Assembly (NCBI RefSeq): GCF_019355935.1
Contig: NZ_CP079925.1
Coordinates: 2,728,001-2,792,000, forward strand
DNA: 64,000 bases
Reading direction: 5' to 3'
From: Comamonas sp. Y33R10-2
Lineage (GTDB): Bacteria; Pseudomonadota; Gammaproteobacteria; Burkholderiales; Burkholderiaceae_C
Under the pieces are notes generated by a model. The model made no database searches. It was given only the letters and a program-made list of their open reading frames with translations, and was not told the DNA's origin. The position numbers were made by a program, and so were the translations under genes. Below are positions 1 through 64,000 of the stretch, in pieces; within the stretch, counting starts at the first letter, position 1, and each line of letters starts with the position of its first letter.

Positions 1-1
1 T

Positions 2-709
2 GTGGCGCCGCTGATCGCCAGCGAAGCGGATGCCCGCGCCGTGCAAAGCGCACTGGCCCGCACTTGGGATTGGTGGCCGGCAGACCGCGCGCCGCGCTAC
101 TGGAAGTCCGGCGGCCCTAGCCGCGACGCAGCCTTGCTGCATGTGCCCCTGCCCGAGAACGGTATTCACCAAGGCGTGGCACTAGCACCTGTGCCTGAAG
201 CCGTCTTTAACCTGCGCGGTGCAGAGGCAGAAATCGCCCTGCGCCTTGGTCAAGACGTCAGCGCTGAACAAGCTGCCGCGTTGGATTACGACAGCGCGCT
301 AGCACTGGTCGATGGCGTGACTGTGGCCGTGGAATGGGTGGACGTGCGCTGGCGCGATGGCCTCAAAGCGCCAGCGCTGGCTTTGCTGGCGGACGGTCAG
401 TGTCACGGCGGCTTGGCGCTGGGCGAATGGCTGCCTGCATCCATCATCGCTGGGCGCAACTGGGCCAAGCAGCTATGCACTGTGAGCGTGAATGGCGGCG
501 AGCCGCAGCGTTTTACCGGCACGCATAGCTTGGGCGATCCGGTCTGGCTGCTGGTGGATTGGCTGCAACACGTGGCACGGGAATACGGCAGCGTGCCCGC
601 AGGCACGGTGGTCACCACGGGCACTTGGTGCGGCTGCATGCCACTGAATGCCGGTGACCGCTTTGAGATGAAGTTTGAAGGCTTGGGTCAGCTGGGCTGG
701 CAGTTTTAA
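2..709 (+). CDS. Fumarylacetoacetate hydrolase / MhpD hydratase-like protein (5' end probably cut)
   Basis: The 235 residues resemble the FAH/2-keto-4-pentenoate hydratase superfamily, which hydrates, decarboxylates or cleaves 2-keto acids with a divalent metal. The acidic E-x-E stretch near residue 75 (AEAEIALRLG) followed by a downstream Asp fits the metal site. The C-terminal block with GTVVTTG, then PLNAGDRFEM and a final LG..GWQF, is the usual FAH-fold ending. The first in-frame GTG is at base 2, so the true start may lie outside the window; family members are usually about 260 residues. Substrate cannot be assigned: no aromatic meta-cleavage genes lie beside it in the window. Confidence 0.7.
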   Translation: MAPLIASEADARAVQSALARTWDWWPADRAPRYWKSGGPSRDAALLHVPLPENGIHQGVALAPVPEAVFNLRGAEAEIALRLGQDVSAEQAAALDYDSALALVDGVTVAVEWVDVRWRDGLKAPALALLADGQCHGGLALGEWLPASIIAGRNWAKQLCTVSVNGGEPQRFTGTHSLGDPVWLLVDWLQHVAREYGSVPAGTVVTTGTWCGCMPLNAGDRFEMKFEGLGQLGWQF

Positions 710-915
710 ACAAAGCAGCGCTGAATGCTTTTTGAGAACTTCTGATTTCATAGCGGCAAGCGCTTGCATTTACTTGAGGTGAACCTGTTTTGATTAAAAA
801 ACGGCAGCCATACTGTGACAGCAGCTCCTTTTTGAAAAGCAGGTAATTCCGGAGATGTGAATCAGCCAAAGAACTCTCCAATTGAGCGCTTGATCGTCAA
901 GAGGGAGTTCAAAGA

Positions 916-1425
916 GTGAGCGAAACCGCAATCGCTGCATTGCAGCAAAGACTGGATCTGGCCGAGGCGCGCTTGGAAATCATGGATCTGGAGGCGGAGT
1001 ACGCCAGAGCCTGGGATGCGGGCGATGCCGCGGGCTGGGCGGCAGTCTTTACGGAAGACGGCGTGTTTGACCTGGCAGCGGTGGGTCAGGGGCCGCGGCT
1101 GGTTCACTCGGGCCGAGAGGAACTACATGCCTTTTGCACGCAGGTGGACGCGTTCTACAAAGGCCTGCACTTCATGCACCTGCCGCGTCTGCAGATTGAT
1201 GGCGGCACGGCGCAAGCGCGCGTGCATTTCCAGTGGCATGGCCTATTCAACGCGTCGGCACAATATTTTGGCCAGCGCACGGTGCTGGGTTATTACGATG
1301 TGCGCTATCAGCGTGTGCAGGGCCGCTGGTTGATGAAGCATCGGCTGGAAAAAGCCGTCAGCGGCGTGACGACCGAGCACTACGACGTGTATCAGTCCGC
1401 CAGTCTGACTCAGGGCCAGTCCTGA
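916..1425 (+). CDS. SnoaL-like / NTF2-fold protein
   Basis: A 169-residue protein with the SnoaL_4/NTF2-like pattern: an N-terminal helix, then EYARAWDAGDAAGWAAVF-TEDGVF, where many members have D-x-D-x-W-x-x-x-F-x-x-D-G, and a C-terminal WLMKHR strand. The family includes small cytoplasmic isomerases, dehydratases and ring-hydroxylating dioxygenase small subunits, so the activity is open. The start is GTG at 916 with GAGGGAG about 8 bases upstream. It stands alone, convergent with the ppk2 gene, and shares no operon with recognisable catabolic genes except possibly the hydratase 200 bases upstream. Confidence 0.65.
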   Translation: MSETAIAALQQRLDLAEARLEIMDLEAEYARAWDAGDAAGWAAVFTEDGVFDLAAVGQGPRLVHSGREELHAFCTQVDAFYKGLHFMHLPRLQIDGGTAQARVHFQWHGLFNASAQYFGQRTVLGYYDVRYQRVQGRWLMKHRLEKAVSGVTTEHYDVYQSASLTQGQS

Positions 1426-1452
1426 CGGACATGAACCGCGGTCGCGGCGGGC

Positions 1453-2577
1453 CTACTTCACCTTGATTTTTTCAAGCGCAGGTGCACCGGGCGGGTACTT
1501 CAAATCCAGATTGCTCAGTACCTCGCGCACCATGGTGGCGATCATCAGGTTGCGGTGCGTCTTTGAATCGGCAGGCACGATGGTCCACGGTGCCCAAGGT
1601 GTATGCGTGGCCGCCAGCAGTTGCGCATAGGCTTGCTGGTAGTCATCCCACTGGGCGCGCACCTTCAGGTCGTTTTCATCAAACTTCCAGTGCTTGCACG
1701 GGTCATCTAGCCGCTCTTGCAGGCGCTCGCGCTGCTCGTCTTTGCTGATGTGCAGCATGAACTTGAGGATGACAGTCCCCGTCTCGCTGAGCATGCGCTC
1801 GAAGTCATTGATCTGGGCGTAGCGCTGCGTTTGCTGCTCGGGGCTGATGAACCCATTGACCACGGGCACCAGCACATCCTCGTACTGGCTGCGGTTGAAG
1901 ACCACGACCTCGCCTGCATTGGGCACCTGCTGGTGAATGCGCCATAGATAGTCGTGCGCCTTTTCCACCTCGGTCGGAGCCTTCCAGCCCACGGTGCGCA
2001 CGCCCAGCGGCGTCATCTGACCGAACACGCCGCGCAGCGTGCCGTCTTTGCCTGCAGCGTCCATGCCTTGCAAGATCACCAGTAGCTTGAAGCTGCGGTC
2101 GGCATAAAAAATGTTCTGCAAACTATCGAGCTCGGTGGCGAGTTGCAGCACGCGGTCTTTGTCGTGTTGTTTGCCTTTATCGGATGAAAAAGGCTTGGCT
2201 GACGGGTCAAATTTTTTCAAATCGACCTGTGTCGATGAAGGCGCTGAGTCGATGCGACTATCTAAGGGCTGACCTGGTTGCCACTGCTCCCAGAGTTTGC
2301 GTAGCGCCTTGTTTTGAATCTCGAAGGGGTAGACGCTTTGAGTCTGCGCTGGCGTCTGCATCTGCGACTCCTTCTCCCGCTTCGTCTCTGTCTTTGTCTC
2401 TTTATTCGTCTTCGCTGTTGGTGCTGCTGCAGCGACGGCTGGCTTGGGCGGCGCTTTTCGGGTTGACTTCATGGCTGGTTTTTTGACAGCTGGCGTTGCA
2501 GCAGGGGCAGTCTTGGCAGCTTCTACAGAATCACTGGTAGGAAAGGGGAGGCTGGGCTTGGCGGGCTGACGGGGCAT
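1453..2577 (-). CDS. ppk2: Polyphosphate kinase 2 family protein
   Basis: PPK2 enzymes transfer phosphate between polyphosphate and nucleotides in the cytoplasm. The Walker A loop GMDAAGKDG sits near residue 171, followed by the family hallmarks VVFNRSQYEDVL, DDPCKHWKF and the lid-type region with DDYQQAYAQLL. The start is ATG at 2577, with AAAGGAG eight bases before it; a longer reading frame from 2601 has no comparable site. The first ~75 residues are low-complexity Ala/Lys/Pro sequence, ending in a charged K/E/T run before a Met at 2361 that could be an alternative start. Whether it is an ATP/GTP-forming or an AMP-using class cannot be settled by eye. Confidence 0.88.
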   Translation of the reverse strand: MPRQPAKPSLPFPTSDSVEAAKTAPAATPAVKKPAMKSTRKAPPKPAVAAAAPTAKTNKETKTETKREKESQMQTPAQTQSVYPFEIQNKALRKLWEQWQPGQPLDSRIDSAPSSTQVDLKKFDPSAKPFSSDKGKQHDKDRVLQLATELDSLQNIFYADRSFKLLVILQGMDAAGKDGTLRGVFGQMTPLGVRTVGWKAPTEVEKAHDYLWRIHQQVPNAGEVVVFNRSQYEDVLVPVVNGFISPEQQTQRYAQINDFERMLSETGTVILKFMLHISKDEQRERLQERLDDPCKHWKFDENDLKVRAQWDDYQQAYAQLLAATHTPWAPWTIVPADSKTHRNLMIATMVREVLSNLDLKYPPGAPALEKIKVK

Positions 2578-2688
2578 ACGAAAAGCTCCTTTGCAGTGCA
2601 AATGGGTTTGCTATGAAGTAAATAGCGCCTAGCGATTCAATATTCAGCGCTTGAAGGCATTTTTGCCTGGAACTACAGCTTACGGGTG

Positions 2689-3603
2689 TCAGTTTTTCCC
2701 GGCTTCGCGTTCGCGCAGCAGCTGCACAAAGCGCCGCGCAGCAAGGCCTTGCGCGCGCTCTTTAGACCATACCCAGTCCACAAACAAAGTCGTTCCGTTG
2801 CTGAGGTTCTGCACCGGTATTTCCATCAAGGCACCGGCACTGATCTGCGCTTCGATCAGCCCCTTGGGCAGCCAGCCCCAAGCCAAGCCTGCACCAATGA
2901 GTGACAGCGCTGCTTGGTGGCTGTCTGTGCGCCACAGCTGACGTGCAAACACAAAGCGTGGATCGGTCTGCTGCGGGTCGCGGCTGGCGACCAGTACTTG
3001 GCGTGTGGCGGCCAGTTGCTCAACGGTCATTTGGGTCTGTGCACCATGATCAGCCAAGGCCTGCAGCCAGGGTGCGAACTGGGGGGACATGACCGCCACC
3101 AGCGTCTCTTGCCCCATTTCTTGAAAGCCCTCGCGCCCGTCCATCGCCGGGCGCTCAAATACCAGCGCTAGATGGGCGCGACCTGCGTGCAGCAGCTCTA
3201 GCGCATCGGTCTGCGGGGCGGCCAGCACCTCAATGGGCAGAGCCGGAAACTCTTGCACAAGCCGGTTCAGCGGCTCGCTCCAGTGCGTGGCTAGTAACTC
3301 AGGGGTAATGGCTAGCGTCAGTCGCTCTTCAAGCCCCGCGTGCAGTGCTTGTGCTTGCCAATTTAATAGCTGCAATTGCTCGGCCAGCAGGCGCGCTTGT
3401 GGCTCTAAAGCGCGTGCAGCAGCGGTGGGCACAGGCTCGCGGCCACGGCGGTCAAATAGTTGCAGGTCTAGCTCGGCCTCCAATTGGGCAATGGCCATGC
3501 TGATGGCCGAGGGCACACGCCCTAGCTTGCGTGCCGCGGCGGAGAAAGAGCCGGCATCCAGCACAGCGAGAAACAGCGGTATTTGATCTGCGGTGAAGGG
3601 CAT
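2689..3603 (-). CDS. LysR-family transcriptional regulator
   Basis: A 304-residue protein of normal LysR length. An N-terminal winged helix-turn-helix (residues ~1-60: FLAVLDAGSFSAAARKLG then SAISMAIAQLEAELDLQLF) is followed by a periplasmic-binding-like effector domain from about residue 90. It is divergently oriented to a PACE-type efflux gene with only 73 bases between the two starts. PACE genes are often paired with a divergent LysR regulator (AceR/AceI in Acinetobacter), so control of the neighbour and autorepression is the most likely role. The inducer is unknown. Confidence 0.88.
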   Translation of the reverse strand: MPFTADQIPLFLAVLDAGSFSAAARKLGRVPSAISMAIAQLEAELDLQLFDRRGREPVPTAAARALEPQARLLAEQLQLLNWQAQALHAGLEERLTLAITPELLATHWSEPLNRLVQEFPALPIEVLAAPQTDALELLHAGRAHLALVFERPAMDGREGFQEMGQETLVAVMSPQFAPWLQALADHGAQTQMTVEQLAATRQVLVASRDPQQTDPRFVFARQLWRTDSHQAALSLIGAGLAWGWLPKGLIEAQISAGALMEIPVQNLSNGTTLFVDWVWSKERAQGLAARRFVQLLREREAGKN

Positions 3604-3676
3604 ATCGGCTTATCTATCAGAAAAATTGAAAGGAACTGACTTTTCTCTTCAGTTTTCAGAACATACACTGCGTCCC
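3604..3676. promoter_or_regulatory. Divergent LysR/PACE control region
   Basis: This AT-rich 73-base gap carries a T-N11-A style dyad at 3617-3629 (TCA...TGA arms) and a second dyad with CTGA/TCAG arms at 3636-3652. T-N11-A dyads are the usual LysR recognition boxes. A TACACT hexamer at 3664-3669 lies too close to the efflux start at 3677 to leave a normal leader. Assignment as operator is inference. Confidence 0.4.
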
Positions 3677-4222
3677 ATGTCTCAACAAGCCTCAGCGATG
3701 GCACCCGCTTCTTCTTCTGCCGATTCACTTGCCTCTTCTTTGTCTTCATCGGCTGCTAAACAAACTGCACCGATTTCTTTCCAGCCCACCGGCCTGCAAG
3801 GCGCCAAGCGCCGAATTGTGTATGTCGGCCTGTACGAAGCCATAGCGATTGCAGTCTCCAGCGCAATCTTTATGGCGATTGGCCAAAACGCGAGCGACTC
3901 CGGCGTTATGGCGGTCGTCGCTTCAGTGATTGCCATTTGCTGGAATTTGCTTTTTAACTACCTGTTTGAAAAATGGGAGTCTAGCCAGACCGTAAAGGGC
4001 CGCTCCATCTTGCGCCGCGTGGTGCATGCCATTGGTTTTGAGGGCGGTATCGCCGCCATGCTCATCCCGCTGATGGCCTGGTGGTTCAACATCACACTGT
4101 GGGAAGCCGCGGTGATGGAAGCAGGCCTGCTGGTGTTCTTCATGGTCTACACCTTTGCCTTCAACTGGGTGTTTGACCGCCTGTTTGGTCTGCCCGCATC
4201 GGCGCAGGCAATGGCTCAGTAA
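3677..4222 (+). CDS. PACE-family (AceI-like) efflux transporter
   Basis: From the ATG at 3677 the protein has 181 residues: a ~40-residue Ser/Ala-rich N-terminal tail and then four membrane helices arranged as two similar pairs (bacterial transmembrane pair domain). RRIVYVGLYEAIAIAV begins pair one and RRVVHAIGFEGGIAAML pair two. The Glu in LYEA is at the place of the essential membrane Glu of AceI. Between the pairs is the typical NYLFEKWE loop. PACE proteins export chlorhexidine and other cationic biocides, or short diamines, across the inner membrane. No clear ribosome site precedes 3677, so the start is uncertain; the neighbouring LysR supports the call. Confidence 0.82.
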   Translation: MSQQASAMAPASSSADSLASSLSSSAAKQTAPISFQPTGLQGAKRRIVYVGLYEAIAIAVSSAIFMAIGQNASDSGVMAVVASVIAICWNLLFNYLFEKWESSQTVKGRSILRRVVHAIGFEGGIAAMLIPLMAWWFNITLWEAAVMEAGLLVFFMVYTFAFNWVFDRLFGLPASAQAMAQ

Positions 4223-4237
4223 TTTAGTGTTAAATCA

Positions 4238-4272
4238 GCTGCTAGCGCTTGTCTATCAAGCACAGGCAGCTA
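4238..4272. repeat. Dispersed palindromic repeat, copy 1
   Basis: AGCTGCTAGCGCTTG, a short loop, then CAAGCACAGGCAGCTAT form an imperfect palindrome. Related full or half copies occur at 14061, 30294, 39641, 44372, 47552 and 51359. It lies just after the efflux gene and before a terminator hairpin. Confidence 0.6.
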
Positions 4273-4274
4273 TG

Positions 4275-4313
4275 AAAAAAGCGTGTTCCCGGTCAGCGAG
4301 AACACGCTTTTTT
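4275..4313. terminator. Strong bidirectional rho-independent terminator
   Basis: A perfect 14-base stem (AAAAAAGCGTGTTC with GAACACGCTTTTTT) around an 11-base loop, with a T run on either strand. It can end the efflux gene on the plus strand and once ended the gene whose remnant lies at 4333-4430 on the minus strand. Confidence 0.85.
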
Positions 4314-4332
4314 GTGGGTGAAGCCCGAGCTA

Positions 4333-4430
4333 TCAACGCAGAAGGCTGAGCATTTCCTGCAGCAGCAAGGCGTTAATGATGTCGATGAAGAACGCGCCGA
4401 CCAGCGGCATGAAAATGAAGGCGTTGTGCG
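4333..4430 (-). pseudogene. C-terminal remnant of a sodium/glutamate symporter-like gene
   Basis: On the minus strand one frame reads HNAFIFMPLVGAFFIDIIN, continues with ALLLQEMLSLLR and then stops at 4333. This is a typical end of an integral membrane transporter and resembles the last helix of GltS-type Na+/glutamate symporters. Upstream the frame loses coding character at once, and no start or other helices are found before the SAH riboswitch. A terminator lies directly downstream, as expected for a former 3' end. The GltS assignment is from memory of the family and is tentative. Confidence 0.5.
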
Positions 4431-4606
4431 ATGTGCTGCACTGGTAATGAGATGTCTGCATTCGTGGTTGACGAAATTGCCTTGCACGCTACGGATTTTT
4501 TGATGGCAAATGCTCTCAACTGCGATTCCAGAACGTGACAAGACAAGGTGAAGCAATCTGCTTTGAAGTCATGATTAAGCACCTCGCCTTAGAATGACGT
4601 GCTTCG

Positions 4607-4704
4607 CCCCGAGGAGCGCTGCAGCTGGTCATCTTCATGCATGACCTGTCAGGCTCGGGGTCGCAGATCCTGCATTCGATCTGCCCGTATTCACAACGGC
4701 GCTC
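4607..4704 (+). ncRNA. S-adenosylhomocysteine (SAH) riboswitch
   Basis: The element contains the conserved core CGAGGAGCGCTGC at 4610-4622. All expected pairings are visible: P1 CCCCGAG 4607-4613 with CTCGGGG 4654-4660; a hairpin GGTCAT 4627-4632 with ATGACC 4641-4646; a hairpin GCAGATC 4663-4669 with GATCTGC 4678-4684; and a pseudoknot GAGCGC 4614-4619 with GCGCTC 4699-4704. This is the ahcY-type SAH riboswitch, which turns on methyl-cycle genes when SAH accumulates. It lies 43 bases before the metH start. Confidence 0.92.
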
Positions 4705-4747
4705 ACCTGTTTTCGATTCTGTTTCTGGTTTTCTCACAGGTGAGCTG

Positions 4748-7501
4748 ATGTCTGCTGCTGTCCCCGCTACTGCTGTTTCTTCCGTGCCCCCCATGCGCCT
4801 GTCGGGCCTGGAGCCCGTCTTTATTGGTGAGGACACGCTGTTCGTCAACGTGGGCGAGCGCACCAACGTCACAGGCTCCAAAGCCTTTGCGCGCCTTATC
4901 CTGAACGAGCAGTACGAAGAGGCCTTGGCCGTGGCCCGCCAGCAGGTGGAAAACGGTGCCCAGGTCATCGACGTGAACATGGACGAGGCCATGCTCGACA
5001 GCAAGGCCGCCATGGTGAAGTTCCTGAACCTGATGGCCTCTGAGCCCGACATTGCCCGCGTGCCAGTGATGGTCGATAGCTCCAAGTGGGAGGTTATTGA
5101 AGCCGGTTTGCGTTGCCTGCAAGGCAAGGGCATCGTCAACTCCATCTCCATGAAGGAAGGTGTTGACGAGTTCAAGAAGCACGCAAAATTAGTCAAGCGC
5201 TACGGCGCAGCCGCTGTGGTGATGGCGTTTGATGAAAAAGGCCAAGCCGACACCTTTGAGCGCAAGATTGAAATTTGCGAGCGCGCCTACCGCATCCTGG
5301 TAGACGAAGTCGGTTTTGCCCCCGAAGACATCATCTTCGATCCCAACATCTTTGCCGTAGCCACCGGCATTGAAGAGCACAACAATTACGGCGTTGATTT
5401 CATCGAAGCCACGCGCTGGATCAAGCTGAACCTGCCCGGCGCCAAGGTCAGCGGTGGCGTGTCCAACGTGTCCTTCTCCTTTCGTGGCAACGACCCCGTG
5501 CGCGAGGCGATCCACACCGTGTTCCTGTACCACGCGATTGCTGCGGGCATGGACATGGGCATCGTCAACGCCGGCATGGTCGGCGTGTACGACGACCTCG
5601 AGCCCGTGCTGCGCGAGCGCGTGGAAGACGTGGTGCTCAACCGCCGCCCCGATGCGGGCGAGCGTTTGGTGGAAGTGGCTGACAGCGCCAAGAGCGGCGC
5701 GAAGGATGAGAGCAAGCGACTGGAATGGCGCGGCACACCAGATGCCCCCAAGACCGTGGGCGAGCGCCTGTCGCACGCGCTGGTGCATGGCATTACCGAC
5801 TTCATCACCGAAGACACCGAAGAGGCTTACCAAGAGATCGTGGTGAACAAGGGTGGCCGCCCGCTGCACGTGATTGAAGGCCCGTTGATGGATGGCATGA
5901 ACGTGGTCGGCGACCTGTTTGGCGCCGGCAAGATGTTCTTGCCGCAGGTGGTTAAATCCGCCCGCGTGATGAAGCAGGCCGTGGCGCATTTGGTTCCCTA
6001 CATCGAAGAAGAAAAGCGCCAGCAAGAAGCGGCGGGTCTGGATGTGAGCAGCCGCGGCAAGATTGTGATCGCTACTGTTAAGGGCGATGTGCACGACATC
6101 GGCAAGAACATTGTCACCGTGGTGCTGCAGTGCAATAACTTTGAAGTTATCAACATGGGCGTGATGGTGCCCTGCCACGAAATTCTGGCGCGTGCCAAGG
6201 CCGAGGGTGCCGACATCATTGGTCTTTCGGGCCTGATCACCCCCAGCTTGGAAGAGATGCAGTACGTGGCGGGCGAGATGCACAAAGATGACTACTTCCG
6301 CATCAAGAAGATTCCGCTCTTGATCGGTGGCGCCACCTGCTCGCGCGTGCACACGGCCGTCAAGATTGCGCCCAAGTACGAAGGCCCGGTGCTGTACGTG
6401 CCCGATGCCTCGCGCTCGGTGAGCGTGGCGCAAAGCCTGCTGGGTGAGAACAAAGAAGCCTATCTGGCTGAAGTGCAGACCGATTACGACAAGGTGCGCA
6501 CCCAGCACGCCAATAAAAAGAAGACACCGCTGTGGAGCTTGGCCCAAATTCGCGCCAATGCCGCTGTGGTCCAACATGCGCCTGTTGTTCCGCGCACCCT
6601 TGGCCGCCGTGTTTTCAAGAACTTTGATTTGGCAGAAATTGCCCAGTACATCGACTGGGGTCCGTTCTTTCAGACTTGGGATTTGGCGGGCTCTTACCCC
6701 GCCATCCTCGACGATGAAATCGTGGGCGAGCAAGCGCGCAATGTGCAAGCGGACGCCAAGGCCATGCTGCAAAAAATCATCGACGGCCGCTGGTTGCAAG
6801 CCAACGGTGTGATGGGCCTGTTCCCCGCCAACCGCGTGGGCGACGACATCGAGTTCTATACCGACGAATCACGCAGCCAAGTGCTGACGACTTGGTACGG
6901 CATGCGCCAGCAAACCGAAAAGCAGGCGATTGAAGGTGTGATGCGCCCCAGCCGCTGCCTGAGCGATTTTGTGGCTACCAAAGAGTCTGGCATCGAGGAC
7001 TACGCAGGTCTGTTCGCCGTGACTGCGGGCATCGGCGCAGAGAAGAAAGACAAGGAATTTGAAGCCGCGCTAGACGACTACAGCGGCATCATGTTCAAGG
7101 CTCTGGCCGACCGCTTGGCCGAAGCCTTTGCAGAATGCCTGCACAAGCGCGTGCGCACCGATTTGTGGGGCTACGCGGCGGATGAAAACCTCAGCAATGA
7201 GGATCTCATCAAAGAAGCCTACCAAGGCATTCGCCCCGCGCCGGGCTACCCTGCCTGCCCAGATCACACAGCCAAGATCGAACTGTTCAAGACGCTGCAA
7301 GCCGAAGAAATCGGCATGACGCTGACGGAGAGCTTGGCCATGAACCCCGCATCGAGCGTCAGCGGCTTCTACATCGGCAACCCCGAAGCTGTGTACTTCA
7401 ATGTGGGTCAGATTGGTGAAGATCAACTGGCCGACATGGCTGCGCGTCGCGGTATGCCGGTGGACGAGTTGCGCCGCTTTTTGGCGCCAAATTTGGGGTG
7501 A
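4748..7501 (+). CDS. metH: Methionine synthase, cobalamin-dependent, folate/B12/activation modules
   Basis: This 917-residue protein covers MetH from the pterin-binding domain onward and lacks the N-terminal homocysteine domain. It begins [20 protein letters not shown] near residue 17 (5-methyl-THF-binding barrel), then a B12 cap and the Rossmann B12 domain with DVHDIGKN, in which His449 would be the lower cobalt ligand, and ends with the AdoMet reactivation domain containing [13 protein letters not shown]. The start is ATG at 4748, after AGGTGA and downstream of the riboswitch; a longer reading frame from 4637 starts inside the riboswitch and is not credible. The missing homocysteine module is encoded separately at 35332-36408, so the two chains presumably act together. 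Confidence 0.96.
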
Positions 7502-7515
7502 TATTCCCAGACGTG

Positions 7516-7542
7516 AAAAAGGCCGCATAAGCGGCCTTTTTT
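7516..7542. terminator. Rho-independent terminator after metH
   Basis: AAAAAGGCCGC and GCGGCCTTTTTT form an 11-bp stem with an ATAA loop. The T run serves metH, and the A run on the other side gives a T tract for the minus-strand gene that ends at 7544. Confidence 0.9.
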
Positions 7543-7543
7543 A

Positions 7544-8074
7544 TTAGCAGATTAAGTGCTCAGAAATCAATTCACCTAGCCTATTTCTAGTCGCTATGAT
7601 TTTCTTGAGTATGAGAGTTAAGGATTCTGCAGTGAATAGAGTGAGTTCATGCTCGGCTAAACCTGATCGTGCGACCCTGATCCGTACTTGTGTGTATCCG
7701 GCGTCGTCCGTTTCTAGCCAGTTGGCGTGAACAACTTTATTACGCAAGCTAGAGCAAGTTTTTAAGTCTGCGATGAGATCTTGAAACCAAACGGGTTCAT
7801 TTTGAAATACTCCCATCCAATCTGATGCAAATTTTTCGAACAGCTCTAGCTTTGTGCTGTACATCATGTTGCTAACGACGAGGATACCTTTTTGCACGGA
7901 GCGATCTGAAATGAAATCGCACAACGCATGGTTGAGATCATTCTCTAGCGCATTGAACCAAACGACGATATCGCCAATCAAGGGCATTAAATTTTCAATA
8001 TTTTCAATTGCATTGTCGGAGTCTCCAAGACCATCGCAGAGAAGCTGGCCTACGGGAATCTTTTTTGTTTTCAT
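7544..8074 (-). CDS. Hypothetical protein with HEPN-like RNxVVH motif
   Basis: A 176-residue, mostly helical protein with lower GC than its neighbours. Near residue 112 it has LRNKVVHANW, which matches the R-x4-H pattern of HEPN-fold ribonucleases and their non-catalytic relatives. The start lies 2 bases after the stop of the upstream HEPN-like gene, so translation is probably coupled. No membrane segment or signal peptide is visible. A role in RNA cleavage, toxin activity or defence is possible but unproven. Confidence 0.55.
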   Translation of the reverse strand: MKTKKIPVGQLLCDGLGDSDNAIENIENLMPLIGDIVVWFNALENDLNHALCDFISDRSVQKGILVVSNMMYSTKLELFEKFASDWMGVFQNEPVWFQDLIADLKTCSSLRNKVVHANWLETDDAGYTQVRIRVARSGLAEHELTLFTAESLTLILKKIIATRNRLGELISEHLIC

Positions 8075-8076
8075 GG

Positions 8077-8733
8077 CTATGAACTAATCACCGGATAACA
8101 AGCCTCACCCCAAATCGTGTCTGGGTTGGACATCATCAAATCAATCACCACTGGTACCAGCTTGCCCATGATGTTGGCGCAGTCCTGTACTTGGGGGCGA
8201 TTGATCTGGCTGTTCCATGTTGCGCCGCCATGCACCAGTTGGTTGCGCAGAGTGTAGATACGCTGAAAGACCAGGGCTAGCAACTCTGGCGTGTCGCCTT
8301 TTTCAAGTAGCCGGTTTGCGCGTTGTTTGCCTTTGGTGAAGCGTTCTTGCCATTGTTCTTGACTCAGATCGCCGCGGTGAAAGTCCCAGAAGGATTCAAA
8401 GACATAGGGGTTGTCTAGCAGCACGCGTATAGGGCCGCTGAACTCTTTCCAGATCAAGGCTTCCAGTTGCTTGTCTGTATCCAGACCATTGATCTTTTTG
8501 AGAAAAGCGCGAAAAGCGTCTTGCTCTGAAAGGCGCTGACCTTGCGGAATTTCATGCGCATAGGCGGCATTGAACGCAATCCAGAGAAAGATAAAGCGAC
8601 CATCGGGGTCATCGCACTGGCTGGCTCGTTGCAACCAGCTAAGTGCACGGTGAATGCGCAGAGTTAATGCATCAGGCATGTCATCACGAATGCTCCGGTG
8701 ACGCACTTTGAGTGCGGTGTATGTAGCTTGCAT
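8077..8733 (-). CDS. ApeA-like HEPN domain protein
   Basis: A 218-residue protein. The central block FLWIAFNAAYAHEI and the C-terminal YTLRNQLVHGGATW, with R-x4-H at RNQLVH, resemble the ApeA-like HEPN domain found in many uncharacterised bacterial proteins and in some anti-phage effectors. The start ATG at 8733 has GAAGG close upstream; the Met at residue 19 is an alternative. It is the first gene of a two-gene operon with a second R-x4-H protein. Function unknown; HEPN proteins are often RNases. Confidence 0.65.
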   Translation of the reverse strand: MQATYTALKVRHRSIRDDMPDALTLRIHRALSWLQRASQCDDPDGRFIFLWIAFNAAYAHEIPQGQRLSEQDAFRAFLKKINGLDTDKQLEALIWKEFSGPIRVLLDNPYVFESFWDFHRGDLSQEQWQERFTKGKQRANRLLEKGDTPELLALVFQRIYTLRNQLVHGGATWNSQINRPQVQDCANIMGKLVPVVIDLMMSNPDTIWGEACYPVISS

Positions 8734-9207
8734 GCCTTCTCTTCCCTCGTTTTAGCGGCAGCTTAAATAGGGATGAAAAACAGAGCAATGACTCACACTG
8801 CAAACCTTTGTTTTCACAGCGGCTAGTCCTTATATGGAAAGCGCTTAAGCGCGTTTTCGCATAAACAGCAAGGATCTCAATGGGTAGAGAAACTCGTGCA
8901 AGGAGCTGGCGTTGCACGATGTTTATGGATTCAATGGCCAGCGGATGCACTCGAGTGATGAGACCTGCTGAATTAGCGGCTATGAAACCCACCTTCCAAC
9001 TCAAGCACCACTAAACCTTGTCGAGCAACCAATGATGTTTTATGTGCTCAATGAGGCGACTAAAGGGCGTTGCTAAAGGCCGCTACGAAGGCCCGTGAAG
9101 GCATCTCCACATTTCCCACACAATGGCTCGACAGGTCGGAAATATTGCAACCGCAAACTGCTGACGCATAGCGTTGAAAAATTCTTTTTGCGGAGCGATT
9201 TCTTTCT
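8734..9207. other. 474-base gap with no recognised gene
   Basis: Between the divergently transcribed HEPN-like operon and the aminotransferase. No reading frame here has a family-like motif, and no repeat or hairpin with a T run was seen. It must hold the promoters of both operons; the sequence just upstream of 9208 carries GCGGAG as a weak ribosome site. Confidence 0.5.
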
Positions 9208-10581
9208 GTGATTAATACTGCCCAATTGCTGGCTGACGAAGCCAAATACTGCTCGTTTGGTGACACCGTCCACTACGTCAATCCCCCCAAGATTTTCACA
9301 GGCTGCGATGGCAGCTATATGTACGACGACTCAGGCACCGCCTACCTCGATTTGCAGATGTGGTACTCGGCCGTCAACTTTGGCTACAAGAACAAGCGTC
9401 TTGAGCAAAAGATGATCGAGCAGCTCCAAGAGCTGCCCCAGGTGGCAAGTCAGTACCTGCACCCCACCAAGATCGAGCTTGCCAAGTTCATCGCGGAAGA
9501 CGCCAAGAGCAAATGGGGCAATGACGGCCGCGTGCACTTCAACGTGGGCGGCGCGCAAGCCATTGAAGACTCGCTGAAAGTGGTGCGCAATGCCAGCGGC
9601 GGCAAGAGCTTGATGTTCGCTTTTGAAGGCGGCTACCACGGCCGCACGCTCGGTGCTTCTTCCATTACCTCCAGCTACCGCTATCGTCGCCGCTTCGGCC
9701 ACTTCAGCGACCGCGCTCAGTTCATCCCCTTCCCCTACCCCTTCCGTCGCCCCAAGGGCATGACGGCAGAGGAGTACGCCGACTCCATCGTGGCAGAGTT
9801 TCGCCGCAAGTTCGAGAACGAATACCACGCAGTCTGGGACCCCAAGACCAACCAGTGCGAATACGCGGCTTTCTACATTGAGCCAATTCAAGGCACCGGT
9901 GGCTACGTCATTCCCCCTGCCAACTTCTTCACCGGTTTGAAGAAGGTGCTGGACGACCACGGCGTGCTGCTGGTGGTCGATGAAATCCAGATGGGTTTTT
10001 GGCGCACCGGCAAGCTGTGGTCGGTCGAAAACTTCGGCATCAAGCCCGATGTACTGGTGTTTGCCAAGGCACTGACCAACGGCCTGAACGCGTTGAGCGG
10101 CCTGTGGGCGCGCGAAGAGTTGATTAACCCCACGGTGTTTCCACCTGGCTCCACCCACTCCACCTTTGCTGCGAATCCTCTGGGCACGGCGCTGGGTCTG
10201 GAAGTGATGCGCATGACGCACGAGATGGACTTCGGTCGTCAAGTGTGCGAATCGGGCGCCTACTTCCTCGAAGGCCTCAAGGATCTGCAAAAGCGCCACA
10301 AGGAAATCGGTGATGTGGACGGCATGGGCTTGGCACTGCGCGCCGAAATTTGCACCGAAGACGGCTTTACGCCCAACAAGGCGCTGCTGGACAAGATGGT
10401 GGACATCGGCCTTGAAGGTGGTCTGGAATACCAAGGCCAGAAGCGTGGCCTGGTGCTGGACGTGGGCGGCTACTACAAGAACGTGATCACCTTTGCGCCT
10501 TCGCTGATGATTTCACGCCCTGAAATTGACGAAGCCATGGTGCTGCTGGATCAGTTGCTGACCAAAGCGAAAAGCGCATAA
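9208..10581 (+). CDS. Class III PLP-dependent aminotransferase
   Basis: The 457-residue protein shows the class III (ornithine/acetylornithine/omega-amino acid) aminotransferase fold: GGAQAIEDSLK at 114-124 (cofactor phosphate region), FEGGYHGRTLGA at 139-150, VVDEIQMGFWRTGK at 256-269 with the pyridine-binding Asp258, and the Schiff-base Lys287 in VFAKALTNG. These enzymes move amino groups to or from terminal or alpha carbons; the substrate is unknown. It begins with GTG at 9208 and leads a four-gene operon with a GNAT-like transferase, a ureohydrolase-like protein and a CFA-type methyltransferase, which points to a dedicated biosynthetic pathway rather than arginine or lysine metabolism. 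Confidence 0.85.
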   Translation: MINTAQLLADEAKYCSFGDTVHYVNPPKIFTGCDGSYMYDDSGTAYLDLQMWYSAVNFGYKNKRLEQKMIEQLQELPQVASQYLHPTKIELAKFIAEDAKSKWGNDGRVHFNVGGAQAIEDSLKVVRNASGGKSLMFAFEGGYHGRTLGASSITSSYRYRRRFGHFSDRAQFIPFPYPFRRPKGMTAEEYADSIVAEFRRKFENEYHAVWDPKTNQCEYAAFYIEPIQGTGGYVIPPANFFTGLKKVLDDHGVLLVVDEIQMGFWRTGKLWSVENFGIKPDVLVFAKALTNGLNALSGLWAREELINPTVFPPGSTHSTFAANPLGTALGLEVMRMTHEMDFGRQVCESGAYFLEGLKDLQKRHKEIGDVDGMGLALRAEICTEDGFTPNKALLDKMVDIGLEGGLEYQGQKRGLVLDVGGYYKNVITFAPSLMISRPEIDEAMVLLDQLLTKAKSA

Positions 10582-10583
10582 CA

Positions 10584-10690
10584 CCCCTTGAGGCGCTTTG
10601 CGCCTTCCCCCTCTCTCTTCGGGAGGGGGGCAACGCCTTCGCTGCGGGGCGGCCCTTGCTTGGCGTTTCTGGTTTGGGTCGCGGCAGTTT
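10584..10690. repeat. GC-rich intergenic repeat (Comamonadaceae type)
   Basis: The pattern CTTGAGGCGCTTTGCGCCTT, then a C-rich stretch facing GGGAGGGGGG, then GGCGGCCCTTGCTTGGCG, resembles a mosaic palindrome that I recall between genes in Acidovorax and Comamonas genomes. The inner arms CCCCCTC/GAGGGGG can pair. It sits inside the first biosynthetic operon and creates a false upstream extension of the next reading frame. Confidence 0.5.
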
Positions 10691-10713
10691 CAAAATCGAA
10701 TACGAATCAAGGA

Positions 10714-11775
10714 ATGGCGACGGAAAAACTCCGCAACCAGCTCGAACCCAGCGGTCTTTTGAGGCAGTTTGCCGATCACCCGCCAGAAGGCTTTGCCTTG
10801 CTGAAGGACTGGCCTGCCCCCGCCTTCACGGCACCGTTTGACTTGCTGACCACTGCAGATGACGCGCTCAAGGCGCGTCTTTTGTCGTTACCGGGTGGCC
10901 AATGGTTGAGTTCAAAACTCACCCTGCAAACCGACTTTGTGGGCGCCACCGTCAGCGAATATGCGCTGCTGCCTCAAGGCATTGCTGCAAGCACACTGGC
11001 GCAGCAATTGCGGGCCATGGCGGGTCGCACCCTGCTGACCATCGTCAAGGATTTGCCGCAGGCATCGCCACTGCTTTCTGAAGATGAAAACCGCTTCTCC
11101 AGAGAAGTCACTCAAGCGCTTTCAGAGCAAGGTTTTATTGCTTTGGAAGGGCAGGCGCTGGCCTATGTCCCCATTACCTTTAGCAGTCTTGACGCCTATC
11201 TGGCGGGCCTGTCAAAAAACCGCAGAAGCAGCCTCAAACGCAAGCTCAAAAGCCGCGAGCAGCTGAGCATAGAACGCATTCCAACCGGTGCGGCATTCGC
11301 GGATGATGCATGTGTAGATGCCTACTACGCGCTGTTTGATGCCGTTTACGCGCAAAGCGAAATTCACTTCGACAAACTCACTCGCGCCTTCTTTGCCGAC
11401 CTGCTGCGCGATGCAGGCAATGGCGGCATCGTGTTTGAATACCGCGACCTGCAAAGCAAGGCTCTGCTAGGCTGGAACCTGTGCTTTGAGCATGGTGGCA
11501 AACTGATAGACAAATACATCGGCCTGTCTTACCCGGCAGCGCGTGAAGCCAACCTCTATTTTGTGAGCTGGATGGTCAATCTTGAATACGCACTGGAGCG
11601 CGGGCTCAGCCACTATGTGGCGGGCTGGACCGACCCTGAAGTCAAGGCCCAGCTGGGCGCCAGCTTCACCATGACGCAGCACGCAGTCTTCATCCGCAAC
11701 CCCGTGCTGCGCGCATTGGGGCGGCGCTTTTCCAGTCTGTTTGAGGGCGATAGCCAGTGGGGTGACAAGACATGA
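10714..11775 (+). CDS. GNAT/FemAB-like acyltransferase (COG3146 type)
   Basis: From ATG 10714 the product has 353 residues and resembles the predicted peptidoglycan-bridge/GNAT acyltransferase group. The segment YLAGLSKNRRSSLKRKLKSR near residues 161-180 followed by a second GNAT-like half (LGWNLCFEHGGKLIDKYIGL; NLYFVSWMVNLEYALERG; AGWTDPEVKAQLGA) is the usual order. Such enzymes join an acyl or aminoacyl group to an amine. AAGGA directly abuts the ATG, an unusually tight site. The longer frame from 10588 runs through a repeat and is rejected. It overlaps the next gene by 4 bases (ATGA). Confidence 0.75.
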   Translation: MATEKLRNQLEPSGLLRQFADHPPEGFALLKDWPAPAFTAPFDLLTTADDALKARLLSLPGGQWLSSKLTLQTDFVGATVSEYALLPQGIAASTLAQQLRAMAGRTLLTIVKDLPQASPLLSEDENRFSREVTQALSEQGFIALEGQALAYVPITFSSLDAYLAGLSKNRRSSLKRKLKSREQLSIERIPTGAAFADDACVDAYYALFDAVYAQSEIHFDKLTRAFFADLLRDAGNGGIVFEYRDLQSKALLGWNLCFEHGGKLIDKYIGLSYPAAREANLYFVSWMVNLEYALERGLSHYVAGWTDPEVKAQLGASFTMTQHAVFIRNPVLRALGRRFSSLFEGDSQWGDKT

Positions 11776-12674
11776 TGATGCAGCTGCAACCCGTTGTGCT
11801 GGATGTCGATGGCTCCGTAGGCCCACTCAACAACGAGCTGCGTCTGCCGCTTTTGGAATGGCAAGAGCTGGTGCGCTTTGGCTGCGGCCTGCGCAGCTTT
11901 AAACGATTTACCGATGCCATCCACACCCATCTGCCCCCGCTGCACGGCACCGCGCTCATGGGCAGCGGCGATTTTCATCATCTGAGCTGGCCGCTGATTG
12001 AGCGCAGCATCGGCCATAACGGCTACACGCCTACCAACCCGCTGCGCGTGGTGGTGCTGGACAACCACCCGGACAATATGCGCTTCCCATGGGGCGTGCA
12101 TTGCGGCTCATGGGTGCGGCGCGTGGCCATGCACCCTGCCGTATCGCAAGTGCATGTAGCGGGCATCACATCTCAGGACATTGGCTCGGGCCACGCCTGG
12201 GAAAACTATCTGCGCCCGCTGCGCGCTGGCAAGCTCACCTATTGGAGCTGCGGTGTGGATACGCGCTGGGCCCAACGCATTGGGGCCGGCAAGGCGTTTC
12301 GCAGCTTTTCTACCATCGCAGAGTTGGTGCAGGCGCTGTCTCGTCATCTCAGTGAATGGCCGCAGGACACCTATCTGAGCATAGACAAAGATGTGTTCGC
12401 CCCCGAGGTTGTGCGCACCAACTGGGATCAAGGCCAGATGCTGGAAAAGCAGGCCATGGGCCTGATCGATGCCCTGCGCGGGCAGATCATCGGAAGTGAC
12501 ATTACCGGCGACGTGTCGTCATGGCACTATGGCACTTGGTGGAAGCGCCTGATGAGCGCAAGCGACGGGCAGGACACGCAGATTGATGCTCAAACGCTAG
12601 CTGCTTGGCAGGCTGGGCAACATGGATTGAATCAACGGCTGGTGAAGCGCATAGCGGCCAGCAACGCGAGTTAA
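11772..12674 (+). CDS. Divergent ureohydrolase (arginase/agmatinase) family protein
   Basis: A 300-residue protein that keeps the dinuclear metal ligands of the arginase fold in altered motifs: GSGDFHH at 64-70 in place of GGDHS, DNHPD at 97-101 in place of DAHxD, and SIDKDVFAP at 203-211 in place of SxDxDxxDP. A late ITGDVSS replaces the usual D-x-V-E-x-N-P segment, so the substrate guanidino or amide group is probably not arginine. Known relatives hydrolyse guanidines, formimidoyl groups or acetylated polyamines (the related deacetylase fold). Start ATG at 11772 overlaps the previous stop. Confidence 0.72.
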   Translation: MMMQLQPVVLDVDGSVGPLNNELRLPLLEWQELVRFGCGLRSFKRFTDAIHTHLPPLHGTALMGSGDFHHLSWPLIERSIGHNGYTPTNPLRVVVLDNHPDNMRFPWGVHCGSWVRRVAMHPAVSQVHVAGITSQDIGSGHAWENYLRPLRAGKLTYWSCGVDTRWAQRIGAGKAFRSFSTIAELVQALSRHLSEWPQDTYLSIDKDVFAPEVVRTNWDQGQMLEKQAMGLIDALRGQIIGSDITGDVSSWHYGTWWKRLMSASDGQDTQIDAQTLAAWQAGQHGLNQRLVKRIAASNAS

Positions 12675-12719
12675 AGCGCTTCACCGATACCTTTCAACAC
12701 CTCGCTTCAAGGAGCTGAC

Positions 12720-14033
12720 ATGCTGGACCGGTTGACCGAAAAATTGCTGCGACATGCGTTTGAACCCTTGGTCAAAACGGGACGGCTTGAAGTCACCCTC
12801 CCATCTGGAAAGACACTGCTCTTTGGCGACGGTGGCCAGCCTCAGGCAAGGATACGTTTTACCGACAAACGCGCAATCTTTGCACTGCTGCGCGACCCCG
12901 ATTTGAACTTTGGCGAGATGTTCATGCAAGAGCGCCTGCTCATCGAAAAAGGCAGCGTGTATGACGTGCTGGAGCTGGCTCTGTGCCATTCAAAAAATGC
13001 GCCCATCAGCGCCACCGTGCGCATGCTGGACGCCTGGCGCATGATGCTGCGCCCTTTGCTACAAAACAATCTGCGCGGCAAAGCTCGCGCCAATGTGGCC
13101 CATCACTATGATCTGGATGACCGTCTGTATCAGCTGTTTCTGGATAGCGAGCGTCAGTATTCCTGCGCCTATTTTGAGCAGGGTGATGAGGATCTTGAAA
13201 CGGCCCAGCTCGCCAAGAAACGGCATATCGCCGCCAAGCTGCTGATTGAGCCAGGACAGCGCGTTCTAGACATAGGCTGCGGCTGGGGCGGCCTCTCTCG
13301 CTATCTGGCCGAGGTAGCGGGGGCGGCGCATGTCACGGGTATCACGCTGTCCACCGAGCAGCTTGCGGGCGCCCAACACAAAGCCTCTCAATCCACCCAC
13401 GCGGAGAAGTTGGATTACCAACTGGTGGATTACCGCGACATGAATCGTGAAGAGCATGGCTCGTTCGACCGCATTGTTTCAGTCGGCATGTTCGAGCATG
13501 TAGGAACCGGTTTTTACGATGCCTTTTTCCGCAAATGTCACGAGCTGCTCAGTGACGACGGGGTCATGCTGCTGCACTTTATTGGCAACAGCGATGTGCC
13601 AGACTTCAATAATCCATGGATTGAGCGCTACATCTTTCCGGGCGGCCATATTCCATCCATGTCGGAGTTCACACCCGCTATCGAACGATCAGGTCTGGTG
13701 ATCTGCGACATAGAGGTTCCGCGCCTGCACTATGCCCAAACTCTGCGCCTGTGGCGCGAGCGCTTCCTGGTACAGAGAGCGCAAGCTGCCGCGCTGTATG
13801 ACGAGCGTTTTTGCCGCATGTGGGAGTTCTATTTGTCCATGTCTGAAGCGGCGTTCCGCTATCAGGACATTGCCATTTTTCAGGTGCAACTGAGTCGCAG
13901 GCAAGAGGCAGTGCCACTGACGCGCGATTACATCCACCAGCGTGAAGATGACCTCAAGAGTCTGGAAGCAGCGCAGGGCATGGTGGCCCCACACATGGCA
14001 GGCGCTGCAAAAATCAAAGTGAATACTGCCTGA
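12720..14033 (+). CDS. Cyclopropane-fatty-acyl-phospholipid synthase family methyltransferase
   Basis: A 437-residue CFA/mycolic-acid-synthase-type enzyme. The N-terminal ~120 residues form the lipid-associated domain; HHYDLDDRLYQLFLDSE at 128-144 and the AdoMet loop VLDIGCGWGG at 182-191 are hallmark sequences, followed by VGMFEHVG and IFPGGHIPS. Classical members add methylene from AdoMet to unsaturated acyl chains at the membrane; paralogues in biosynthetic loci modify other lipids. AAGGAG lies ~8 bases before the ATG. It is the last gene of the operon beginning at 9208, suggesting that the pathway touches a lipid or fatty acyl chain. Confidence 0.88.
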   Translation: MLDRLTEKLLRHAFEPLVKTGRLEVTLPSGKTLLFGDGGQPQARIRFTDKRAIFALLRDPDLNFGEMFMQERLLIEKGSVYDVLELALCHSKNAPISATVRMLDAWRMMLRPLLQNNLRGKARANVAHHYDLDDRLYQLFLDSERQYSCAYFEQGDEDLETAQLAKKRHIAAKLLIEPGQRVLDIGCGWGGLSRYLAEVAGAAHVTGITLSTEQLAGAQHKASQSTHAEKLDYQLVDYRDMNREEHGSFDRIVSVGMFEHVGTGFYDAFFRKCHELLSDDGVMLLHFIGNSDVPDFNNPWIERYIFPGGHIPSMSEFTPAIERSGLVICDIEVPRLHYAQTLRLWRERFLVQRAQAAALYDERFCRMWEFYLSMSEAAFRYQDIAIFQVQLSRRQEAVPLTRDYIHQREDDLKSLEAAQGMVAPHMAGAAKIKVNTA

Positions 14034-14060
14034 AATGGCTCAATTTCAAGGCGTTATTCG

Positions 14061-14108
14061 GCTGCAATCAAGACCTATCAAGCACTAGCAGCTATTGTTC
14101 TTGATAGA
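14061..14108. repeat. Dispersed palindromic repeat, copy 2 (half-type)
   Basis: Contains TATCAAGCACTAGCAGCTAT followed by TGTTCTTGATAG, a half-type copy of the family at 4238 and 44372. It lies in the 77-base gap between two convergent operons. Confidence 0.55.
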
Positions 14109-14110
14109 TT

Positions 14111-15325
14111 TCAGCGCTGCGTGGCCGCCTGAATATTCGCCAGCACACGCGCAAACCTCGCATCATCGAGCCACGGGCTGTTGCTGATGGCCAGCAGGCG
14201 CTTCGCCCAGTCCCGCGCTTGCGGCACATCTTCATTGCGCGCTGCGCCCAGCACATGGTCGTAGCAGCCATAGTCGGGCAGCACATGGACAAAGGGCAAA
14301 GACAGCCCGCTGCCATCGCCCCAATGGGCTTGCAGCACGGCATCTCTGGCTTGCTGGCTGGGCAGGCGCAGCAAGATCACCGGCCACACGCCTTGAGAAT
14401 CTGCAGCGATATCGTCCACCACCTCTAGCCCGCAAGCGCGCAGCTGGGCCAAGCGCGTTCTGGTTTGATCGGCGATCTGCTGCTGAAAAACGCTCAGCCG
14501 CCGCAAAGCTTTGGAGCCGACTGCCTGACGCCAGGCGCCTAAGCTGTGCTGCGGGATGAAGTCATCAAAATCATCGCTCGCAGCCTGCACCCAGTTGCCG
14601 CGAGACAACGCTTGCTCCAGCGGCTTGCCATAAGCCATGCGCAGACCTGCCGGATGATAGAGCGCGGCGTAGCCCAGCAGCTCAACGCTGCGGCGCAGCT
14701 CCCACCAGAGATTAAATTTAGTCTTGGCACCCGTGGCATGCAGCACATCGCGCAGCACGGCATCACGCGTGATGAGTACGCCGCCTTCATAAGTGCTTAG
14801 ACCTTTGCCCACGGCCAGACTGAAAAAGCCCACATCGCCCTTGAGCCCCACAGACTGGCCTTCGCAGCTTGCACCCAGCGCTTGCGCCGCATCTTCAATC
14901 ACATAAGCACCCACGGCGCGTGCGCATTGCACAGCGGCATCCACGTCGGCCACCCGTCCACAAAGATGCGTGGGCAGCACAGCCAGCGTCTTGTCGCTGC
15001 ACAGCAGGTGCAGGCAATCTGCATCCATATCCAGTGCATCCACCCGCAGATCGCACAGCCGCATCTGTAGCCCACATTGCGCAATGGCCAGTGCCACCAA
15101 TGGGCAGGTGTAGGCGGGGACAATGACTTCGCTGCGCTCGGGCCTGAGTTGCTTGAGGCTACGCAAAGCCACCATCAGCGCCGAGGTGCCAGAGCACTCA
15201 AGCTGCACGCTATGCACGCCCAGCCATGCGGCAAGTTGCTCTGCAAAATCACCCGCCCCCCAGGGCAGCAGATCAGCCCATTGCAGCGGCAAGCCTGCCG
15301 TAGGGGGAACCGTTATTTCGCGCAT
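14111..15325 (-). CDS. DegT/DnrJ/EryC1/StrS-family aminotransferase
   Basis: 404 residues with the sugar-aminotransferase signatures: ECSGTSALMVALRSL at 43-57, VIVPAYTCPLVALAI at 67-81, VIEDAAQALGA at 142-152 with the PLP-binding Asp145, and the Schiff-base Lys174 in SLAVGKGLSTYEGG. Members usually aminate keto-sugars, but some act on non-sugar ketones. No glycosyltransferase or nucleotide-sugar gene accompanies it. It is the last gene of the nine-gene minus-strand operon, 1 base after the four-helix transporter gene, so its amino product is probably handled by the same pathway. Confidence 0.85.
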   Translation of the reverse strand: MREITVPPTAGLPLQWADLLPWGAGDFAEQLAAWLGVHSVQLECSGTSALMVALRSLKQLRPERSEVIVPAYTCPLVALAIAQCGLQMRLCDLRVDALDMDADCLHLLCSDKTLAVLPTHLCGRVADVDAAVQCARAVGAYVIEDAAQALGASCEGQSVGLKGDVGFFSLAVGKGLSTYEGGVLITRDAVLRDVLHATGAKTKFNLWWELRRSVELLGYAALYHPAGLRMAYGKPLEQALSRGNWVQAASDDFDDFIPQHSLGAWRQAVGSKALRRLSVFQQQIADQTRTRLAQLRACGLEVVDDIAADSQGVWPVILLRLPSQQARDAVLQAHWGDGSGLSLPFVHVLPDYGCYDHVLGAARNEDVPQARDWAKRLLAISNSPWLDDARFARVLANIQAATQR

Positions 15326-15326
15326 C

Positions 15327-15716
15327 TCAGCTCGTCTGTTCTACCGCCTCAGGGGCCTCGCTCACGGCAAGGCACATGATGCCCACCACGATGAACAGAC
15401 AGCCGATAATTTGCGGCCAGCCGATGGACTCTTTAAACAGCCAGTACGAGATCGCCATCACCGAAATAATCTCTAAATGCGAAGCCGCAAAGGCAGGCCC
15501 GATGGGGGCATGTTTAAGCAAGCTCATCCATGTGAAAAAAGCTCCGATGTAGCCAACGAATGCACCATAAATCCAGGGCTGTCCAAACACGCGAGTCAGC
15601 CAAGCGGGAGAGAATTCCAGCGGCAAGGCAGACTCTCCGGCCATCTTGAAACTCAGCTGCGCCAGCGTGTCAAAAGCCATGAGCACCAGAAAGCCGATGA
15701 TGTAAAAACGCTTCAT
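15327..15716 (-). CDS. Small four-helix DMT/SMR-like transporter subunit B
   Basis: From ATG 15716 the product is 129 residues with four predicted membrane helices and the DMT-type stretch YWLFKESIGWPQIIGCLFIVVGI near the end. Size and architecture match ArnE/ArnF- and EmrE-like half transporters. Its start comes 1 base after the stop of the related gene at 15718-16086, so the two probably form a heterodimer in the inner membrane. ArnE/ArnF pairs flip a lipid-linked amino sugar; a similar lipid-linked or amine cargo is a reasonable guess here. Confidence 0.75.
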   Translation of the reverse strand: MKRFYIIGFLVLMAFDTLAQLSFKMAGESALPLEFSPAWLTRVFGQPWIYGAFVGYIGAFFTWMSLLKHAPIGPAFAASHLEIISVMAISYWLFKESIGWPQIIGCLFIVVGIMCLAVSEAPEAVEQTS

Positions 15717-15717
15717 T

Positions 15718-16086
15718 TCAATGCAATCCCACCACCGCGACGCCAATGGAAATCAGCACAATGCCTGCGACCCGCATGGGAGCTAGTTTTTCGCGAAACA
15801 GTACACGTCCCAAAATCATGATCGCAACGATGTTGATGGAGCCCAGCAAAACACCATCGGACAGGGGCACCAGCGACAAAAATGCCAGCCAGACGACAAA
15901 CTCAGCCACATAGCAGGTAATGCCGACCCATAGCCAAGGGCGAGCCAGCATGAAGCGCCAGCGCTCCATGCCATCACGATCGCCCGGCTCACTGGCCGCA
16001 GCCTTGAAGGCGAGTTGACCACCACTGTCCACCAACACATTGAGCACCCACAGCGTCACCACCAGTGGCGAGAGATCACTACCCAT
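15718..16086 (-). CDS. Small four-helix DMT/SMR-like transporter subunit A
   Basis: A 122-residue, four-helix membrane protein with VLNVLVDSGGQLAFKAA in helix 1 and LGRVLFREKLAPMRVAGIVL near the end. It shares layout, though little identity, with the next gene, typical of paired SMR/ArnEF-type transporters. Its start overlaps the end of the alpha/beta hydrolase gene by 8 bases, showing tight operon packing. Confidence 0.75.
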   Translation of the reverse strand: MGSDLSPLVVTLWVLNVLVDSGGQLAFKAAASEPGDRDGMERWRFMLARPWLWVGITCYVAEFVVWLAFLSLVPLSDGVLLGSINIVAIMILGRVLFREKLAPMRVAGIVLISIGVAVVGLH

Positions 16087-16987
16087 TCACACCCCTGGCA
16101 GGCACCGCTGCATGGGCGATGCGCGCTATGAATTCGTTCAACTTGGCGATCACGGTGCGACGCTCACGGTCTATGGTGATCATGTGATAACAGTTATCCA
16201 GCAGCACCAGTTCCACATGCGCATTCACGGCAATTCGCTCAATGTCTTGGGCATTGCTGACTGATGAAATATCGTCTTCTTTAGCGTGCAGTACCAAACA
16301 GGGCGAACGCAGCTGCGGCAGATTTTTCATCACATAGGCAGAAAGCGCACGCAGCTCAATCACGCTCCACCATGGGTTGCCGGGCAGACCTGCCGCAGAA
16401 CTATCACCGTTGTTCATCTGCTCGACGATGCGCGCGCGCAGGGCTTCATCCTTGATGCCGTAAGGCGGTGCTTCCATGAACACGCTGTTGCGGCCAATGC
16501 CCAGCAGGCGAAACAGCGGGAGCAAGAATGCAAGTCGTGTGTATGAAGGAATGCTCCAGCCGTCATAGCGGAAAGTGGTTGACAACGCACCCACACCGGC
16601 CACTTTGTCCGGATGCTTTTGCGCGACTGCCAGCGACAGCAGCGAGCCCATAGAAAGGCCTGCTACCACCACATGATCCACATGCCTGCCAAAGCGCTGC
16701 AGGCCAGACTCCACACTGCTCAGCCAGTCCGTCCAGCGCGATGCAACAAGATCTTCCATCGCGGCGCAGTGGCCCGTCAGTTGCACGCCGTAGATGGTGA
16801 AACCTTGCTTGTTCAAGCCTTTGCCCAGCAAGCGCATCTCGGCAGGCGTGCCCGTCAAGCCGTGAATCAGCAGCACACCTATGCGTGCGTTCAGGCCTTC
16901 GCCGGGCATGATGAATTCATGGGGTGTCAGGCAGACTTCCTGCAAAGAGCTTTGTTGCATCTGAACCAACCCATCAGCGGCACTCAT
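16079..16987 (-). CDS. Alpha/beta-hydrolase (Est30/monoacylglycerol-lipase-like esterase)
   Basis: 302 residues. The oxyanion region LLIHGLTGTPAEM at 39-51, nucleophile elbow AGLSMGS with Ser112, an acidic residue in HAKEDDISS and the catalytic His in DNCYHMITID make a complete triad. This pattern is that of the carboxylesterase/thermostable monoacylglycerol lipase group (COG1647). It has no signal peptide, so it acts in the cytoplasm, perhaps releasing or transferring an acyl product. The start overlaps the preceding phosphatase stop by 4 bases. Confidence 0.83.
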   Translation of the reverse strand: MSAADGLVQMQQSSLQEVCLTPHEFIMPGEGLNARIGVLLIHGLTGTPAEMRLLGKGLNKQGFTIYGVQLTGHCAAMEDLVASRWTDWLSSVESGLQRFGRHVDHVVVAGLSMGSLLSLAVAQKHPDKVAGVGALSTTFRYDGWSIPSYTRLAFLLPLFRLLGIGRNSVFMEAPPYGIKDEALRARIVEQMNNGDSSAAGLPGNPWWSVIELRALSAYVMKNLPQLRSPCLVLHAKEDDISSVSNAQDIERIAVNAHVELVLLDNCYHMITIDRERRTVIAKLNEFIARIAHAAVPARGVNG

Positions 16988-17697
16988 GCGGGCTGCTCCA
17001 CGCCGAGGATGATTTGCTCAAGCAATTGCGTCGCCTGATCAAAGTTTTCAAAGCGCACATGGGCAATGCCATTGCTCTCGCAATAAGCGATGAGCTTGTA
17101 CTTGGCCAGCACAAAGTCGGCCTTGCCTGAGACGCAAAAATCTGAGGTGCTGTCGCCGATATAAAGCACGCGACCATGCACGGCTTGCTGCTCTGCGAGA
17201 CGCTCGCATTTGCAGTTACCGCTGGCACGTGCGCAGTGATTGCTGGCCCATGGGGAGTCAAGACGCCAGCTGTGCTCACCCGTCTGCACCAGATGATTGG
17301 CGATGACTTCCAAGTCACCCAGACCATTGCCCGCCAGCACATGACGAATGGCGTAGTCGATGCCGTCGCTGACAACCTGAACCTTGATGCCCAGCGCTTT
17401 GGCTTCTTGCACAAAGCGAATGAAATGCTCGTCAATTTCGATGGTGTCGAGATGGTTCTGCAGCTCGGCTTCGCTCATGTCCAGCAAGGCAACCTGACCC
17501 TGCATGCATTCGCGTGAGCCGATGTCCCCGCGCTCCCATGCATCTTCCAGCTCCTGCCAGCCCGGCTTGCCAAAACGGTTGAGCAAAGTGTCGGTCACAT
17601 CCAGCAGGCTGATGGTGCCGTCGAAATCGCTTTGCACCATCCAGCCCGTCGAAGCTGTAGCCGTGGACGATGGGAAAATTTGAATTCGCTTATTCAT
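16984..17697 (-). CDS. HAD-IB (MtnX-like) phosphatase
   Basis: 237 residues of the HAD superfamily, subfamily IB: catalytic DFDGTISLLDVTD with Asp24 and Asp26, VVSDGID as motif II, and YIGDSTSDF as the metal-binding acidic motif. Closest by pattern are MtnX-like and phosphoserine-phosphatase-like enzymes. No methionine-salvage gene is nearby, so the substrate is more likely a phosphorylated intermediate of this locus. It overlaps the genes on both sides (8 and 4 bases). Confidence 0.83.
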   Translation of the reverse strand: MNKRIQIFPSSTATASTGWMVQSDFDGTISLLDVTDTLLNRFGKPGWQELEDAWERGDIGSRECMQGQVALLDMSEAELQNHLDTIEIDEHFIRFVQEAKALGIKVQVVSDGIDYAIRHVLAGNGLGDLEVIANHLVQTGEHSWRLDSPWASNHCARASGNCKCERLAEQQAVHGRVLYIGDSTSDFCVSGKADFVLAKYKLIAYCESNGIAHVRFENFDQATQLLEQIILGVEQPA

Positions 17698-18625
17698 GGA
17701 AACTGACCCTCACGTTCTGGCCCACTTTGGCATTGGCCGGCGGCTTGTCAAACACCAGTACAGATTCGACCACTCGTACCGGGCCGCGCTGGGTGTCATC
17801 CTGCAGGCGCGCCGGGCCGTAGACGGGGCTGACTCGCTGCACCGTGGCCGATGGAAATTCAAGCCGGGCTGCGCCGCCGTCACCATCCACCACAACATGA
17901 GCTTTCATGCCCTCACGGATGGCAGCCACAAAGCTCTCGTTAACTTCAGCGCGCACGATCAACGGGCGCTGGGGCAGTAGCACCGCTACAGGGCTGCCGC
18001 TTTGCAGCATGCTGCCCGTGTGGGCCGTCAGGCGGATGACGGTGGCGGCCTCTGGCGCACGCAATTCGTGGCGTTGCTGCAAGGCGCGCAGTTGTTCGAC
18101 CTTGCGCTTGGCCACGGATGCTTCGACGGCGGCAATATCCACTTCAGCCTGCGCATCGCGCACAGACTGACTGGCTTCATCCACATTCTGCAAATCGGCT
18201 GCGCCTTGCTTGGCGGCAGCCTGCCAGCGCGCGAGCGTTGTTTTGAGTGCAGGCAAACGCTCTTGTTTGGCTTTGAGCTTGGTTTGCGCCAATTGCTGCT
18301 CCGATTCGGCCACGCCCAGATCGGCGCGGGCCGCGTCATCGGCCAAGCGCAGCAAGAGCTGACCCTTTTGCACACTCTGGCCTTCCTTGATCAGCAACTG
18401 CTGAACCACACCAGGCGCTGGTGATGCGAGGTCAAGCAAACCGCCCTCCACATCAATCTTGCCGCGGGCAACGGCAACCTGATTTTGCGGCTTGGTCTGC
18501 GCCGCAGCGACAGAAACGAGTGATGCAGAATCCTGCGCTGGCGAGCACCCACCCAGCGACAGCAGAGCTGCCGCAAGCAGCGGCACACCCGAACTGAGGC
18601 TGAGAAACAATGGGCTACGGTTCAT
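17690..18625 (-). CDS. HlyD/MacA-like periplasmic adaptor lipoprotein
   Basis: 311 residues with a lipoprotein signal (hydrophobic stretch ending LLSLGGCS, Cys ~27), a lipoyl half-motif PAPGVVQQLLIKEGQSV, a long Gln/Ala/Lys-rich coiled coil (~110-200), the second lipoyl half and a beta-barrel end (VGQNVRVSF). It would link the inner-membrane ABC transporter at 18629-20552 to the TolC-like channel at 20549-21964. Confidence 0.87.
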   Translation of the reverse strand: MNRSPLFLSLSSGVPLLAAALLSLGGCSPAQDSASLVSVAAAQTKPQNQVAVARGKIDVEGGLLDLASPAPGVVQQLLIKEGQSVQKGQLLLRLADDAARADLGVAESEQQLAQTKLKAKQERLPALKTTLARWQAAAKQGAADLQNVDEASQSVRDAQAEVDIAAVEASVAKRKVEQLRALQQRHELRAPEAATVIRLTAHTGSMLQSGSPVAVLLPQRPLIVRAEVNESFVAAIREGMKAHVVVDGDGGAARLEFPSATVQRVSPVYGPARLQDDTQRGPVRVVESVLVFDKPPANAKVGQNVRVSFHE

Positions 18626-18628
18626 GAA

Positions 18629-19384
18629 TTATTCCTTGATGGGGCTGTTCTGGCGCCAGTCGCTGCGAATGGCGCCGTCTTCCATGCCCAGCACGCGATC
18701 GGCGTGGCGTACCAGCCGTGGGTCGTGGCTGACGCACAGAACCGTCGTGCCATGGCTGCGGGCTGCGCGGTGCAACAGATCAATGACGCGCTGGCCGCTT
18801 TCCGCATCCAGTGCGCTGGTTGGCTCATCGGCAAACAAAAGCTGGGGCTGCTTGGCAATGGCTCTAGCAATCGCAACGCGCTGCTTTTCACCGCCAGAGA
18901 GCTGCGCCGGGCGCATATGACTGCGGTGTGACAAACCCACTTCATCCAGCGCATCTTTGGCGCGGCGCAATGTTTCGCTGCTCTTGAGCCCCATATAGCC
19001 CAGAGGCAGCTGTACCTGCTCCAGCGCCGTCAGCGCCGGGAAAAGGTTGAAGCCCTGAAAGACAAAGCCGGTATGGCGCAGGCGAAATTTCTCCAGTGCG
19101 CCAATACTCATCTTTGCCAAGTCCTGCCCCAGCGCCATGGCACGGCCCCCATCGGGCTTTTGCAGGCCGGACATGAGCGACAGCAAAGTGCTCTTTCCGC
19201 AACCCGATGGACCTGAAATCAGGCTCAGCTCGCCCGGCTGAAGGCTGACGGAGAGCCCTTGCAGGACATGCACCTGCACGATGCCGGAGACAAAGGATTT
19301 TTCAAGGCGCACAGCCTCAAGACTGGGGGCGACCACATTTGCAGTAGAAAGAGTGTCGGGGCGTTCGCTCGTCATGGCTTGCAT
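18629..19384 (-). CDS. ABC transporter ATPase, LolD/MacB type
   Basis: From ATG 19384 the protein has 251 residues. Walker A is GPSGCGKS, the signature is LSGGEKQRV, Walker B LLFADEP, and the switch His is in CVSHDPR. These features match the MacB/LolD/FtsE group that works with FtsX-type permeases. GAGGAG lies eight bases before the ATG at 19384; the longer frame from 19444 overlaps the permease gene and is rejected. It powers the tripartite exporter of this operon. Confidence 0.9.
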   Translation of the reverse strand: MQAMTSERPDTLSTANVVAPSLEAVRLEKSFVSGIVQVHVLQGLSVSLQPGELSLISGPSGCGKSTLLSLMSGLQKPDGGRAMALGQDLAKMSIGALEKFRLRHTGFVFQGFNLFPALTALEQVQLPLGYMGLKSSETLRRAKDALDEVGLSHRSHMRPAQLSGGEKQRVAIARAIAKQPQLLFADEPTSALDAESGQRVIDLLHRAARSHGTTVLCVSHDPRLVRHADRVLGMEDGAIRSDWRQNSPIKE

Positions 19385-19394
19385 GCTTGGCTCC

Positions 19395-20552
19395 TCAACG
19401 CAGCAAGGTAGCGGGGTCGGCGCGCAGCAAGCTGCGCATGGCACCCAAACCGGATAGCAGGGACAACACCGCGATCAAAATGGCGCAAGCAAGCACCGCA
19501 GCCATATTGAGAGCCACCGGCACGCGATAGCTTGCAGCAATGCTTAGCAGCACAGCGCTGGTCAAGGCCGCGAGCACAAAGCCCAGACCACCAATCCAGC
19601 AGGCCTGTTCTACCACTACGCGCCCCAGCGATGCACGGCTGACGCCCAGCGCATTGAGCACTGCATATTCACGCGCTGAACCGGCAACCACGGCCTTCAG
19701 CGACTGGCTGGTCACAATGGCACCCACCAGACACACGATGACTGCCATAAAGAGTACGCCAGCGCCAGCGCCGGTATCGAGCATCCAGTAGCGCTGGGAG
19801 CGCCGGGCAAAGGCATCGGCAGTCCACACCTCATAGGGGCCAAAGCTGCTGCCGGGTTCACTCAAGCGCACTTGAGTCTCCTGCGGTTTTGCACCCGGCT
19901 TAAGGCGAGCCACAAAATAAGTGCTGCCGTGAGTTGCAGTCGTTTCTGCAATCTCGCGGGCCGTGCTGAGCGAGGCCAGCACGTTGACGCCGCCCAGCCC
20001 GCGCAGGCCATCAACCACGGCAACGATCTTCACAGCATGGTTGTTGATCCAGGCAATGCCACCCTCCTGCGCACCCAGAGTGCCCAGATCAGCGCGATCC
20101 ACAATCACAGCACCCGGCTCAAGCAGCAGCTGACGCTGCCAAGCTGTGAGCACCTTGGTAAACATCATGGCTTGATCCACTACGCTGATGCCGGACAGAT
20201 AGACGGAAACACCACCGCCTGCTGTGCTTTGGAGATGGTTGGTATGGGTGTGGGCTCGCCAATCGCCGTCGACCCAGACATAAGGTTCTACTGCTGCGAT
20301 CTCAGGATCCATGCGCAGGCGCATTTCGACATCACTAGCAATGTTGCGGCCAAAATTAACGCTTTGCGTACCCGGGTAGCCGACCCACAGGTCAGCGGAA
20401 GAGGCTGTCACATAAATGGCTGAAGACCCAAAAATACCCAGCACCAGCGCTGCCTGCATGGCCAGCAGAACGCCTGAAAATCCCACGGCAAACACCGATG
20501 GAACAAAGCGCCGCCATTCATGAATCAGCGTCTTGCGCGCCAGAGCAATCAA
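19395..20552 (-). CDS. FtsX/MacB-type ABC permease
   Basis: 385 residues: one N-terminal membrane helix (~14-40), a periplasmic domain of ~220 residues and three C-terminal helices, with AREYAVLNALGVSRASLGRVV before the third helix as in the FtsX domain. The architecture is that of MacB-like exporters, in which the periplasmic domain pumps cargo from the periplasm or outer leaflet into TolC rather than across the inner membrane. It overlaps the TolC-like gene by 4 bases. Confidence 0.87.
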   Translation of the reverse strand: MIALARKTLIHEWRRFVPSVFAVGFSGVLLAMQAALVLGIFGSSAIYVTASSADLWVGYPGTQSVNFGRNIASDVEMRLRMDPEIAAVEPYVWVDGDWRAHTHTNHLQSTAGGGVSVYLSGISVVDQAMMFTKVLTAWQRQLLLEPGAVIVDRADLGTLGAQEGGIAWINNHAVKIVAVVDGLRGLGGVNVLASLSTAREIAETTATHGSTYFVARLKPGAKPQETQVRLSEPGSSFGPYEVWTADAFARRSQRYWMLDTGAGAGVLFMAVIVCLVGAIVTSQSLKAVVAGSAREYAVLNALGVSRASLGRVVVEQACWIGGLGFVLAALTSAVLLSIAASYRVPVALNMAAVLACAILIAVLSLLSGLGAMRSLLRADPATLLR

Positions 20553-21964
20553 GGATTCCCCCCAGCTGTTTGAGTGATGACAGGATCCAGTGGCGCAGCA
20601 CCGACGGCTTTGTAGAGTGCGACATAAGCCAGTGCCTCGGCAGCCTTGGCCGTTGCCAGCTCGCTTTGCAGCTGCAAGCTGGCGTGTGCGTTTCCAGCAC
20701 CTGCCAGTTCGTTGGACAAGCCGAGTTGCTGACGAACCGCCTGCGCTTTATCACGCGACTGGTGAATTTGCTGGGCAGCGAGCAATGATTGCTGGCGCTG
20801 CTGCTGGGCCGCCACTGCTGCCAGTGCGCCTTCGGCTTCGGCAACTCCATTGAGTACAGCCTGTCGATAAGCCTTGATACTGGCCTGCAATGCAAGCTCT
20901 TTGCCATCGGCCACCGCCCGGCGGCGACCCCAGTCGAACAGCGGAATATCAATTTGCGGCCCGAACATGGGCATGGCATCTGACGTTGTTCGATAGTTTT
21001 GCGTGAGGTTGTAGGAAAACAGCAGGGAGCCACCCAGAGCCAGACGTGGATAGAGTGCAGAACGCGCCACTCCAACCTCTGCCGCAGCTTGTTCTACAGC
21101 GGCTTCTGCGCTTTGAATGTCGGGGCGTTTGCGCAGCAACTCGGCTGGCATAACTGCAATGGCTGACATGACAGGGAATGAAGCATCTGCGTTGGCTTGC
21201 AACCACAGCGGCTCAGGGCGATCACGCCCCAGCAGGGCTGCCAATGCATGGGCTGCGCGCATCTGGCTTTCGTTCAAGAGCGCCAGTTGCGCCTCTTGCG
21301 TGCGCAGCTGCAATTGCTGCAGCTCTAACTCCTGAGTATTTGTCAGGCGCTGATCACGGCGAATCTGCAATAGCTGCAAATGTCTTTGAGATTGGAGCAG
21401 CTGCTTTTGCGCCAGATTGCGCTGAATTTGAGCCAGCCTGATATCGAGATAGCGGTGAACCACATCCGCCACCAAGGCCACGCGTGCAGCGTGCAGCTTG
21501 GCAGCAGCATCCAGCACTCCTGCCGAGCCGGAGCGGCGTGCTGCTTCAGCATCACCAAACAGGCCCAAGTCCCAGCTCACATCAATGCTGGCATGAAAGT
21601 AGGAGTCGACTGCGGCAATATCCTGCAGTGTGCGAGCACTTGCGCCAACGACAGGAAGGAAGGCCGAGCCTGCTGTGTTCGCAAGTAGTCGCTGTTGACG
21701 TAGCCTCAAAACAGCCTGAGCCACATCAAGATTCTGGGCCAGTGCTTCGTCCACAAGCGCATTCAGGGATGGATCATTCCAGCTGCGCCACCAAAGGGCC
21801 AGATCGGAGTTCCCTTTTTTTAGAGCGGCTGCTTGTAGCCACTGATCTGGAAGGGTGGAGTCCACTCGAACTTCAATAGGCGCGGAGCACCCTGCCAGCA
21901 ATGACATGGCGCACAAGCAAAGACTGCCAATACGAAGACGTGAGGATTGGAGGGGACTTATCAC
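20549..21964 (-). CDS. TolC/NodT-family outer-membrane channel lipoprotein
   Basis: 471 residues. A lipobox (MSLLAGCS, Cys ~25) follows the signal peptide. Two repeats of the outer-membrane efflux domain follow, with the usual LWWRSWNDPSLNALVDEALA near residue 57 and RRPDI-like LLRKRPDIQSAEAAV near residue 275. It is the first gene of the nine-gene operon and completes a tripartite exporter with the HlyD and ABC genes. The promoter lies in the 199-base gap shared with the divergent response regulator. Confidence 0.9.
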   Translation of the reverse strand: MISPLQSSRLRIGSLCLCAMSLLAGCSAPIEVRVDSTLPDQWLQAAALKKGNSDLALWWRSWNDPSLNALVDEALAQNLDVAQAVLRLRQQRLLANTAGSAFLPVVGASARTLQDIAAVDSYFHASIDVSWDLGLFGDAEAARRSGSAGVLDAAAKLHAARVALVADVVHRYLDIRLAQIQRNLAQKQLLQSQRHLQLLQIRRDQRLTNTQELELQQLQLRTQEAQLALLNESQMRAAHALAALLGRDRPEPLWLQANADASFPVMSAIAVMPAELLRKRPDIQSAEAAVEQAAAEVGVARSALYPRLALGGSLLFSYNLTQNYRTTSDAMPMFGPQIDIPLFDWGRRRAVADGKELALQASIKAYRQAVLNGVAEAEGALAAVAAQQQRQQSLLAAQQIHQSRDKAQAVRQQLGLSNELAGAGNAHASLQLQSELATAKAAEALAYVALYKAVGAAPLDPVITQTAGGNP

Positions 21965-22163
21965 AAGGAGGTTAGGTCAGCTATGGGCTTTCTTCTGGAA
22001 AACCCGTGGAGTGCAGAAACAACTATCCATAACGTCATTGAACGGTAAGAAGTTTTCGCCAGATTGAAGGGTTTATGGAGGAATCATGGAGATGAATCTG
22101 TAATCGTTGATCGCAGGCTCTCGCCCATAATGCTTGGATAACAAGTTTCAGGAGGTCCGCTGG
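21965..22163. promoter_or_regulatory. Divergent control region of exporter operon and two-component system
   Basis: This 199-base region separates the TolC-like start from the response-regulator start. AGGAGG at 22150-22155 is a near-perfect ribosome site for the regulator, and CATAAT at 22128-22133 could be a -10 box for it. The OmpR-type regulator probably binds here to control both sides, but no convincing direct repeat was identified by eye. Confidence 0.4.
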
Positions 22164-22913
22164 ATGCATGACTTTTCTGCGCATAAAACCATGACAAACC
22201 TGTCTCAGCAAGCTTCGATGCCCATGGTGCTCGTTGTAGAAGATGAGCCTCAGATCGCTGGCGTACTCAGTGCTTATCTAGAGCGTGATGGCTTGCGCAT
22301 TCGTATGGCGTATGACGGCCAAGAGGCTTTGCAAATCTTTCGTCAGTTGCGACCGGATTTGGTGCTGCTAGACATCCATCTGCCTAAGGTTGATGGCGTA
22401 GATGTACTGAAGATGATTCGCAATGAAAGTGATGTGCCCGTCATCATGGTGACGGCGCTGGCTGGCGATGTGGACAAACTGCTCGCTTTGCGTATGGGTG
22501 CGGACGACTATGTGGTCAAGCCCTTCAACCCTCCAGAGGTTGTCGCTCGCGTGCGTGCCGTGTTACGCCGCTCGCAAGTCAAGCCCGCTGTGGTTGCAGC
22601 CCCCATCCGTGTAGGCCCCATAGAAATTGATGTCGAAGCCCACAGCGCTGCCGTTTACGATGATCAAGGCAACGCTGTTGGCTTATCCCTCACTCTCACG
22701 GAATTTCGCCTACTGGCCTGTCTTGCAGCCCAGCCACGTCGTTGTTTTTCGCGCTCTTATTTGATTGAAAACTGCCTGCCTGAAAGTGATGCGCTAGAGC
22801 GAGTTATCGACTCTCACCTCTCCAAGCTCAGGCGCAAGCTGCAACTGGCTGGTCAAGATGGCCTGATCGAAACCGTGCGTGGCATTGGATACCGTTTATG
22901 GCCCTGGGACTGA
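22164..22913 (+). CDS. OmpR-family response regulator (BaeR-like)
   Basis: From ATG 22164 (eight bases after AGGAGG) the protein has 249 residues. The receiver domain has VVEDEP, the phospho-acceptor Asp in LLDIHLPKVDG, MVTA and VVKPF; the C-terminal winged helix ends with DSHLSKLRRKLQ and VRGIGYRL. The longer frame from 22134 lacks a ribosome site. It overlaps its kinase gene by 16 bases and is divergent from the exporter operon, which it likely controls. Confidence 0.9.
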   Translation: MHDFSAHKTMTNLSQQASMPMVLVVEDEPQIAGVLSAYLERDGLRIRMAYDGQEALQIFRQLRPDLVLLDIHLPKVDGVDVLKMIRNESDVPVIMVTALAGDVDKLLALRMGADDYVVKPFNPPEVVARVRAVLRRSQVKPAVVAAPIRVGPIEIDVEAHSAAVYDDQGNAVGLSLTLTEFRLLACLAAQPRRCFSRSYLIENCLPESDALERVIDSHLSKLRRKLQLAGQDGLIETVRGIGYRLWPWD

Positions 22914-24070
22914 ACCGTATTTGGGTTCGTTTTGGGCTGTGGATTACGGCTGCAGTCTTGCTCGCCATCGCCTCACTGGCTGCCGGCGTGCTGGTGTTTT
23001 CGGAGCTTCAATATAGGCAGTTCTATCGCGATCTGCCAAGCCCCATCAAGATCGAGTTGCAGACTCTTAAGTCCCGTAATCTGGAGGACAGTCCTAGAGC
23101 CTTGCAAATTTACTCAGATTACTGGGAAGGCGATCGCCTGTTTGGCGAAAAGTGGTCTTTGGTCATTGGTCTCGCTGTGAGCCTGCCCTTTGGCATGGCC
23201 ATGGGATTTTGGATTTCGCGCCGCATTACCAGTCCAATCGCCTCTATGGTCGAAGTCGCCACCCATGTGGAGCGTGGCGAGCTGAGCTACCGCGCAGTCA
23301 AAGGCAATGCCCATGGTGAGATGGCCGAGATGATCGACGCCTTCAATGGCATGGTGAGTTCTTTGGAGTCGTTCGAGGCGGAGCGCTTGGCCACAGCCGC
23401 GTCTATCTCTCACGAGCTTCGCACTCCGTTGACTGTCTTACAAGCAAGGCTGCACGCTATTTGCGATGGTGTGATCGACACTAGTCAGTCTGAAATGAAG
23501 ATGCTGCTGGCTCAGGTCGAGCACCTAGGCAGATTGGTGGGAGACCTTCATACTCTTTCCATGGCTGATGCAGGGCAGCTCTCACTGCGTAAAGAACGCA
23601 TTGACTTGGCGACATTGGTTGGTGAAGTGGTTGAAGAGTTGCGCCCTCAACTACAAAAAAATGACATGGCTTTGTCGCTGGACTTGCCCATGCAGGAAGG
23701 CAATGGAAGTACAGATATAGGCGCTGATGCGGACAGGTTAAGGCAGATCATTAGCAACCTCATTAGCAATGTATTGCGTCATGCCGGCAATGGTCACTGG
23801 CTGGGCATTCAGGTGCAGTCTGAACCCGATCCCCAAGGCCTGCGCTGGGTCACTCTCAGCGTTAGCGATGCGGGGCCTGGCCTTGATGCAGACCTTCAAT
23901 CTCACCCCTTTCAGCGTTTTGCGCAGGTGCCGGGAACGCGTCGCAAAGAAGGCTCAGGGCTAGGCCTTTCCATCGTCAAAGCATTAGTTACTTCGCAAGG
24001 TGGCCGTGTCAGCGCAGACACATCCGATAGGGGTGGCGCTCGTTTTACGGTGCGCTTTCCTCGCCTCTGA
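22898..24070 (+). CDS. Sensor histidine kinase (BaeS-like)
   Basis: 390 residues: membrane helices at about 12-34 and 87-108 with a short periplasmic loop of ~50 residues, a HAMP linker, the dimerisation box ISHELRTPLTV with phospho-acceptor His172, the N box NLISNVLRHAGN, DAGPG and GSGLGLSIVKAL. It would phosphorylate the regulator encoded just upstream. The small sensor loop is like BaeS/CpxA-type envelope-stress kinases, consistent with sensing the exporter cargo or membrane damage. Confidence 0.9.
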   Translation: MALGLNRIWVRFGLWITAAVLLAIASLAAGVLVFSELQYRQFYRDLPSPIKIELQTLKSRNLEDSPRALQIYSDYWEGDRLFGEKWSLVIGLAVSLPFGMAMGFWISRRITSPIASMVEVATHVERGELSYRAVKGNAHGEMAEMIDAFNGMVSSLESFEAERLATAASISHELRTPLTVLQARLHAICDGVIDTSQSEMKMLLAQVEHLGRLVGDLHTLSMADAGQLSLRKERIDLATLVGEVVEELRPQLQKNDMALSLDLPMQEGNGSTDIGADADRLRQIISNLISNVLRHAGNGHWLGIQVQSEPDPQGLRWVTLSVSDAGPGLDADLQSHPFQRFAQVPGTRRKEGSGLGLSIVKALVTSQGGRVSADTSDRGGARFTVRFPRL

Positions 24071-24085
24071 GTGACGCTTAATCGC

Positions 24086-25609
24086 TCAACATGGGTAAAG
24101 CTGGCTCATGATCTGCTGCAGGCTTTGCTGCATAAGTTCATGCGTGGCACGCTGCACCTCAGTCGTGGATTGAGTCACTGATTCATCACGCGCCAGCGCC
24201 CAGATCGCTATCCATTGCGGAGCCTGTGACTGCACTACAGCCTGCGTCAAATCGCTCCACTGCTGCGGTGCTGCTGGGCTGGTATAGCGACCACGGCCAC
24301 GCCCGAAGTGCGAGATCAGCAAGTACTTGAGCATTACCTGACTGACCATGGCGCTTAAGTAGTCGATCGATAGCTGAAAGCTTTGCTTTTCTTGATCAAA
24401 GATTTTGTTCGCACCCCAAGCCGCGCCACCAAAAGTCATCGCGCCCACCAGTGCGCCTAGCAAAGCACCCGCGCCTAACGTAAAGCCACCAGCCATTAGA
24501 TCAGCGCCTAACCCTGTTGCCGCGCCAGCGGTGAGTGCGCCCCACAGACTGGCTGCTTGCGCATCCACGGGGGTGTTGATCTGCAACTGCTGGCTTAACT
24601 GCTCTTGTATCTGGCTTGCGGCTTGGCCATCGAGCTGATGAATCTCCAGCAGTCGCTGCGTAGCCTGTACATCTGCTTGGCGCAGCGCCTGCATCAAGCG
24701 CTGCACAGCAGCCTTGGCGGATGGGCTGAGCCCATCGTCATCTGCCACTGGCTTGCCCAGCTTGCTAGAGAGCTTGGTGATTTGACTAAGGCTGTGCCAA
24801 GCGCGGGCCAGCATCTTGCCTTGCTCTGGCTCTAGCTTTTCATGCAACCCTGCGACTGTCAGCAGTTGCGCAGTCATGACTTCAAGGCTAGCTAGCTCGC
24901 GCTGCTTCTGCTGCTGCATTCGCTGGTCTAACAAGCGCTGATACGCTGGCTGCTTCGCTTGCGGTAGCAGCGGTGCAATGCTTTGCATCATCTTGCGTTC
25001 ATGCCACCAGCTGCGCGTAAAGGCATCTAGTACCAGCACATCGCGCACCACGCTTTGAAAGCTTTGCGTGGCCTGCTTCCAGCGCTGTAAATCCTGCTGT
25101 GTTTGCGCTTGTGTGGTGTCACTTCCTACTTGGTTGAGCAGCACGATGACGGGCTTGTTGAGCCAAGCCAAGATGTTCATCTCTGCGCTCCAGTAGCCCG
25201 CATCTGCCGGGTCTTCTGCCGCGTTGACGAGGTACAGCATGACATCTGCATGATCGCGCGCCGCCAGCAGCGCGCGCTGGCTGAGATAGAAGGGCTTGTC
25301 GCGCCAACGGTCCCAGACATTGCTGAGAAACCAGCCCAGCGGATTGCCCTGTTGGCGCAGGCGCTCGTACAACCTGACAGAGTCACCAAAACCTGGCGTA
25401 TCCCAAAGCCACAGCTCATCACTTTGCTGCGTTTGTTGTAGCAAATAGCGCTTGGATTGACTGGTCACATGGGCAGCATCGGCAATCTCTCCCACATCGT
25501 CGGCCATCAGGGTTCGCGTCAGCGTGGTCTTGCCAATATTGGTGTGCGAAAGCAGGCACCACTGAATGCTGTTGTCGCTAAGCAGCTGATCGTTGTTGTC
25601 ATTCATCAT
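24086..25609 (-). CDS. DUF3482-type GTPase
   Basis: From ATG 25609 the product has 507 residues. A G domain has the P-loop SHTNIGKTTLTR near residue 21, DTPGFGDS as G3 and LLNQVGSD as G4. The C-terminal half holds Ala/Gly-rich stretches (~350-395, GAATGLGADLMAGG) that may be membrane-inserting hairpins. It follows the DUF2868 gene with a one-base TGATG overlap. The pair is widespread in Burkholderiales; the role is unknown, possibly dynamin-like membrane work. Confidence 0.8.
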   Translation of the reverse strand: MMNDNNDQLLSDNSIQWCLLSHTNIGKTTLTRTLMADDVGEIADAAHVTSQSKRYLLQQTQQSDELWLWDTPGFGDSVRLYERLRQQGNPLGWFLSNVWDRWRDKPFYLSQRALLAARDHADVMLYLVNAAEDPADAGYWSAEMNILAWLNKPVIVLLNQVGSDTTQAQTQQDLQRWKQATQSFQSVVRDVLVLDAFTRSWWHERKMMQSIAPLLPQAKQPAYQRLLDQRMQQQKQRELASLEVMTAQLLTVAGLHEKLEPEQGKMLARAWHSLSQITKLSSKLGKPVADDDGLSPSAKAAVQRLMQALRQADVQATQRLLEIHQLDGQAASQIQEQLSQQLQINTPVDAQAASLWGALTAGAATGLGADLMAGGFTLGAGALLGALVGAMTFGGAAWGANKIFDQEKQSFQLSIDYLSAMVSQVMLKYLLISHFGRGRGRYTSPAAPQQWSDLTQAVVQSQAPQWIAIWALARDESVTQSTTEVQRATHELMQQSLQQIMSQLYPC

Positions 25610-27069
25610 CAAACTCCTGCTGCGGGCACGATGGTGGCATTCAGACCTGCGCTGCGCACAAAGCCCTTCCACAACTGCTCACGCTCTTGTATGCGCGCCG
25701 GCGCTCCTGTGTTGCGCGCATGGAAGTCCGCTGCCAAAAGCCAGACATCCGCCTGCGTGCCCCACAGATGGAGAACCTGCGCGAGCAGCGCGCCATGAAT
25801 TTCTGCCTCAGGCGTAGCGGCTAAGTTGAGCAACAAAATGGGCTGTGCATCACGAGACAACATATCGGGCAAAGGGGAACCATACGTCAGCGTGGGCAGC
25901 AATGTGAGCAGCGCTCCTGCGCCATAGTTTTGCGCGACATGGCTGCGCAAAGCAGCCTCTCGCTCAGGCGCGATATCGAGGCTATAGGGCTGCACCTGCA
26001 AAGCAGTCGATCGACCTGCCCAGTCACGATGCAATTTTTGAAAATAGGCTTGCTGCAGTGGCAGCGCCAGATGCTGGTTGAACCACCAAACTTTGATGCC
26101 TTGCCACAAAGCCAAGACCAGACGCGGAGCAATCACCACCACGGCTAAGAGCATGCTGTAGAGCTGCACCCAGCGCTGACCCACATCAGCGGTATCAATC
26201 GCCGCATTGCTGGCTGACCAGCCTTGCAGCGCTGTGATTTCACCCAAGGACCAAGGCGCCATACCCAGAATATTTTGCACGGGGGCAAACAAAATATTCA
26301 AACAAGTCTGAACCGCAGAGGGAGACAGAAACGTGCTTTCCCAACCCACCTGATAGGCCTTGGTCAGCCCCGTGACCCATAACGATGCCAGCGCACCCAG
26401 CGCCAGCATGGCAGCGCCAAGGTGGATGGCTACAGCCCACTGCGCACGGCGAGGTCGCTGGTTGATTTGCCACCAGTTGCGCTCAAAATTCAGCGCCATT
26501 TTTCGCAGCCCCGTGCCGCGCGAAACATTCCATTTTTTGGCCTGTAGCTTTTGCATCCAGCCGCTGGGGTCTGTCGCAACTTGCGGTGCTGGATTGCTTT
26601 TTTCCTGTGCCGGCTCCAGCGCTGAAATCACGATGTTTTTGCGCTTAATAAGTCTTCGCAGCCAGCTCACCAGCAGCAGCGCATAGACCAGTACATTCCA
26701 CACAACAATGCCAATCAACGAGGGTGAGAGTAGGTCCACGCGGTGCGGGTCGGTAATAGCATGCCCCGCAAAACCCAGCGCAAAGCCGCCCAGTAAAACA
26801 GCCAGCATCATCCAGCGCGAAACACCTGCACTTTGCAGCGCCAAGGCGCGAATATCCGCGGGCAGTTGCGCCGCTGAAAGGATGCGTTTGGCACGCTCTT
26901 GTAAAAAATTTTCAAAGGCGGTGCGAGCACCCCCTTTGGCCGCGCCCTGAGCGTGCAGGCACTCTTGCGTGATGGCAGTGCAGCGCTCAGGCGTGGGCAG
27001 CGCCTCATGAGGTGCTGCGGTTTCCATGGCGTGGACAAAAACAATGTCGCGGGCGGAGCTGGCTTTCAT
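25609..27069 (-). CDS. DUF2868 membrane protein
   Basis: 486 residues with predicted membrane segments at about 85-107, 117-140, 208-232 and 300-325 and a soluble C-terminal domain of ~150 residues. The order and the immediate coupling to a DUF3482 GTPase are diagnostic of the DUF2868 family. It probably anchors or regulates the GTPase at the inner membrane. No catalytic motif is visible. Confidence 0.8.
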   Translation of the reverse strand: MKASSARDIVFVHAMETAAPHEALPTPERCTAITQECLHAQGAAKGGARTAFENFLQERAKRILSAAQLPADIRALALQSAGVSRWMMLAVLLGGFALGFAGHAITDPHRVDLLSPSLIGIVVWNVLVYALLLVSWLRRLIKRKNIVISALEPAQEKSNPAPQVATDPSGWMQKLQAKKWNVSRGTGLRKMALNFERNWWQINQRPRRAQWAVAIHLGAAMLALGALASLWVTGLTKAYQVGWESTFLSPSAVQTCLNILFAPVQNILGMAPWSLGEITALQGWSASNAAIDTADVGQRWVQLYSMLLAVVVIAPRLVLALWQGIKVWWFNQHLALPLQQAYFQKLHRDWAGRSTALQVQPYSLDIAPEREAALRSHVAQNYGAGALLTLLPTLTYGSPLPDMLSRDAQPILLLNLAATPEAEIHGALLAQVLHLWGTQADVWLLAADFHARNTGAPARIQEREQLWKGFVRSAGLNATIVPAAGV

Positions 27070-27257
27070 GCCGATATTGTGTTTCAGCTCATGACGTCCT
27101 TGCTAGTAATATCAAAACAATAGCTGTAAGTCCTTTTCAATAAAGGACTACATCCATTTTTTCTTCATATTTCATCTGGGCTTTCCTGCAAATGCTTGCC
27201 AACCGCTCTGTGATATGAAGTCAGCTTTGCTGCAAAACATAAAAGGAGACATGCGTC

Positions 27258-28460
27258 ATGACACTTAACCCACAGGTCATGCCTGATGCCAATGGTTTCT
27301 TCGGCCCCTATGGCGGCCAGCTGGTTCCGCCCGAGCTGAAAAAATGCATGGATGAAATATCTGTCGCCTACGAAGAGATCGTCAAACGCCAAGATTTTCA
27401 AGATGAGCTGGCCTCGCTGTTTGCCGACTATGTGGGTCGCCCCAGCCCGATCTTTCACGCCAAGCGTTTGTCGGATCAGTTGGGCGGCGCGCAGATCCAT
27501 CTCAAGCGTGAAGACCTGAACCACACCGGCGCGCACAAGATCAACCATTGCTTGGGCGAGGCACTGCTGGCCAAGTTTATGGGCAAGAAAAAAGTCATCG
27601 CTGAAACTGGCGCCGGTCAACACGGTGTGGCGCTGGCGACGGCCTGTGCGCTGGTGGGCATTCCCTGCGAAATTCACATGGGGCAGGTAGACATTGAAAA
27701 AGAGCACCCTAATGTCACCAAGATGCGCATTCTGGGCTGCACGCTAGTGCCTGTCACCCGCGGTGCGGCAACGCTCAAAGAGGCGGTGGACAGCGCCTTT
27801 GAGGTGTATCTGCAAGACCCTGTCAACACCATCTATGCCATTGGCTCCGTTGTGGGCCCCCATCCCTTCCCCATGATGGTGCGCGACTTCCAATCCATTG
27901 TGGGCCGTGAGGCGCGTGAGCAGTTTCAGCACAAGCACGGCAAGCTGCCCGACCATGTTGCAGCCTGTGTGGGCGGCGGCAGCAATGCCATGGGTATCTT
28001 CACGGCATTTTTGAACGATGAGTCCGTGCATCTGGTGGGCGTAGAGCCTGCTGGTGAAGGCGTTGACAAGCCAGGTCGCCACGCGGCCACCCTCACCATG
28101 GGCAAGCCCGGCGCCATTCACGGCATGCAGTGCTATGTGCTGGAAAACGCAGAGGGCGAACCGGCAGCGGTGCACAGCATTGCCTCGGGTTTGGACTACC
28201 CCGGCGTGGGCCCACAGCACAGCTATTTAAAAGACATTGGCCGCGTGGATTACCAATCTGCGGACGACAAGGAGTGCCTCAACGCCTTCATGACACTGTC
28301 GCGCGTGGAAGGCATTATTCCTGCGCTGGAAAGCGCCCACGCAGTGGCTTGGGCCATGCGTGAAGCGCCCAAGCTGGGCAAGGATCAGCATATCCTCGTC
28401 AACCTGTCTGGCCGTGGCGACAAGGATGCGGATTACGTGGCCAAAATACTGGGTCTGTAA
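27258..28460 (+). CDS. trpB: Tryptophan synthase beta subunit (orphan copy)
   Basis: 400 residues with complete catalytic features: PLP Lys94 in [19 protein letters not shown] with the catalytic Glu, GGGSNAMG for the cofactor phosphate, and [10 protein letters not shown] near the end. It makes tryptophan from indole and serine. No trpA or trpF lies nearby, so this is a stand-alone copy that may rescue indole or belong to a duplicated set. AAGGAG is 9 bases before the ATG at 27258; an overlapping 5-codon ATG frame begins at 27251. Confidence 0.92.
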
Positions 28461-28464
28461 ACCT

Positions 28465-28499
28465 GCACAAAGCTGGCCATGGGCCAGCTTTGTGCTTTT
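28465..28499 (+). terminator. Rho-independent terminator after trpB
   Basis: GCACAAAGCTGGCC and GGCCAGCTTTGTGC form a perfect 14-bp stem with a 3-base loop, followed by TTTT. Confidence 0.9.
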
Positions 28500-28509
28500 G
28501 CAGCGCCTT

Positions 28510-28560
28510 AGAGCCGCTAACGCAAACCGTCGGTTTGCTGGGTTGTGTTCGCCGCTCTTA
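28510..28560. repeat. Inverted repeat with AGAGCCGCTAACRCAA arms, copy 1
   Basis: Arms AGAGCCGCTAACGCAAACC and GGTTGTGTTCGCCGCTCT face each other, with an inner CAAACCGTCGGTTTG palindrome. A longer version with the same arms lies after recQ at 41585-41710. The right edge supplies the stop codon of the minus-strand gene at 28558. Confidence 0.65.
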
Positions 28561-28887
28561 GCGCAGGCCGCCGATATACCGTGCAGAAGTGCGCAGCATC
28601 TCCGCTGCACGGCTGGTGACAAAGCTTTCACTTGTCGATGTGACAGCTTCTGTTGAGAGCGTTTTTGAGCCTGGGTTTTCTCCTGTCCAGCTTTGCTCAA
28701 GCCGATGCGCCAAGCGTGCCATTTCTTCGTCAGCCTTCTCATTTGCATGAGCCAGCGCCAAAGCCACCATCGCCATGGCGTAAGCCTGATTGCCTGCCAT
28801 CCACTCGGTATCCGTGACCCGGCCCATTTTTCGGCGCATCACCACATGTAGGTGCGCGGCAATGGCTAATCTTTCGCTTTCCTCCAT
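28558..28887 (-). CDS. Small hypothetical protein
   Basis: 109 residues from ATG 28887, which has a good GGGAGG site upstream; the longer frame to 28917 lacks one. The N-terminal half is regular helix (ERLAIAAHLHVVMRRKMGRV, then TEWMAGNQAYAMAMVALAL); the C-terminal half is Ser/Thr-rich and polar. I recall similar uncharacterised proteins in this family of bacteria, but no domain can be named. It ends inside an inverted repeat, so its tail may have been altered by that element. Confidence 0.55.
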   Translation of the reverse strand: MEESERLAIAAHLHVVMRRKMGRVTDTEWMAGNQAYAMAMVALALAHANEKADEEMARLAHRLEQSWTGENPGSKTLSTEAVTSTSESFVTSRAAEMLRTSARYIGGLR

Positions 28888-28930
28888 ACAACCTCCCTCG
28901 GTTAAACCTCGGTCCAATTTAGAGCAGTTC

Positions 28931-30163
28931 TTAGTGCTGACGCTCCATGTGCAAGCTGATGTCCAGTCCTTCCATTTCCTGCGCTTTTTCCACCCGCAGC
29001 GGCATCAACACACCAATCAGTAGCAAGATCAAGGCTGTGCCTGCAGCGCTGTAAGCCGCAATAGCCAGCACGGCAATCAGTTGATTGAGAACGGTGGCTC
29101 CAGTGCCTGCAATCAGAGGGTCCGCAAAAATAGCCGTCAAGATCGAACCCACGATGCCGCCTACGCCATGAACGCCAAATACGTCCAGTGAGTCATCGGC
29201 ACCCAAACGGCGCTTAAGCCAGGTTGCACCCCAAAAGCAGACAGCGCCGGCAATCAAACCAATCCACCCCGCACTGCCCACCTGCACAAACCCGGCTGCC
29301 GGAGTAATTGCTACCAAACCCCCCACCATGCCGGAGAGCATGCCCAGCAAGGTGGGCGCACCGCGCATCAACCACTCGACTAACAACCATGACAGCCCGC
29401 CTGCAGCGGCTGCCACTAACGTAACGACAAAAGCCAGTGCCGCACGCCCATCTGCCGACAAGGCCGAGCCTGCATTGAAGCCAAACCAACCAAACAGCAA
29501 CAGGGCTGTGCCCATGGCTGTCCAGCCCAAGCTATTGGGCTCAAATGCCTCTTGGCCATAGCCGCGCCTGCGCCCCAGCATAAAAGCGCAGACCAGCGCT
29601 GCCACGCCGGCATTCACATGCACCACAGCGCCACCTGCAAAGTCCAGTGCACCCAATTGGTTCAACCAGCCACCGCTTTCCCATACCCAGTGAGCAATGG
29701 GTGCATAGACCAGCACGCTCCACAGCGCAGCAAATAGCAGCAGGGCCGCAAAGCTCATGCGCTCCACCACGGCACCCACAATCACTGATGTGGTGATGAT
29801 GGCGAACGCCGCTTGAAACAAGGCATAAGCGGCCTCAGGCAAGTGTGGGGCGAGGTGACTGACGGAGAGCACATTGCGTTTAACGTCAATATGCAAAGAG
29901 GCAAACCAAGCGCGGCTGAGATTACCCAGCCAAGGAGAGTCGGCCGTAAAGGCCAATGAGTAGCCGATGCCAAACCAGGTCAGCGTGACAATGCAAGCCA
30001 CGGCAAAGACGGCGGCCAGCGTGTTCACCACATTCTTGCGCCGCACCATTCCTGCATAAAACAGCGCAACCCCCGGCAAGCTCATCAGTAGCACCAGCGC
30101 TGCTGACATCATCACCCACGCGGTATCTGCCTTGTCTATGGCAGTTAATGGCACCAATTCCAT
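28931..30163 (-). CDS. amt: Ammonium transporter Amt (first copy)
   Basis: 410 residues and 11 predicted helices. The pore signature DFAGGAVVHVNAG carries the first pore His182, and DVFGVHGVGG the second. ALFYAGMVRRKN and WFGFNAG are conserved Amt blocks. Unlike the copy at 48743 it has no cleavable signal-like N-terminus and no adjacent glnK. A sigma-54-like element precedes it at 30202-30217, suggesting nitrogen control. Confidence 0.93.
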   Translation of the reverse strand: MELVPLTAIDKADTAWVMMSAALVLLMSLPGVALFYAGMVRRKNVVNTLAAVFAVACIVTLTWFGIGYSLAFTADSPWLGNLSRAWFASLHIDVKRNVLSVSHLAPHLPEAAYALFQAAFAIITTSVIVGAVVERMSFAALLLFAALWSVLVYAPIAHWVWESGGWLNQLGALDFAGGAVVHVNAGVAALVCAFMLGRRRGYGQEAFEPNSLGWTAMGTALLLFGWFGFNAGSALSADGRAALAFVVTLVAAAAGGLSWLLVEWLMRGAPTLLGMLSGMVGGLVAITPAAGFVQVGSAGWIGLIAGAVCFWGATWLKRRLGADDSLDVFGVHGVGGIVGSILTAIFADPLIAGTGATVLNQLIAVLAIAAYSAAGTALILLLIGVLMPLRVEKAQEMEGLDISLHMERQH

Positions 30164-30201
30164 GCATTTTCTCCCTGTGTGTTTGTTTTGCTAAGGGAGC
30201 A

Positions 30202-30217
30202 AGCAGGTTCTATGCCA
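30202..30217 (-). promoter_or_regulatory. Possible sigma-54 promoter of the first amt
   Basis: On the minus strand the sequence TGGCATAGAACCTGCT keeps the -24 GG and -12 GC with correct spacing (consensus TGGCACG-N4-TTGCW). It lies about 40-55 bases before the amt start, the same distance as the better site before the porin-glnK-amt operon. No NtrC site was recognised nearby. Confidence 0.5.
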
Positions 30218-30293
30218 GTCGCAGGTGTGGTGAGCGGTTTTTTTGAGAGATTTTCGTCACGGTTAATGCAATTCCGACTTCAGGCCACCTATC

Positions 30294-30318
30294 CATAAGC
30301 ATTAATAGCTATCAAATC
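30294..30318. repeat. Dispersed palindromic repeat, degenerate half copy
   Basis: CATAAGCATTAATAGCTATCAAA resembles one arm of the repeat family at 4238 and 44372. It lies upstream of the amt promoter region. Confidence 0.35.
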
Positions 30319-30404
30319 TGATGTTTCTAGGGCCGCATTCTTCGCGAGTGCGAGTCAACCTCAACAGGCCTTGGTGACGGCTAGCAAAGTCACCCACACA
30401 CAAA

Positions 30405-30437
30405 AAAGCCGCAGCCACCCTGAGGTGCTGCGGCTTT
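30405..30437 (-). terminator. Rho-independent terminator of the metalloprotease gene
   Basis: An 11-bp stem of AAAGCCGCAGC with GCTGCGGCTTT and an 11-base loop, followed on the minus strand by a T run (the A run at 30402-30407 on the plus strand). It lies 42 bases past the stop at 30479. Confidence 0.85.
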
Positions 30438-30478
30438 GCGGTTACGGCAGCCACGCAATGATGCGTGGCCTTCGTGCC

Positions 30479-33400
30479 TTAGTGGGTTTGGGTCTGTACG
30501 CCGGTGCTGGTTTGCAACTTCAGCAAAGGCTCCAGATAACGTACCTTGCTGCTGTCCAGCAGTGTCATCACCATGCTGCTGCCCTGAACCAGGCCAGACC
30601 ATTGCTGATTGGCACCATTGGTGCAGTTATAAGTGATCAAACGCCCCACATTGTTGGTCAGGTAACCACTGTGCAAGTCCATGCAACGACCACCGCGCTT
30701 GATGCTCTTGTTGTCGCTGGTGTCCCAGACTTGGGCGTCACTGCGGATGTTGCAGCTGGAGAGCTTGATGTCGTTGGAGCCACCTTGATCCGTCAGGCAC
30801 TGGCTCAAGTCCGCACGGCTACGGATACTGCCGCGGCTGTCCAGAATCCATTGCTCGTTGATAGCGCCAGTACATAGGCTTTTGGCTGCTACACGGATAC
30901 CCGTTTCGGTCTTTTGCAAGCAATTGCCGTTAGACATCTTCAAAGACTGAGCGGCCGGAATCAGAGGCTTGGTTTCCATCCCCACCTTCTGAATCAAAGT
31001 CAGCAAAGCTGCTTGCGCACCTTCAGTGTTCTGCTCTAGCTGGGTGGCGTAGGTGCCGATCCAGTTGTTCAAGCGCTGTACGCTGCTTTGCTGCGTGGTG
31101 TAGCGGCTCAACTGTGTGCGCGCTGCTGAGCTCAGATCTGCGGCATGGTCTGAGTGACTATCGAGCAGCAGTTGCTGGTTGGGGCTGAGTGTCAGCACGC
31201 TTTTGCTGGCCAGTGACAACAAAGCGGTTTGCAGCTCAGGCAACTCTACCTTGCGAATGGCGCTGTAGCCAGCCTCCTTGCCTACCACCACGGCTGGTGC
31301 CATAGGGGGCAGGTTCTGGGGGATATCCAGCGTATACAGCACCTCGGGCGCTGCTGCGGCGGTTTGGCAGCTGAGTGTGGCCTGTGTGGGGTTCTCGCTT
31401 TGCGCCAAATTCACGTGCAGCTTGTTTGGGCGTGTGCCGCCCATTCGCTTGCCCGCCACTGCAATGCGTTGCACGGGCTGGTTGGCAAAGCTCACATCCA
31501 ACCAGCATTGGCGCGGCTCAGTGGTGTTGGCCGCCGTAGTGGGTAGCGTAAAGACGTTGCCCCAGTTGCTACGTGCGGCCGGGTACAAGATGGCCTTGTT
31601 CGTTTGCGGGTCGTAGCCCCCCAGCAAAGTGATGACGGGCACACCATGCAAGCGCGGAGCCAAGAACTTGCCGTTAGGGCTGTTGTACCAAACCAAGTTT
31701 TGGTTGGGGATCGTGGGCGTGAACGGCTCCATCACTTGTGTTGTGGCATTCCACTTCAGGTAACCCGAAGGGGAGGTAGCGCTAGGCACCGGCTTGTCCA
31801 GACTGGGCTGAATCTTGTTTTTCGTGCTGTAGCCGGTGTAGTGGGTGTAGTTGGACAGCGAGCTGGAGTAGTGACCGCCCGCCATGGCATCGGTGCCAAA
31901 GCTGTAGGTGTCCTCAAACACGGGCATGCCTCCCATGCCCCCTGTCTTGACTCGGCTCCAGTGCAGATTGGCTCGCATGCGCTTGCGGTAGCCGATGAAG
32001 CCCCAACCACTGTCATGGTGGTGACCGGCCCAGAAGTAGTTGTCACCGCTCTGACCGGGGAAGTGACCCAGTCCGTAATGGTGGCCGATCTCATGGCTGA
32101 ACTCGTTGCCCTTGGTGGCGTAGAGCGTCAAGATGGCACCGCCGCCGCTCAAGCCATGGCTTTGGCGGCCATTGGTGTACATGCCCGCTGCGTGGTGAGC
32201 CACCGCACTTTGGGTGACCTGAGGTTGATGCTGGGACTGCATGTCCGAGCTGGTCACGCCCCAGTTGGCCATGTTGATGCCGATGCTGAAAGTGGACTTG
32301 GCGGTGTCCCCGCGCATGTCACCGCCATACACATTGCCCTCGGTTGCGCTGCTGGTGTCATAAATGGTGCCGTTGGACACCATGACCTTGGGCAGCTTGA
32401 CGGGCTCGTATGAGGCCACAGTCAGCTTCGCGGCGGGAATGGTTTGGAAGTAATCCGTTGCACCTTTGGCCGGCTGGCTCAGCAGCCAGTGGTCATTGTC
32501 ATTTTTGGGCGGATCGGTCAGCATGCCTAATTGAATGCTGTGCACCACCAATTCACCAGGAGCTGCGAACTCAATGGCTTTGGCAGCCAACGTGCCAGAG
32601 CGACTTTTGGAATCGCTTACGCGCAACTCCATGCCCGGCTTAACCCAGTTCCACGGCAGCACGGCAGACCATGCGCGGCGCGAGTACACATAGTCGGGGC
32701 GACCGTCATTGTTGTTGTAGTCGGAGCGGAAAATCTCGTTGGGGTGGCGCATGGGTAGATTTCCCATGCTCACGCCGTTAACCGAGACCGACACCGTCAT
32801 CGCTTCCACATCTGGCAGCGTAGGATCGGGCGTAATCAGCAGCAATGCTTCGCGCTCTGTGGTGAGCGTTGGCATGTTCTTGGCGGAATTGCCAGACGGA
32901 TCCATCGTGTGGCTTTGGGCGAACTGCACCATGCCGGGCAAGCTGCCGCCCAGATCGTTGCGCACCGCGCGCACTTGGCCCGTCTTATCTTTGTCGTAAA
33001 AGCCCAAGGCATTCGGCGCTGAATATTTGGCGTCGGTCAACTCTGGATAGGTGGGCTTGCTGCCCGAATTACCGTTGCCGGAGCCCAGAGTTGGCGGGGG
33101 CAGCACAACATTACCTAAGCCGGGGCTGCCGGTAGAGGGAAGGGTAATGGAGGGGCTACCGGTGGAGGGGAGGGTAGTGGAAGGGCTGCCGGTGGAGGGC
33201 AGGGTCGTCGAAGGGCTACCGGTGGAAGGGGGTGTAGTCGAAGGGCTACCGGTTGAGGGGCTGCCAGTGACGGGTAGATCCGGGCCAGCACTGTTGCCGG
33301 GAAGGGCGAGTTCTTTTTCTTCTACCGGATCGGGTGGCGTTGTCGGATCCTCCAATGCAGGCGCTGGGGGCGTGGGCGCTGCGACCAAACTAGGGCCATT

Positions 33401-33508
33401 GCTGTTCGAACCTGTGGATGCTTTTTCTAAAGGTTCACCTTCGCAACCACTCAATACCAAAACAGCGGCGCCCAAGATGGCGATGCCTGTTGCATTTAAA
33501 CGCTGCAT
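30479..33508 (-). CDS. Secreted lipoprotein metalloprotease, M66 (StcE/TagA-like), with lectin-like C-terminus
   Basis: 1009 residues. A lipoprotein signal (VLVLSGC, Cys22) is followed by a Pro/Ser/Thr-rich stalk with a 10-residue repeat (~81-131). The zinc site HEIGHHYGLGH is at 472-482 with His472, Glu473, His476 and His482, in the FSHEIGHxYGLGH context of M66 proteases (StcE, TagA), which cleave mucin-type glycoproteins. The C-terminal ~130 residues carry three Q-x-W-type motifs (EQWILD, AQVWDT, QQWSG), as in ricin-B/CBM13 lectins. It would be anchored to the outer membrane. No secretion genes are adjacent. Confidence 0.85.
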   Translation of the reverse strand: MQRLNATGIAILGAAVLVLSGCEGEPLEKASTGSNSNGPSLVAAPTPPAPALEDPTTPPDPVEEKELALPGNSAGPDLPVTGSPSTGSPSTTPPSTGSPSTTLPSTGSPSTTLPSTGSPSITLPSTGSPGLGNVVLPPPTLGSGNGNSGSKPTYPELTDAKYSAPNALGFYDKDKTGQVRAVRNDLGGSLPGMVQFAQSHTMDPSGNSAKNMPTLTTEREALLLITPDPTLPDVEAMTVSVSVNGVSMGNLPMRHPNEIFRSDYNNNDGRPDYVYSRRAWSAVLPWNWVKPGMELRVSDSKSRSGTLAAKAIEFAAPGELVVHSIQLGMLTDPPKNDNDHWLLSQPAKGATDYFQTIPAAKLTVASYEPVKLPKVMVSNGTIYDTSSATEGNVYGGDMRGDTAKSTFSIGINMANWGVTSSDMQSQHQPQVTQSAVAHHAAGMYTNGRQSHGLSGGGAILTLYATKGNEFSHEIGHHYGLGHFPGQSGDNYFWAGHHHDSGWGFIGYRKRMRANLHWSRVKTGGMGGMPVFEDTYSFGTDAMAGGHYSSSLSNYTHYTGYSTKNKIQPSLDKPVPSATSPSGYLKWNATTQVMEPFTPTIPNQNLVWYNSPNGKFLAPRLHGVPVITLLGGYDPQTNKAILYPAARSNWGNVFTLPTTAANTTEPRQCWLDVSFANQPVQRIAVAGKRMGGTRPNKLHVNLAQSENPTQATLSCQTAAAAPEVLYTLDIPQNLPPMAPAVVVGKEAGYSAIRKVELPELQTALLSLASKSVLTLSPNQQLLLDSHSDHAADLSSAARTQLSRYTTQQSSVQRLNNWIGTYATQLEQNTEGAQAALLTLIQKVGMETKPLIPAAQSLKMSNGNCLQKTETGIRVAAKSLCTGAINEQWILDSRGSIRSRADLSQCLTDQGGSNDIKLSSCNIRSDAQVWDTSDNKSIKRGGRCMDLHSGYLTNNVGRLITYNCTNGANQQWSGLVQGSSMVMTLLDSSKVRYLEPLLKLQTSTGVQTQTH
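33116..33268 (-). repeat. In-frame 30-bp tandem repeat in the protease stalk
   Basis: Encodes about four copies of a ten-residue unit STGSPSTTLP plus partial units. Copies differ by a few bases, and the unit length is a multiple of three, so copy number can vary without a frameshift. Confidence 0.85.
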
Positions 33509-33961
33509 TTACATTTCCATTGCTAAAACGGAATTCTAAAAATGCATACGCTTTTACGTATTGACTTTTATTTTATTTTTGGAAAGTCATAGAAAGAGAT
33601 GATTCAAATTGTTTCTATGCGCGTGAATCAAACGCTTGTGTATTGACGGAAACCTTTTTTACTCGGCGATATTGCTCAATATTGAGTCAGATCATTCCTA
33701 CTTTCAAAACGACGGTTTGCCATGACTACCTAGGGAAAGGGTTTTCCAGTAGCCATTGTTAGAGTTTTCGGTCATTTGGGCTGAAAGACTTACTACATGG
33801 GAAGTGCGTGTTGAAGGCGCGAACTGGGGGCAGCGGTGGGGCAAGCTTTTAGAACTCGCCAAGACCCATCGAATATCGCGCTCCAATGGGGTGGAACTCA
33901 CCACAGCCGGGCTGGGGGCGGGCCATTCAATGTCCTGCGCACCATGCTTTGCCGGTTTAAG
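33509..33961. other. 453-base gap with no recognised gene
   Basis: The part next to the protease gene (33510-33720) is AT-rich, which suits a promoter region for that gene. The rest is GC-rich, but no frame on either strand shows family-like sequence. No repeat or hairpin with a T run was found. Confidence 0.45.
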
Positions 33962-35191
33962 TCAGATCGGCTCCATGCGCGTGCTAGCCCAGATGCGATT
34001 CATCTCCGTGCAAAACGGCTGTGCGCAAGGCGCGCGCCCTTGGTATTGGCAGCCCTCGGTGGTGCATAGATGAGAGCGGTGCTCGCCTAGCGGTGGACGC
34101 GTCAGAGCAAACGCATTGGCCGCTTGAGCAGCGGACATGAGCAGCCATGGGTCGGCCTTGTTTTGCAGCACTTGCTGCATCTCTTGTGCAAGCGCCGGTG
34201 CCGGCGATGTCACAGGCAGTGCGGCGCTGCTGGCGGGTGCATGGGGGGCTGTTTGCAAATCTAGCCAAAGCAAAGCACTGGTGCGCTGGCTGGCAGGGGC
34301 GCCCTGTGCCTGTAGCACCAAGGCTAAGGGCCCCGACGGTGGGGGCATGCTGCCTTCAGGCCACGGCATGCGCAGGCCTGTTGACGTGGGGGCAAAGCCA
34401 CTTTGCGGTGTGCTTTGTGCAGCGCTGGCGCTGCCGATCACGGCTGCCCCCATGGTCTGTGCCCAATGGCTTGGCACTTGTAGCGTGATCGAAAAACCGC
34501 GCTCGCCTTGCGGCGTGAGAAGGCTGCCTTGTTGAACCCACCAGTTTTGCAGTACTGGCAGTTTGCCCGCACTGGCGCGCTCATCGGCTATACCGGGCGT
34601 AGCCATTTGCCCTGTAGCGTTGCTCGTTTGCAAAGCCGCTGCCGTAGTCGATGACAGCGCTGCGGCTGTTTGCATGGCCGAGGAAAGGCCCGAGCCGGTG
34701 GATGCGCCATTGGCCGCATTCACCAATGCTTGCATCAGGGCGGGCGAGCCCGGCTGTGCGGCCAGCAATTGCAAAGGTTGCAGGGTGGGTAAAGCGCCCG
34801 GAACTTGAACCTGCAAGTTGCTCAGGAGTTGCTGCAGCCATTGCATGGTGGCCGCAGGCAAACCGTGTGCCGGCCAGTTGGCAGGATTTGCGCTGGGCCT
34901 GGCTTGCACTTGCAAGGCCAGTTGAGCAATGAGCTGCTCAAACGCCTGCAATCGCAGATTTTGCAGCGCCTGCGGTGACCACTGGGCTGTGGTGACGCTG
35001 GGTGTGGCTGCGACAGGTCCTGAAGTACTGGCGGAATTAGCGGGGCTAGCTGCATTGGCGGCGGGTGCGGCTTGTACCGCTGCAGCAAACCCAGAGGCGA
35101 TGGCTGTCGGCCCCGCTACAGGAGTGACCGCTGTGGGGGCTGTTATGGCTGGAGCGGTGTTAGCCGCAAGAGGTAGGAGGGGCGCAGTCAT
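33962..35191 (-). CDS. Ala/Pro-rich hypothetical protein with a C-terminal four-Cys motif
   Basis: About 409 residues from the ATG at 35191 (a TTG four codons earlier is possible; neither has a clear ribosome site). The N-terminal ~80 residues are nearly all Ala, Pro, Thr and Ser; the middle has amphipathic helices (LQAFEQLIAQLALQVQ; MQWLQQLLSNLQVQVP). The last ~35 residues contain C-x4-C-x7-C-x4-C, a possible zinc site. The Ala/Gln/Pro layout resembles FliK-like hook-length proteins, but no flagellar gene is near and the Cys motif is not part of FliK. Function not assigned. Confidence 0.6.
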   Translation of the reverse strand: MTAPLLPLAANTAPAITAPTAVTPVAGPTAIASGFAAAVQAAPAANAASPANSASTSGPVAATPSVTTAQWSPQALQNLRLQAFEQLIAQLALQVQARPSANPANWPAHGLPAATMQWLQQLLSNLQVQVPGALPTLQPLQLLAAQPGSPALMQALVNAANGASTGSGLSSAMQTAAALSSTTAAALQTSNATGQMATPGIADERASAGKLPVLQNWWVQQGSLLTPQGERGFSITLQVPSHWAQTMGAAVIGSASAAQSTPQSGFAPTSTGLRMPWPEGSMPPPSGPLALVLQAQGAPASQRTSALLWLDLQTAPHAPASSAALPVTSPAPALAQEMQQVLQNKADPWLLMSAAQAANAFALTRPPLGEHRSHLCTTEGCQYQGRAPCAQPFCTEMNRIWASTRMEPI

Positions 35192-35331
35192 GAAGGCAAT
35201 CAAAAGCCGAGCCGTTCGCGATGGATGCTTGCCATTGTGCCCAAGCGGTTCACACGACTGATGATTGCTACTGAAAAATGAGCTGCTCGTTTATGCAAAC
35301 AAAGCGAGAAAGCCTTGTTTGATGTCTGAAA

Positions 35332-36408
<1,077 letters not shown>

Positions 36409-36508
36409 AGACCGCCATTGTAGGAAAGCTGGCGGGGTCTGCAGGCCAGCCGGGCATTGCCCGCGTGTCCGCGCCCATGCAGATGGCAGGCTTGCCGGGT
36501 AGCGAAGC

Positions 36509-37162
36509 TCAGAGCCTGCGCTTGGCCATGCGAAACGTCAGGTTCCAGCGCTCGCTGCCCAGCAGGTGATGCAAGCCATCCTTGAGCGGGCTGACGCCAT
36601 GAAACACCAGCCGCGAAGGCCCGCCCCAGACCACCACATCGCCATGGGTCAGCACAAAACGCTTGATGGGGTTCTGACGCGCCAACCCGCCCCAGAGAAA
36701 GGTGCAGGGCAAACCGAGTGAGACGGAAACGATGGGCGCAGAAAAGTCGGCCTCATCCTGATCGCGGTGCAGGCCCATTCGGGCACCGCTCTGGTAGCGG
36801 TTGATCAGGCAAGCATCCGGCGCAAAGTCCGAACAACCGGCCGCAGCGGCAGCTGCCACCGCCTGTTCATGCAAAAAGGCAGGGATGGCAGGCCAGGCTT
36901 TGCCAGTCAGAGGATCGACGGCGCTGTAACGGTAGCCCTGCAGATCAGACACCCAGCCCCAGTCACCTGCATTGGTGATCGCTACCGACATGGACTTGCC
37001 ACCGGGAACCTGCATGACCCTGAACGATGCCTGCGCCTGCAAGGCTTGAACCGCCTCAATCCAGCGCAGCTCTGACGCCGCTGCAAAGCCGCGCAGCAGC
37101 ACAGCGCCCTCGTCAATGATTTCGGGCGGCTGGGCTTCGGGCTCGAACTGCGGCAGGCTCAT
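36509..37162 (-). CDS. alkB: AlkB-type DNA demethylase
   Basis: 217 residues of the Fe(II)/2-oxoglutarate dioxygenase fold. Iron ligands are His132 and Asp134 in MGLHRDQDE and His188 in LVFHGV; the 2-oxoglutarate/substrate arginines are in RWNLTFR near 206-212. NRYQSGARM is the AlkB signature. It repairs 1-methyladenine and 3-methylcytosine in DNA. It lies 17 bases after hutG and may be co-transcribed with it. Confidence 0.92.
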
Positions 37163-37179
37163 GGCGCCATCATCGCTGA

Positions 37180-38004
37180 TCAGCTAGTAGGGCAGCGCTG
37201 GCTCTGTGCAAACGCCAACACGGCCTGCAGCAGGTGCTGCATGGTGGGCTGAATGCGCGCCGCAGTCTCTGGCAGGTAGTCAAACGGCATCTGCTCTTGC
37301 ATATAGCTCGACTGCGTCATCTCCAGCTGCACCGCGTGAAAGCACTGCTCAGGCTGGCCGTAGTTGCGCGTGATGTAGCCACCTTTGAAGCGTCCGTTGA
37401 GAACGCTGGTGTGGCTGGGTGCTTGCTGCGCAATGTCCTGCAGTTGCTGGGCCAGAGCAGGATCGCAGCTCTTGCCGTCAGCCGTGCCCAAGTTCATATC
37501 AGGCAACTTGCCTTCAAAAAAACGCGGCAGTACCGAGCGGATGCTGTGCGCATCCCATAGCATGGCCACGCCATGCTGGTGCTTGATACGGTCCAGCTCA
37601 GCGCGTAGCTGCGCGTGGTAGGGCTGCCAGTACAGCGCGCGGCGGCGAGCGATTTCTGCCTCATCAGGCTCGAAGTCCTTGCTCACATACAGAGGCTTGC
37701 TATCAAAACCATCAACAGGGCATAGCCCCGTCACGCTCTGACCCGGATAGAGACTGGCACCATCTGGCGGGCGGTTCAGGTCGATCACATAGCGCGAATG
37801 CGTGGCGATGAGGATGGAGGCACCCAGCGCCTTGGCAAAGTCATAGAGCGCTGGCATATGCCAGTCTGTGTCATGCACTTCGCGCCCCTCTGGCGTGAGC
37901 TTGGCGGCTATGTCGCCCGGCACATGGGTGCCGGTATGCGGCATGGAAATTAGCAGCGGCGCATGACCTTGATGAAAGATGAAAGGTGGCATGGATTCAC
38001 TCAT
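37180..38004 (-). CDS. hutG: N-formylglutamate deformylase
   Basis: About 274 residues with the N-formylglutamate amidohydrolase pattern: LLISMPHTGTHVP near the N-terminus, DTDWHMPALYDFA, YVIDLNRPPDG, MLWDAHSIRS and a late LEMTQSSYM. It frees formate from N-formylglutamate, the last step of one histidine degradation route. No other hut gene lies near, so it is uncoupled from its pathway. The ATG at 38004 overlaps the FAD oxidase stop (TGATG). Confidence 0.88.
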   Translation of the reverse strand: MSESMPPFIFHQGHAPLLISMPHTGTHVPGDIAAKLTPEGREVHDTDWHMPALYDFAKALGASILIATHSRYVIDLNRPPDGASLYPGQSVTGLCPVDGFDSKPLYVSKDFEPDEAEIARRRALYWQPYHAQLRAELDRIKHQHGVAMLWDAHSIRSVLPRFFEGKLPDMNLGTADGKSCDPALAQQLQDIAQQAPSHTSVLNGRFKGGYITRNYGQPEQCFHAVQLEMTQSSYMQEQMPFDYLPETAARIQPTMQHLLQAVLAFAQSQRCPTS

Positions 38005-39392
38005 CACAGCTCAAACACCTTGCCCGGGTTCATCAATCCCAGCGGGTCCAGCGCCAGTTTGATGGCGCGCATGGCGGCCATTTCGGCAGGGCTGCGGCTG
38101 TTGTTCAGGTACGGTTTTTTGTGCAGGCCAATGCCATGCTCGGCAGAGACACTGCCCTTGAACTCGCCCACCAGGCAGTACAGCTCGGCTTCTACGGCAT
38201 CGCATTCGCCGTTCACGGTGGCGCCATCGACAGAGACATGCAGATTGCCGTCACCCACATGGCCGAAGTACAGCGAATGCTTTTGCGGCCAGCGCGCGGT
38301 GAAAGCGGCTTCGCAGGCATCCGCAAAACGGCCAATGTCGGCCTGCGGCAGGCTCACATCAAAGTTGATGGCCGGGTGCATATTGTTGTTGAGCTCGGCC
38401 GGGGCTTCGCGCAGCTTCCACAGCTGCTGGGCCTGCGCCACAGACTGGGCGACGATGGCGTCCAGCACCTCGCCCGCCTCCATGGCTTCTTCCAGCACTT
38501 GCTCAATTTCAGTCTGCAGCTGCGCTTCGTTTTTGCCATCCACATTGATCAGCGCCAGCATGGGGTGGCGTTCGGCAAACGGGGCCGACAGCTTGAGCCA
38601 AGAGAGCGATGCCTGCACAAAGCTGTCCCACATCAGCTCATACGCGGCGACGTTGTTGCCAAAGTGCGCTTGCATGCGTTTGAGAACGGCCAAAGCCGAA
38701 TCAAAATCAGGCATGGCGACCAAGGTAGTTGCCGTGGCTTTTGGAGTGGGGCGCAGACGCAGCAGCACGCGGGTGATCACGCCAAGCGTGCCTTCAGCGC
38801 CGATGAAGAGCTGCTTGAGGTCGTAGCCCGTGTTGTTCTTGATCATGGGGCGCAGCATGGGCAGCACCGAGCCATCGGCCAGCACCACCTCCAGCCCCAG
38901 CACCTGCTCGCGCATCATGCCGTGCTGCAGCACACCGTTGCCGCCGGCGTTGGTCGATACATTGCCGCCAATTTGGCAGCTGCCGCGCGCACCCAAATCC
39001 ACGCCAAACACCATGCCTTGCGCCACAGCCGCTTCTTGCACGGCCTGCAGTGTCACCCCAGCCTGCACCTGCATCAGCCCCGTCTGGGTGTTGATGTCTT
39101 CAATGCTGTTCATGCGGTCAAGCGACAGCGCCACCGCGCCCTGTGTGGGCGTGGCAGCGCCAGCCAGCCCGGTCATGCCGCCTAGCGGCACCACGCCCAC
39201 TTTGTGGGCTGAACACAGGCGTAGTGCCGCGCTGACTTCCTCGGTCGTGCGGGGGCGAATCAAGGCCAGTGGCAATTGGGGCGGCGTGCCGCTCCAATCC
39301 GTGTGGTAGCGCTCGGGCGCATCGGCGCCGCGCAGCACCACATCAGCGCCCAGAGTGGAAATCAGTTCATTGAGAAATTGTTCTTGAGACAT
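38004..39392 (-). CDS. FAD-linked 2-hydroxyacid oxidase/dehydrogenase (GlcD/D2HGDH-like)
   Basis: From ATG 39392 the protein has 462 residues. The PCMH-type FAD domain includes PLGGMTGLAGAATPT and the CQIGGNVSTNAGGNG loop; the C-terminal oxidase domain ends with SLYFGHVGDGNLH and SAEHGIGLHKKPYL. These match D-2-hydroxyglutarate/D-lactate dehydrogenases and, more loosely, GlcD. The frame extending to 39635 runs through intergenic sequence. It could supply the GlcD-like subunit missing beside glcEF at 46-48 kb, but the pattern is closer to stand-alone enzymes. Confidence 0.88.
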   Translation of the reverse strand: MSQEQFLNELISTLGADVVLRGADAPERYHTDWSGTPPQLPLALIRPRTTEEVSAALRLCSAHKVGVVPLGGMTGLAGAATPTQGAVALSLDRMNSIEDINTQTGLMQVQAGVTLQAVQEAAVAQGMVFGVDLGARGSCQIGGNVSTNAGGNGVLQHGMMREQVLGLEVVLADGSVLPMLRPMIKNNTGYDLKQLFIGAEGTLGVITRVLLRLRPTPKATATTLVAMPDFDSALAVLKRMQAHFGNNVAAYELMWDSFVQASLSWLKLSAPFAERHPMLALINVDGKNEAQLQTEIEQVLEEAMEAGEVLDAIVAQSVAQAQQLWKLREAPAELNNNMHPAINFDVSLPQADIGRFADACEAAFTARWPQKHSLYFGHVGDGNLHVSVDGATVNGECDAVEAELYCLVGEFKGSVSAEHGIGLHKKPYLNNSRSPAEMAAMRAIKLALDPLGLMNPGKVFEL

Positions 39393-39640
39393 CAGCAACC
39401 TTTTGCGCCCCCGTGCTGTGCCTTTTTTCGGCAGCTCATGATCCACACGGAGAGATCCCTTGATTGTGCGCGGTAGACGCGTGCCGAAACTGCTTCGCAG
39501 CGGGTTCCTCCTGCCTTCACTGGATAGCTCATAACCCGGTTTGTGCGGCTCACAGGCGCGGGGCGCACAATAGCGGGGCGCAAAAGCGCATATTTTTGCT
39601 GCTTGTTTTATGAAGTAAATGGGCTGATAGTCCATGTTCT

Positions 39641-39668
39641 ACAAGCACTTATAGCTATAAATTCAAGA
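39641..39668. repeat. Dispersed palindromic repeat, half copy before recQ
   Basis: TACAAGCACTTATAGCTATA followed by AATTCAAGAG matches one arm of the family at 44372 and the half copy at 51359. It ends only eight bases before the recQ start. Confidence 0.55.
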
Positions 39669-39675
39669 GTAATCG

Positions 39676-41586
39676 GTGTCTTCCGCACATTCCATTCTGC
39701 AAGCCGTTTTTGGCTACGAGCAATTCCGTGGCCCGCAGCAGGCCATCGTCTCGCATGTCATCAACGGCGGCGATGCACTGGTGCTCATGCCCACGGGCGG
39801 CGGCAAGTCGCTGTGCTATCAGGTTCCCGCCATTGCGCGCCAAGAGTTGGGCCATGGGGTGACGATTGTGGTGTCGCCGCTGATTGCGCTAATGCACGAT
39901 CAAGTCGGTGCGCTGCACGAGGCAGGCATCAGCGCCGCCTTTTTGAACTCAACCCTCAGCTACGACGAAACGCAAGAGGTTGAACTGCGCCTGCAAAGCG
40001 GCGACATCACTTTGCTTTACGTAGCGCCCGAGCGTTTGAATACGCCGCGCTTTTTGGGCTTGCTGGACGACCTGCTGGCGCAGGGCAAGCTGTCGCTTTT
40101 TGCGATTGATGAGGCGCATTGCGTAAGCCAGTGGGGCCACGACTTCCGCCCCGAATATCGGGCTCTGACGGTACTGCACCAGCGCTTTGCCAGCGTGCCG
40201 CGCATTGCGCTGACAGCCACGGCGGATGCGTTAACGCGTGCCGACATCATTGAGCGCTTGCAGCTGGAAGAGGCGCAGCACTTCATCAGCAGCTTTGACC
40301 GCCCCAATATTCGCTACAAGATTGCCGAGAAAAAAGACGTTACCAACCAACTGCTGCGCTTTATCGAGCGCGAGCACGAGGGCGAGGCAGGCGTGGTCTA
40401 TTGCCAGTCGCGCAAGCGCGTAGAAGAGCTGGCGCAGACGCTGGCACAAAGTGGCATCAACGCGCTGCCCTATCACGCAGGTCTGCCGCAAGAAACGCGG
40501 CAAAACAATCAAGATCGCTTTTTGCGGGAAGAAGGCGTGGTGATGTGTGCCACCATCGCCTTTGGCATGGGCATCAACAAGCCCGATGTGCGCTTTGTGG
40601 CCCATGTGGACATGCCCAAGAACATCGAAGGCTACTACCAAGAAACCGGCCGCGCAGGCCGCGACGGCTTGCCAGCAGATGCATGGATGGCCTATGGCCT
40701 CTCCGACGTCGTCAACCAGCGCCGCATGATTGACGAGAGCCCCGCTGAAGAGCAGTTCAAGCAAGTCATGCGCGGCAAGCTCGATGCGCTGCTGGGCCTG
40801 GCCGAGGCCACTGACTGCCGCCGTATACGCCTGCTGGCCTATTTTGGCGAGGACTATGGGCAAGAACCTAATCTGGATGGCAAGCCGCTGCAGTCCGTGG
40901 GCCGCACCCACTGCGGCAACTGCGACAACTGCTTGGAGCCGCCAGCCCTTTGGGATGGCACGGACGCGGCGCGCAAGCTGCTGTCCACCATCTTTCGCGT
41001 GCATGAGGCCAGCAACCTGACGTATGGCGCAGGCCACATCATGGATGTGCTGCGTGGCAAAGAAACGGACAAAGTGGCGCAGCTTGGCCACGAGAAAATC
41101 TCTACCTTTGGTATTGGCAAAGACTACACAGAACCCCAGTTGCGCGCCGTGATGCGTCAGCTGCTCGCCACAGGTGCGTTGGGTCTGCACAAGGTGGTGA
41201 GCGAGAACAGCGGCCATGTGTTTGACACGCTGTGCCTGGCCCCCGGCTCGCGTGCCGTACTCAAGGGCGAAGTGCAGGTACAGCTGCGCGAAGCCGTTGC
41301 CGCATCGCGCAGTAAAAAGCCGAGCAAGAAGTCCGCCGCAAATGCCGCAGCCATCAATTTGGGGCCGGATGCGCAAGTGCGCTTCATCAACCTCAAAGCA
41401 TGGCGCGCCGAGGTTGCCAAGTCGCACAATCTGCCCGCTTATGTGATCTTCCACGATGCCACGCTGGCAGCCATTGCCGAGCTCAACCCCCAGTCGCTGC
41501 AGGCGCTACAAGGGGTGAGCGGCATGGGCACCAAAAAGCTGGATGCTTATGGCTACGAGGTGCTGCGCGTGGTGGCGCTAGGCTAA
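39676..41586 (+). CDS. recQ: ATP-dependent DNA helicase RecQ
   Basis: 636 residues. The helicase core has MPTGGGKSLCYQ (Walker A), FAIDEAHCVSQWGHDFRP, TATA and QETGRAGRDG; a zinc site follows with CRRIRLLAYFGE and HCGNCDNC; then an RQC winged helix and a C-terminal HRDC domain with FHDATLAAIAELNPQS and LQGVSGMGTKKL. It unwinds DNA in recombination and fork repair. The start is GTG at 39676 and lacks a clear ribosome site, with a dispersed repeat directly upstream. Confidence 0.95.
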   Translation: MSSAHSILQAVFGYEQFRGPQQAIVSHVINGGDALVLMPTGGGKSLCYQVPAIARQELGHGVTIVVSPLIALMHDQVGALHEAGISAAFLNSTLSYDETQEVELRLQSGDITLLYVAPERLNTPRFLGLLDDLLAQGKLSLFAIDEAHCVSQWGHDFRPEYRALTVLHQRFASVPRIALTATADALTRADIIERLQLEEAQHFISSFDRPNIRYKIAEKKDVTNQLLRFIEREHEGEAGVVYCQSRKRVEELAQTLAQSGINALPYHAGLPQETRQNNQDRFLREEGVVMCATIAFGMGINKPDVRFVAHVDMPKNIEGYYQETGRAGRDGLPADAWMAYGLSDVVNQRRMIDESPAEEQFKQVMRGKLDALLGLAEATDCRRIRLLAYFGEDYGQEPNLDGKPLQSVGRTHCGNCDNCLEPPALWDGTDAARKLLSTIFRVHEASNLTYGAGHIMDVLRGKETDKVAQLGHEKISTFGIGKDYTEPQLRAVMRQLLATGALGLHKVVSENSGHVFDTLCLAPGSRAVLKGEVQVQLREAVAASRSKKPSKKSAANAAAINLGPDAQVRFINLKAWRAEVAKSHNLPAYVIFHDATLAAIAELNPQSLQALQGVSGMGTKKLDAYGYEVLRVVALG

Positions 41587-41710
41587 GAGCCGCTAACACA
41601 ACCCTTGATACGTCGTTGCTTCGCCTTGTCGTACGCTTGTACTGCCTGCGGCTTCGCGCCTCGTCTCAATCGCAAATCTTCGATTTGCTGAGTTGTGTTA
41701 GCCGCTCTAA
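41585..41710. repeat. Inverted repeat with AGAGCCGCTAACACAAC arms, copy 2
   Basis: AAGAGCCGCTAACACAACCC and its near-complement GAGTTGTGTTAGCCGCTCT bound a 126-base unit whose interior has GC-rich short palindromes. The same arms occur at 28510-28560 in a short form. It begins at the recQ stop codon and may serve as a 3' structure for recQ. Confidence 0.7.
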
Positions 41711-41792
41711 AGGGCCGCAACTCTCGTTAACGGCCGATCTAAGAGTGGTTCTGAATGCAGCTTGAAGCGCATATCTAAGCACGCCTAAGGGC

Positions 41793-42899
41793 TTATTTGC
41801 CCGCGCCTTCCACCACCTTGGGCACGCGGGGGGCTACAGCGCACATCAGCTCATAGCTCAGCGTGCCTGCGGCGGCAGCCACCTCATCAATGGGCAGCAC
41901 TGCGCCATTGCGGGCTCGGCCCCATAGCGTGACTTCACTGCCAACCTTGGCTTGGGGGATGGGCGTCAGGTCTACGGCCATCATGTCCATGCTGACGCGG
42001 CCCAGCGTGCGGGTGCGCACACCCTCGACCAGCACGGGCGTTCCTGTGGGGCACACGCGCGGGTAGCCATCTGCATAACCGCAGGCCACGACGCCCAAGC
42101 GCAGCGGCTCTTTGCATTCAAAGTTTGAGCCGTAGCCCACGGTGTCGCCCACAGCCAGATCTTGCGTAGCTATGATTTTTGAGGACAGCGTCATGGTGGG
42201 CTCCAGCCCCCAGTGCGCTGCATCGTGGGCAGGGAAGTCGGGCGAGCTGCCGTACAGAACGATGCCGGGGCGCACCCAGTCGCAGCGCACATCGCTTTCA
42301 GCGCCGTGCAGCAAGGTTGCGGCGCTGTTGCTGATGCTGCGCTCGCCAGGCAGGTCCAGCGTGACTTCATGGAACGTTTTGAGCTGGTGGTCTATGCCAT
42401 GCGCTACATCCGCATCACTGAAGTGGGTCATGAAGGAAATTTCTTCAACCTGTGTGAGCGCATTGAGGCGGGCATAGGCCGCACGAAAACGCTCGGGCGT
42501 AAAGCCCAGCCGGTTCATACCGCTGTTCATTTTGAGGAATACGCGGTGGCCAATTTGCGTTTTGTGCGCGGCCAGCCAGTCGATTTGCTCGTCGCAGTGA
42601 ACTGCGTGCCACAGACCAAGGCGCGAGCAAATTTCCAGATCACGCAGCTCGAAGACGCCTTCAAGTAGCAAAATAGGGCCTCGCCAGCCCAGATTGCGCA
42701 CGCGCTGGGCTTCATCAAGGTCCAGCATGGCAAAGCCGTCTGTCGCTCTCAGGCCCTCAAATACGTTTTCAATACCGTGACCATAAGCGTTGGCTTTGAT
42801 CACGGCCCACAACTTGGCATCGGGTACGGCTTGCTGCACTTTTGCCAGATTGTGGCGAACGGCTTCAGGGTGAATGGTGGCAATAATGGGACGGGGCAT
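41793..42899 (-). CDS. alr: Alanine racemase
   Basis: 368 residues from ATG 42899 (a TTG four codons upstream is possible). The PLP Lys35 is in AVIKANAYGHG, the catalytic Tyr in TVGYGSNF, and LGRVSMDMMAVD is the conserved C-terminal block. It makes D-alanine for cell-wall synthesis. It is divergent from lplT, an arrangement conserved in Burkholderiales as I recall. Confidence 0.94.
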   Translation of the reverse strand: MPRPIIATIHPEAVRHNLAKVQQAVPDAKLWAVIKANAYGHGIENVFEGLRATDGFAMLDLDEAQRVRNLGWRGPILLLEGVFELRDLEICSRLGLWHAVHCDEQIDWLAAHKTQIGHRVFLKMNSGMNRLGFTPERFRAAYARLNALTQVEEISFMTHFSDADVAHGIDHQLKTFHEVTLDLPGERSISNSAATLLHGAESDVRCDWVRPGIVLYGSSPDFPAHDAAHWGLEPTMTLSSKIIATQDLAVGDTVGYGSNFECKEPLRLGVVACGYADGYPRVCPTGTPVLVEGVRTRTLGRVSMDMMAVDLTPIPQAKVGSEVTLWGRARNGAVLPIDEVAAAAGTLSYELMCAVAPRVPKVVEGAGK

Positions 42900-43030
42900 G
42901 GCTTTTCTCAATCAGATCTTTGGGATTCTGGCACTGCTAGCCTAAGCCTGCGTGATATAACCGCCAGTCACTTGCCACTGGGTCTTATTTAATTGACGTC
43001 GGCTCAGCCGATGCCATTTACAGCTAATTC

Positions 43031-44332
43031 ATGAAGCGCGGTTTCTACACCATCATGTCAGCGCAGTTTTTCAGCTCGCTGGCAGACAACGCCTTGTTTG
43101 TGACCGCTGTTGAGCTGTTGCGCGCCAATGGTGCCCCTGAATGGCAGCGTGCTGCCTTGGTGCCTATGTTCGCTCTGTTCTATGTGGTTCTGGCACCTTT
43201 TGTGGGCGCATTCGCCGACGCCATGCCCAAGGGCCGGGTCATGCTCATCAGCAACGGCATCAAGGTTGTTGGCTGTTTGATGATGCTCTTTGGCCATCAC
43301 CCTTTGATTGCTTATGCGGTAATCGGGTTGGGTGCGGCGGCTTATTCGCCGGCCAAGTACGGCATCTTGACGGAGCTGCTGCCCTCGTCCCAGTTGGTCA
43401 AGGCCAATGGCTGGATTGAGGGGCTGACTATCACCTCCATCATCTTGGGCGTGCTTGTGGGCGGCCAGTTGGTTGGGCCTTTCATCTCTCAACATCTGCT
43501 GGCGCTGGATTTCCCGTATTTCGACACCGGTGTGGACACCCCTGCCGAAGCGGCAATTGCGGTGCTGATCGTGTTTTATGTGATTGCCGCTTGGTTCAAT
43601 CTGCATATTCCGCTGACAGGCACAGCGCTGCGCCCGCTGCGTGAAGACCCGAGCAAAAGCCTGTTTGGCAACTTGCTAAGCCTGTTGCCAGACTTCTGGC
43701 GCTGCAACAAGCGTCTGTGGAGCGATAAGCTGGGCCAGATTTCGCTTTCCACAACCACGCTGTTCTGGGGTGCTTCAGGCAATTTGCGTTACATCGTGTT
43801 GGCGTGGGGCGGTGTGGCCTTGGGTTACAGCACCACCCAAGCCTCAGCGCTGGTGGGTGTGGTGGCTATTGGTACGGCCGTGGGTGCGGTGCTCGCATCG
43901 ATGCGCATGCGCTTAGATAACGCCACACGCGTGATCCCCATGGGGGTGCTCATGGGCGTACTCGTGGTGGGCATGATCTTTATCGACCACCTCTGGGTAG
44001 CGGTGCCTTTCCTAATCTTGCTGGGTGGACTGGGCGGCTTTTTGGTGGTGCCCATGAACGCACTGCTGCAGCACCGCGGACACAACCTCATGGGTTCGGG
44101 TCGCTCGATTGCGGTGCAAAACTTCAATGAGCAACTGGCTATTTTGGCCATGGGTGGGCTTTACAGCTTGTCGACCAAGATGGGCATGTCGGCTTTTGGC
44201 GCCATTACGGTGTTTGGCCTGATTGTGGCGGGCACCATGATGCTGATCGGTTATTGGCACTGGAGTAACTGCAAAAAGCACCCTGCCGAAGTGGAAAAAT
44301 TGCTGGGAATTGCCCGCAACGATCACCACTGA
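43031..44332 (+). CDS. lplT: Lysophospholipid transporter LplT
   Basis: 433 residues with about 12 membrane helices. The N-terminus MKRGFYTIMSAQFFSSLADN is typical of LplT, with GAAAYSPAKYGILTELLP and VPMNALLQHRGHNLMGSGR further on. It flips lysophosphatidylethanolamine back to the inner leaflet for re-acylation. The acyltransferase/acyl-ACP synthetase partner (Aas) is not in the window. Confidence 0.93.
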   Translation: MKRGFYTIMSAQFFSSLADNALFVTAVELLRANGAPEWQRAALVPMFALFYVVLAPFVGAFADAMPKGRVMLISNGIKVVGCLMMLFGHHPLIAYAVIGLGAAAYSPAKYGILTELLPSSQLVKANGWIEGLTITSIILGVLVGGQLVGPFISQHLLALDFPYFDTGVDTPAEAAIAVLIVFYVIAAWFNLHIPLTGTALRPLREDPSKSLFGNLLSLLPDFWRCNKRLWSDKLGQISLSTTTLFWGASGNLRYIVLAWGGVALGYSTTQASALVGVVAIGTAVGAVLASMRMRLDNATRVIPMGVLMGVLVVGMIFIDHLWVAVPFLILLGGLGGFLVVPMNALLQHRGHNLMGSGRSIAVQNFNEQLAILAMGGLYSLSTKMGMSAFGAITVFGLIVAGTMMLIGYWHWSNCKKHPAEVEKLLGIARNDHH

Positions 44333-44371
44333 AATTCGCAGCACTGTGGCTGCCTAAGTTCAAAATTGATA

Positions 44372-44411
44372 GCTTCTAGTGCTTGATTGATAAGCACTAG
44401 AAGCATTTTTT
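44372..44411. repeat. Dispersed palindromic repeat, full copy acting as a hairpin/terminator
   Basis: GCTTCTAGTGCTT and AAGCACTAGAAGC form a perfect 13-bp stem with a 7-base loop, followed by ATTTTTT. It fits a rho-independent terminator for lplT and is the cleanest member of the repeat family. The next gene starts directly after the T run. Confidence 0.8.
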
Positions 44412-45296
44412 ATGCATAGTCCACTTCCCATCTTTGCCTTGCTGATCAATGCTTTCATTTGGGGGCTGTCATGGTGGCCGTTTCGGCTAATGCACGACGC
44501 GGGTCTGCACCCGCTGTGGGCTACTGCCTTTATGTATGCGCTGGTGTTGATAGGCCTTGTTGCGCTGCGCCCTCAAGCGCTCAAGATGGCTTGGCAATAC
44601 CCTGTGCTGATCTTGCTGGCCGCCAGCTCTGGCATGAACAACGTGGCCTTCAACTGGGCCGTTACCGTGGGCGACGTGGTGCGCGTCATCTTGCTGTTTT
44701 ATCTCATGCCTGCGTGGGCGGTGCTACTGGCTTGGAAGCTGCTGGGCGAGCGCCCCACATCTACGGCCTTGCTGCGCCTGTTGCTGGCATTTGGCGGCGT
44801 GATACTGGTGCTGTTGCCGGCTGATGCATCATTGACCGGCTTGTTTGCCGGTCTGTCCTTGGCTGATGCGCTGGCCGTGTTTGGCGGCTTTATGTTTGCG
44901 CTGACCAATGTGCTGCTGCGCCGCTTTCAAAGCATTCCAACGCAGGCTCGCATGCTGGCCATGTTTGCGGGTTGCATGAGTATGGGCTTGGCGGTGGCAC
45001 TTGTGACCAGTTGCATGGGGGGAGTGCCGAACTTTCCGGCCTTTGACGCCAATTGGCTGATGGTGGCGCTAGGCATGGCGGTATTGCTGGTGCTGGGTAA
45101 CTGGGCGCTGCAGTTTGGCGCGGCGCATCTGCCTTCGAGCATTACCTCCATCGTGATGTTGAGCGAGGTGGTCTTTGCCAGCGTTTCTGCGGTGCTCATT
45201 GCCCATGAAGCACTATCCATGCGCACGTTAGCTGGCGGCGCACTCATCATGGCTGCAGCCTTGCTTGCGGCGCTGGGCCGGGCTCGCCAAAAATAA
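44412..45296 (+). CDS. EamA/DMT-family transporter
   Basis: 294 residues with ten predicted helices in two EamA repeats (first repeat LINAFIWGLSWWPFRLM, second beginning ADALAVFGGFMFALTNVLLRR). Members export amino acids or metabolites. The ATG at 44412 immediately follows the repeat hairpin and T run, so there is no ribosome site in the usual place; a start further in, such as the Met at residue 27 or 41, would cost the first helix. Confidence 0.82.
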   Translation: MHSPLPIFALLINAFIWGLSWWPFRLMHDAGLHPLWATAFMYALVLIGLVALRPQALKMAWQYPVLILLAASSGMNNVAFNWAVTVGDVVRVILLFYLMPAWAVLLAWKLLGERPTSTALLRLLLAFGGVILVLLPADASLTGLFAGLSLADALAVFGGFMFALTNVLLRRFQSIPTQARMLAMFAGCMSMGLAVALVTSCMGGVPNFPAFDANWLMVALGMAVLLVLGNWALQFGAAHLPSSITSIVMLSEVVFASVSAVLIAHEALSMRTLAGGALIMAAALLAALGRARQK

Positions 45297-45330
45297 AGCG
45301 ACCTGGCCCATAACAGGGCAAGGTCGCTTT
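45295..45330. terminator. Bidirectional rho-independent terminator
   Basis: AAAGCGACCT pairs with AGGTCGCTTT, with an inner GGCCC/GGGC stem. It lies between the convergent EamA transporter and ProQ genes and can serve both. Confidence 0.8.
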
Positions 45331-45350
45331 TGCGATGAGCCGAAGGCTGT

Positions 45351-46079
45351 TTACGCGGCGGGCTGGCGGCGGCGGGCGCGTTCGAGCTGCTGAGCGACGT
45401 AGCGGGGGTTCATGCCGTACATCTCGGCAAATTCCTGCTCCGACGACTGACCGCTGAGCTCGAAGGAGCGCAGCAGCGCTTCATCCTTGGCGGCGCGGGC
45501 ATCGGCTTCCGCCAGTGCCTCGGCAACCAGAGCATTGGTCTTTTCGTCACGGCTTTGCACGCGCTCGGCATATTCTTCGCGGGTGAGGCCAGAGGCTTCA
45601 TAGGCGATGACGATGCGGTTGCGCAGCTTCGGTGTCAGGTCTTCAGGCGTGCGCTGTTGGCGGCGGCGAAAGACTTCGATCAGCGCGTGGTGCACATGCT
45701 CGGGCAAAGTCGCTTCCACAGGTTGGCCGTCTAGGTCATGGCGCTGCTGGCCGCTAGCCATGGCTGCCAAATAGCGCCCGGAGCGGGTGTGCTGCTGCAG
45801 GGCGGTCTTGAGCGCTTCTTTTTCCAGCTCGGGGTGAGCGGCTTGAAGGTCTTCAAAAATGCCGCGCTTGAAGGGCACGAGCTGCTCGCCAAACAGGGCT
45901 GGGTGCCACTGGGCTAATTGCTCTAGCAAAGGGTTGAGCGGGCGTGGGGCTTGCTGGCCAGCCTGTTGAGGCTGACGGCTTTGGCCACCGCGGCGCGAGC
46001 GCGAACCAGCTTGCTGGTCCTGCTGAGAATTTTGGGGGGTTGCCTGTGGGGCTTGTGGTTCAGACACGATTTCAGTCAT
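45351..46079 (-). CDS. proQ: ProQ/FinO-family RNA chaperone
   Basis: 242 residues. A disordered N-terminal stretch rich in Gln, Arg and Pro (~10-47) precedes the FinO/ProQ RNA-binding domain: LAQWHPALFGEQLVPFKRGI at about 55-74, then ALKTALQQHTRSGRYLAAMA. The charged C-terminal region has helices with many Glu/Ala/Arg. ProQ proteins bind structured sRNAs and mRNA 3' ends. Confidence 0.9.
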   Translation of the reverse strand: MTEIVSEPQAPQATPQNSQQDQQAGSRSRRGGQSRQPQQAGQQAPRPLNPLLEQLAQWHPALFGEQLVPFKRGIFEDLQAAHPELEKEALKTALQQHTRSGRYLAAMASGQQRHDLDGQPVEATLPEHVHHALIEVFRRRQQRTPEDLTPKLRNRIVIAYEASGLTREEYAERVQSRDEKTNALVAEALAEADARAAKDEALLRSFELSGQSSEQEFAEMYGMNPRYVAQQLERARRRQPAA

Positions 46080-46166
46080 GGCAAAGCCCGTGGGCTTAAA
46101 GGAGAAAAACCACTAATCATGCCAGCATTGCAAACTGCAGTGCCAAACGGGGGTGTCAAACCGCCT

Positions 46167-47420
46167 TCAAGCAGCGCTCAAAGACTGGTCAAGCAGCTCC
46201 ACCCAGTGCATCACCGGTACCTCGGTGCCGTTTTGCAGGTGCATGATGCAGCCCATGTTGGCAGACAAAATGGCGGCAGGCTTGGCGGGCGCAAAAGGCT
46301 CATCTAGGGCGGCAATTTTGCGCTCGCGCAGCTGCTGCGAGATTTCGGGTTGCAACACCGAATAGGTACCGGCTGAGCCGCAGCACAGGTGTGACTCGGT
46401 GCGCGCTATGCGCACGTCAAAACCCAGCTCGCGCAAAGCGCCTTCCACTCCGCCGCGCAGTTTTTGGCCGTGTTGCAGCGTGCAGGGCGGGTGGTAAGCC
46501 ACGGCAGCCTTGGGTGTGCTGATCTGGCCTTTTAACTTGTCTACCAGCTCGGGCAACATTTGCGGCAGCAGCTCGCTGAGGTCGCGGGTTAGTGCACTGA
46601 TGCGCGCAGCCTTGTCGGCGTACTGGGCGTCGTGACTGAGCAGGTGGCCGTATTCCTTGACGGTGGCACCGCAGCCTGATGCGTTCATCACAATCGCCTC
46701 GACCGAGCCACTTTCAACCAGCGGCCACCATGCATCGATATTGGCGCGCATCTGCGCCTTGCCGCCTTCTTGGTCGTTCAAGTGAAACTTCACCGCGCCG
46801 CAGCAGCCGGCGTTGCCTGCAATCACGGTCTGCACGCCTGCCGCATCCAGCACGCGGGCTGTGGCGTAGTTGATGCGCGGCATCATCGCGGGCTGTACAC
46901 AGCCCGCCAGCAACAATACCTTGCGGGCATGTTCGCGCGTGGGCCACACACCGGCATCCTGCGCCGCAGGAATCTTGTCGGCCAGTGATGCAGGTAGCAG
47001 GCCTTTTAAAGCCCGGCCAGCTTTGAGCGCAGGTGCGAACAGCGGCGATGTCATGCCTTCTTTGAGCAACCAGCGCTGCAGTTTTTCGCCCGTGGGGCGC
47101 GGCACCTGCTCATCCACAATCTTGCGGCCAATATCAACCAAGTGGCCGTACTGCACGCCGCTGGGGCAGGTGGACTCGCAGTTGCGGCAGGTCAGGCAGC
47201 GGTCCAAGTGCTGTTGGGTGGATCGCGTGGGCGTGTGCCCTTCTAGCACTTGCTTGATGAGGTAGATGCGGCCACGCGGGCCATCCAACTCGTCACCCAG
47301 TGTTTGGTACGTGGGACAGGTGGCGGTGCAAAAGCCGCAGTGCACGCATTTACGCAAAATGGCTTCGGCTTCCAGCCCTTCAGGAGTGGCGCGGTATTCA
47401 GGGGCGAGATTGGTTTGCAT
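46167..47420 (-). CDS. glcF: Glycolate oxidase iron-sulfur subunit
   Basis: From ATG 47420 the protein has 417 residues. Two 4Fe-4S motifs (CVHCGFCTATCPTY near residue 23 and CLTCRNCESTCPSG near 75) are followed by two CCG-type domains (LLAGCVQP, GNAGCCGAVKFH, PPCTLQHGQK, SHLCCGSAGTY). It passes electrons from glycolate oxidation to the respiratory chain. It lies 16 bases after glcE. A longer frame reaching 47558 overlaps glcE and is not used. Confidence 0.93.
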   Translation of the reverse strand: MQTNLAPEYRATPEGLEAEAILRKCVHCGFCTATCPTYQTLGDELDGPRGRIYLIKQVLEGHTPTRSTQQHLDRCLTCRNCESTCPSGVQYGHLVDIGRKIVDEQVPRPTGEKLQRWLLKEGMTSPLFAPALKAGRALKGLLPASLADKIPAAQDAGVWPTREHARKVLLLAGCVQPAMMPRINYATARVLDAAGVQTVIAGNAGCCGAVKFHLNDQEGGKAQMRANIDAWWPLVESGSVEAIVMNASGCGATVKEYGHLLSHDAQYADKAARISALTRDLSELLPQMLPELVDKLKGQISTPKAAVAYHPPCTLQHGQKLRGGVEGALRELGFDVRIARTESHLCCGSAGTYSVLQPEISQQLRERKIAALDEPFAPAKPAAILSANMGCIMHLQNGTEVPVMHWVELLDQSLSAA

Positions 47421-47436
47421 GGATTGACACCTGTTC

Positions 47437-48597
47437 TTACCATTTCGCCGACAGTCGGCCCACGTTGAGAATGCCCGCCGGGTCAAACGCTTGTTTGAGC
47501 CGGGCATGCAGCAAGGCCGATGTACGGCCTGCTGCGCTGCTTTGTGCATAAATATCAAAATCGCTTGTAGCGCTTATCTGATATGGACTTTCAGCTCTGA
47601 AAAGAGAAGCGGATCCGCCGGCTTCATGGGCCAGTTTCTGCAAGGCGGCTGCCGACGAGCGCGGGGCTTGCACCCAGCGCTGCGCGCCATGCCAGTCGAT
47701 GAATGGGCCTCTGGCCTCGGGTGGCAATGGCAGCGGTGCGGTGGCGGCGGGAATGAACAAGCGCCACAGGCAGTGGTCGGGCGCGCGCTGCTCAAACCAA
47801 GGTAGGCGCAGGTCGCGGCTGGCGCTCCAGTCTGCGGCCAGAGCATCAAGATTCGTATCGCTATCCAGCCGTTCGCCGCCCAGTCTCAACGCGGCAGCTT
47901 GCACTGCAGCACGCGCACCGCGCAGGCGCAGGTACAGCGTGCCTTTGCCGTCTTCTTCCAGCCAGTTGCTGGCGTTCAGCGGCAAAGGCTGGCCGCCCCA
48001 GTGGTTGAGCCAGTCCAGCGCCTGATGCTGGCTGCAACTGTCAAAGCGCAGGGTGGCCTCAGCGGGTGCCACGGGCAGCACCTTGAGGCTGACCTCGGTG
48101 ATGACCCCCAGCGTGCCCCAGCTGCCAGCCATGAGGCGCGAGACGTCATAGCCCGCCACGTTTTTCATGACTTGTCCGCCGTAGCGCAAAAGCTCGCCTT
48201 GGCCGTTGATCATCTCTAGGCCCAGCACAAAGTCTCGCACGGCACCCACATTGGCGCGTGAGGGGCCGGACAGACCTGCTGCCACCATGCCGCCCACGGT
48301 GCTGGCTGCGCCAAAGTGCGGTGGCTCAAAGGCCAGGCACTGGCCTTGACTGGCCAGCAGCGCCTGCAGCTCAAGCAGCGGCGTGCCTGCAAGCGCTGTT
48401 ATCACCAGCTCGCTGGGTTCATAGCTGACGATTCCTTTGAGAGCAAGTGTGGATAAGGGCTCACCCTGAAGACGTAGGCCATAGAAGTCTTTGCTGCCGC
48501 CGCCGCAAATGCGCAGTGGCGTCTTGTCACCGGCAGCGGCGCGAATGCGCTCGCTAATGTCTTTGATGGGGCGATTGGCTGAGTCCATGACTTGCAT
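47437..48597 (-). CDS. glcE: Glycolate oxidase FAD-binding subunit GlcE
   Basis: About 386 residues from ATG 48597 (ATG 48588 is equally possible; no strong ribosome site). The PCMH FAD domain includes LRICGGGSKDFYG, STVGGMVAAGLSGPSRAN and MKNVAGYDVSRLMAGSWGTLG; the C-terminus has KQAFDPAGILNVGRL. It works with GlcD and GlcF, but no glcD is adjacent. Residues ~339-349, near SPYQISATSDFDIYA, are encoded by a copy of the dispersed repeat. Confidence 0.9.
   Translation of the reverse strand: MQVMDSANRPIKDISERIRAAAGDKTPLRICGGGSKDFYGLRLQGEPLSTLALKGIVSYEPSELVITALAGTPLLELQALLASQGQCLAFEPPHFGAASTVGGMVAAGLSGPSRANVGAVRDFVLGLEMINGQGELLRYGGQVMKNVAGYDVSRLMAGSWGTLGVITEVSLKVLPVAPAEATLRFDSCSQHQALDWLNHWGGQPLPLNASNWLEEDGKGTLYLRLRGARAAVQAAALRLGGERLDSDTNLDALAADWSASRDLRLPWFEQRAPDHCLWRLFIPAATAPLPLPPEARGPFIDWHGAQRWVQAPRSSAAALQKLAHEAGGSASLFRAESPYQISATSDFDIYAQSSAAGRTSALLHARLKQAFDPAGILNVGRLSAKW
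47552..47584. repeat. Dispersed repeat embedded in the glcE coding sequence
   Basis: ATCAAAATCGCTTGTAGCGC followed by TTATCTGATAT matches an arm of the palindrome at 44372 read in reverse (GCTTCTAGTGCTTATCAA), with only two differences in the core. It preserves the glcE frame. Confidence 0.55.
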
Positions 48598-48674
48598 GGT
48601 AGCTGGCAGACCTGTCAGCCGGACAGGCATCAGTTTTGATTTTTTTGCACAGTGAGCGTGAATAAAAGCGTGAA

Positions 48675-48706
48675 TAAAAAAAGCCCCGCAGCTTGCACTG
48701 CGGGGC
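48675..48706 (-). terminator. Rho-independent terminator of the porin-glnK-amt operon
   Basis: GCCCCGCAG pairs with CTGCGGGGC in a 9-bp stem, followed on the minus strand by a run of eight T. It lies about 37 bases beyond the amt stop. Confidence 0.88.
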
Positions 48707-48742
48707 AACGTAATGAAACTGAACTAACGAAGTGACTGCTGC

Positions 48743-50095
48743 TTAACGGGTATAGGCAACTTCTCCGTGGGAGGTGATGTCCAGACCTTGTCGCTCAGAC
48801 TCTTCAGAGACGCGCAGGCCCACTGTCAAATCTGCAATCTTGAAAGCGATGTAAGAGACAACGCCCGACCAAGCAATGGTCACCAGCACGCTCACGAGTT
48901 GCACCCACACTTGGTGGCCCATGTTGAAGCCTTCTGGCTGCATACCGCCCAGACCTGTGGCGCAGAACACGCCGGTCAGGATGGCGCCCAGAATACCGCC
49001 CACGCCGTGGACACCGAAGACGTCGCAAACGTCGTCAACCTTGAGCATGCGCTTGAGGCCAGAGACACCCCACAGGCACAGAGGGCCAGCAATCAAACCC
49101 ATCACGATGGAGCCCATGGGGCCGACAAAACCAGCGGCGGGAGTGATAGTCACCAGACCGGCAACTGCACCGGATGCAGCGCCCAGCATGGAAGCCTTGC
49201 CGCGGTGCAGCGCTTCAGCAGTAATCCAGGCCAGAGCAGCAGCGCCAGTTGCCAAAATGGTGTTGATGAAGGCCAGACCCGCAGTGCCGTTGGCGGCGCC
49301 AGCAGAGCCAGCGTTGAAGCCGAACCAACCCACCCACAGCAGCGATGCGCCGACCATGGTCAGTGTCAGGCTGTGAGGAGGCAGGGCTTCTTTACCAAAG
49401 CCCAGACGCTTGCCCAGCATGTAGGCACCCACCAGGCCAGCTACAGCGGCGTTGATGTGAACCACAGTGCCGCCAGCGAAGTCCAGTGCGCCATCAGCAG
49501 CCAGCAGACCACCGCCCCACACCATGTGTGCCATGGGGATGTAGCTGAAGGTGAACCACAGCACGGAGAAGATGATCACGGCAGCGAACTTGATGCGCTC
49601 GGCAAAAGCACCCACGATCAGCGCCACGGTGATGGCAGCGAAGGTGGACTGGAAGGCCACAAACACATACTCAGGGATCGTCGCCAGCATGTGCGACAGC
49701 GTGTCCGGTGTGATCCCCTTGAGGAAGATCTTGTCGAAGTTGCCGAAGAACTTGCCTTCGCCGCCAAAGGCCAGCGAGTAGCCGTAAACAGCCCACAGCA
49801 CGGTGATCAGCGAGAAGATGACGAAGACTTGCGCCAGCACGGACAGCATGTTCTTGCTGCGCACCAGGCCGCCGTAGAACAGGGCGAGGCCGGGGATGAT
49901 CATCAAAATCACCAGCATGGTGGATGTCAGCATCCAGGCCGTATCACCGGCGCTCAATGTCGGCACAACTTCGGCAGCCGCTTGTGCTACCGGGGCAACA
50001 GCGGCTGCCACTGCAGCACCTTCCTGTGCAAAACCTGCCGCACTGGCAGCTAGCAGTCCTAATCCAAGGCCTGCACTTAATAGTTTGTTGGTCAT
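48743..50095 (-). CDS. amtB: Ammonium transporter Amt with signal peptide (second copy)
   Basis: From ATG 50095 the protein has 450 residues. A signal peptide-like N-terminus (MTNKLLSAGLGLGLLAASAA) and an Ala/Val-rich linker precede eleven Amt helices. Pore His residues are in DFAGGTVVHINAA and DVFGVHGVGG. It follows glnK by 40 bases, the conserved arrangement in which GlnK blocks the channel when nitrogen is plentiful. The longer frame to 50293 overlaps glnK and is rejected. Confidence 0.95.
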   Translation of the reverse strand: MTNKLLSAGLGLGLLAASAAGFAQEGAAVAAAVAPVAQAAAEVVPTLSAGDTAWMLTSTMLVILMIIPGLALFYGGLVRSKNMLSVLAQVFVIFSLITVLWAVYGYSLAFGGEGKFFGNFDKIFLKGITPDTLSHMLATIPEYVFVAFQSTFAAITVALIVGAFAERIKFAAVIIFSVLWFTFSYIPMAHMVWGGGLLAADGALDFAGGTVVHINAAVAGLVGAYMLGKRLGFGKEALPPHSLTLTMVGASLLWVGWFGFNAGSAGAANGTAGLAFINTILATGAAALAWITAEALHRGKASMLGAASGAVAGLVTITPAAGFVGPMGSIVMGLIAGPLCLWGVSGLKRMLKVDDVCDVFGVHGVGGILGAILTGVFCATGLGGMQPEGFNMGHQVWVQLVSVLVTIAWSGVVSYIAFKIADLTVGLRVSEESERQGLDITSHGEVAYTR

Positions 50096-50135
50096 GGCAA
50101 TCTTTCTAAAGCGGGTTCCAGAGGGGCTGAGGCAC

Positions 50136-50492
<357 letters not shown>

Positions 50493-51245
50493 TTAAAAAG
50501 CTTTAGAGAGCGTCAAGATCAGACGCGCCTTGTTCACATCGCCAAAGGCGTTTTTCTTGTTAGCGCCAACGACAGCTGCTGCTGCAGTGAAACCGTCACC
50601 CATGTCATAGGCACCGCCCACGCTGTAATCCATGTAGTTAGGCACGCCCATGTCCTTGATGTCGCTGGAAAAATGCGTGTAACCCACGGAAGCCTTCAGT
50701 GTCACCTTAGGCATCACTTCTTGGCTATAGGCGAACTGCAGATAACCGGTGTTGGTGCCTTTCAGACCCGAACCACCCTTGGCGCCCGCCCAGCTGAAGT
50801 AATCCTTAGACACGGTGTGCGAATACTTGGCTGTGAAGGGGCCGTAAGTACCGGAACCATAGAGTTCTGTGGTGTTGGCCTGTGTGGCGCCAGAGTAGAT
50901 ATAGGTCAGCACACCCACATCCCAATCCACATCCGCAGCCTTGAATTTGTAGCCGCCGTAGAAGTCAGTTTCCAGCGAGTTGCCGGGCAGCCAGTTCACG
51001 GAGGAGTTCCAGTTGCCCACGTAAAAGCCGCTGTCGCCAAATGCGTAGTCAAAACCACCTTGCAGCGCAGGCTTGAAAGCCTGGTTGCGACCGGTATCCT
51101 GATCTTGACCACGGAACTTGTAGTTACTGGTCAACGATACGTTGGCGGTGAGCTGAGCGTGTGCCCACATAGGAGCGATCACGGCGCAAGCCAGGGTGGC
51201 AGTCTTGGCGAAAGTCTTGAAACGGCGAGCAATGAGACTGGACAT
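50493..51245 (-). CDS. TorF-family putative porin
   Basis: 250 residues with a signal peptide ending AHAQ near residue 31 and then a repeated beta-strand pattern (LTSNYKFRGQDQDTGRNQAF; FGDSGFYVGNWNSSVNW; GYTHFSSD), ending in a C-terminal Phe typical of outer-membrane barrels. This layout matches the TIGR02001/TorF-like family. It is the first gene of the glnK-amt operon and has GGAGG before its ATG, suggesting that it lets nitrogen compounds through the outer membrane. Confidence 0.88.
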   Translation of the reverse strand: MSSLIARRFKTFAKTATLACAVIAPMWAHAQLTANVSLTSNYKFRGQDQDTGRNQAFKPALQGGFDYAFGDSGFYVGNWNSSVNWLPGNSLETDFYGGYKFKAADVDWDVGVLTYIYSGATQANTTELYGSGTYGPFTAKYSHTVSKDYFSWAGAKGGSGLKGTNTGYLQFAYSQEVMPKVTLKASVGYTHFSSDIKDMGVPNYMDYSVGGAYDMGDGFTAAAAVVGANKKNAFGDVNKARLILTLSKAF

Positions 51246-51288
51246 TTAGGTTTCCTCCGGTTTGAAATTTTTTTAGACAATCCTTCAA

Positions 51289-51304
51289 AGCATGGAGCGT
51301 GCCA
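51289..51304 (-). promoter_or_regulatory. Sigma-54 promoter of porin-glnK-amt
   Basis: On the minus strand TGGCACGCTCCATGCT matches the -24/-12 consensus TGGCACG-N4-TTGCW at all but one position. The start site would fall near 51278, about 33 bases before the porin ATG. Confidence 0.88.
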
Positions 51305-51358
51305 AGTCTCAAATACAGGTTTAAGAGCTGCTTGATTTGTGACGTTTATGCAATACAG

Positions 51359-51386
51359 ACAAGCACTTTTAGCTATTAATTTCAAG
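51359..51386. repeat. Dispersed palindromic repeat, half copy
   Basis: ACAAGCACTTTTAGCTATTA followed by ATTTCAAG is closely similar to the half copy before recQ (39641). It lies between the sigma-54 promoter and the upstream NtrC-like site. Confidence 0.55.
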
Positions 51387-51479
51387 TGGCTAATGCTTGC
51401 AAAAGACTTGCAAATCTCATGCACCAAACTAGGGATGCTCAAATTTCACGCACCAATGTTTCCTAACGTAAGCCTGCTT

Positions 51480-51500
51480 TTGCGCACTTTTTTGGTGCAA
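51480..51500. promoter_or_regulatory. NtrC-like enhancer site
   Basis: TTGCGCAC-N6-GGTGCAA is a near-perfect dyad matching the NtrC consensus (GCAC-N7-GGTGC class). Additional half sites (TGCACCA at 51420-51426 and CGCACCA at 51449-51455) lie nearer the promoter. The distance of ~180 bases from the sigma-54 promoter is normal for an enhancer. Confidence 0.75.
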
Positions 51501-51593
51501 TTTTAAAAGAGCCTGCTTTGCAGGACAGAGCCACAAACTCTGGCAGTCTTGTCGTAGCTTGGCGCTACTGATGCCTCACGCTCTACTAACGAG

Positions 51594-51779
51594 GTGCTTA
51601 TGCGGCTGGCTCTGGTTCAAAGTCGTGCCTTGCTGGGTTTGCAAGCACCAAATGTTACGGTTGGAGTCCATTGGGTGAATCGGTTGCCATCTTTCACATG
51701 GGTGGGTTTGGCTGATATCGAAGTCAAAGAAGCCAGAGAGCGCGTGCGCGCCGCCACCTTTTTTTGCTCGGAGTTTTGA
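51594..51779 (+). pseudogene. Duplicated 5' fragment of comM
   Basis: Bases ~51600-51760 encode about 53 residues (LALVQSRALLGL ... GLADIEVKEARERVRAA) closely similar to the N-terminus of the full comM at 52371. Similarity stops abruptly after RVRAA and the frame ends six codons later at 51779. The fragment begins with an ATG but cannot make a functional ATPase. Its last codons carry the ribosome site of the next gene, so it now acts at most as a leader ORF. Confidence 0.85.
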
Positions 51780-52286
51780 ATGATCATTCGCTTATCCAAG
51801 GTCTGCATGGTGCTGGCCATGGCTTTTTTCGCCACGCTGGTCGCCTTTGGCAACGTCACCGACTACGCCACGAATTTTGCCTTTGTGCGCCATGTTTTTC
51901 TCATGGACACGACCTTCCCAGGCAACGGGATCATGTACCGCTCCATTGAGCAAGAGTGGGTGCATCACGCGGGCTACGTCTTGATCATTGCACTGGAGAT
52001 AGCGACGGCAGTGCTGTGCTGGATAGGCGGCTTCAAGCTGCTCAAAGCGCGCAGCGCCGTGCCTGCAGAATTCAGGGCCGCCAAAGCGTGGGCCATCGGT
52101 GGCTTGAGCTTGGGCTTTTTGACGTGGCAAGTGGTCTTCATGTCCGTCGGTGGTGAGTGGTTTGGCATGTGGATGTCCACGCAGTGGAATGGCATTCAGA
52201 GCGCATTTCGTTTTTGCATCATGATGCTGCTCGTTTTGATGTACCTCACCATGAGCAACGACGCTTTGGAAGAGGGCGGGACATAG
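51780..52286 (+). CDS. DUF2165 membrane protein
   Basis: 168 residues and four predicted membrane helices (~7-25, 65-88, 105-128, 140-158). The stretch GNVTDYATNFAFVRHVFLMD, the WVHHAGY segment and QWNGIQSAFRF are typical of DUF2165. Function unknown. The ATG directly abuts the stop of the comM fragment, and CGGAG sits eight bases upstream inside that fragment. Confidence 0.82.
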   Translation: MIIRLSKVCMVLAMAFFATLVAFGNVTDYATNFAFVRHVFLMDTTFPGNGIMYRSIEQEWVHHAGYVLIIALEIATAVLCWIGGFKLLKARSAVPAEFRAAKAWAIGGLSLGFLTWQVVFMSVGGEWFGMWMSTQWNGIQSAFRFCIMMLLVLMYLTMSNDALEEGGT

Positions 52287-52370
52287 GCGCTGCGTTATTG
52301 ATTGCCTATTGCCTTGCTGGGGCTGCACGCATACTCTCAAGGCTGCGTCAGGTGGCGCAGTGGGGGGCTT

Positions 52371-53909
52371 ATGGGTCTAGCGCTGGTTCAAAGTCGTGCT
52401 TTGCTGGGGTTGGCTGCCCCCAGCGTTACCGTGGAAGTCCATCTGGCCAATGGTTTGCCTTCTTTCACGCTCGTGGGTTTGGCGGATATCGAAGTCAAAG
52501 AAGCACGCGAGCGCGTGCGCGCCGCCATCGTCAATGCGGGGCTGGAATTTCCCAACAACAAAAGAATCACCGTCAACCTCGCCCCCGCAGATTTACCCAA
52601 AGATTCAGGCCGCTTTGATCTGCCGATTGCGCTGGGCATTCTGGCAGCCAGCGGGCAAATTGAAGCGAGCAAATTGGCCGACTACGAGTTCGCCGGTGAG
52701 CTGTCCTTAACGGGCGCTCTGCGCCCGGTACGCGGTGCGCTGGCCACGGCGCTGGCATTGCAACGCCTGCAGCAAAACGTGCGCCTAGTGCTGCCGCTTG
52801 AAAGTGCGCAAGAAGCTGCTTTTGTTCCTTCCATCGAAGTTTTTAGTGCACAGCACTTGCTCGATGTGGCCAAGCAATTCATGGCTTGCGATGCACTGCC
52901 GCTTGATGCGGATGACACATCCCAAGGCTGGCAACAGGTCATGCCAAGGCCTGTTGTAGTGAAGACGTCAGTGCTAGACCTGCGTGAAGTACGCGGCCAG
53001 ATGCAGGCCAAGCGTGCTCTTGAAATTGCAGCAGCAGGTTCCCATGGGGTGCTGATGATCGGGCCACCGGGCTCTGGAAAATCGATGTTGGCTCAGCGCT
53101 TTTCCGCCTTGCTTCCGAGCATGACTGATGAAGAAGCGCTAGAGGCCGCAGCCATTGCCAGCCTTAGCGGTCGCTTTGCGCCAGAGCTATGGCGCCAGCG
53201 CCCCTTTGCCTCGCCCCATCACACTGCTAGTTCAGTTGCGCTCGTCGGTGGTGGCTCACCACCCAAGCCGGGTGAAATCTCTTACGCCCATTGCGGGGCG
53301 CTGTTTTTAGATGAGCTGCCGGAGTTCGCCCGCAGCGCGCTTGAGGCTTTGCGCGAGCCACTGGAGACTGGTCACATCACCGTGGTGCGGGCAGCGCAGC
53401 GGGCAGAGTTTCCTGCACGCTTTCAACTCATTGCCGCGATGAACCCTTGCCCCTGCGGCTATTGGGGCTCAAGGGTCAGGACTTGCCGTTGCACGCCTGA
53501 TCAAGTCTCGCGCTATCAGGCGCGTATCAGTGGGCCGCTGCTTGATCGCATTGACTTGCATGTAGAAGTGGCCGCTTTGCCGCCGCAGGAGCTGCTGGCT
53601 GCGCCTGAAGCCGAGAGCAGCGCTGCCGTTCAGCAACGCGTGAGCGCTGCGCGTGACAAGGCCATGCAACGCCAAGGCACGCCCAATCACCAATTGCACG
53701 GCGCGCAGCTAGATGCGCATTTGCAGCTGGAGCCGCAAGCCTTGGCGTTTGCCCACAAGGCGGCTGAAAAACTCGGCTGGTCTGCACGCGGCACGCATCG
53801 TGCTTTGAAAGTGGCGCGCACTATTGCTGATTTGGCAAACTCAGACGCTATCAGTCACACGCATGTGGCTGAAGCCTTGCAGTACCGCCGCGCACTGATG
53901 CAGCAATAA
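52371..53909 (+). CDS. comM: YifB/ComM family Mg-chelatase-like AAA+ helicase
   Basis: 512 residues from ATG 52371, preceded by a G-rich ribosome site. An N-terminal Lon-protease-like domain (~1-180) is followed by an AAA+ module with Walker A GPPGSGKSM at 231-239 and Walker B LFLDELPEF, a zinc-like CPCGYWG...CRC motif and the C-terminal chelatase-like domain. ComM is a branch-migration helicase that extends recombination during natural transformation. The frame from 52302 begins inside upstream sequence that is not conserved in the duplicated fragment. Confidence 0.93.
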   Translation: MGLALVQSRALLGLAAPSVTVEVHLANGLPSFTLVGLADIEVKEARERVRAAIVNAGLEFPNNKRITVNLAPADLPKDSGRFDLPIALGILAASGQIEASKLADYEFAGELSLTGALRPVRGALATALALQRLQQNVRLVLPLESAQEAAFVPSIEVFSAQHLLDVAKQFMACDALPLDADDTSQGWQQVMPRPVVVKTSVLDLREVRGQMQAKRALEIAAAGSHGVLMIGPPGSGKSMLAQRFSALLPSMTDEEALEAAAIASLSGRFAPELWRQRPFASPHHTASSVALVGGGSPPKPGEISYAHCGALFLDELPEFARSALEALREPLETGHITVVRAAQRAEFPARFQLIAAMNPCPCGYWGSRVRTCRCTPDQVSRYQARISGPLLDRIDLHVEVAALPPQELLAAPEAESSAAVQQRVSAARDKAMQRQGTPNHQLHGAQLDAHLQLEPQALAFAHKAAEKLGWSARGTHRALKVARTIADLANSDAISHTHVAEALQYRRALMQQ

Positions 53910-53986
53910 AAGCGTTTTTACTATTTCCTATAAGAGCTGATTGTTCGGCTGCGTTTAGGCTTTCTATTGATAACCGGATTGAGCGA

Positions 53987-55195
53987 GTGATTCAGCGACA
54001 AGAGATTCCCCTTTTACTCACTGGCTTTATGGCCACGCTAAGCGGTGTGGGGCTGGCCCGCTTTGCCTATACGGCGTTGATGCCGCAGATGGTGCATGCT
54101 GGCTGGTTTAACGGAGAGCAGGTTGCCTATTTGGGCGCTGCCAATCTGCTGGGCTACCTCATCGGTGCACTGGCCGCGGCGCCGCTGGCAGAACGTTTGG
54201 GCTCTGTGCGCATGCTGGTTATGTGCTGGGTTGTGGTCATGCTCAGCTTTGCGGCCTGCAGCCTGCCCCAGCCCATGGAGTTGTTTTTTGTTTGGCGGGT
54301 GATGGCTGGCATTGCAGGGGCTGCGCTCATGGTGTTGGGGCCGTCTGTTGCGATGTCAGCTACAGCACCGCAGCGACGTGCAGCACTGGGGCCGCTCATG
54401 TTTTGCGGTATTGGCGCGGGTGCTTTGCTCGCCGCCACGCTGGTGCCCATGTTTGCCCACGCCAGCCTGAGTGCAGTGTGGTGGGCGCTTACAGGGCTGT
54501 GCGCGTTGGCCCTGTGGTTTGGCTGGCGCGCTGCGCGCCAAATTGTTCCTCATACAGCTAAAGCAAATAACTCTGCAGCACCTGCTGAGCCACATCGACC
54601 CCTTTGGAGTGCGGCGGTCATTCTTCTCTTTTTTGCCTATACCTGCGACGCCTTCGGCTTTGTGCCGCACACGGTTTTCTGGGTAGATTATCTGGATCGC
54701 GAATTGCTTCTGGGTGCGAGCTACGCCTCGATGCAGTGGGCATTTTTCGGTTTAGGTGCCACATTGGGCCCTTTATGTGCCGCCTACTGTGCTGCTCGCT
54801 GGGGTTGGAGGGGGGCGACCACGGGCGCTTACGCTATCAAGGCTGTTGCCATTGGCCTGCCACTCGTCTGGGGAGGTTTTGCGGGTCATGCCATTTCAGG
54901 CTTTGTTGTGGGTGCGCTTTCGCCAGGTATGGCGGCGATTATTTCGGGCTATCTAATGCAACTGATTGGTCCTGCACAGCATAAAAAAATGTGGGGCTAT
55001 GCCACGGCCGCTTTTGCGCTGTTGCAGGCCAGCGCTGGTTATCTGATGGCGTTTATCTATGCACAGACTGGCAGCTATCGCAGTTTGTTTGTTTTGGGCT
55101 TTACGGCGCTAGCGCTGGGGTCGGCCTTGGTGGTTTGCATTCGTTTTGTACGCAGCAATCCAGGCAGTAATGCAGGCCGCAGTGCAAGTAGTTAA
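53987..55195 (+). CDS. YbfB/YjiJ-family MFS transporter
   Basis: 402 residues with ~12 membrane helices. GVGLARFAYTALMPQMVHAG near residue 20 and GAANLLGYLIGAL are the YbfB/YjiJ signature; CDAFGFVPHTVFWVDYL opens the second half. The start is GTG at 53987. It lies 15 bases before the flavin oxidoreductase gene and is probably co-transcribed with it. Substrate unknown. Confidence 0.85.
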   Translation: MIQRQEIPLLLTGFMATLSGVGLARFAYTALMPQMVHAGWFNGEQVAYLGAANLLGYLIGALAAAPLAERLGSVRMLVMCWVVVMLSFAACSLPQPMELFFVWRVMAGIAGAALMVLGPSVAMSATAPQRRAALGPLMFCGIGAGALLAATLVPMFAHASLSAVWWALTGLCALALWFGWRAARQIVPHTAKANNSAAPAEPHRPLWSAAVILLFFAYTCDAFGFVPHTVFWVDYLDRELLLGASYASMQWAFFGLGATLGPLCAAYCAARWGWRGATTGAYAIKAVAIGLPLVWGGFAGHAISGFVVGALSPGMAAIISGYLMQLIGPAQHKKMWGYATAAFALLQASAGYLMAFIYAQTGSYRSLFVLGFTALALGSALVVCIRFVRSNPGSNAGRSASS

Positions 55196-55210
55196 TCGGA
55201 CTAAATTTTG

Positions 55211-56305
55211 ATGAGCAATGTAATGAAAAATAATGCTTCATGGATGAGCCGCCTTGCTCTGCTGCATCCCATTATTCAAGCCCCTATGGCGGGGACATCG
55301 ACCCCTGAGCTGGCGGCTGCCGTTAGCAATGCGGGAGGTTTGGGTTCTGTGGGGATTGGCGCTTATGGCGCGGCACAGGCGCAGCAGCATATTGCGCAGA
55401 CACAGGCGCTGACCGGCAGGCCCTTCAACGTCAATTTGTTTTGCTACCAAACCGCTGCTGCTAATCCACAGAGCGAAGCCGCATGGCTTGACTATCTGGC
55501 GCCAGAATTTGCCCGCTGGGGTGCGCCGCAGCCAGCAAGCTTGCGCCGCATTTACGAATCAGCCGTAGGTAATGCACCGCTGCAAGCCATGCTGCTGGCA
55601 CAAAAACCTGCCGTGGTCAGTTTTCACTTTGGCTTGCCCGAGCAGACTTTTATTGACGCACTGCGCGCAGCAGGCATCGTCACCTTGGCCTGCGCTACCA
55701 GCCTCGATGAAGGCCGCCAGATTGAGCAAGCGGGTGTGGATGTCATCGTGGCCCAAGGCATGGAGGCCGGCGGCCATCGCGGCAGCTTTGTGCCTGAGCA
55801 AGACCGCTTGATGGGCACTTTTGCATTGACACAAATTCTGGCGCGTGAATGCAGCCTGCCGGTGATTGCGGCGGGCGGCGTTATGAACGGCTCAGGCATT
55901 GCGGCGGCGCTGGCGCTGGGGGCTTGTGCGGTGCAAATGGGCACGGCTTTTATCCTTTGCCCTGAATCAGCCGCCAGCCCCGCTTATCGCTCGCAGCTGC
56001 AAAGCCCGGATGCGCACCACACGGCAATTACAGCGGCTGTCTCAGGGCGACCCGCGCGCGGCATGTTTAATCGATTGCATCAACTGGGGCGTGATTACAG
56101 CCTGTCCTTGCCGTCCTACCCCATGGTCTATGACGCGGGCAAGGCTTTGCATCAAGCCGCTAGCGCCCAAGGGTGCAGCGACTATGCCGCCCACTGGGCA
56201 GGCCAAGGTGCACCGCTGGCGCGGGCCTTGCCTGCGGCTGAACTGATGCAGACCTTGGCGCAGGAGCTGCAGGAAGCGCTTCAAAAAACGCCTCAAAAAG
56301 CATAG
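55211..56305 (+). CDS. Nitronate monooxygenase / NAD(P)H-dependent flavin oxidoreductase
   Basis: 364 residues of the 2-nitropropane dioxygenase FMN barrel: IIQAPMAGTSTPELAAAVS near the N-terminus, FHFGLP, VIVAQGMEAGGHRG (the class I motif with the catalytic His) and VIAAGGVMNGSGIAAALALG. These enzymes oxidise nitronates such as propionate-3-nitronate to detoxify them, though many members are quinone or enoyl reductases. The ATG at 55211 follows an in-frame TTG. Confidence 0.85.
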   Translation: MSNVMKNNASWMSRLALLHPIIQAPMAGTSTPELAAAVSNAGGLGSVGIGAYGAAQAQQHIAQTQALTGRPFNVNLFCYQTAAANPQSEAAWLDYLAPEFARWGAPQPASLRRIYESAVGNAPLQAMLLAQKPAVVSFHFGLPEQTFIDALRAAGIVTLACATSLDEGRQIEQAGVDVIVAQGMEAGGHRGSFVPEQDRLMGTFALTQILARECSLPVIAAGGVMNGSGIAAALALGACAVQMGTAFILCPESAASPAYRSQLQSPDAHHTAITAAVSGRPARGMFNRLHQLGRDYSLSLPSYPMVYDAGKALHQAASAQGCSDYAAHWAGQGAPLARALPAAELMQTLAQELQEALQKTPQKA

Positions 56306-56587
56306 CTTCAGGCCGTATTGATGCTCTTTGTATAGCGTGAAATGAGTGGCGATCCAGCCCTTGCGCGGCAAGGCGGCAGGCATCGTCATTTTGCATATCA
56401 CTATTCAATCTCAAGACATTGGCTTGCAACGCACCTGTTTTGAATCAATTGCCGGACAATACGCATCTTGTCCCGCTAGGCAACCGGCAGCCAACGCGCT
56501 TGCAGCTCACCGCTGCAGTGCCCCGCCACCGCCCAGCATTTGCCGCGCAGGTTTTACTGCTTAGAGTTTTTTTATTTCAGACGAATC

Positions 56588-57361
56588 ATGAGTGCTTTTC
56601 TTGAAGAACGCGTGCTGTCCGTCCACCACTGGACCGACCGTCTTTTCTCCTTCACCACGACACGCGACACATCGCTGCGCTTCTCCAACGGCCACTTCAC
56701 CATGATTGGCCTGAAGGTGGATGGCAAGAATTTGCTGCGCGCGTACTCCATCGCCAGCCCTAACTACGAAGAGCATCTGGAGTTCTTGTCGATCAAGGTC
56801 CCTGAAGGCCCTTTGACTTCGAAGCTGCAGGACATCAAGGTGGGTGACACCATCATTGTGGGCAAGAAGCCTACAGGCACGCTGCTCATCGACTATCTGC
56901 TGCCCGGCAAGAACCTGTACCTGATTGGTACCGGCACCGGTCTGGCGCCTTGGCTGTCTGTGGCGCGTGACCCTGAAACTTACGAGCGTTTTGACAACGT
57001 GGTCGTGGTGCATGGCGTGCGCCAAGTGGAAGAGCTGGCCTACCAGGAACTGCTGGAAAAAGAACTGCCGGAGCATGAGTTCTTGGGCGAGATCGTTAAA
57101 GGCAAGCTGCACTACTACCCAACTGTGACGCGTGAGCCTTTCCGCAATCAGGGTCGTATCTCTACGCAGATCAACGACGGCACCTTCCCGCAAAACCTGG
57201 GCCTGCCAGATTTGAACCCGGAGACCGATCGCGTTATGCTCTGCGGCAGCCCCGCCATGCTGGCCGAACTCAAAGAGCTGTTGGAGCACCGCGGCTTCAA
57301 AGAAGGTAACACCACGACGCCCGGCGACTTCGTCGTTGAGCGTGCGTTTGTGGAAAAGTAA
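56588..57361 (+). CDS. fpr: Ferredoxin/flavodoxin-NADP+ reductase
   Basis: 257 residues. FAD site LRAYSIASPNYEE near residue 56, NADP site LIGTGTGLAPWLS near 117, CGSPAML, and the C-terminal FVVERAFVEK stretch of bacterial Fpr. It moves electrons between NADPH and ferredoxin or flavodoxin, often for iron-sulfur repair and redox stress. The ATG at 56588 is chosen because the upstream frame does not match the family. Confidence 0.94.
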   Translation: MSAFLEERVLSVHHWTDRLFSFTTTRDTSLRFSNGHFTMIGLKVDGKNLLRAYSIASPNYEEHLEFLSIKVPEGPLTSKLQDIKVGDTIIVGKKPTGTLLIDYLLPGKNLYLIGTGTGLAPWLSVARDPETYERFDNVVVVHGVRQVEELAYQELLEKELPEHEFLGEIVKGKLHYYPTVTREPFRNQGRISTQINDGTFPQNLGLPDLNPETDRVMLCGSPAMLAELKELLEHRGFKEGNTTTPGDFVVERAFVEK

Positions 57362-57408
57362 ATACTGCTTTTTCCAAGCTATCCACTGTAAAAGGCCTGC
57401 ATCTGCAT

Positions 57409-58803
57409 TAATGCCGTTCACTTAAGGTTTTCTCACCTTCTTGACCGGATACCGAGCAGGTACTGATTTCACAATACGGGGGCATGATCGCTCCCGTCTT
57501 TGTTGCGGCAGCAGCAAGTCACCCAGCCTTTGGCGCAATCTCTGCAAATGCTTGGGCAGCGTCCCCGGACTGCTGCTAGCCAGCGTTCTCCACTCATACT
57601 GCAGATAGTTCAAGGCCACTACAAAGCTCAGCTCTGTCGGTTGCACCTGGTTTTCTTTGGCCACCTGCGCCATCTCCAGCCGCACGAGGTTGTAGGCCAG
57701 CAAAGCCCCAGACCTCTTGCTCTATGGTTTGTGGGTGGCCGCTGCGCAGTGTTCTTTCGCTGCCCAGCATCTCCTGTTTGATCTCTCTGTAACTGACTCG
57801 ACATGCCAGCGCCTGTCGTATTGCTGGGCAATTTCTTTGGCAGGCCAAGCCTTCTTGTCCATTAAGGAAGTCAGCAAGATGCGGCGCTTGCCTTGTTTGG
57901 AAACCGTCTCGATGGCCCGGGCTTGCCAAGACTCGGGCAGCTCTGGGCTGGCCTTGCGCGCTTGAGGTGAGACGCGCATTTGCACGAGGTAGTCGCTGGG
58001 GTGTTCGTCCAGCCGAGTCCATTGAGTGTTGCTTTTGGCTGCGGTCAGCCAGTGACGCTGCGCCTGACTCTGGATGCCAAGCAGCAACTTGGCGCTGACA
58101 AAGCCTTTATCGAGCACCGTCAGAGAATGTGCGGGGATGGCGTCAATGAGCTTTTTGGCTTAGCGCATTTCATTTTTGTTGTATTCCCCAAAGACAGCCG
58201 CTCGCAGCAGATGCGTGGACAACGATGTCAGCGTCAGCAAGCGCAACTGCGGATAGCTGCTGAGCACACCGCTGCTGTACTCCTGACAGCCAAAGTGCGC
58301 TCGGTTGTTCTGGGTGTCAGGTGTGCGCAGTGTGCTGCCATCGATAGCGTAGCAAGCCAAGCCTCGCCAGCTGTGGCCTTGTTGATGGCGATCGTCCCAG
58401 CAACTGGCGCACATGCCAAACAACTGCTCTAAAGGCTCACCTCCGAGCTTTTGTCGAGCTTGGGTCAGTGCGCTGTTGGCGATGTAGGGATTGACTTCAT
58501 CGGGGAGTACCAAGTCTAGGTCGGCGACGACCTGAGCTATTGATTGGTGGCGGTACAGGGCCAATGCAATCACCAGCCACACCACTTGCTCTGCGGGAAG
58601 TTTGCGTTTACGCACACTGGCTTTGCCGGTGCTAGCAAGGACTGCACTGATCCATTGAGGATCAATGTGCTCGGACAGAGTTGTGAAGTTGGGATGAGGA
58701 GAAGACTTGGAGATCACGAAAAAGCAGGTACCAATGAAGACACCGTGAGTGTGCCTCTTGAACAAACAAAAATGCCGTTCACTGGCTTAAGTGAACGACA
58801 TTA
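57409..58803 (-). mobile_element. Decayed IS4-family insertion sequence
   Basis: About 1.39 kb bounded by 18-bp inverted repeats TAATGCCGTTCACTTAAG at 57409-57426 and the complement of TAATGTCGTTCACTTAAG at 58786-58803 (one mismatch). The interior encodes a broken IS4-type transposase on the minus strand. The right end has an additional nested copy of AATGCCGTTCACT at 58770-58782 that can fold back on the terminal repeat. No clear target duplication was seen. Confidence 0.85.
57422..58765 (-). pseudogene. IS4-family transposase, inactivated by one stop and two frameshifts
   Basis: Pieces in order: the N-terminal IS4 domain (HIDPQWISAVLAST; NPYIANSALTQARQKLGG) and the first catalytic Asp in YAIDGSTLRT; an in-frame TAA at 58160-58162; the middle with TVLDKGFVSAKLL holding the second Asp; a frameshift near 57790 within the YDRRWHVE / SYREIKQEM signature carrying the catalytic Glu; and a second shift near 57700 after EVWG, restoring the frame for LAYNLVRLEMAQ to the stop at 57422. 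Each break alone would abolish activity. Confidence 0.88.
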
Positions 58804-58929
58804 CTCATTAGGCGCTGTTTTTTGGAGGAATTGCCATCCAGTTACAGGCTATTTTTTGAGCTTTTAAGGCGGTTTAGAGGATGTTTTTGCGCTTTATGAC
58901 AGGTCGATAGGCCGATTTTTTTCAGAAAA

Positions 58930-58958
58930 CTTCTGGGTTTTTGATAAAATCCCAGAAG
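58930..58958. promoter_or_regulatory. Inverted repeat over the methyltransferase start region
   Basis: CTTCTGGG (58930-58937) and CCCAGAAG (58951-58958) are perfect inverted arms around a 13-base AT-rich spacer that includes GATAAAAT, a plausible -10 box. The right arm merges with the ribosome site AAGGAG at 58956-58961. It could be an operator, a methylation-sensitive switch or an RNA hairpin hiding the ribosome site. Confidence 0.65.
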
Positions 58959-58966
58959 GAGTCTAA

Positions 58967-61771
58967 ATGTCTATATACAAGCCGCAAACTCAATCACAGT
59001 TATTTGCCTTCGCCACCACTGCCGACACACCACAGGGAGCTGCTTACTGTGAGCATCCACTTCATCTAGAGCAAGTAGATGTGGCAATTGCTCGCCTGAA
59101 ATCTCAGGATTGGGGATTTACAGATGATGACACCCGATTTCTTGGACATGACTTACATCCCTATCCCGCCAAATTCATTCCTCAACTCCCGGGAACGATC
59201 ATCTCGCTATTGAGCTCGAAGGGCGAGCTGGTCTTTGACCCATTCGGGGGTAGCGGTACCACTGCCCTTGAGGCAATTCGTCTTGGCCGTCGCGCGGTTA
59301 GCGTTGATGCAAACCCAGTTGCAGCACTTATTGGACAGGTCAAGACAGCCCGAGTATCGGCAGAAGCAACATCGGAGCTGCACCTACTTCACGGTGCGCT
59401 GAGGGCGTTACTGGAGTCATTGCCGAAAGACGTGGCTGAACTTGTCGTCATGTATGGGGGATTTGCACCCAAGATTGCAAATCGGGAGAAGTGGTTCGCA
59501 GATTCTGCCTTCGGAGAACTTGCCCATATTAAGTTTCGAATTAGCAAGCTCAATGACGACACCGCTCGCAAGATAGCCACCTTGGCCTTGTCGCGGACAG
59601 TACTCTCCGCCTCGTTCCAAGATTCTGAGACGCGCTATAAGAGTGTTCCTCGCCATGTTCCTGTTGGAGAAACTACCAAGCGCTACGTGAGGGAGTTCGA
59701 ATCGGTGATGAAGTCAGTGGCTCGCAACGCAGCAGCCACGCGATATGGAGTGTCACGGTTTTTAACTGGCGACGTCCGAAGTCTCTCGCCTGACGATATT
59801 CAAGACAATTCAGTTGACCTGATAGTCAGTTCTCCACCTTACGGCAACGCGACTGATTACCATCTTTACCATCGATTTCGCCTGCTCTGGCTCGGACATG
59901 ACCCTATTGCACTCGGAAAGGTAGAAATCGGCTCGCATCTGAAGCATCAGCGCGAGGCTAGTGGTTTCGAAAGCTACTTCACCGACATGCGTCGAGTTCT
60001 TGACGGAATGGGACGTGTGCTCAAGCCTGGGAGATTCGCAGTGCTTGTGATTGGCGACTCGGTCTACAAGGGCGAGAACTACGCCACGGCTGATCTACTG
60101 GCAGAAAAGGCGGCCGAGCATGGATTCGACACAGCGCAGGTCATTGAGCGCCCTGTTCACAAGACAAAGCGCTCATTTACCCCAGCCGGTCGACGTGCGG
60201 CAACCGAGAGCCTGTTGGTGCTTCGCAAAGCTGAGCGAAGGGTGCTGATTACTCTTGAGGGTCCGCCTTATAAGCCCTGGTCATACGAGCAAGAGCTTCG
60301 CAAACGGGAAACTGGTGAAATTAAGCTAGGGTCAGCAGCGTCAGACGGACATTCTGTGCAGAAGAATGCGAGCGTTCATGACTTGATACGCTGTCGTTCA
60401 CTTGTTTTCACCCATCAGATTGGGTATCCGGGCGGATACAGAGAGCCTACGTGGCAGGCCATTCTTGAGAATGGAATGGCGGCCAATCCCAGCGCGCGCA
60501 AAGACCCGAAATACGTCACCCACGGCATTCACCCTTATAAGGGGAAGTTCTACCCGCAGCTAGCGAAGGGGCTTATTAATCAACTGGAGCTGCCTCACGG
60601 TGCCTGCATCTTGGACCCCTTCTGTGGCAGTGGCACTACCTTGCTTGAAGGCTACCTGAACGGCTACACGACGTTTGGATGCGACCTGCACCCACTTGCT
60701 GCGCAAATTGCTCGGGCGAAGACTGCCGTGCTGGATGTTGACCCCGACGTGCTGACGGAAGTGGTGGCATCAGTGGTGGCGACGATTGACTCAGCTCCTC
60801 AAGAGCTCCCCGCAGCGCTCGACCAATTCAAGCAAGACAGCCTTGAAGAAATTGGCCGGTGGTTCGCGGAGCCCGTTGCGCGCAAGTTGAACTGGCTCCT
60901 GCGCGTAATTCGTGCTGGCAGTAACGGACCGGCGCGCGACTTCTTGGAAGTCGTGCTCAGCAGCATCATTCGAGACGTTTCACAGCAAGAGCCTACAGAC
61001 CTTCGTATCCGCTACCGGAAAGAGTTCCTGACCGATGCAGAAGTCTTCAGTCTGTTCAAAGAGCAGCTCAAGCTTCAGTTCGAACGCATCGAAAAGTTCT
61101 GGAAGATTCGGGGCTACGCGCCGAACCCATTCTTCGGCTCAACGGTTGTCAATGGCGACAATCGAGCCGCATCTACATACGATGCGTTAGGCATCGCCGA
61201 TGAGTCAATTGACCTAGTTCTGACAAGCCCACCGTATGCGATGGCCTTGCCTTACATCGACACGGACAGGCTGTCGCTGCTTACCTTGTTTGGCTTGGCT
61301 GGCAGTGACAGGCGCCCTATAGAACAAGCACTTATTGGCAGCCGAGAGGTCACCGCGACAAATAAGCGCGAACTTGAGGCCGAATTTTCGCGTGACGAAG
61401 GGCTACCCGTCGAATGCCTGAAGTTCGTGAGGTCAATTCACAAGGCACTTGAAAGCTCGCCGGACTCGGGTTTTCGCAAACAGAATATGCCCGCGTTGAC
61501 GCATCGGTTCCTGAAAGACATGAACGAGGTGTTCCGGCAGCTCTATCGTGTCTGTAAGAAGGGGGCTGAAGTGATGGTCGTCATAGGGGATAGCAAGATG
61601 ACCATTGATGGCAAAGACATTCGCATTCCCTCCACAGACTTGGTGGAAGTCATTGGCAAGGCCCGTGGATTTACTTCCGTTGAACGAATCGACATCGCTG
61701 TCACCACCGAGAACTTGGTTCACATCAAGAACGCCATCACGGAGAACGTCATCTTGCGCTTCAGGAAGTGA
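58967..61771 (+). CDS. Fused double DNA methyltransferase of a type IIS-like restriction-modification system
   Basis: 934 residues containing two complete beta-class-type methyltransferase modules in one chain. Module 1 has HPYPAKFIPQLP (64-75), AdoMet motif DPFGGSGTT (91-99) and catalytic SPPYG (289-293). Module 2 has HPYKGKFYPQLA (522-533), DPFCGSGTT (550-558) and SPPYA (754-758). The shared HPY..KF.PQL pattern shows that the halves are related. SPPY is typical of N4-cytosine methylases. Two modules suit an asymmetric target in which each strand needs its own enzyme. The partner nuclease is convergent, 6 bases away. Codon use is less GC-rich than the core genes, suggesting transfer. Confidence 0.88.
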   Translation: MSIYKPQTQSQLFAFATTADTPQGAAYCEHPLHLEQVDVAIARLKSQDWGFTDDDTRFLGHDLHPYPAKFIPQLPGTIISLLSSKGELVFDPFGGSGTTALEAIRLGRRAVSVDANPVAALIGQVKTARVSAEATSELHLLHGALRALLESLPKDVAELVVMYGGFAPKIANREKWFADSAFGELAHIKFRISKLNDDTARKIATLALSRTVLSASFQDSETRYKSVPRHVPVGETTKRYVREFESVMKSVARNAAATRYGVSRFLTGDVRSLSPDDIQDNSVDLIVSSPPYGNATDYHLYHRFRLLWLGHDPIALGKVEIGSHLKHQREASGFESYFTDMRRVLDGMGRVLKPGRFAVLVIGDSVYKGENYATADLLAEKAAEHGFDTAQVIERPVHKTKRSFTPAGRRAATESLLVLRKAERRVLITLEGPPYKPWSYEQELRKRETGEIKLGSAASDGHSVQKNASVHDLIRCRSLVFTHQIGYPGGYREPTWQAILENGMAANPSARKDPKYVTHGIHPYKGKFYPQLAKGLINQLELPHGACILDPFCGSGTTLLEGYLNGYTTFGCDLHPLAAQIARAKTAVLDVDPDVLTEVVASVVATIDSAPQELPAALDQFKQDSLEEIGRWFAEPVARKLNWLLRVIRAGSNGPARDFLEVVLSSIIRDVSQQEPTDLRIRYRKEFLTDAEVFSLFKEQLKLQFERIEKFWKIRGYAPNPFFGSTVVNGDNRAASTYDALGIADESIDLVLTSPPYAMALPYIDTDRLSLLTLFGLAGSDRRPIEQALIGSREVTATNKRELEAEFSRDEGLPVECLKFVRSIHKALESSPDSGFRKQNMPALTHRFLKDMNEVFRQLYRVCKKGAEVMVVIGDSKMTIDGKDIRIPSTDLVEVIGKARGFTSVERIDIAVTTENLVHIKNAITENVILRFRK

Positions 61772-61777
61772 AATGCG

Positions 61778-63094
61778 TCAAGAGTAACCAAACATTCGAG
61801 GAGACTTTCCACTGGTGGGGCTGCACAGTGCCTGCCACGCCTGATGCTGTGGCGAGCCCTTTACGGCCAAAGCGCATTCGTACAAGTAGTCCTTGCCCTC
61901 GACAGCGGTAATTTTCACCAAGTCGCCAGCTGTTGCCCACTTTGCGAGGTTGCCGGAGTGGAAGCGAAAATCAGAGTTGGCTGCGACGTAATACATGCGC
62001 ACTCCGATGATGATGTCCTTGGTTGGGTCGCCGACAACATAGACTCGCCAGCGGGGCTTCCGCTCCAAATACACACGCCGCTTGCCATCCGCGTTGGGGC
62101 CTTTTCGAGGATTCACGCTTTCTGTGTACTCGTCCGGCCATCCCCAGAAGTCATGCGCAGCATGAAGGGCTTCAAGGGGAATGCGCTGCTCCCCGGGAAT
62201 ATTTCCAGCAGCGCCATTGGTCGTTGTGAGCTCAAGGTAGAACGCGACTGGTGTGATTTGCGCTAAAGGAACGAAATCTCGAATGTCGTCTTCTGGCACC
62301 GCAGCGGGTGCAGGCTTCTTGGCAGCTGCAGCCGCTTTGGCTGCCTTCTTTGCGGAAGCTCGCACTGCGGCCTTCTTCTTATCTTGCTCAGCCATCTGAT
62401 GCTGAATCGCGGCGATGACGACATTTTTCACCGCGAGGGGGAGCGCTGGCGGTCTTGGCGTGTCTTCGAAGCCGAATACGTCAACCGCGGGGCCTTCTAT
62501 CAGTGTGTTGCCGCGTGCAACCTTCCTGCGTAGTCGGGCTTCCATCTCGTCAGGGATGTCCTTGCGCATCTTCAGGAGAGCCAAATACGCGGCATCAAGC
62601 TTGCGTCCGACCGGTGCTGCAGGGTCAATAAACTTGCCGAGTTCAGTTTTGGCACGGGCAAGCTCAGCCGCGTCGCCGGGCAACGCATACGTCACTTGGA
62701 CGGCGCCCTCGTAGTTGCCGTAGAGCCCGCCGTCAGTAAGGTTGTTTGAACCTAAGAAAACTTCAGCAGTCTTCGCGAACTCCACGACATAGAGTTTCGG
62801 ATGAAAAGTGACGCCGCCCTTTCTGTTTTTGAAAATGAACACCTCGACCGGCCAAGTCGCTAACTCTTTGAGCACTTCCTTGCTTGTGCCACCCATGTCC
62901 ACACCAACCACTACCCGAACCGTCGTACCTGCTTCGTGCAGTTCTATTAGTTTCGCCTTCAGCCGTAGCACGGCTTGAAGGGATGCAAATGCGGAAACCA
63001 GCACAACGCGAGCTGGCCGCTCCGCCGAATTGAGCGCTACATTGAGCAAAGTTCCGAGTTGCTCCTGGGGTTGGGCAATGAAATGGACTTTCAT
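61778..63094 (-). CDS. PLD-family restriction endonuclease (BfiI/NgoFVII-like)
   Basis: 438 residues. The N-terminal ~200 form a phospholipase D-type nuclease with one H-x-K motif: His98 and Lys100 in FHPKLYV, Asn118 in FLGSNNLTDGG and Glu129 in GNYEGAV, the same His-Lys-Asn-Glu set used by the metal-independent enzyme BfiI. An Ala/Lys-rich linker (~235-275) leads to a C-terminal ~160-residue domain likely to be the B3-like DNA-reading domain of the NgoFVII/BfiI group. Single-motif PLD nucleases dimerise to form one active site. It is convergent with the fused methyltransferase. Confidence 0.82.
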   Translation of the reverse strand: MKVHFIAQPQEQLGTLLNVALNSAERPARVVLVSAFASLQAVLRLKAKLIELHEAGTTVRVVVGVDMGGTSKEVLKELATWPVEVFIFKNRKGGVTFHPKLYVVEFAKTAEVFLGSNNLTDGGLYGNYEGAVQVTYALPGDAAELARAKTELGKFIDPAAPVGRKLDAAYLALLKMRKDIPDEMEARLRRKVARGNTLIEGPAVDVFGFEDTPRPPALPLAVKNVVIAAIQHQMAEQDKKKAAVRASAKKAAKAAAAAKKPAPAAVPEDDIRDFVPLAQITPVAFYLELTTTNGAAGNIPGEQRIPLEALHAAHDFWGWPDEYTESVNPRKGPNADGKRRVYLERKPRWRVYVVGDPTKDIIIGVRMYYVAANSDFRFHSGNLAKWATAGDLVKITAVEGKDYLYECALAVKGSPQHQAWQALCSPTSGKSPRMFGYS

Positions 63095-63416
63095 TCGTAT
63101 ATTCTCGGTGTTGAATTTTCATGGCCACTACGGGCCGAGTGTCTGTTGATAGGTAACAGGGAGATTTGCAAGTCTACCTTGTAGGAATTGCCTAAATATC
63201 CCATCAAGCATTTCACCAAGATTGCCTATCCGCACGCTTTGAGGCCGACATCTGAATCGGAGCACTGGTAAGCCATCATTAACACGCATGCTCCGAAAGG
63301 CGAAAGGCGAAAGGCGAAAGGCGAAAGGCGAAAGGCGAAGGGCGAACGTATGTGGTCTGGAAGCTCAAATTTTGGATTACTTGAAATTCGATGGTAAGAC
63401 GCTGATTCCATTACTA
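63095..63416. other. Gap between nuclease gene and IS element
   Basis: 322 bases holding the nuclease promoter region (AT-rich near 63100) and a heptanucleotide tandem repeat at 63294-63346. No gene was recognised. Confidence 0.5.
63294..63346. repeat. Heptanucleotide tandem repeat (CGAAAGG)n
   Basis: Six perfect CGAAAGG units, a seventh with one change (CGAAGGG) and a partial eighth. The unit is not a multiple of three. It lies about 200 bases upstream of the nuclease start and 70 bases from the IS end. Confidence 0.95.
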
Positions 63417-64000
63417 GGGCCCGTCATCAATTGAGCCAAACGACTGCAGCAGCCAAGTGAATGGCACCTAAAAACGCACACGCCGTCTTGTCGTAGCGGG
63501 TTGCGATGCAGCGGTACTGCTTTAGCCGAGCAAAGAAGTTCTCAACTAGGTGCCTGGCTTTGTATGGGAGCCAGTCGTAATTGCGTTTTTCCTTGCAGTT
63601 TTTTCGGCTTGGAATAACGACTTGTTTGCCTTGCCTCAAGAGCGGCTCCACGACCCGCTCTTGAGCGTCGTAGCCCTTGTCGGCAATGACTGCGGCGGCG
63701 TCAACGTTTGGCAGCAGTGCATCAGCGCCTTCCATATCCGATGCCTGCCCTCCTGTGAGATAGAACTTTGTAGGGTTGCCCAATGCATCGACGACAGCAT
63801 GAATCTTGGTGCTTAAACCACCTCGGCTGCGACCAATGGCATTAATTTGATGCCCCCTTTTGCGCCTGCGCTGTGCTGGTGCGCTCGCACGATGGTTGAA
63901 TCAATCATGGCGTACTCGTTATCGGCCTGCGCACTCAGGCTATCAAACACTTTTTGCCAAATGCCCGATCGACTCCAGCGCATGTGGCGCAGATGCACCA
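63417..64000 (-). mobile_element. IS5-family (IS427-like) insertion sequence, cut by window end
   Basis: The left end begins GGGCCCGTCATCAATTGAG at 63417, directly after CTA, a target context used by this group. The transposase is on the minus strand and runs off the window at 64000. Confidence 0.75.
63427..64000 (-). CDS. IS5-family transposase, two frames joined by a -1 frameshift (partial)
   Basis: The upstream frame (to 63813) carries MIDSTIVRAHQHSAGAK, the second the GNPTKFYLTGGQASDMEGAD block and the catalytic-end sequence LVENFFARLKQYRCIATRYD. They join through A-AAA-GGG-GG at 63853-63861; reading one base back after it gives a continuous GHQINAIGRSRGGLSTKIHA stretch, the normal IS427 sequence. 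That is the expected programmed shift, so the gene is probably intact rather than broken. The 5' end is outside the window. Confidence 0.82.

Follow-up and report, generated by a model that had tools for sequence, protein, structure and literature searches.

The locus at positions 9208-24070 of the window, the 64,000-nucleotide stretch of the Comamonas sp. Y33R10-2 genome that was analyzed, raises the question of whether two facing operons form one pathway of biosynthesis and export and, if so, for what type of product. Fifteen genes are arranged as a plus-strand operon, a facing nine-gene minus-strand operon, and a two-component pair (Table 1). All open reading frames (ORFs) were present in the window with the family assignments listed (Pfam and NCBIfam profile matches), confirming the predicted layout of a four-gene operon converging on nine minus-strand ORFs (21964 down to 14111) and a divergent pair of OmpR-type regulator and HAMP/HisKA kinase (22134-24070). 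The stop-start overlaps and short gaps described for the minus-strand operon were also observed, with neighboring ORFs overlapping by 4, 50, 8, 4, 8, and 29 bases or separated by 3 and 1. The overlaps of 50 and 29 bases probably reflect ORFs of the ATPase and the ArnF-like protein that open upstream of the true gene starts. In agreement with the original prediction, none of the 15 genes gave a profile match to an NRPS, a PKS, or a glycosyltransferase.

Table 1. Features of the locus in window coordinates.
Feature	Coordinates	Strand	Profile match or remark
AT3, class III PLP aminotransferase	9208..10581	+	PF00202 241.9 bits
FemAB-like tandem-GNAT transferase	10714..11775	+	PF04339 38.2 bits, PF13480 29 bits; ORF opens at TTG 10588
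Arg, divergent ureohydrolase	11772..12674	+	PF00491 19.9 bits, cut-off 22; six metal ligands
CFA/CMAS-type SAM methyltransferase	12720..14033	+	PF02353 286.6 bits, cut-off 27; accessory
DegT-type PLP aminotransferase	14111..15325	-	family match; accessory
ArnF-like SMR/EamA protein	15327..15746	-	nearest NCBIfam ArnF
ArnE-like SMR/EamA protein	15718..16086	-	nearest NCBIfam ArnE
ABH, alpha/beta hydrolase (Hydrolase_4)	16079..16987	-	family match
HAD-IB phosphatase, MtnX-like	16984..17697	-	TIGR01489 above cut-off
HlyD/DevB-like periplasmic adaptor	17690..18625	-	lipobox LGGC near N terminus
ABC ATPase	18629..19444	-	nearest NCBIfam DevA
FtsX-type permease	19395..20552	-	nearest NCBIfam DevC
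TolC/NodT-type outer membrane factor (OEP)	20549..21964	-	lipobox LAGC
OmpR-type response regulator, AdeR/BaeR-like	22134..22913	+	nearest NCBIfam AdeR
HAMP-HisKA sensor kinase, BaeS/AdeS-like	22898..24070	+	nearest NCBIfam BaeS/AdeS

Co-occurrence of the two operons, on which the original prediction depended, was found both in 120 family genomes and in 80 related loci. The transferase and the ureohydrolase shared the same 8 of the 120 genomes, the aminotransferase occurred in those and one more, and the permease in those and two more, yielding co-occurrence P values of 1.3e-10 to 1.2e-12 with the window's own genome and 2.0e-9 to 1.8e-11 without it (hypergeometric, kinship ignored). Within the genus, presence was observed in 33 of 53 genomes. 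The related loci represent the best 80 of 197 relatives, and counts from them lean to near relatives, Comamonadaceae, and Dyella; all 11 core and exporter genes occurred together in 40, and the FemAB-like gene adjoined Arg in all 80. Genera with the cluster include Comamonas, Delftia, Paracidovorax, Variovorax, Xylophilus, Alcaligenes, Dyella, and Rhodanobacter, and a second class of the phylum has it in diverged form. In Dyella the gene set was divided between two loci, and divergent genomes of the same class and of another class kept the enzymes, but this exporter was not detected in their vicinity. A FemAB match was detected in 5 of 369 class genomes; G234 and G358 were set aside as carriers, since their FemAB match was weak and the DNA retrieved around it showed none of the remaining cluster genes. 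The co-occurrence, the constant FemAB-Arg adjacency, and the rearranged and split versions support the gene set being one functional unit, and the counts and rearrangements contradict a chance neighborhood of two operons.

The core comprises the aminotransferase AT3, the transferase, the ureohydrolase, the HAD phosphatase, the alpha/beta hydrolase, and the ArnE/ArnF-like pair. Because some loci are truncated by a contig end or by the 10 kb limit of the flanks, counts are given on bracketed loci (n=65), among which the ArnE/F-like pair was present in 64. DegT (58 of 65, absent from 7) and the CFA methyltransferase (13 of 65) were rejected as core genes, with 6 and 7 changes, respectively, on a quick tree built with no mixture model; among all 80 loci, the CFA gene numbered 24 or 15 by two differing thresholds. 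The CFA protein falls narrowly short of its nearest equivalog, CPFASynBruc (580.5 bits, cut-off 600). Given its presence in so few bracketed loci, the gene is accessory, and the lipid methyltransferase originally cited as evidence for the pathway no longer counts as core evidence.

AT3 is the most conserved part of the cluster, with a median identity of 90% across 40 complete loci, and in four divergent loci it retained 69-72% identity versus 26-31% for Arg and FemAB. Both its Pfam domain and its PLP lysine identify it as a class III aminotransferase, the catalytic Lys287 being kept in 59/59 loci with AT3. Sequences for alignments A4 and A5 (36 and 35, respectively) were chosen from the 80 loci, the window, and L019. 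Arg contains all six metal ligands of a binuclear Mn site (H69, D97, H99, D101, D205, and D207), which were invariant in 35/35 aligned relatives and line up with the canonical arginase that this genome also encodes; an acidic residue at the tentative Glu277 position was likewise found in 35/35. The window protein scores below the PF00491 cut-off, and a relative from another class (L143) scores above it at 30.2 bits. The predicted model has the ureohydrolase alpha/beta/alpha fold, which supports the assignment as a ureohydrolase-like protein. With an extra TNWDQG motif and 10-20% identity to the solved ureohydrolase members shown, Arg is, by sequence comparison, a separate ureohydrolase subfamily.

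Conservation of the FemAB-like protein begins near ATG 10714, downstream of the ORF opening. Its predicted model has a tandem GNAT fold, nearest to aminoacyl-tRNA-dependent transferases (Fem/MprF and streptothricin-type synthases), at 9-16% identity to these structural neighbors in the fold comparison. On this basis, aminoacyl transfer may be as likely as acylation, such that the proposed acyl transfer enzyme stands as a GNAT/FemAB-like transferase while its acyl step becomes uncertain. We know of no sequence mark for an aminoacyl-tRNA donor. Bacterial ceramide synthase may be an alternative likeness.

Catalytic residues were also retained in the minus-strand operon, including Lys174 of the DegT-type aminotransferase (62/62) and the ABH nucleophile Ser112 (65/65). 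The HAD-IB phosphatase matched TIGR01489 at 105.3 bits (cut-off 81.55), with 2fea as its nearest solved structure. Membership of ArnEF, DevBCA, and BaeSR/AdeRS was rejected, as the NCBIfam cut-offs were missed: ArnE 32 bits (cut-off 92), ArnF 25.7 (99), DevA 221.3 (295.8), DevB 56 (129), and DevC 55.2 (290.4) for the flippase-like and exporter proteins, and AdeR 251.8 (340) and BaeS_SmeS 190.3 (500) for the regulator and kinase, which probably control both operons. Flipping and export by a MacAB-like pump, as first proposed, held in part: an ArnE/F-like pair is in keeping with a flipping step and a tripartite ABC exporter with an export step, but the nearest family is DevBCA. Identity with MacAB, whose MacB is fused, was rejected because the permease and the ATPase are encoded by two distinct ORFs, with DevC and DevA as their respective nearest matches.

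We propose, with moderate confidence, that both operons encode one dedicated pathway for an amine-bearing, probably fatty-acyl amphiphile that is envelope-associated or exported. Rhodanobacteraceae and G075 have a FabF-like ketosynthase next to the cluster, which strengthens the idea of a fatty product; together with the DevBCA-like exporter, this gene neighborhood favors a fatty amine-bearing compound. The window genome's two ketosynthases, 36% and 31% identical to the Dyella one, are probably housekeeping. Fatty precursors would be supplied by housekeeping FAS here and by the linked ketosynthase in some relatives. AT3 would aminate the precursor, the tandem-GNAT transferase would add an acyl or, leaning on the fold, an aminoacyl unit, and the ureohydrolase would expose a free amine by cleaving off a guanidino (or similar) group. 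Carrier or protecting groups may be taken off by the HAD phosphatase and the alpha/beta hydrolase, after which the ArnE/F-like pair would serve as the inner-membrane flippase for the product and the DevBCA-like ABC-TolC complex would carry it over the outer membrane, with DegT and CFA putatively tailoring it in some lineages.

One alternative, unlikely but the best of those considered, is that the cluster makes an aminated natural product that is small and diffusible (an antibiotic, a signal, or a metallophore) rather than a membrane lipid, with the ABC-TolC system as a pump for secretion and self-protection: the patchy presence in family and genus, the streptothricin-type synthases among the nearest folds, and the local two-component system are consistent with it, whereas the retention of the ArnE/F-like pair and the ketosynthase partners in relatives argue against it, and the lack of the exporter near divergent loci better suits a retained envelope product. 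Somewhat less probable is the amine modification of a carrier already present in the envelope (lipid A, undecaprenyl phosphate, or phospholipid), as by Arn or MprF, with the two-component pair answering cationic stress. The ArnE/F-like pair, DegT, and the MprF-like fold point in this direction, as does the proximity of MipA-family genes to those of the cluster in Dyella, Rhodanobacter, G754, and G778, MipA being a polymyxin-sensing outer-membrane barrel in P. aeruginosa (PMC10936184). However, neither an ArnC/ArnT-like glycosyltransferase nor a MipA is among the 15 genes, and such modification would not need a dedicated trans-envelope exporter. That the locus is two unrelated neighbors, one for amino acid metabolism and one a multidrug pump, is very improbable given the co-occurrence and alternative arrangements across sampled genomes, even though AT3 is similar to metabolic aminotransferases and racemases and an exporter module of similar type occurs elsewhere without these enzymes.

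Returning to the amphiphile pathway, a specific chemistry can be suggested. Peptide arginases convert arginyl to ornithyl in peptides, and ornithine is a non-coded amino acid. In a tRNA-dependent route to ornithine-type aminolipids, which we regard as speculative and rather doubtful, the FemAB-like enzyme would move Arg from Arg-tRNA to an AT3-derived fatty amine or lipid, the ureohydrolase would turn arginyl into ornithyl, and the ArnE/F-like pair would flip the cationic lipid before export. If true, arginyl transfer followed by urea loss would be a new way of installing ornithine on a lipid. Descriptions of such genera often mention unassigned aminolipids, and this cluster offers a concrete candidate pathway for one. 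If the amphiphile reading is right, this would be an undescribed pathway, kept as a unit across genera, in which a Fem-like transferase lies next to a ureohydrolase of a separate subfamily. No description of it was found in the open-licence PMC papers searched, and it may be described elsewhere; term counts gave no occurrence of 'arginase' or 'arginyl' in PMC12945691.

Among known systems, the exporter resembles DevBCA-HgdD, the heterocyst glycolipid exporter of Anabaena, in its separate DevA-like ATPase, DevC/FtsX-like permease, DevB/HlyD-like adaptor, and TolC-type channel, with DevA and DevC the best NCBIfam matches of the window ATPase and permease. It differs in that all window scores lie under the curated cut-offs and in being linked to genes for an aminotransferase, a ureohydrolase, and a transferase, with none for a glycosyltransferase among the 15. 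The DegT-type aminotransferase and ArnE/ArnF-like pair recall the Arn (L-Ara4N) pathway, but no ArnA-, ArnC-, ArnD-, or ArnT-like gene is among the window's 15. The transferase shares its low identity with MprF, FemX, and aminoacyl-tRNA-dependent peptide synthases and is without the MprF flippase domain, while Arg, with its additional motif, stands apart from arginase, agmatinase, proclavaminate amidinohydrolase, and the peptide arginase OspR.

To establish whether the aminotransferase operon and the exporter operon belong together, gene neighbourhoods were compared for the best 80 of 197 FemAB (tandem-GNAT transferase) relatives obtained from a scan of named genomes; these 80 are the basis of the loci counts below. 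The ureohydrolase gene (Arg) lay 3' of FemAB on the same strand in all 80 loci. Among the 65 loci holding both Arg and the alpha/beta hydrolase (ABH), ArnE and ArnF were each present in 64 and the DegT aminotransferase in 58, and all 41 loci holding both ABH and TolC contained the HAD phosphatase, HlyD, the ABC ATPase and FtsX. The class III aminotransferase (AT3), FemAB, Arg, ArnE, ArnF, ABH, HAD, HlyD, ABC, FtsX and TolC occurred together in 40/80 loci. In a family sample of 120 genomes, one per genus and including the window's own, FemAB was present in eight, and Arg in exactly the same eight. AT3 was found in these eight and G018, the FtsX permease in these eight and two others (G096 and G103), and DegT at >50% identity in seven of the eight and no other genome. 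Hypergeometric P values for co-occurrence, with the window's own genome left out and relatedness ignored, ranged from 2e-9 to 2e-11. It is thus well supported that AT3, FemAB, Arg, the exporter and their partners are one system and not two; co-occurrence, on which the original prediction had staked its claim of one unit, did not refute it.

The genome containing the window is complete (3.84 Mb, one contig), and ORFs and family scans bore out the fifteen predicted genes and their order. According to a FemAB plus Arg tree, the closest relative among the loci compared was that of Comamonas suwonensis (88% identity in FemAB). Active sites were intact throughout the best 80 of 197 relatives wherever counted: the PLP lysines of AT3 (59/59) and DegT (62/62), the catalytic serine of ABH (65/65), and both aspartates of HAD (47/47 counted, HAD being held by 48 loci). 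No earlier description of the cluster was found in open-licence papers.

Genes flanking the cluster in the window
Feature	Coordinates	Strand	Description
MetH, N-terminal part missing	4637-7501	+	954 aa; matches positions 334-1229 of 1234-position model
Three ORFs	7070-8733	-	152, 176 and 218 aa; directly upstream of cluster
DUF3482/GTPase-like protein and DUF2868 protein	24086-27069	-	Downstream of two-component pair

Since the MetH ORF lacks its N-terminal part, methionine synthase is probably split over two genes in this genome. The three upstream ORFs had no Pfam match at E 0.01, and neither they nor the DUF3482/GTPase-like and DUF2868 genes had a relative among the best 80 of 197 loci.

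Gene arrangement varied between genomes while the gene set remained constant, e.g. ABH-ArnE-ArnF-DegT-HAD-AT3-FemAB-Arg in one direction in G392 and, in G075, Arg-FemAB-ABH divergent from TolC-FtsX-ABC-HlyD-HAD-AT3, behind which come a ketosynthase and ArnE-ArnF. The 21 loci without AT3 (best 80 of 197) were all from Rhodanobacteraceae, 19 of them labelled Dyella. AT3 was found elsewhere in the genome in 5/5 Dyella genomes tested and likewise in G485, and in both Dyella neighbourhoods read it adjoined HAD and exporter genes. In a Pigmentiphaga locus (L101 11882-19405), Arg and DegT are separated by a pair of cyanophycin-synthetase-like genes plus one gene of the ABC-exporter type.

An Arg profile search detected the gene in 33/53 genomes of the genus and 16/398 of the phylum (E 1e-8). 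Two genomes of the same class (G754 and G778) contain Arg, ArnE, ArnF, HAD, AT3, ABH, FemAB and a kinase-regulator pair, while G671, from another class, has a single run of HAD, AT3, Arg, ArnE, ABH, FemAB, ArnF, kinase and regulator, an order shared by G668 as far as its contig end. Identity to the window in these four was 69-72% for AT3 and 26-31% for Arg and FemAB. FtsX, HlyD and TolC had no match at E 1e-4 in the stretches read from them, and in neighbourhoods L143 and L145 the sole exporter-type match was an ABC ATPase (34%) adjoining sugar-uptake-type genes. Because the divergent loci keep them with no FtsX, HlyD or TolC match in the stretches read, the core seems to consist of AT3, HAD, ABH, ArnE/F, FemAB and Arg; the exporter, DegT, the CFA-type methyltransferase, ketosynthase and regulators vary. 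Counting against this core is G018 (L128 7534-11463), where a regulator, HAD, ABH and AT3 (92% identity) stand beside a RhuM-family gene, with no FemAB, Arg or FtsX match in the searches of the 120 family genomes; this locus is a remnant or shorter variant of the system.

The predicted chemistry required revision. Arg, proposed as ureohydrolase-like, is predicted by fold and ligands to be a genuine ureohydrolase. The FemAB-like transferase, proposed as an acyl transfer enzyme, may use aminoacyl-tRNA. The proposed lipid methyltransferase (CFA) is optional.

A fatty, amine-bearing product is supported circumstantially by the ketosynthase, the exporter, the ArnE/F-like pair and MipA. A FabF-like ketosynthase adjoins FemAB in 27 of the best 80 of 197 loci, all Rhodanobacteraceae, and is also present in G075, G485 and G685, the last two sharing a family code and possibly being one family. 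It scores over one FabF subfamily cut-off and just below the FabF equivalog, and so may differ little from ordinary FabF. A related permease also accompanies a ketosynthase and an alpha/beta hydrolase in two genomes that lack FemAB and Arg; the surroundings there are otherwise different, the G103 permease lying by motility and sugar genes. In that locus (L134) the DevC-like permease, ketosynthase and hydrolase adjoin motility and amino-sugar (FdtA, DegT) genes, possibly a second type of exporter-linked cluster.

Of 148 records, comprising 147 loci plus the window itself, 8 carry MipA-family genes near cluster genes; these records come from Dyella, Rhodanobacter, G754 and G778, and the window has no such gene. 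MipA is described as a polymyxin sensor in P. aeruginosa (PMC10936184), and its proximity therefore hints at an envelope role. Outer-membrane protein genes of this family recur beside genes of the cluster in lineages far apart (L123 7843-8640, L092 5209-6012, L142 11399-12577).

The presence of an ArnE/F-like pair points to lipid flipping. The nearest curated relatives of the window exporter are of the DevABC type, and DevBCA-HgdD is described as the exporter of heterocyst glycolipids (PMC6161253).
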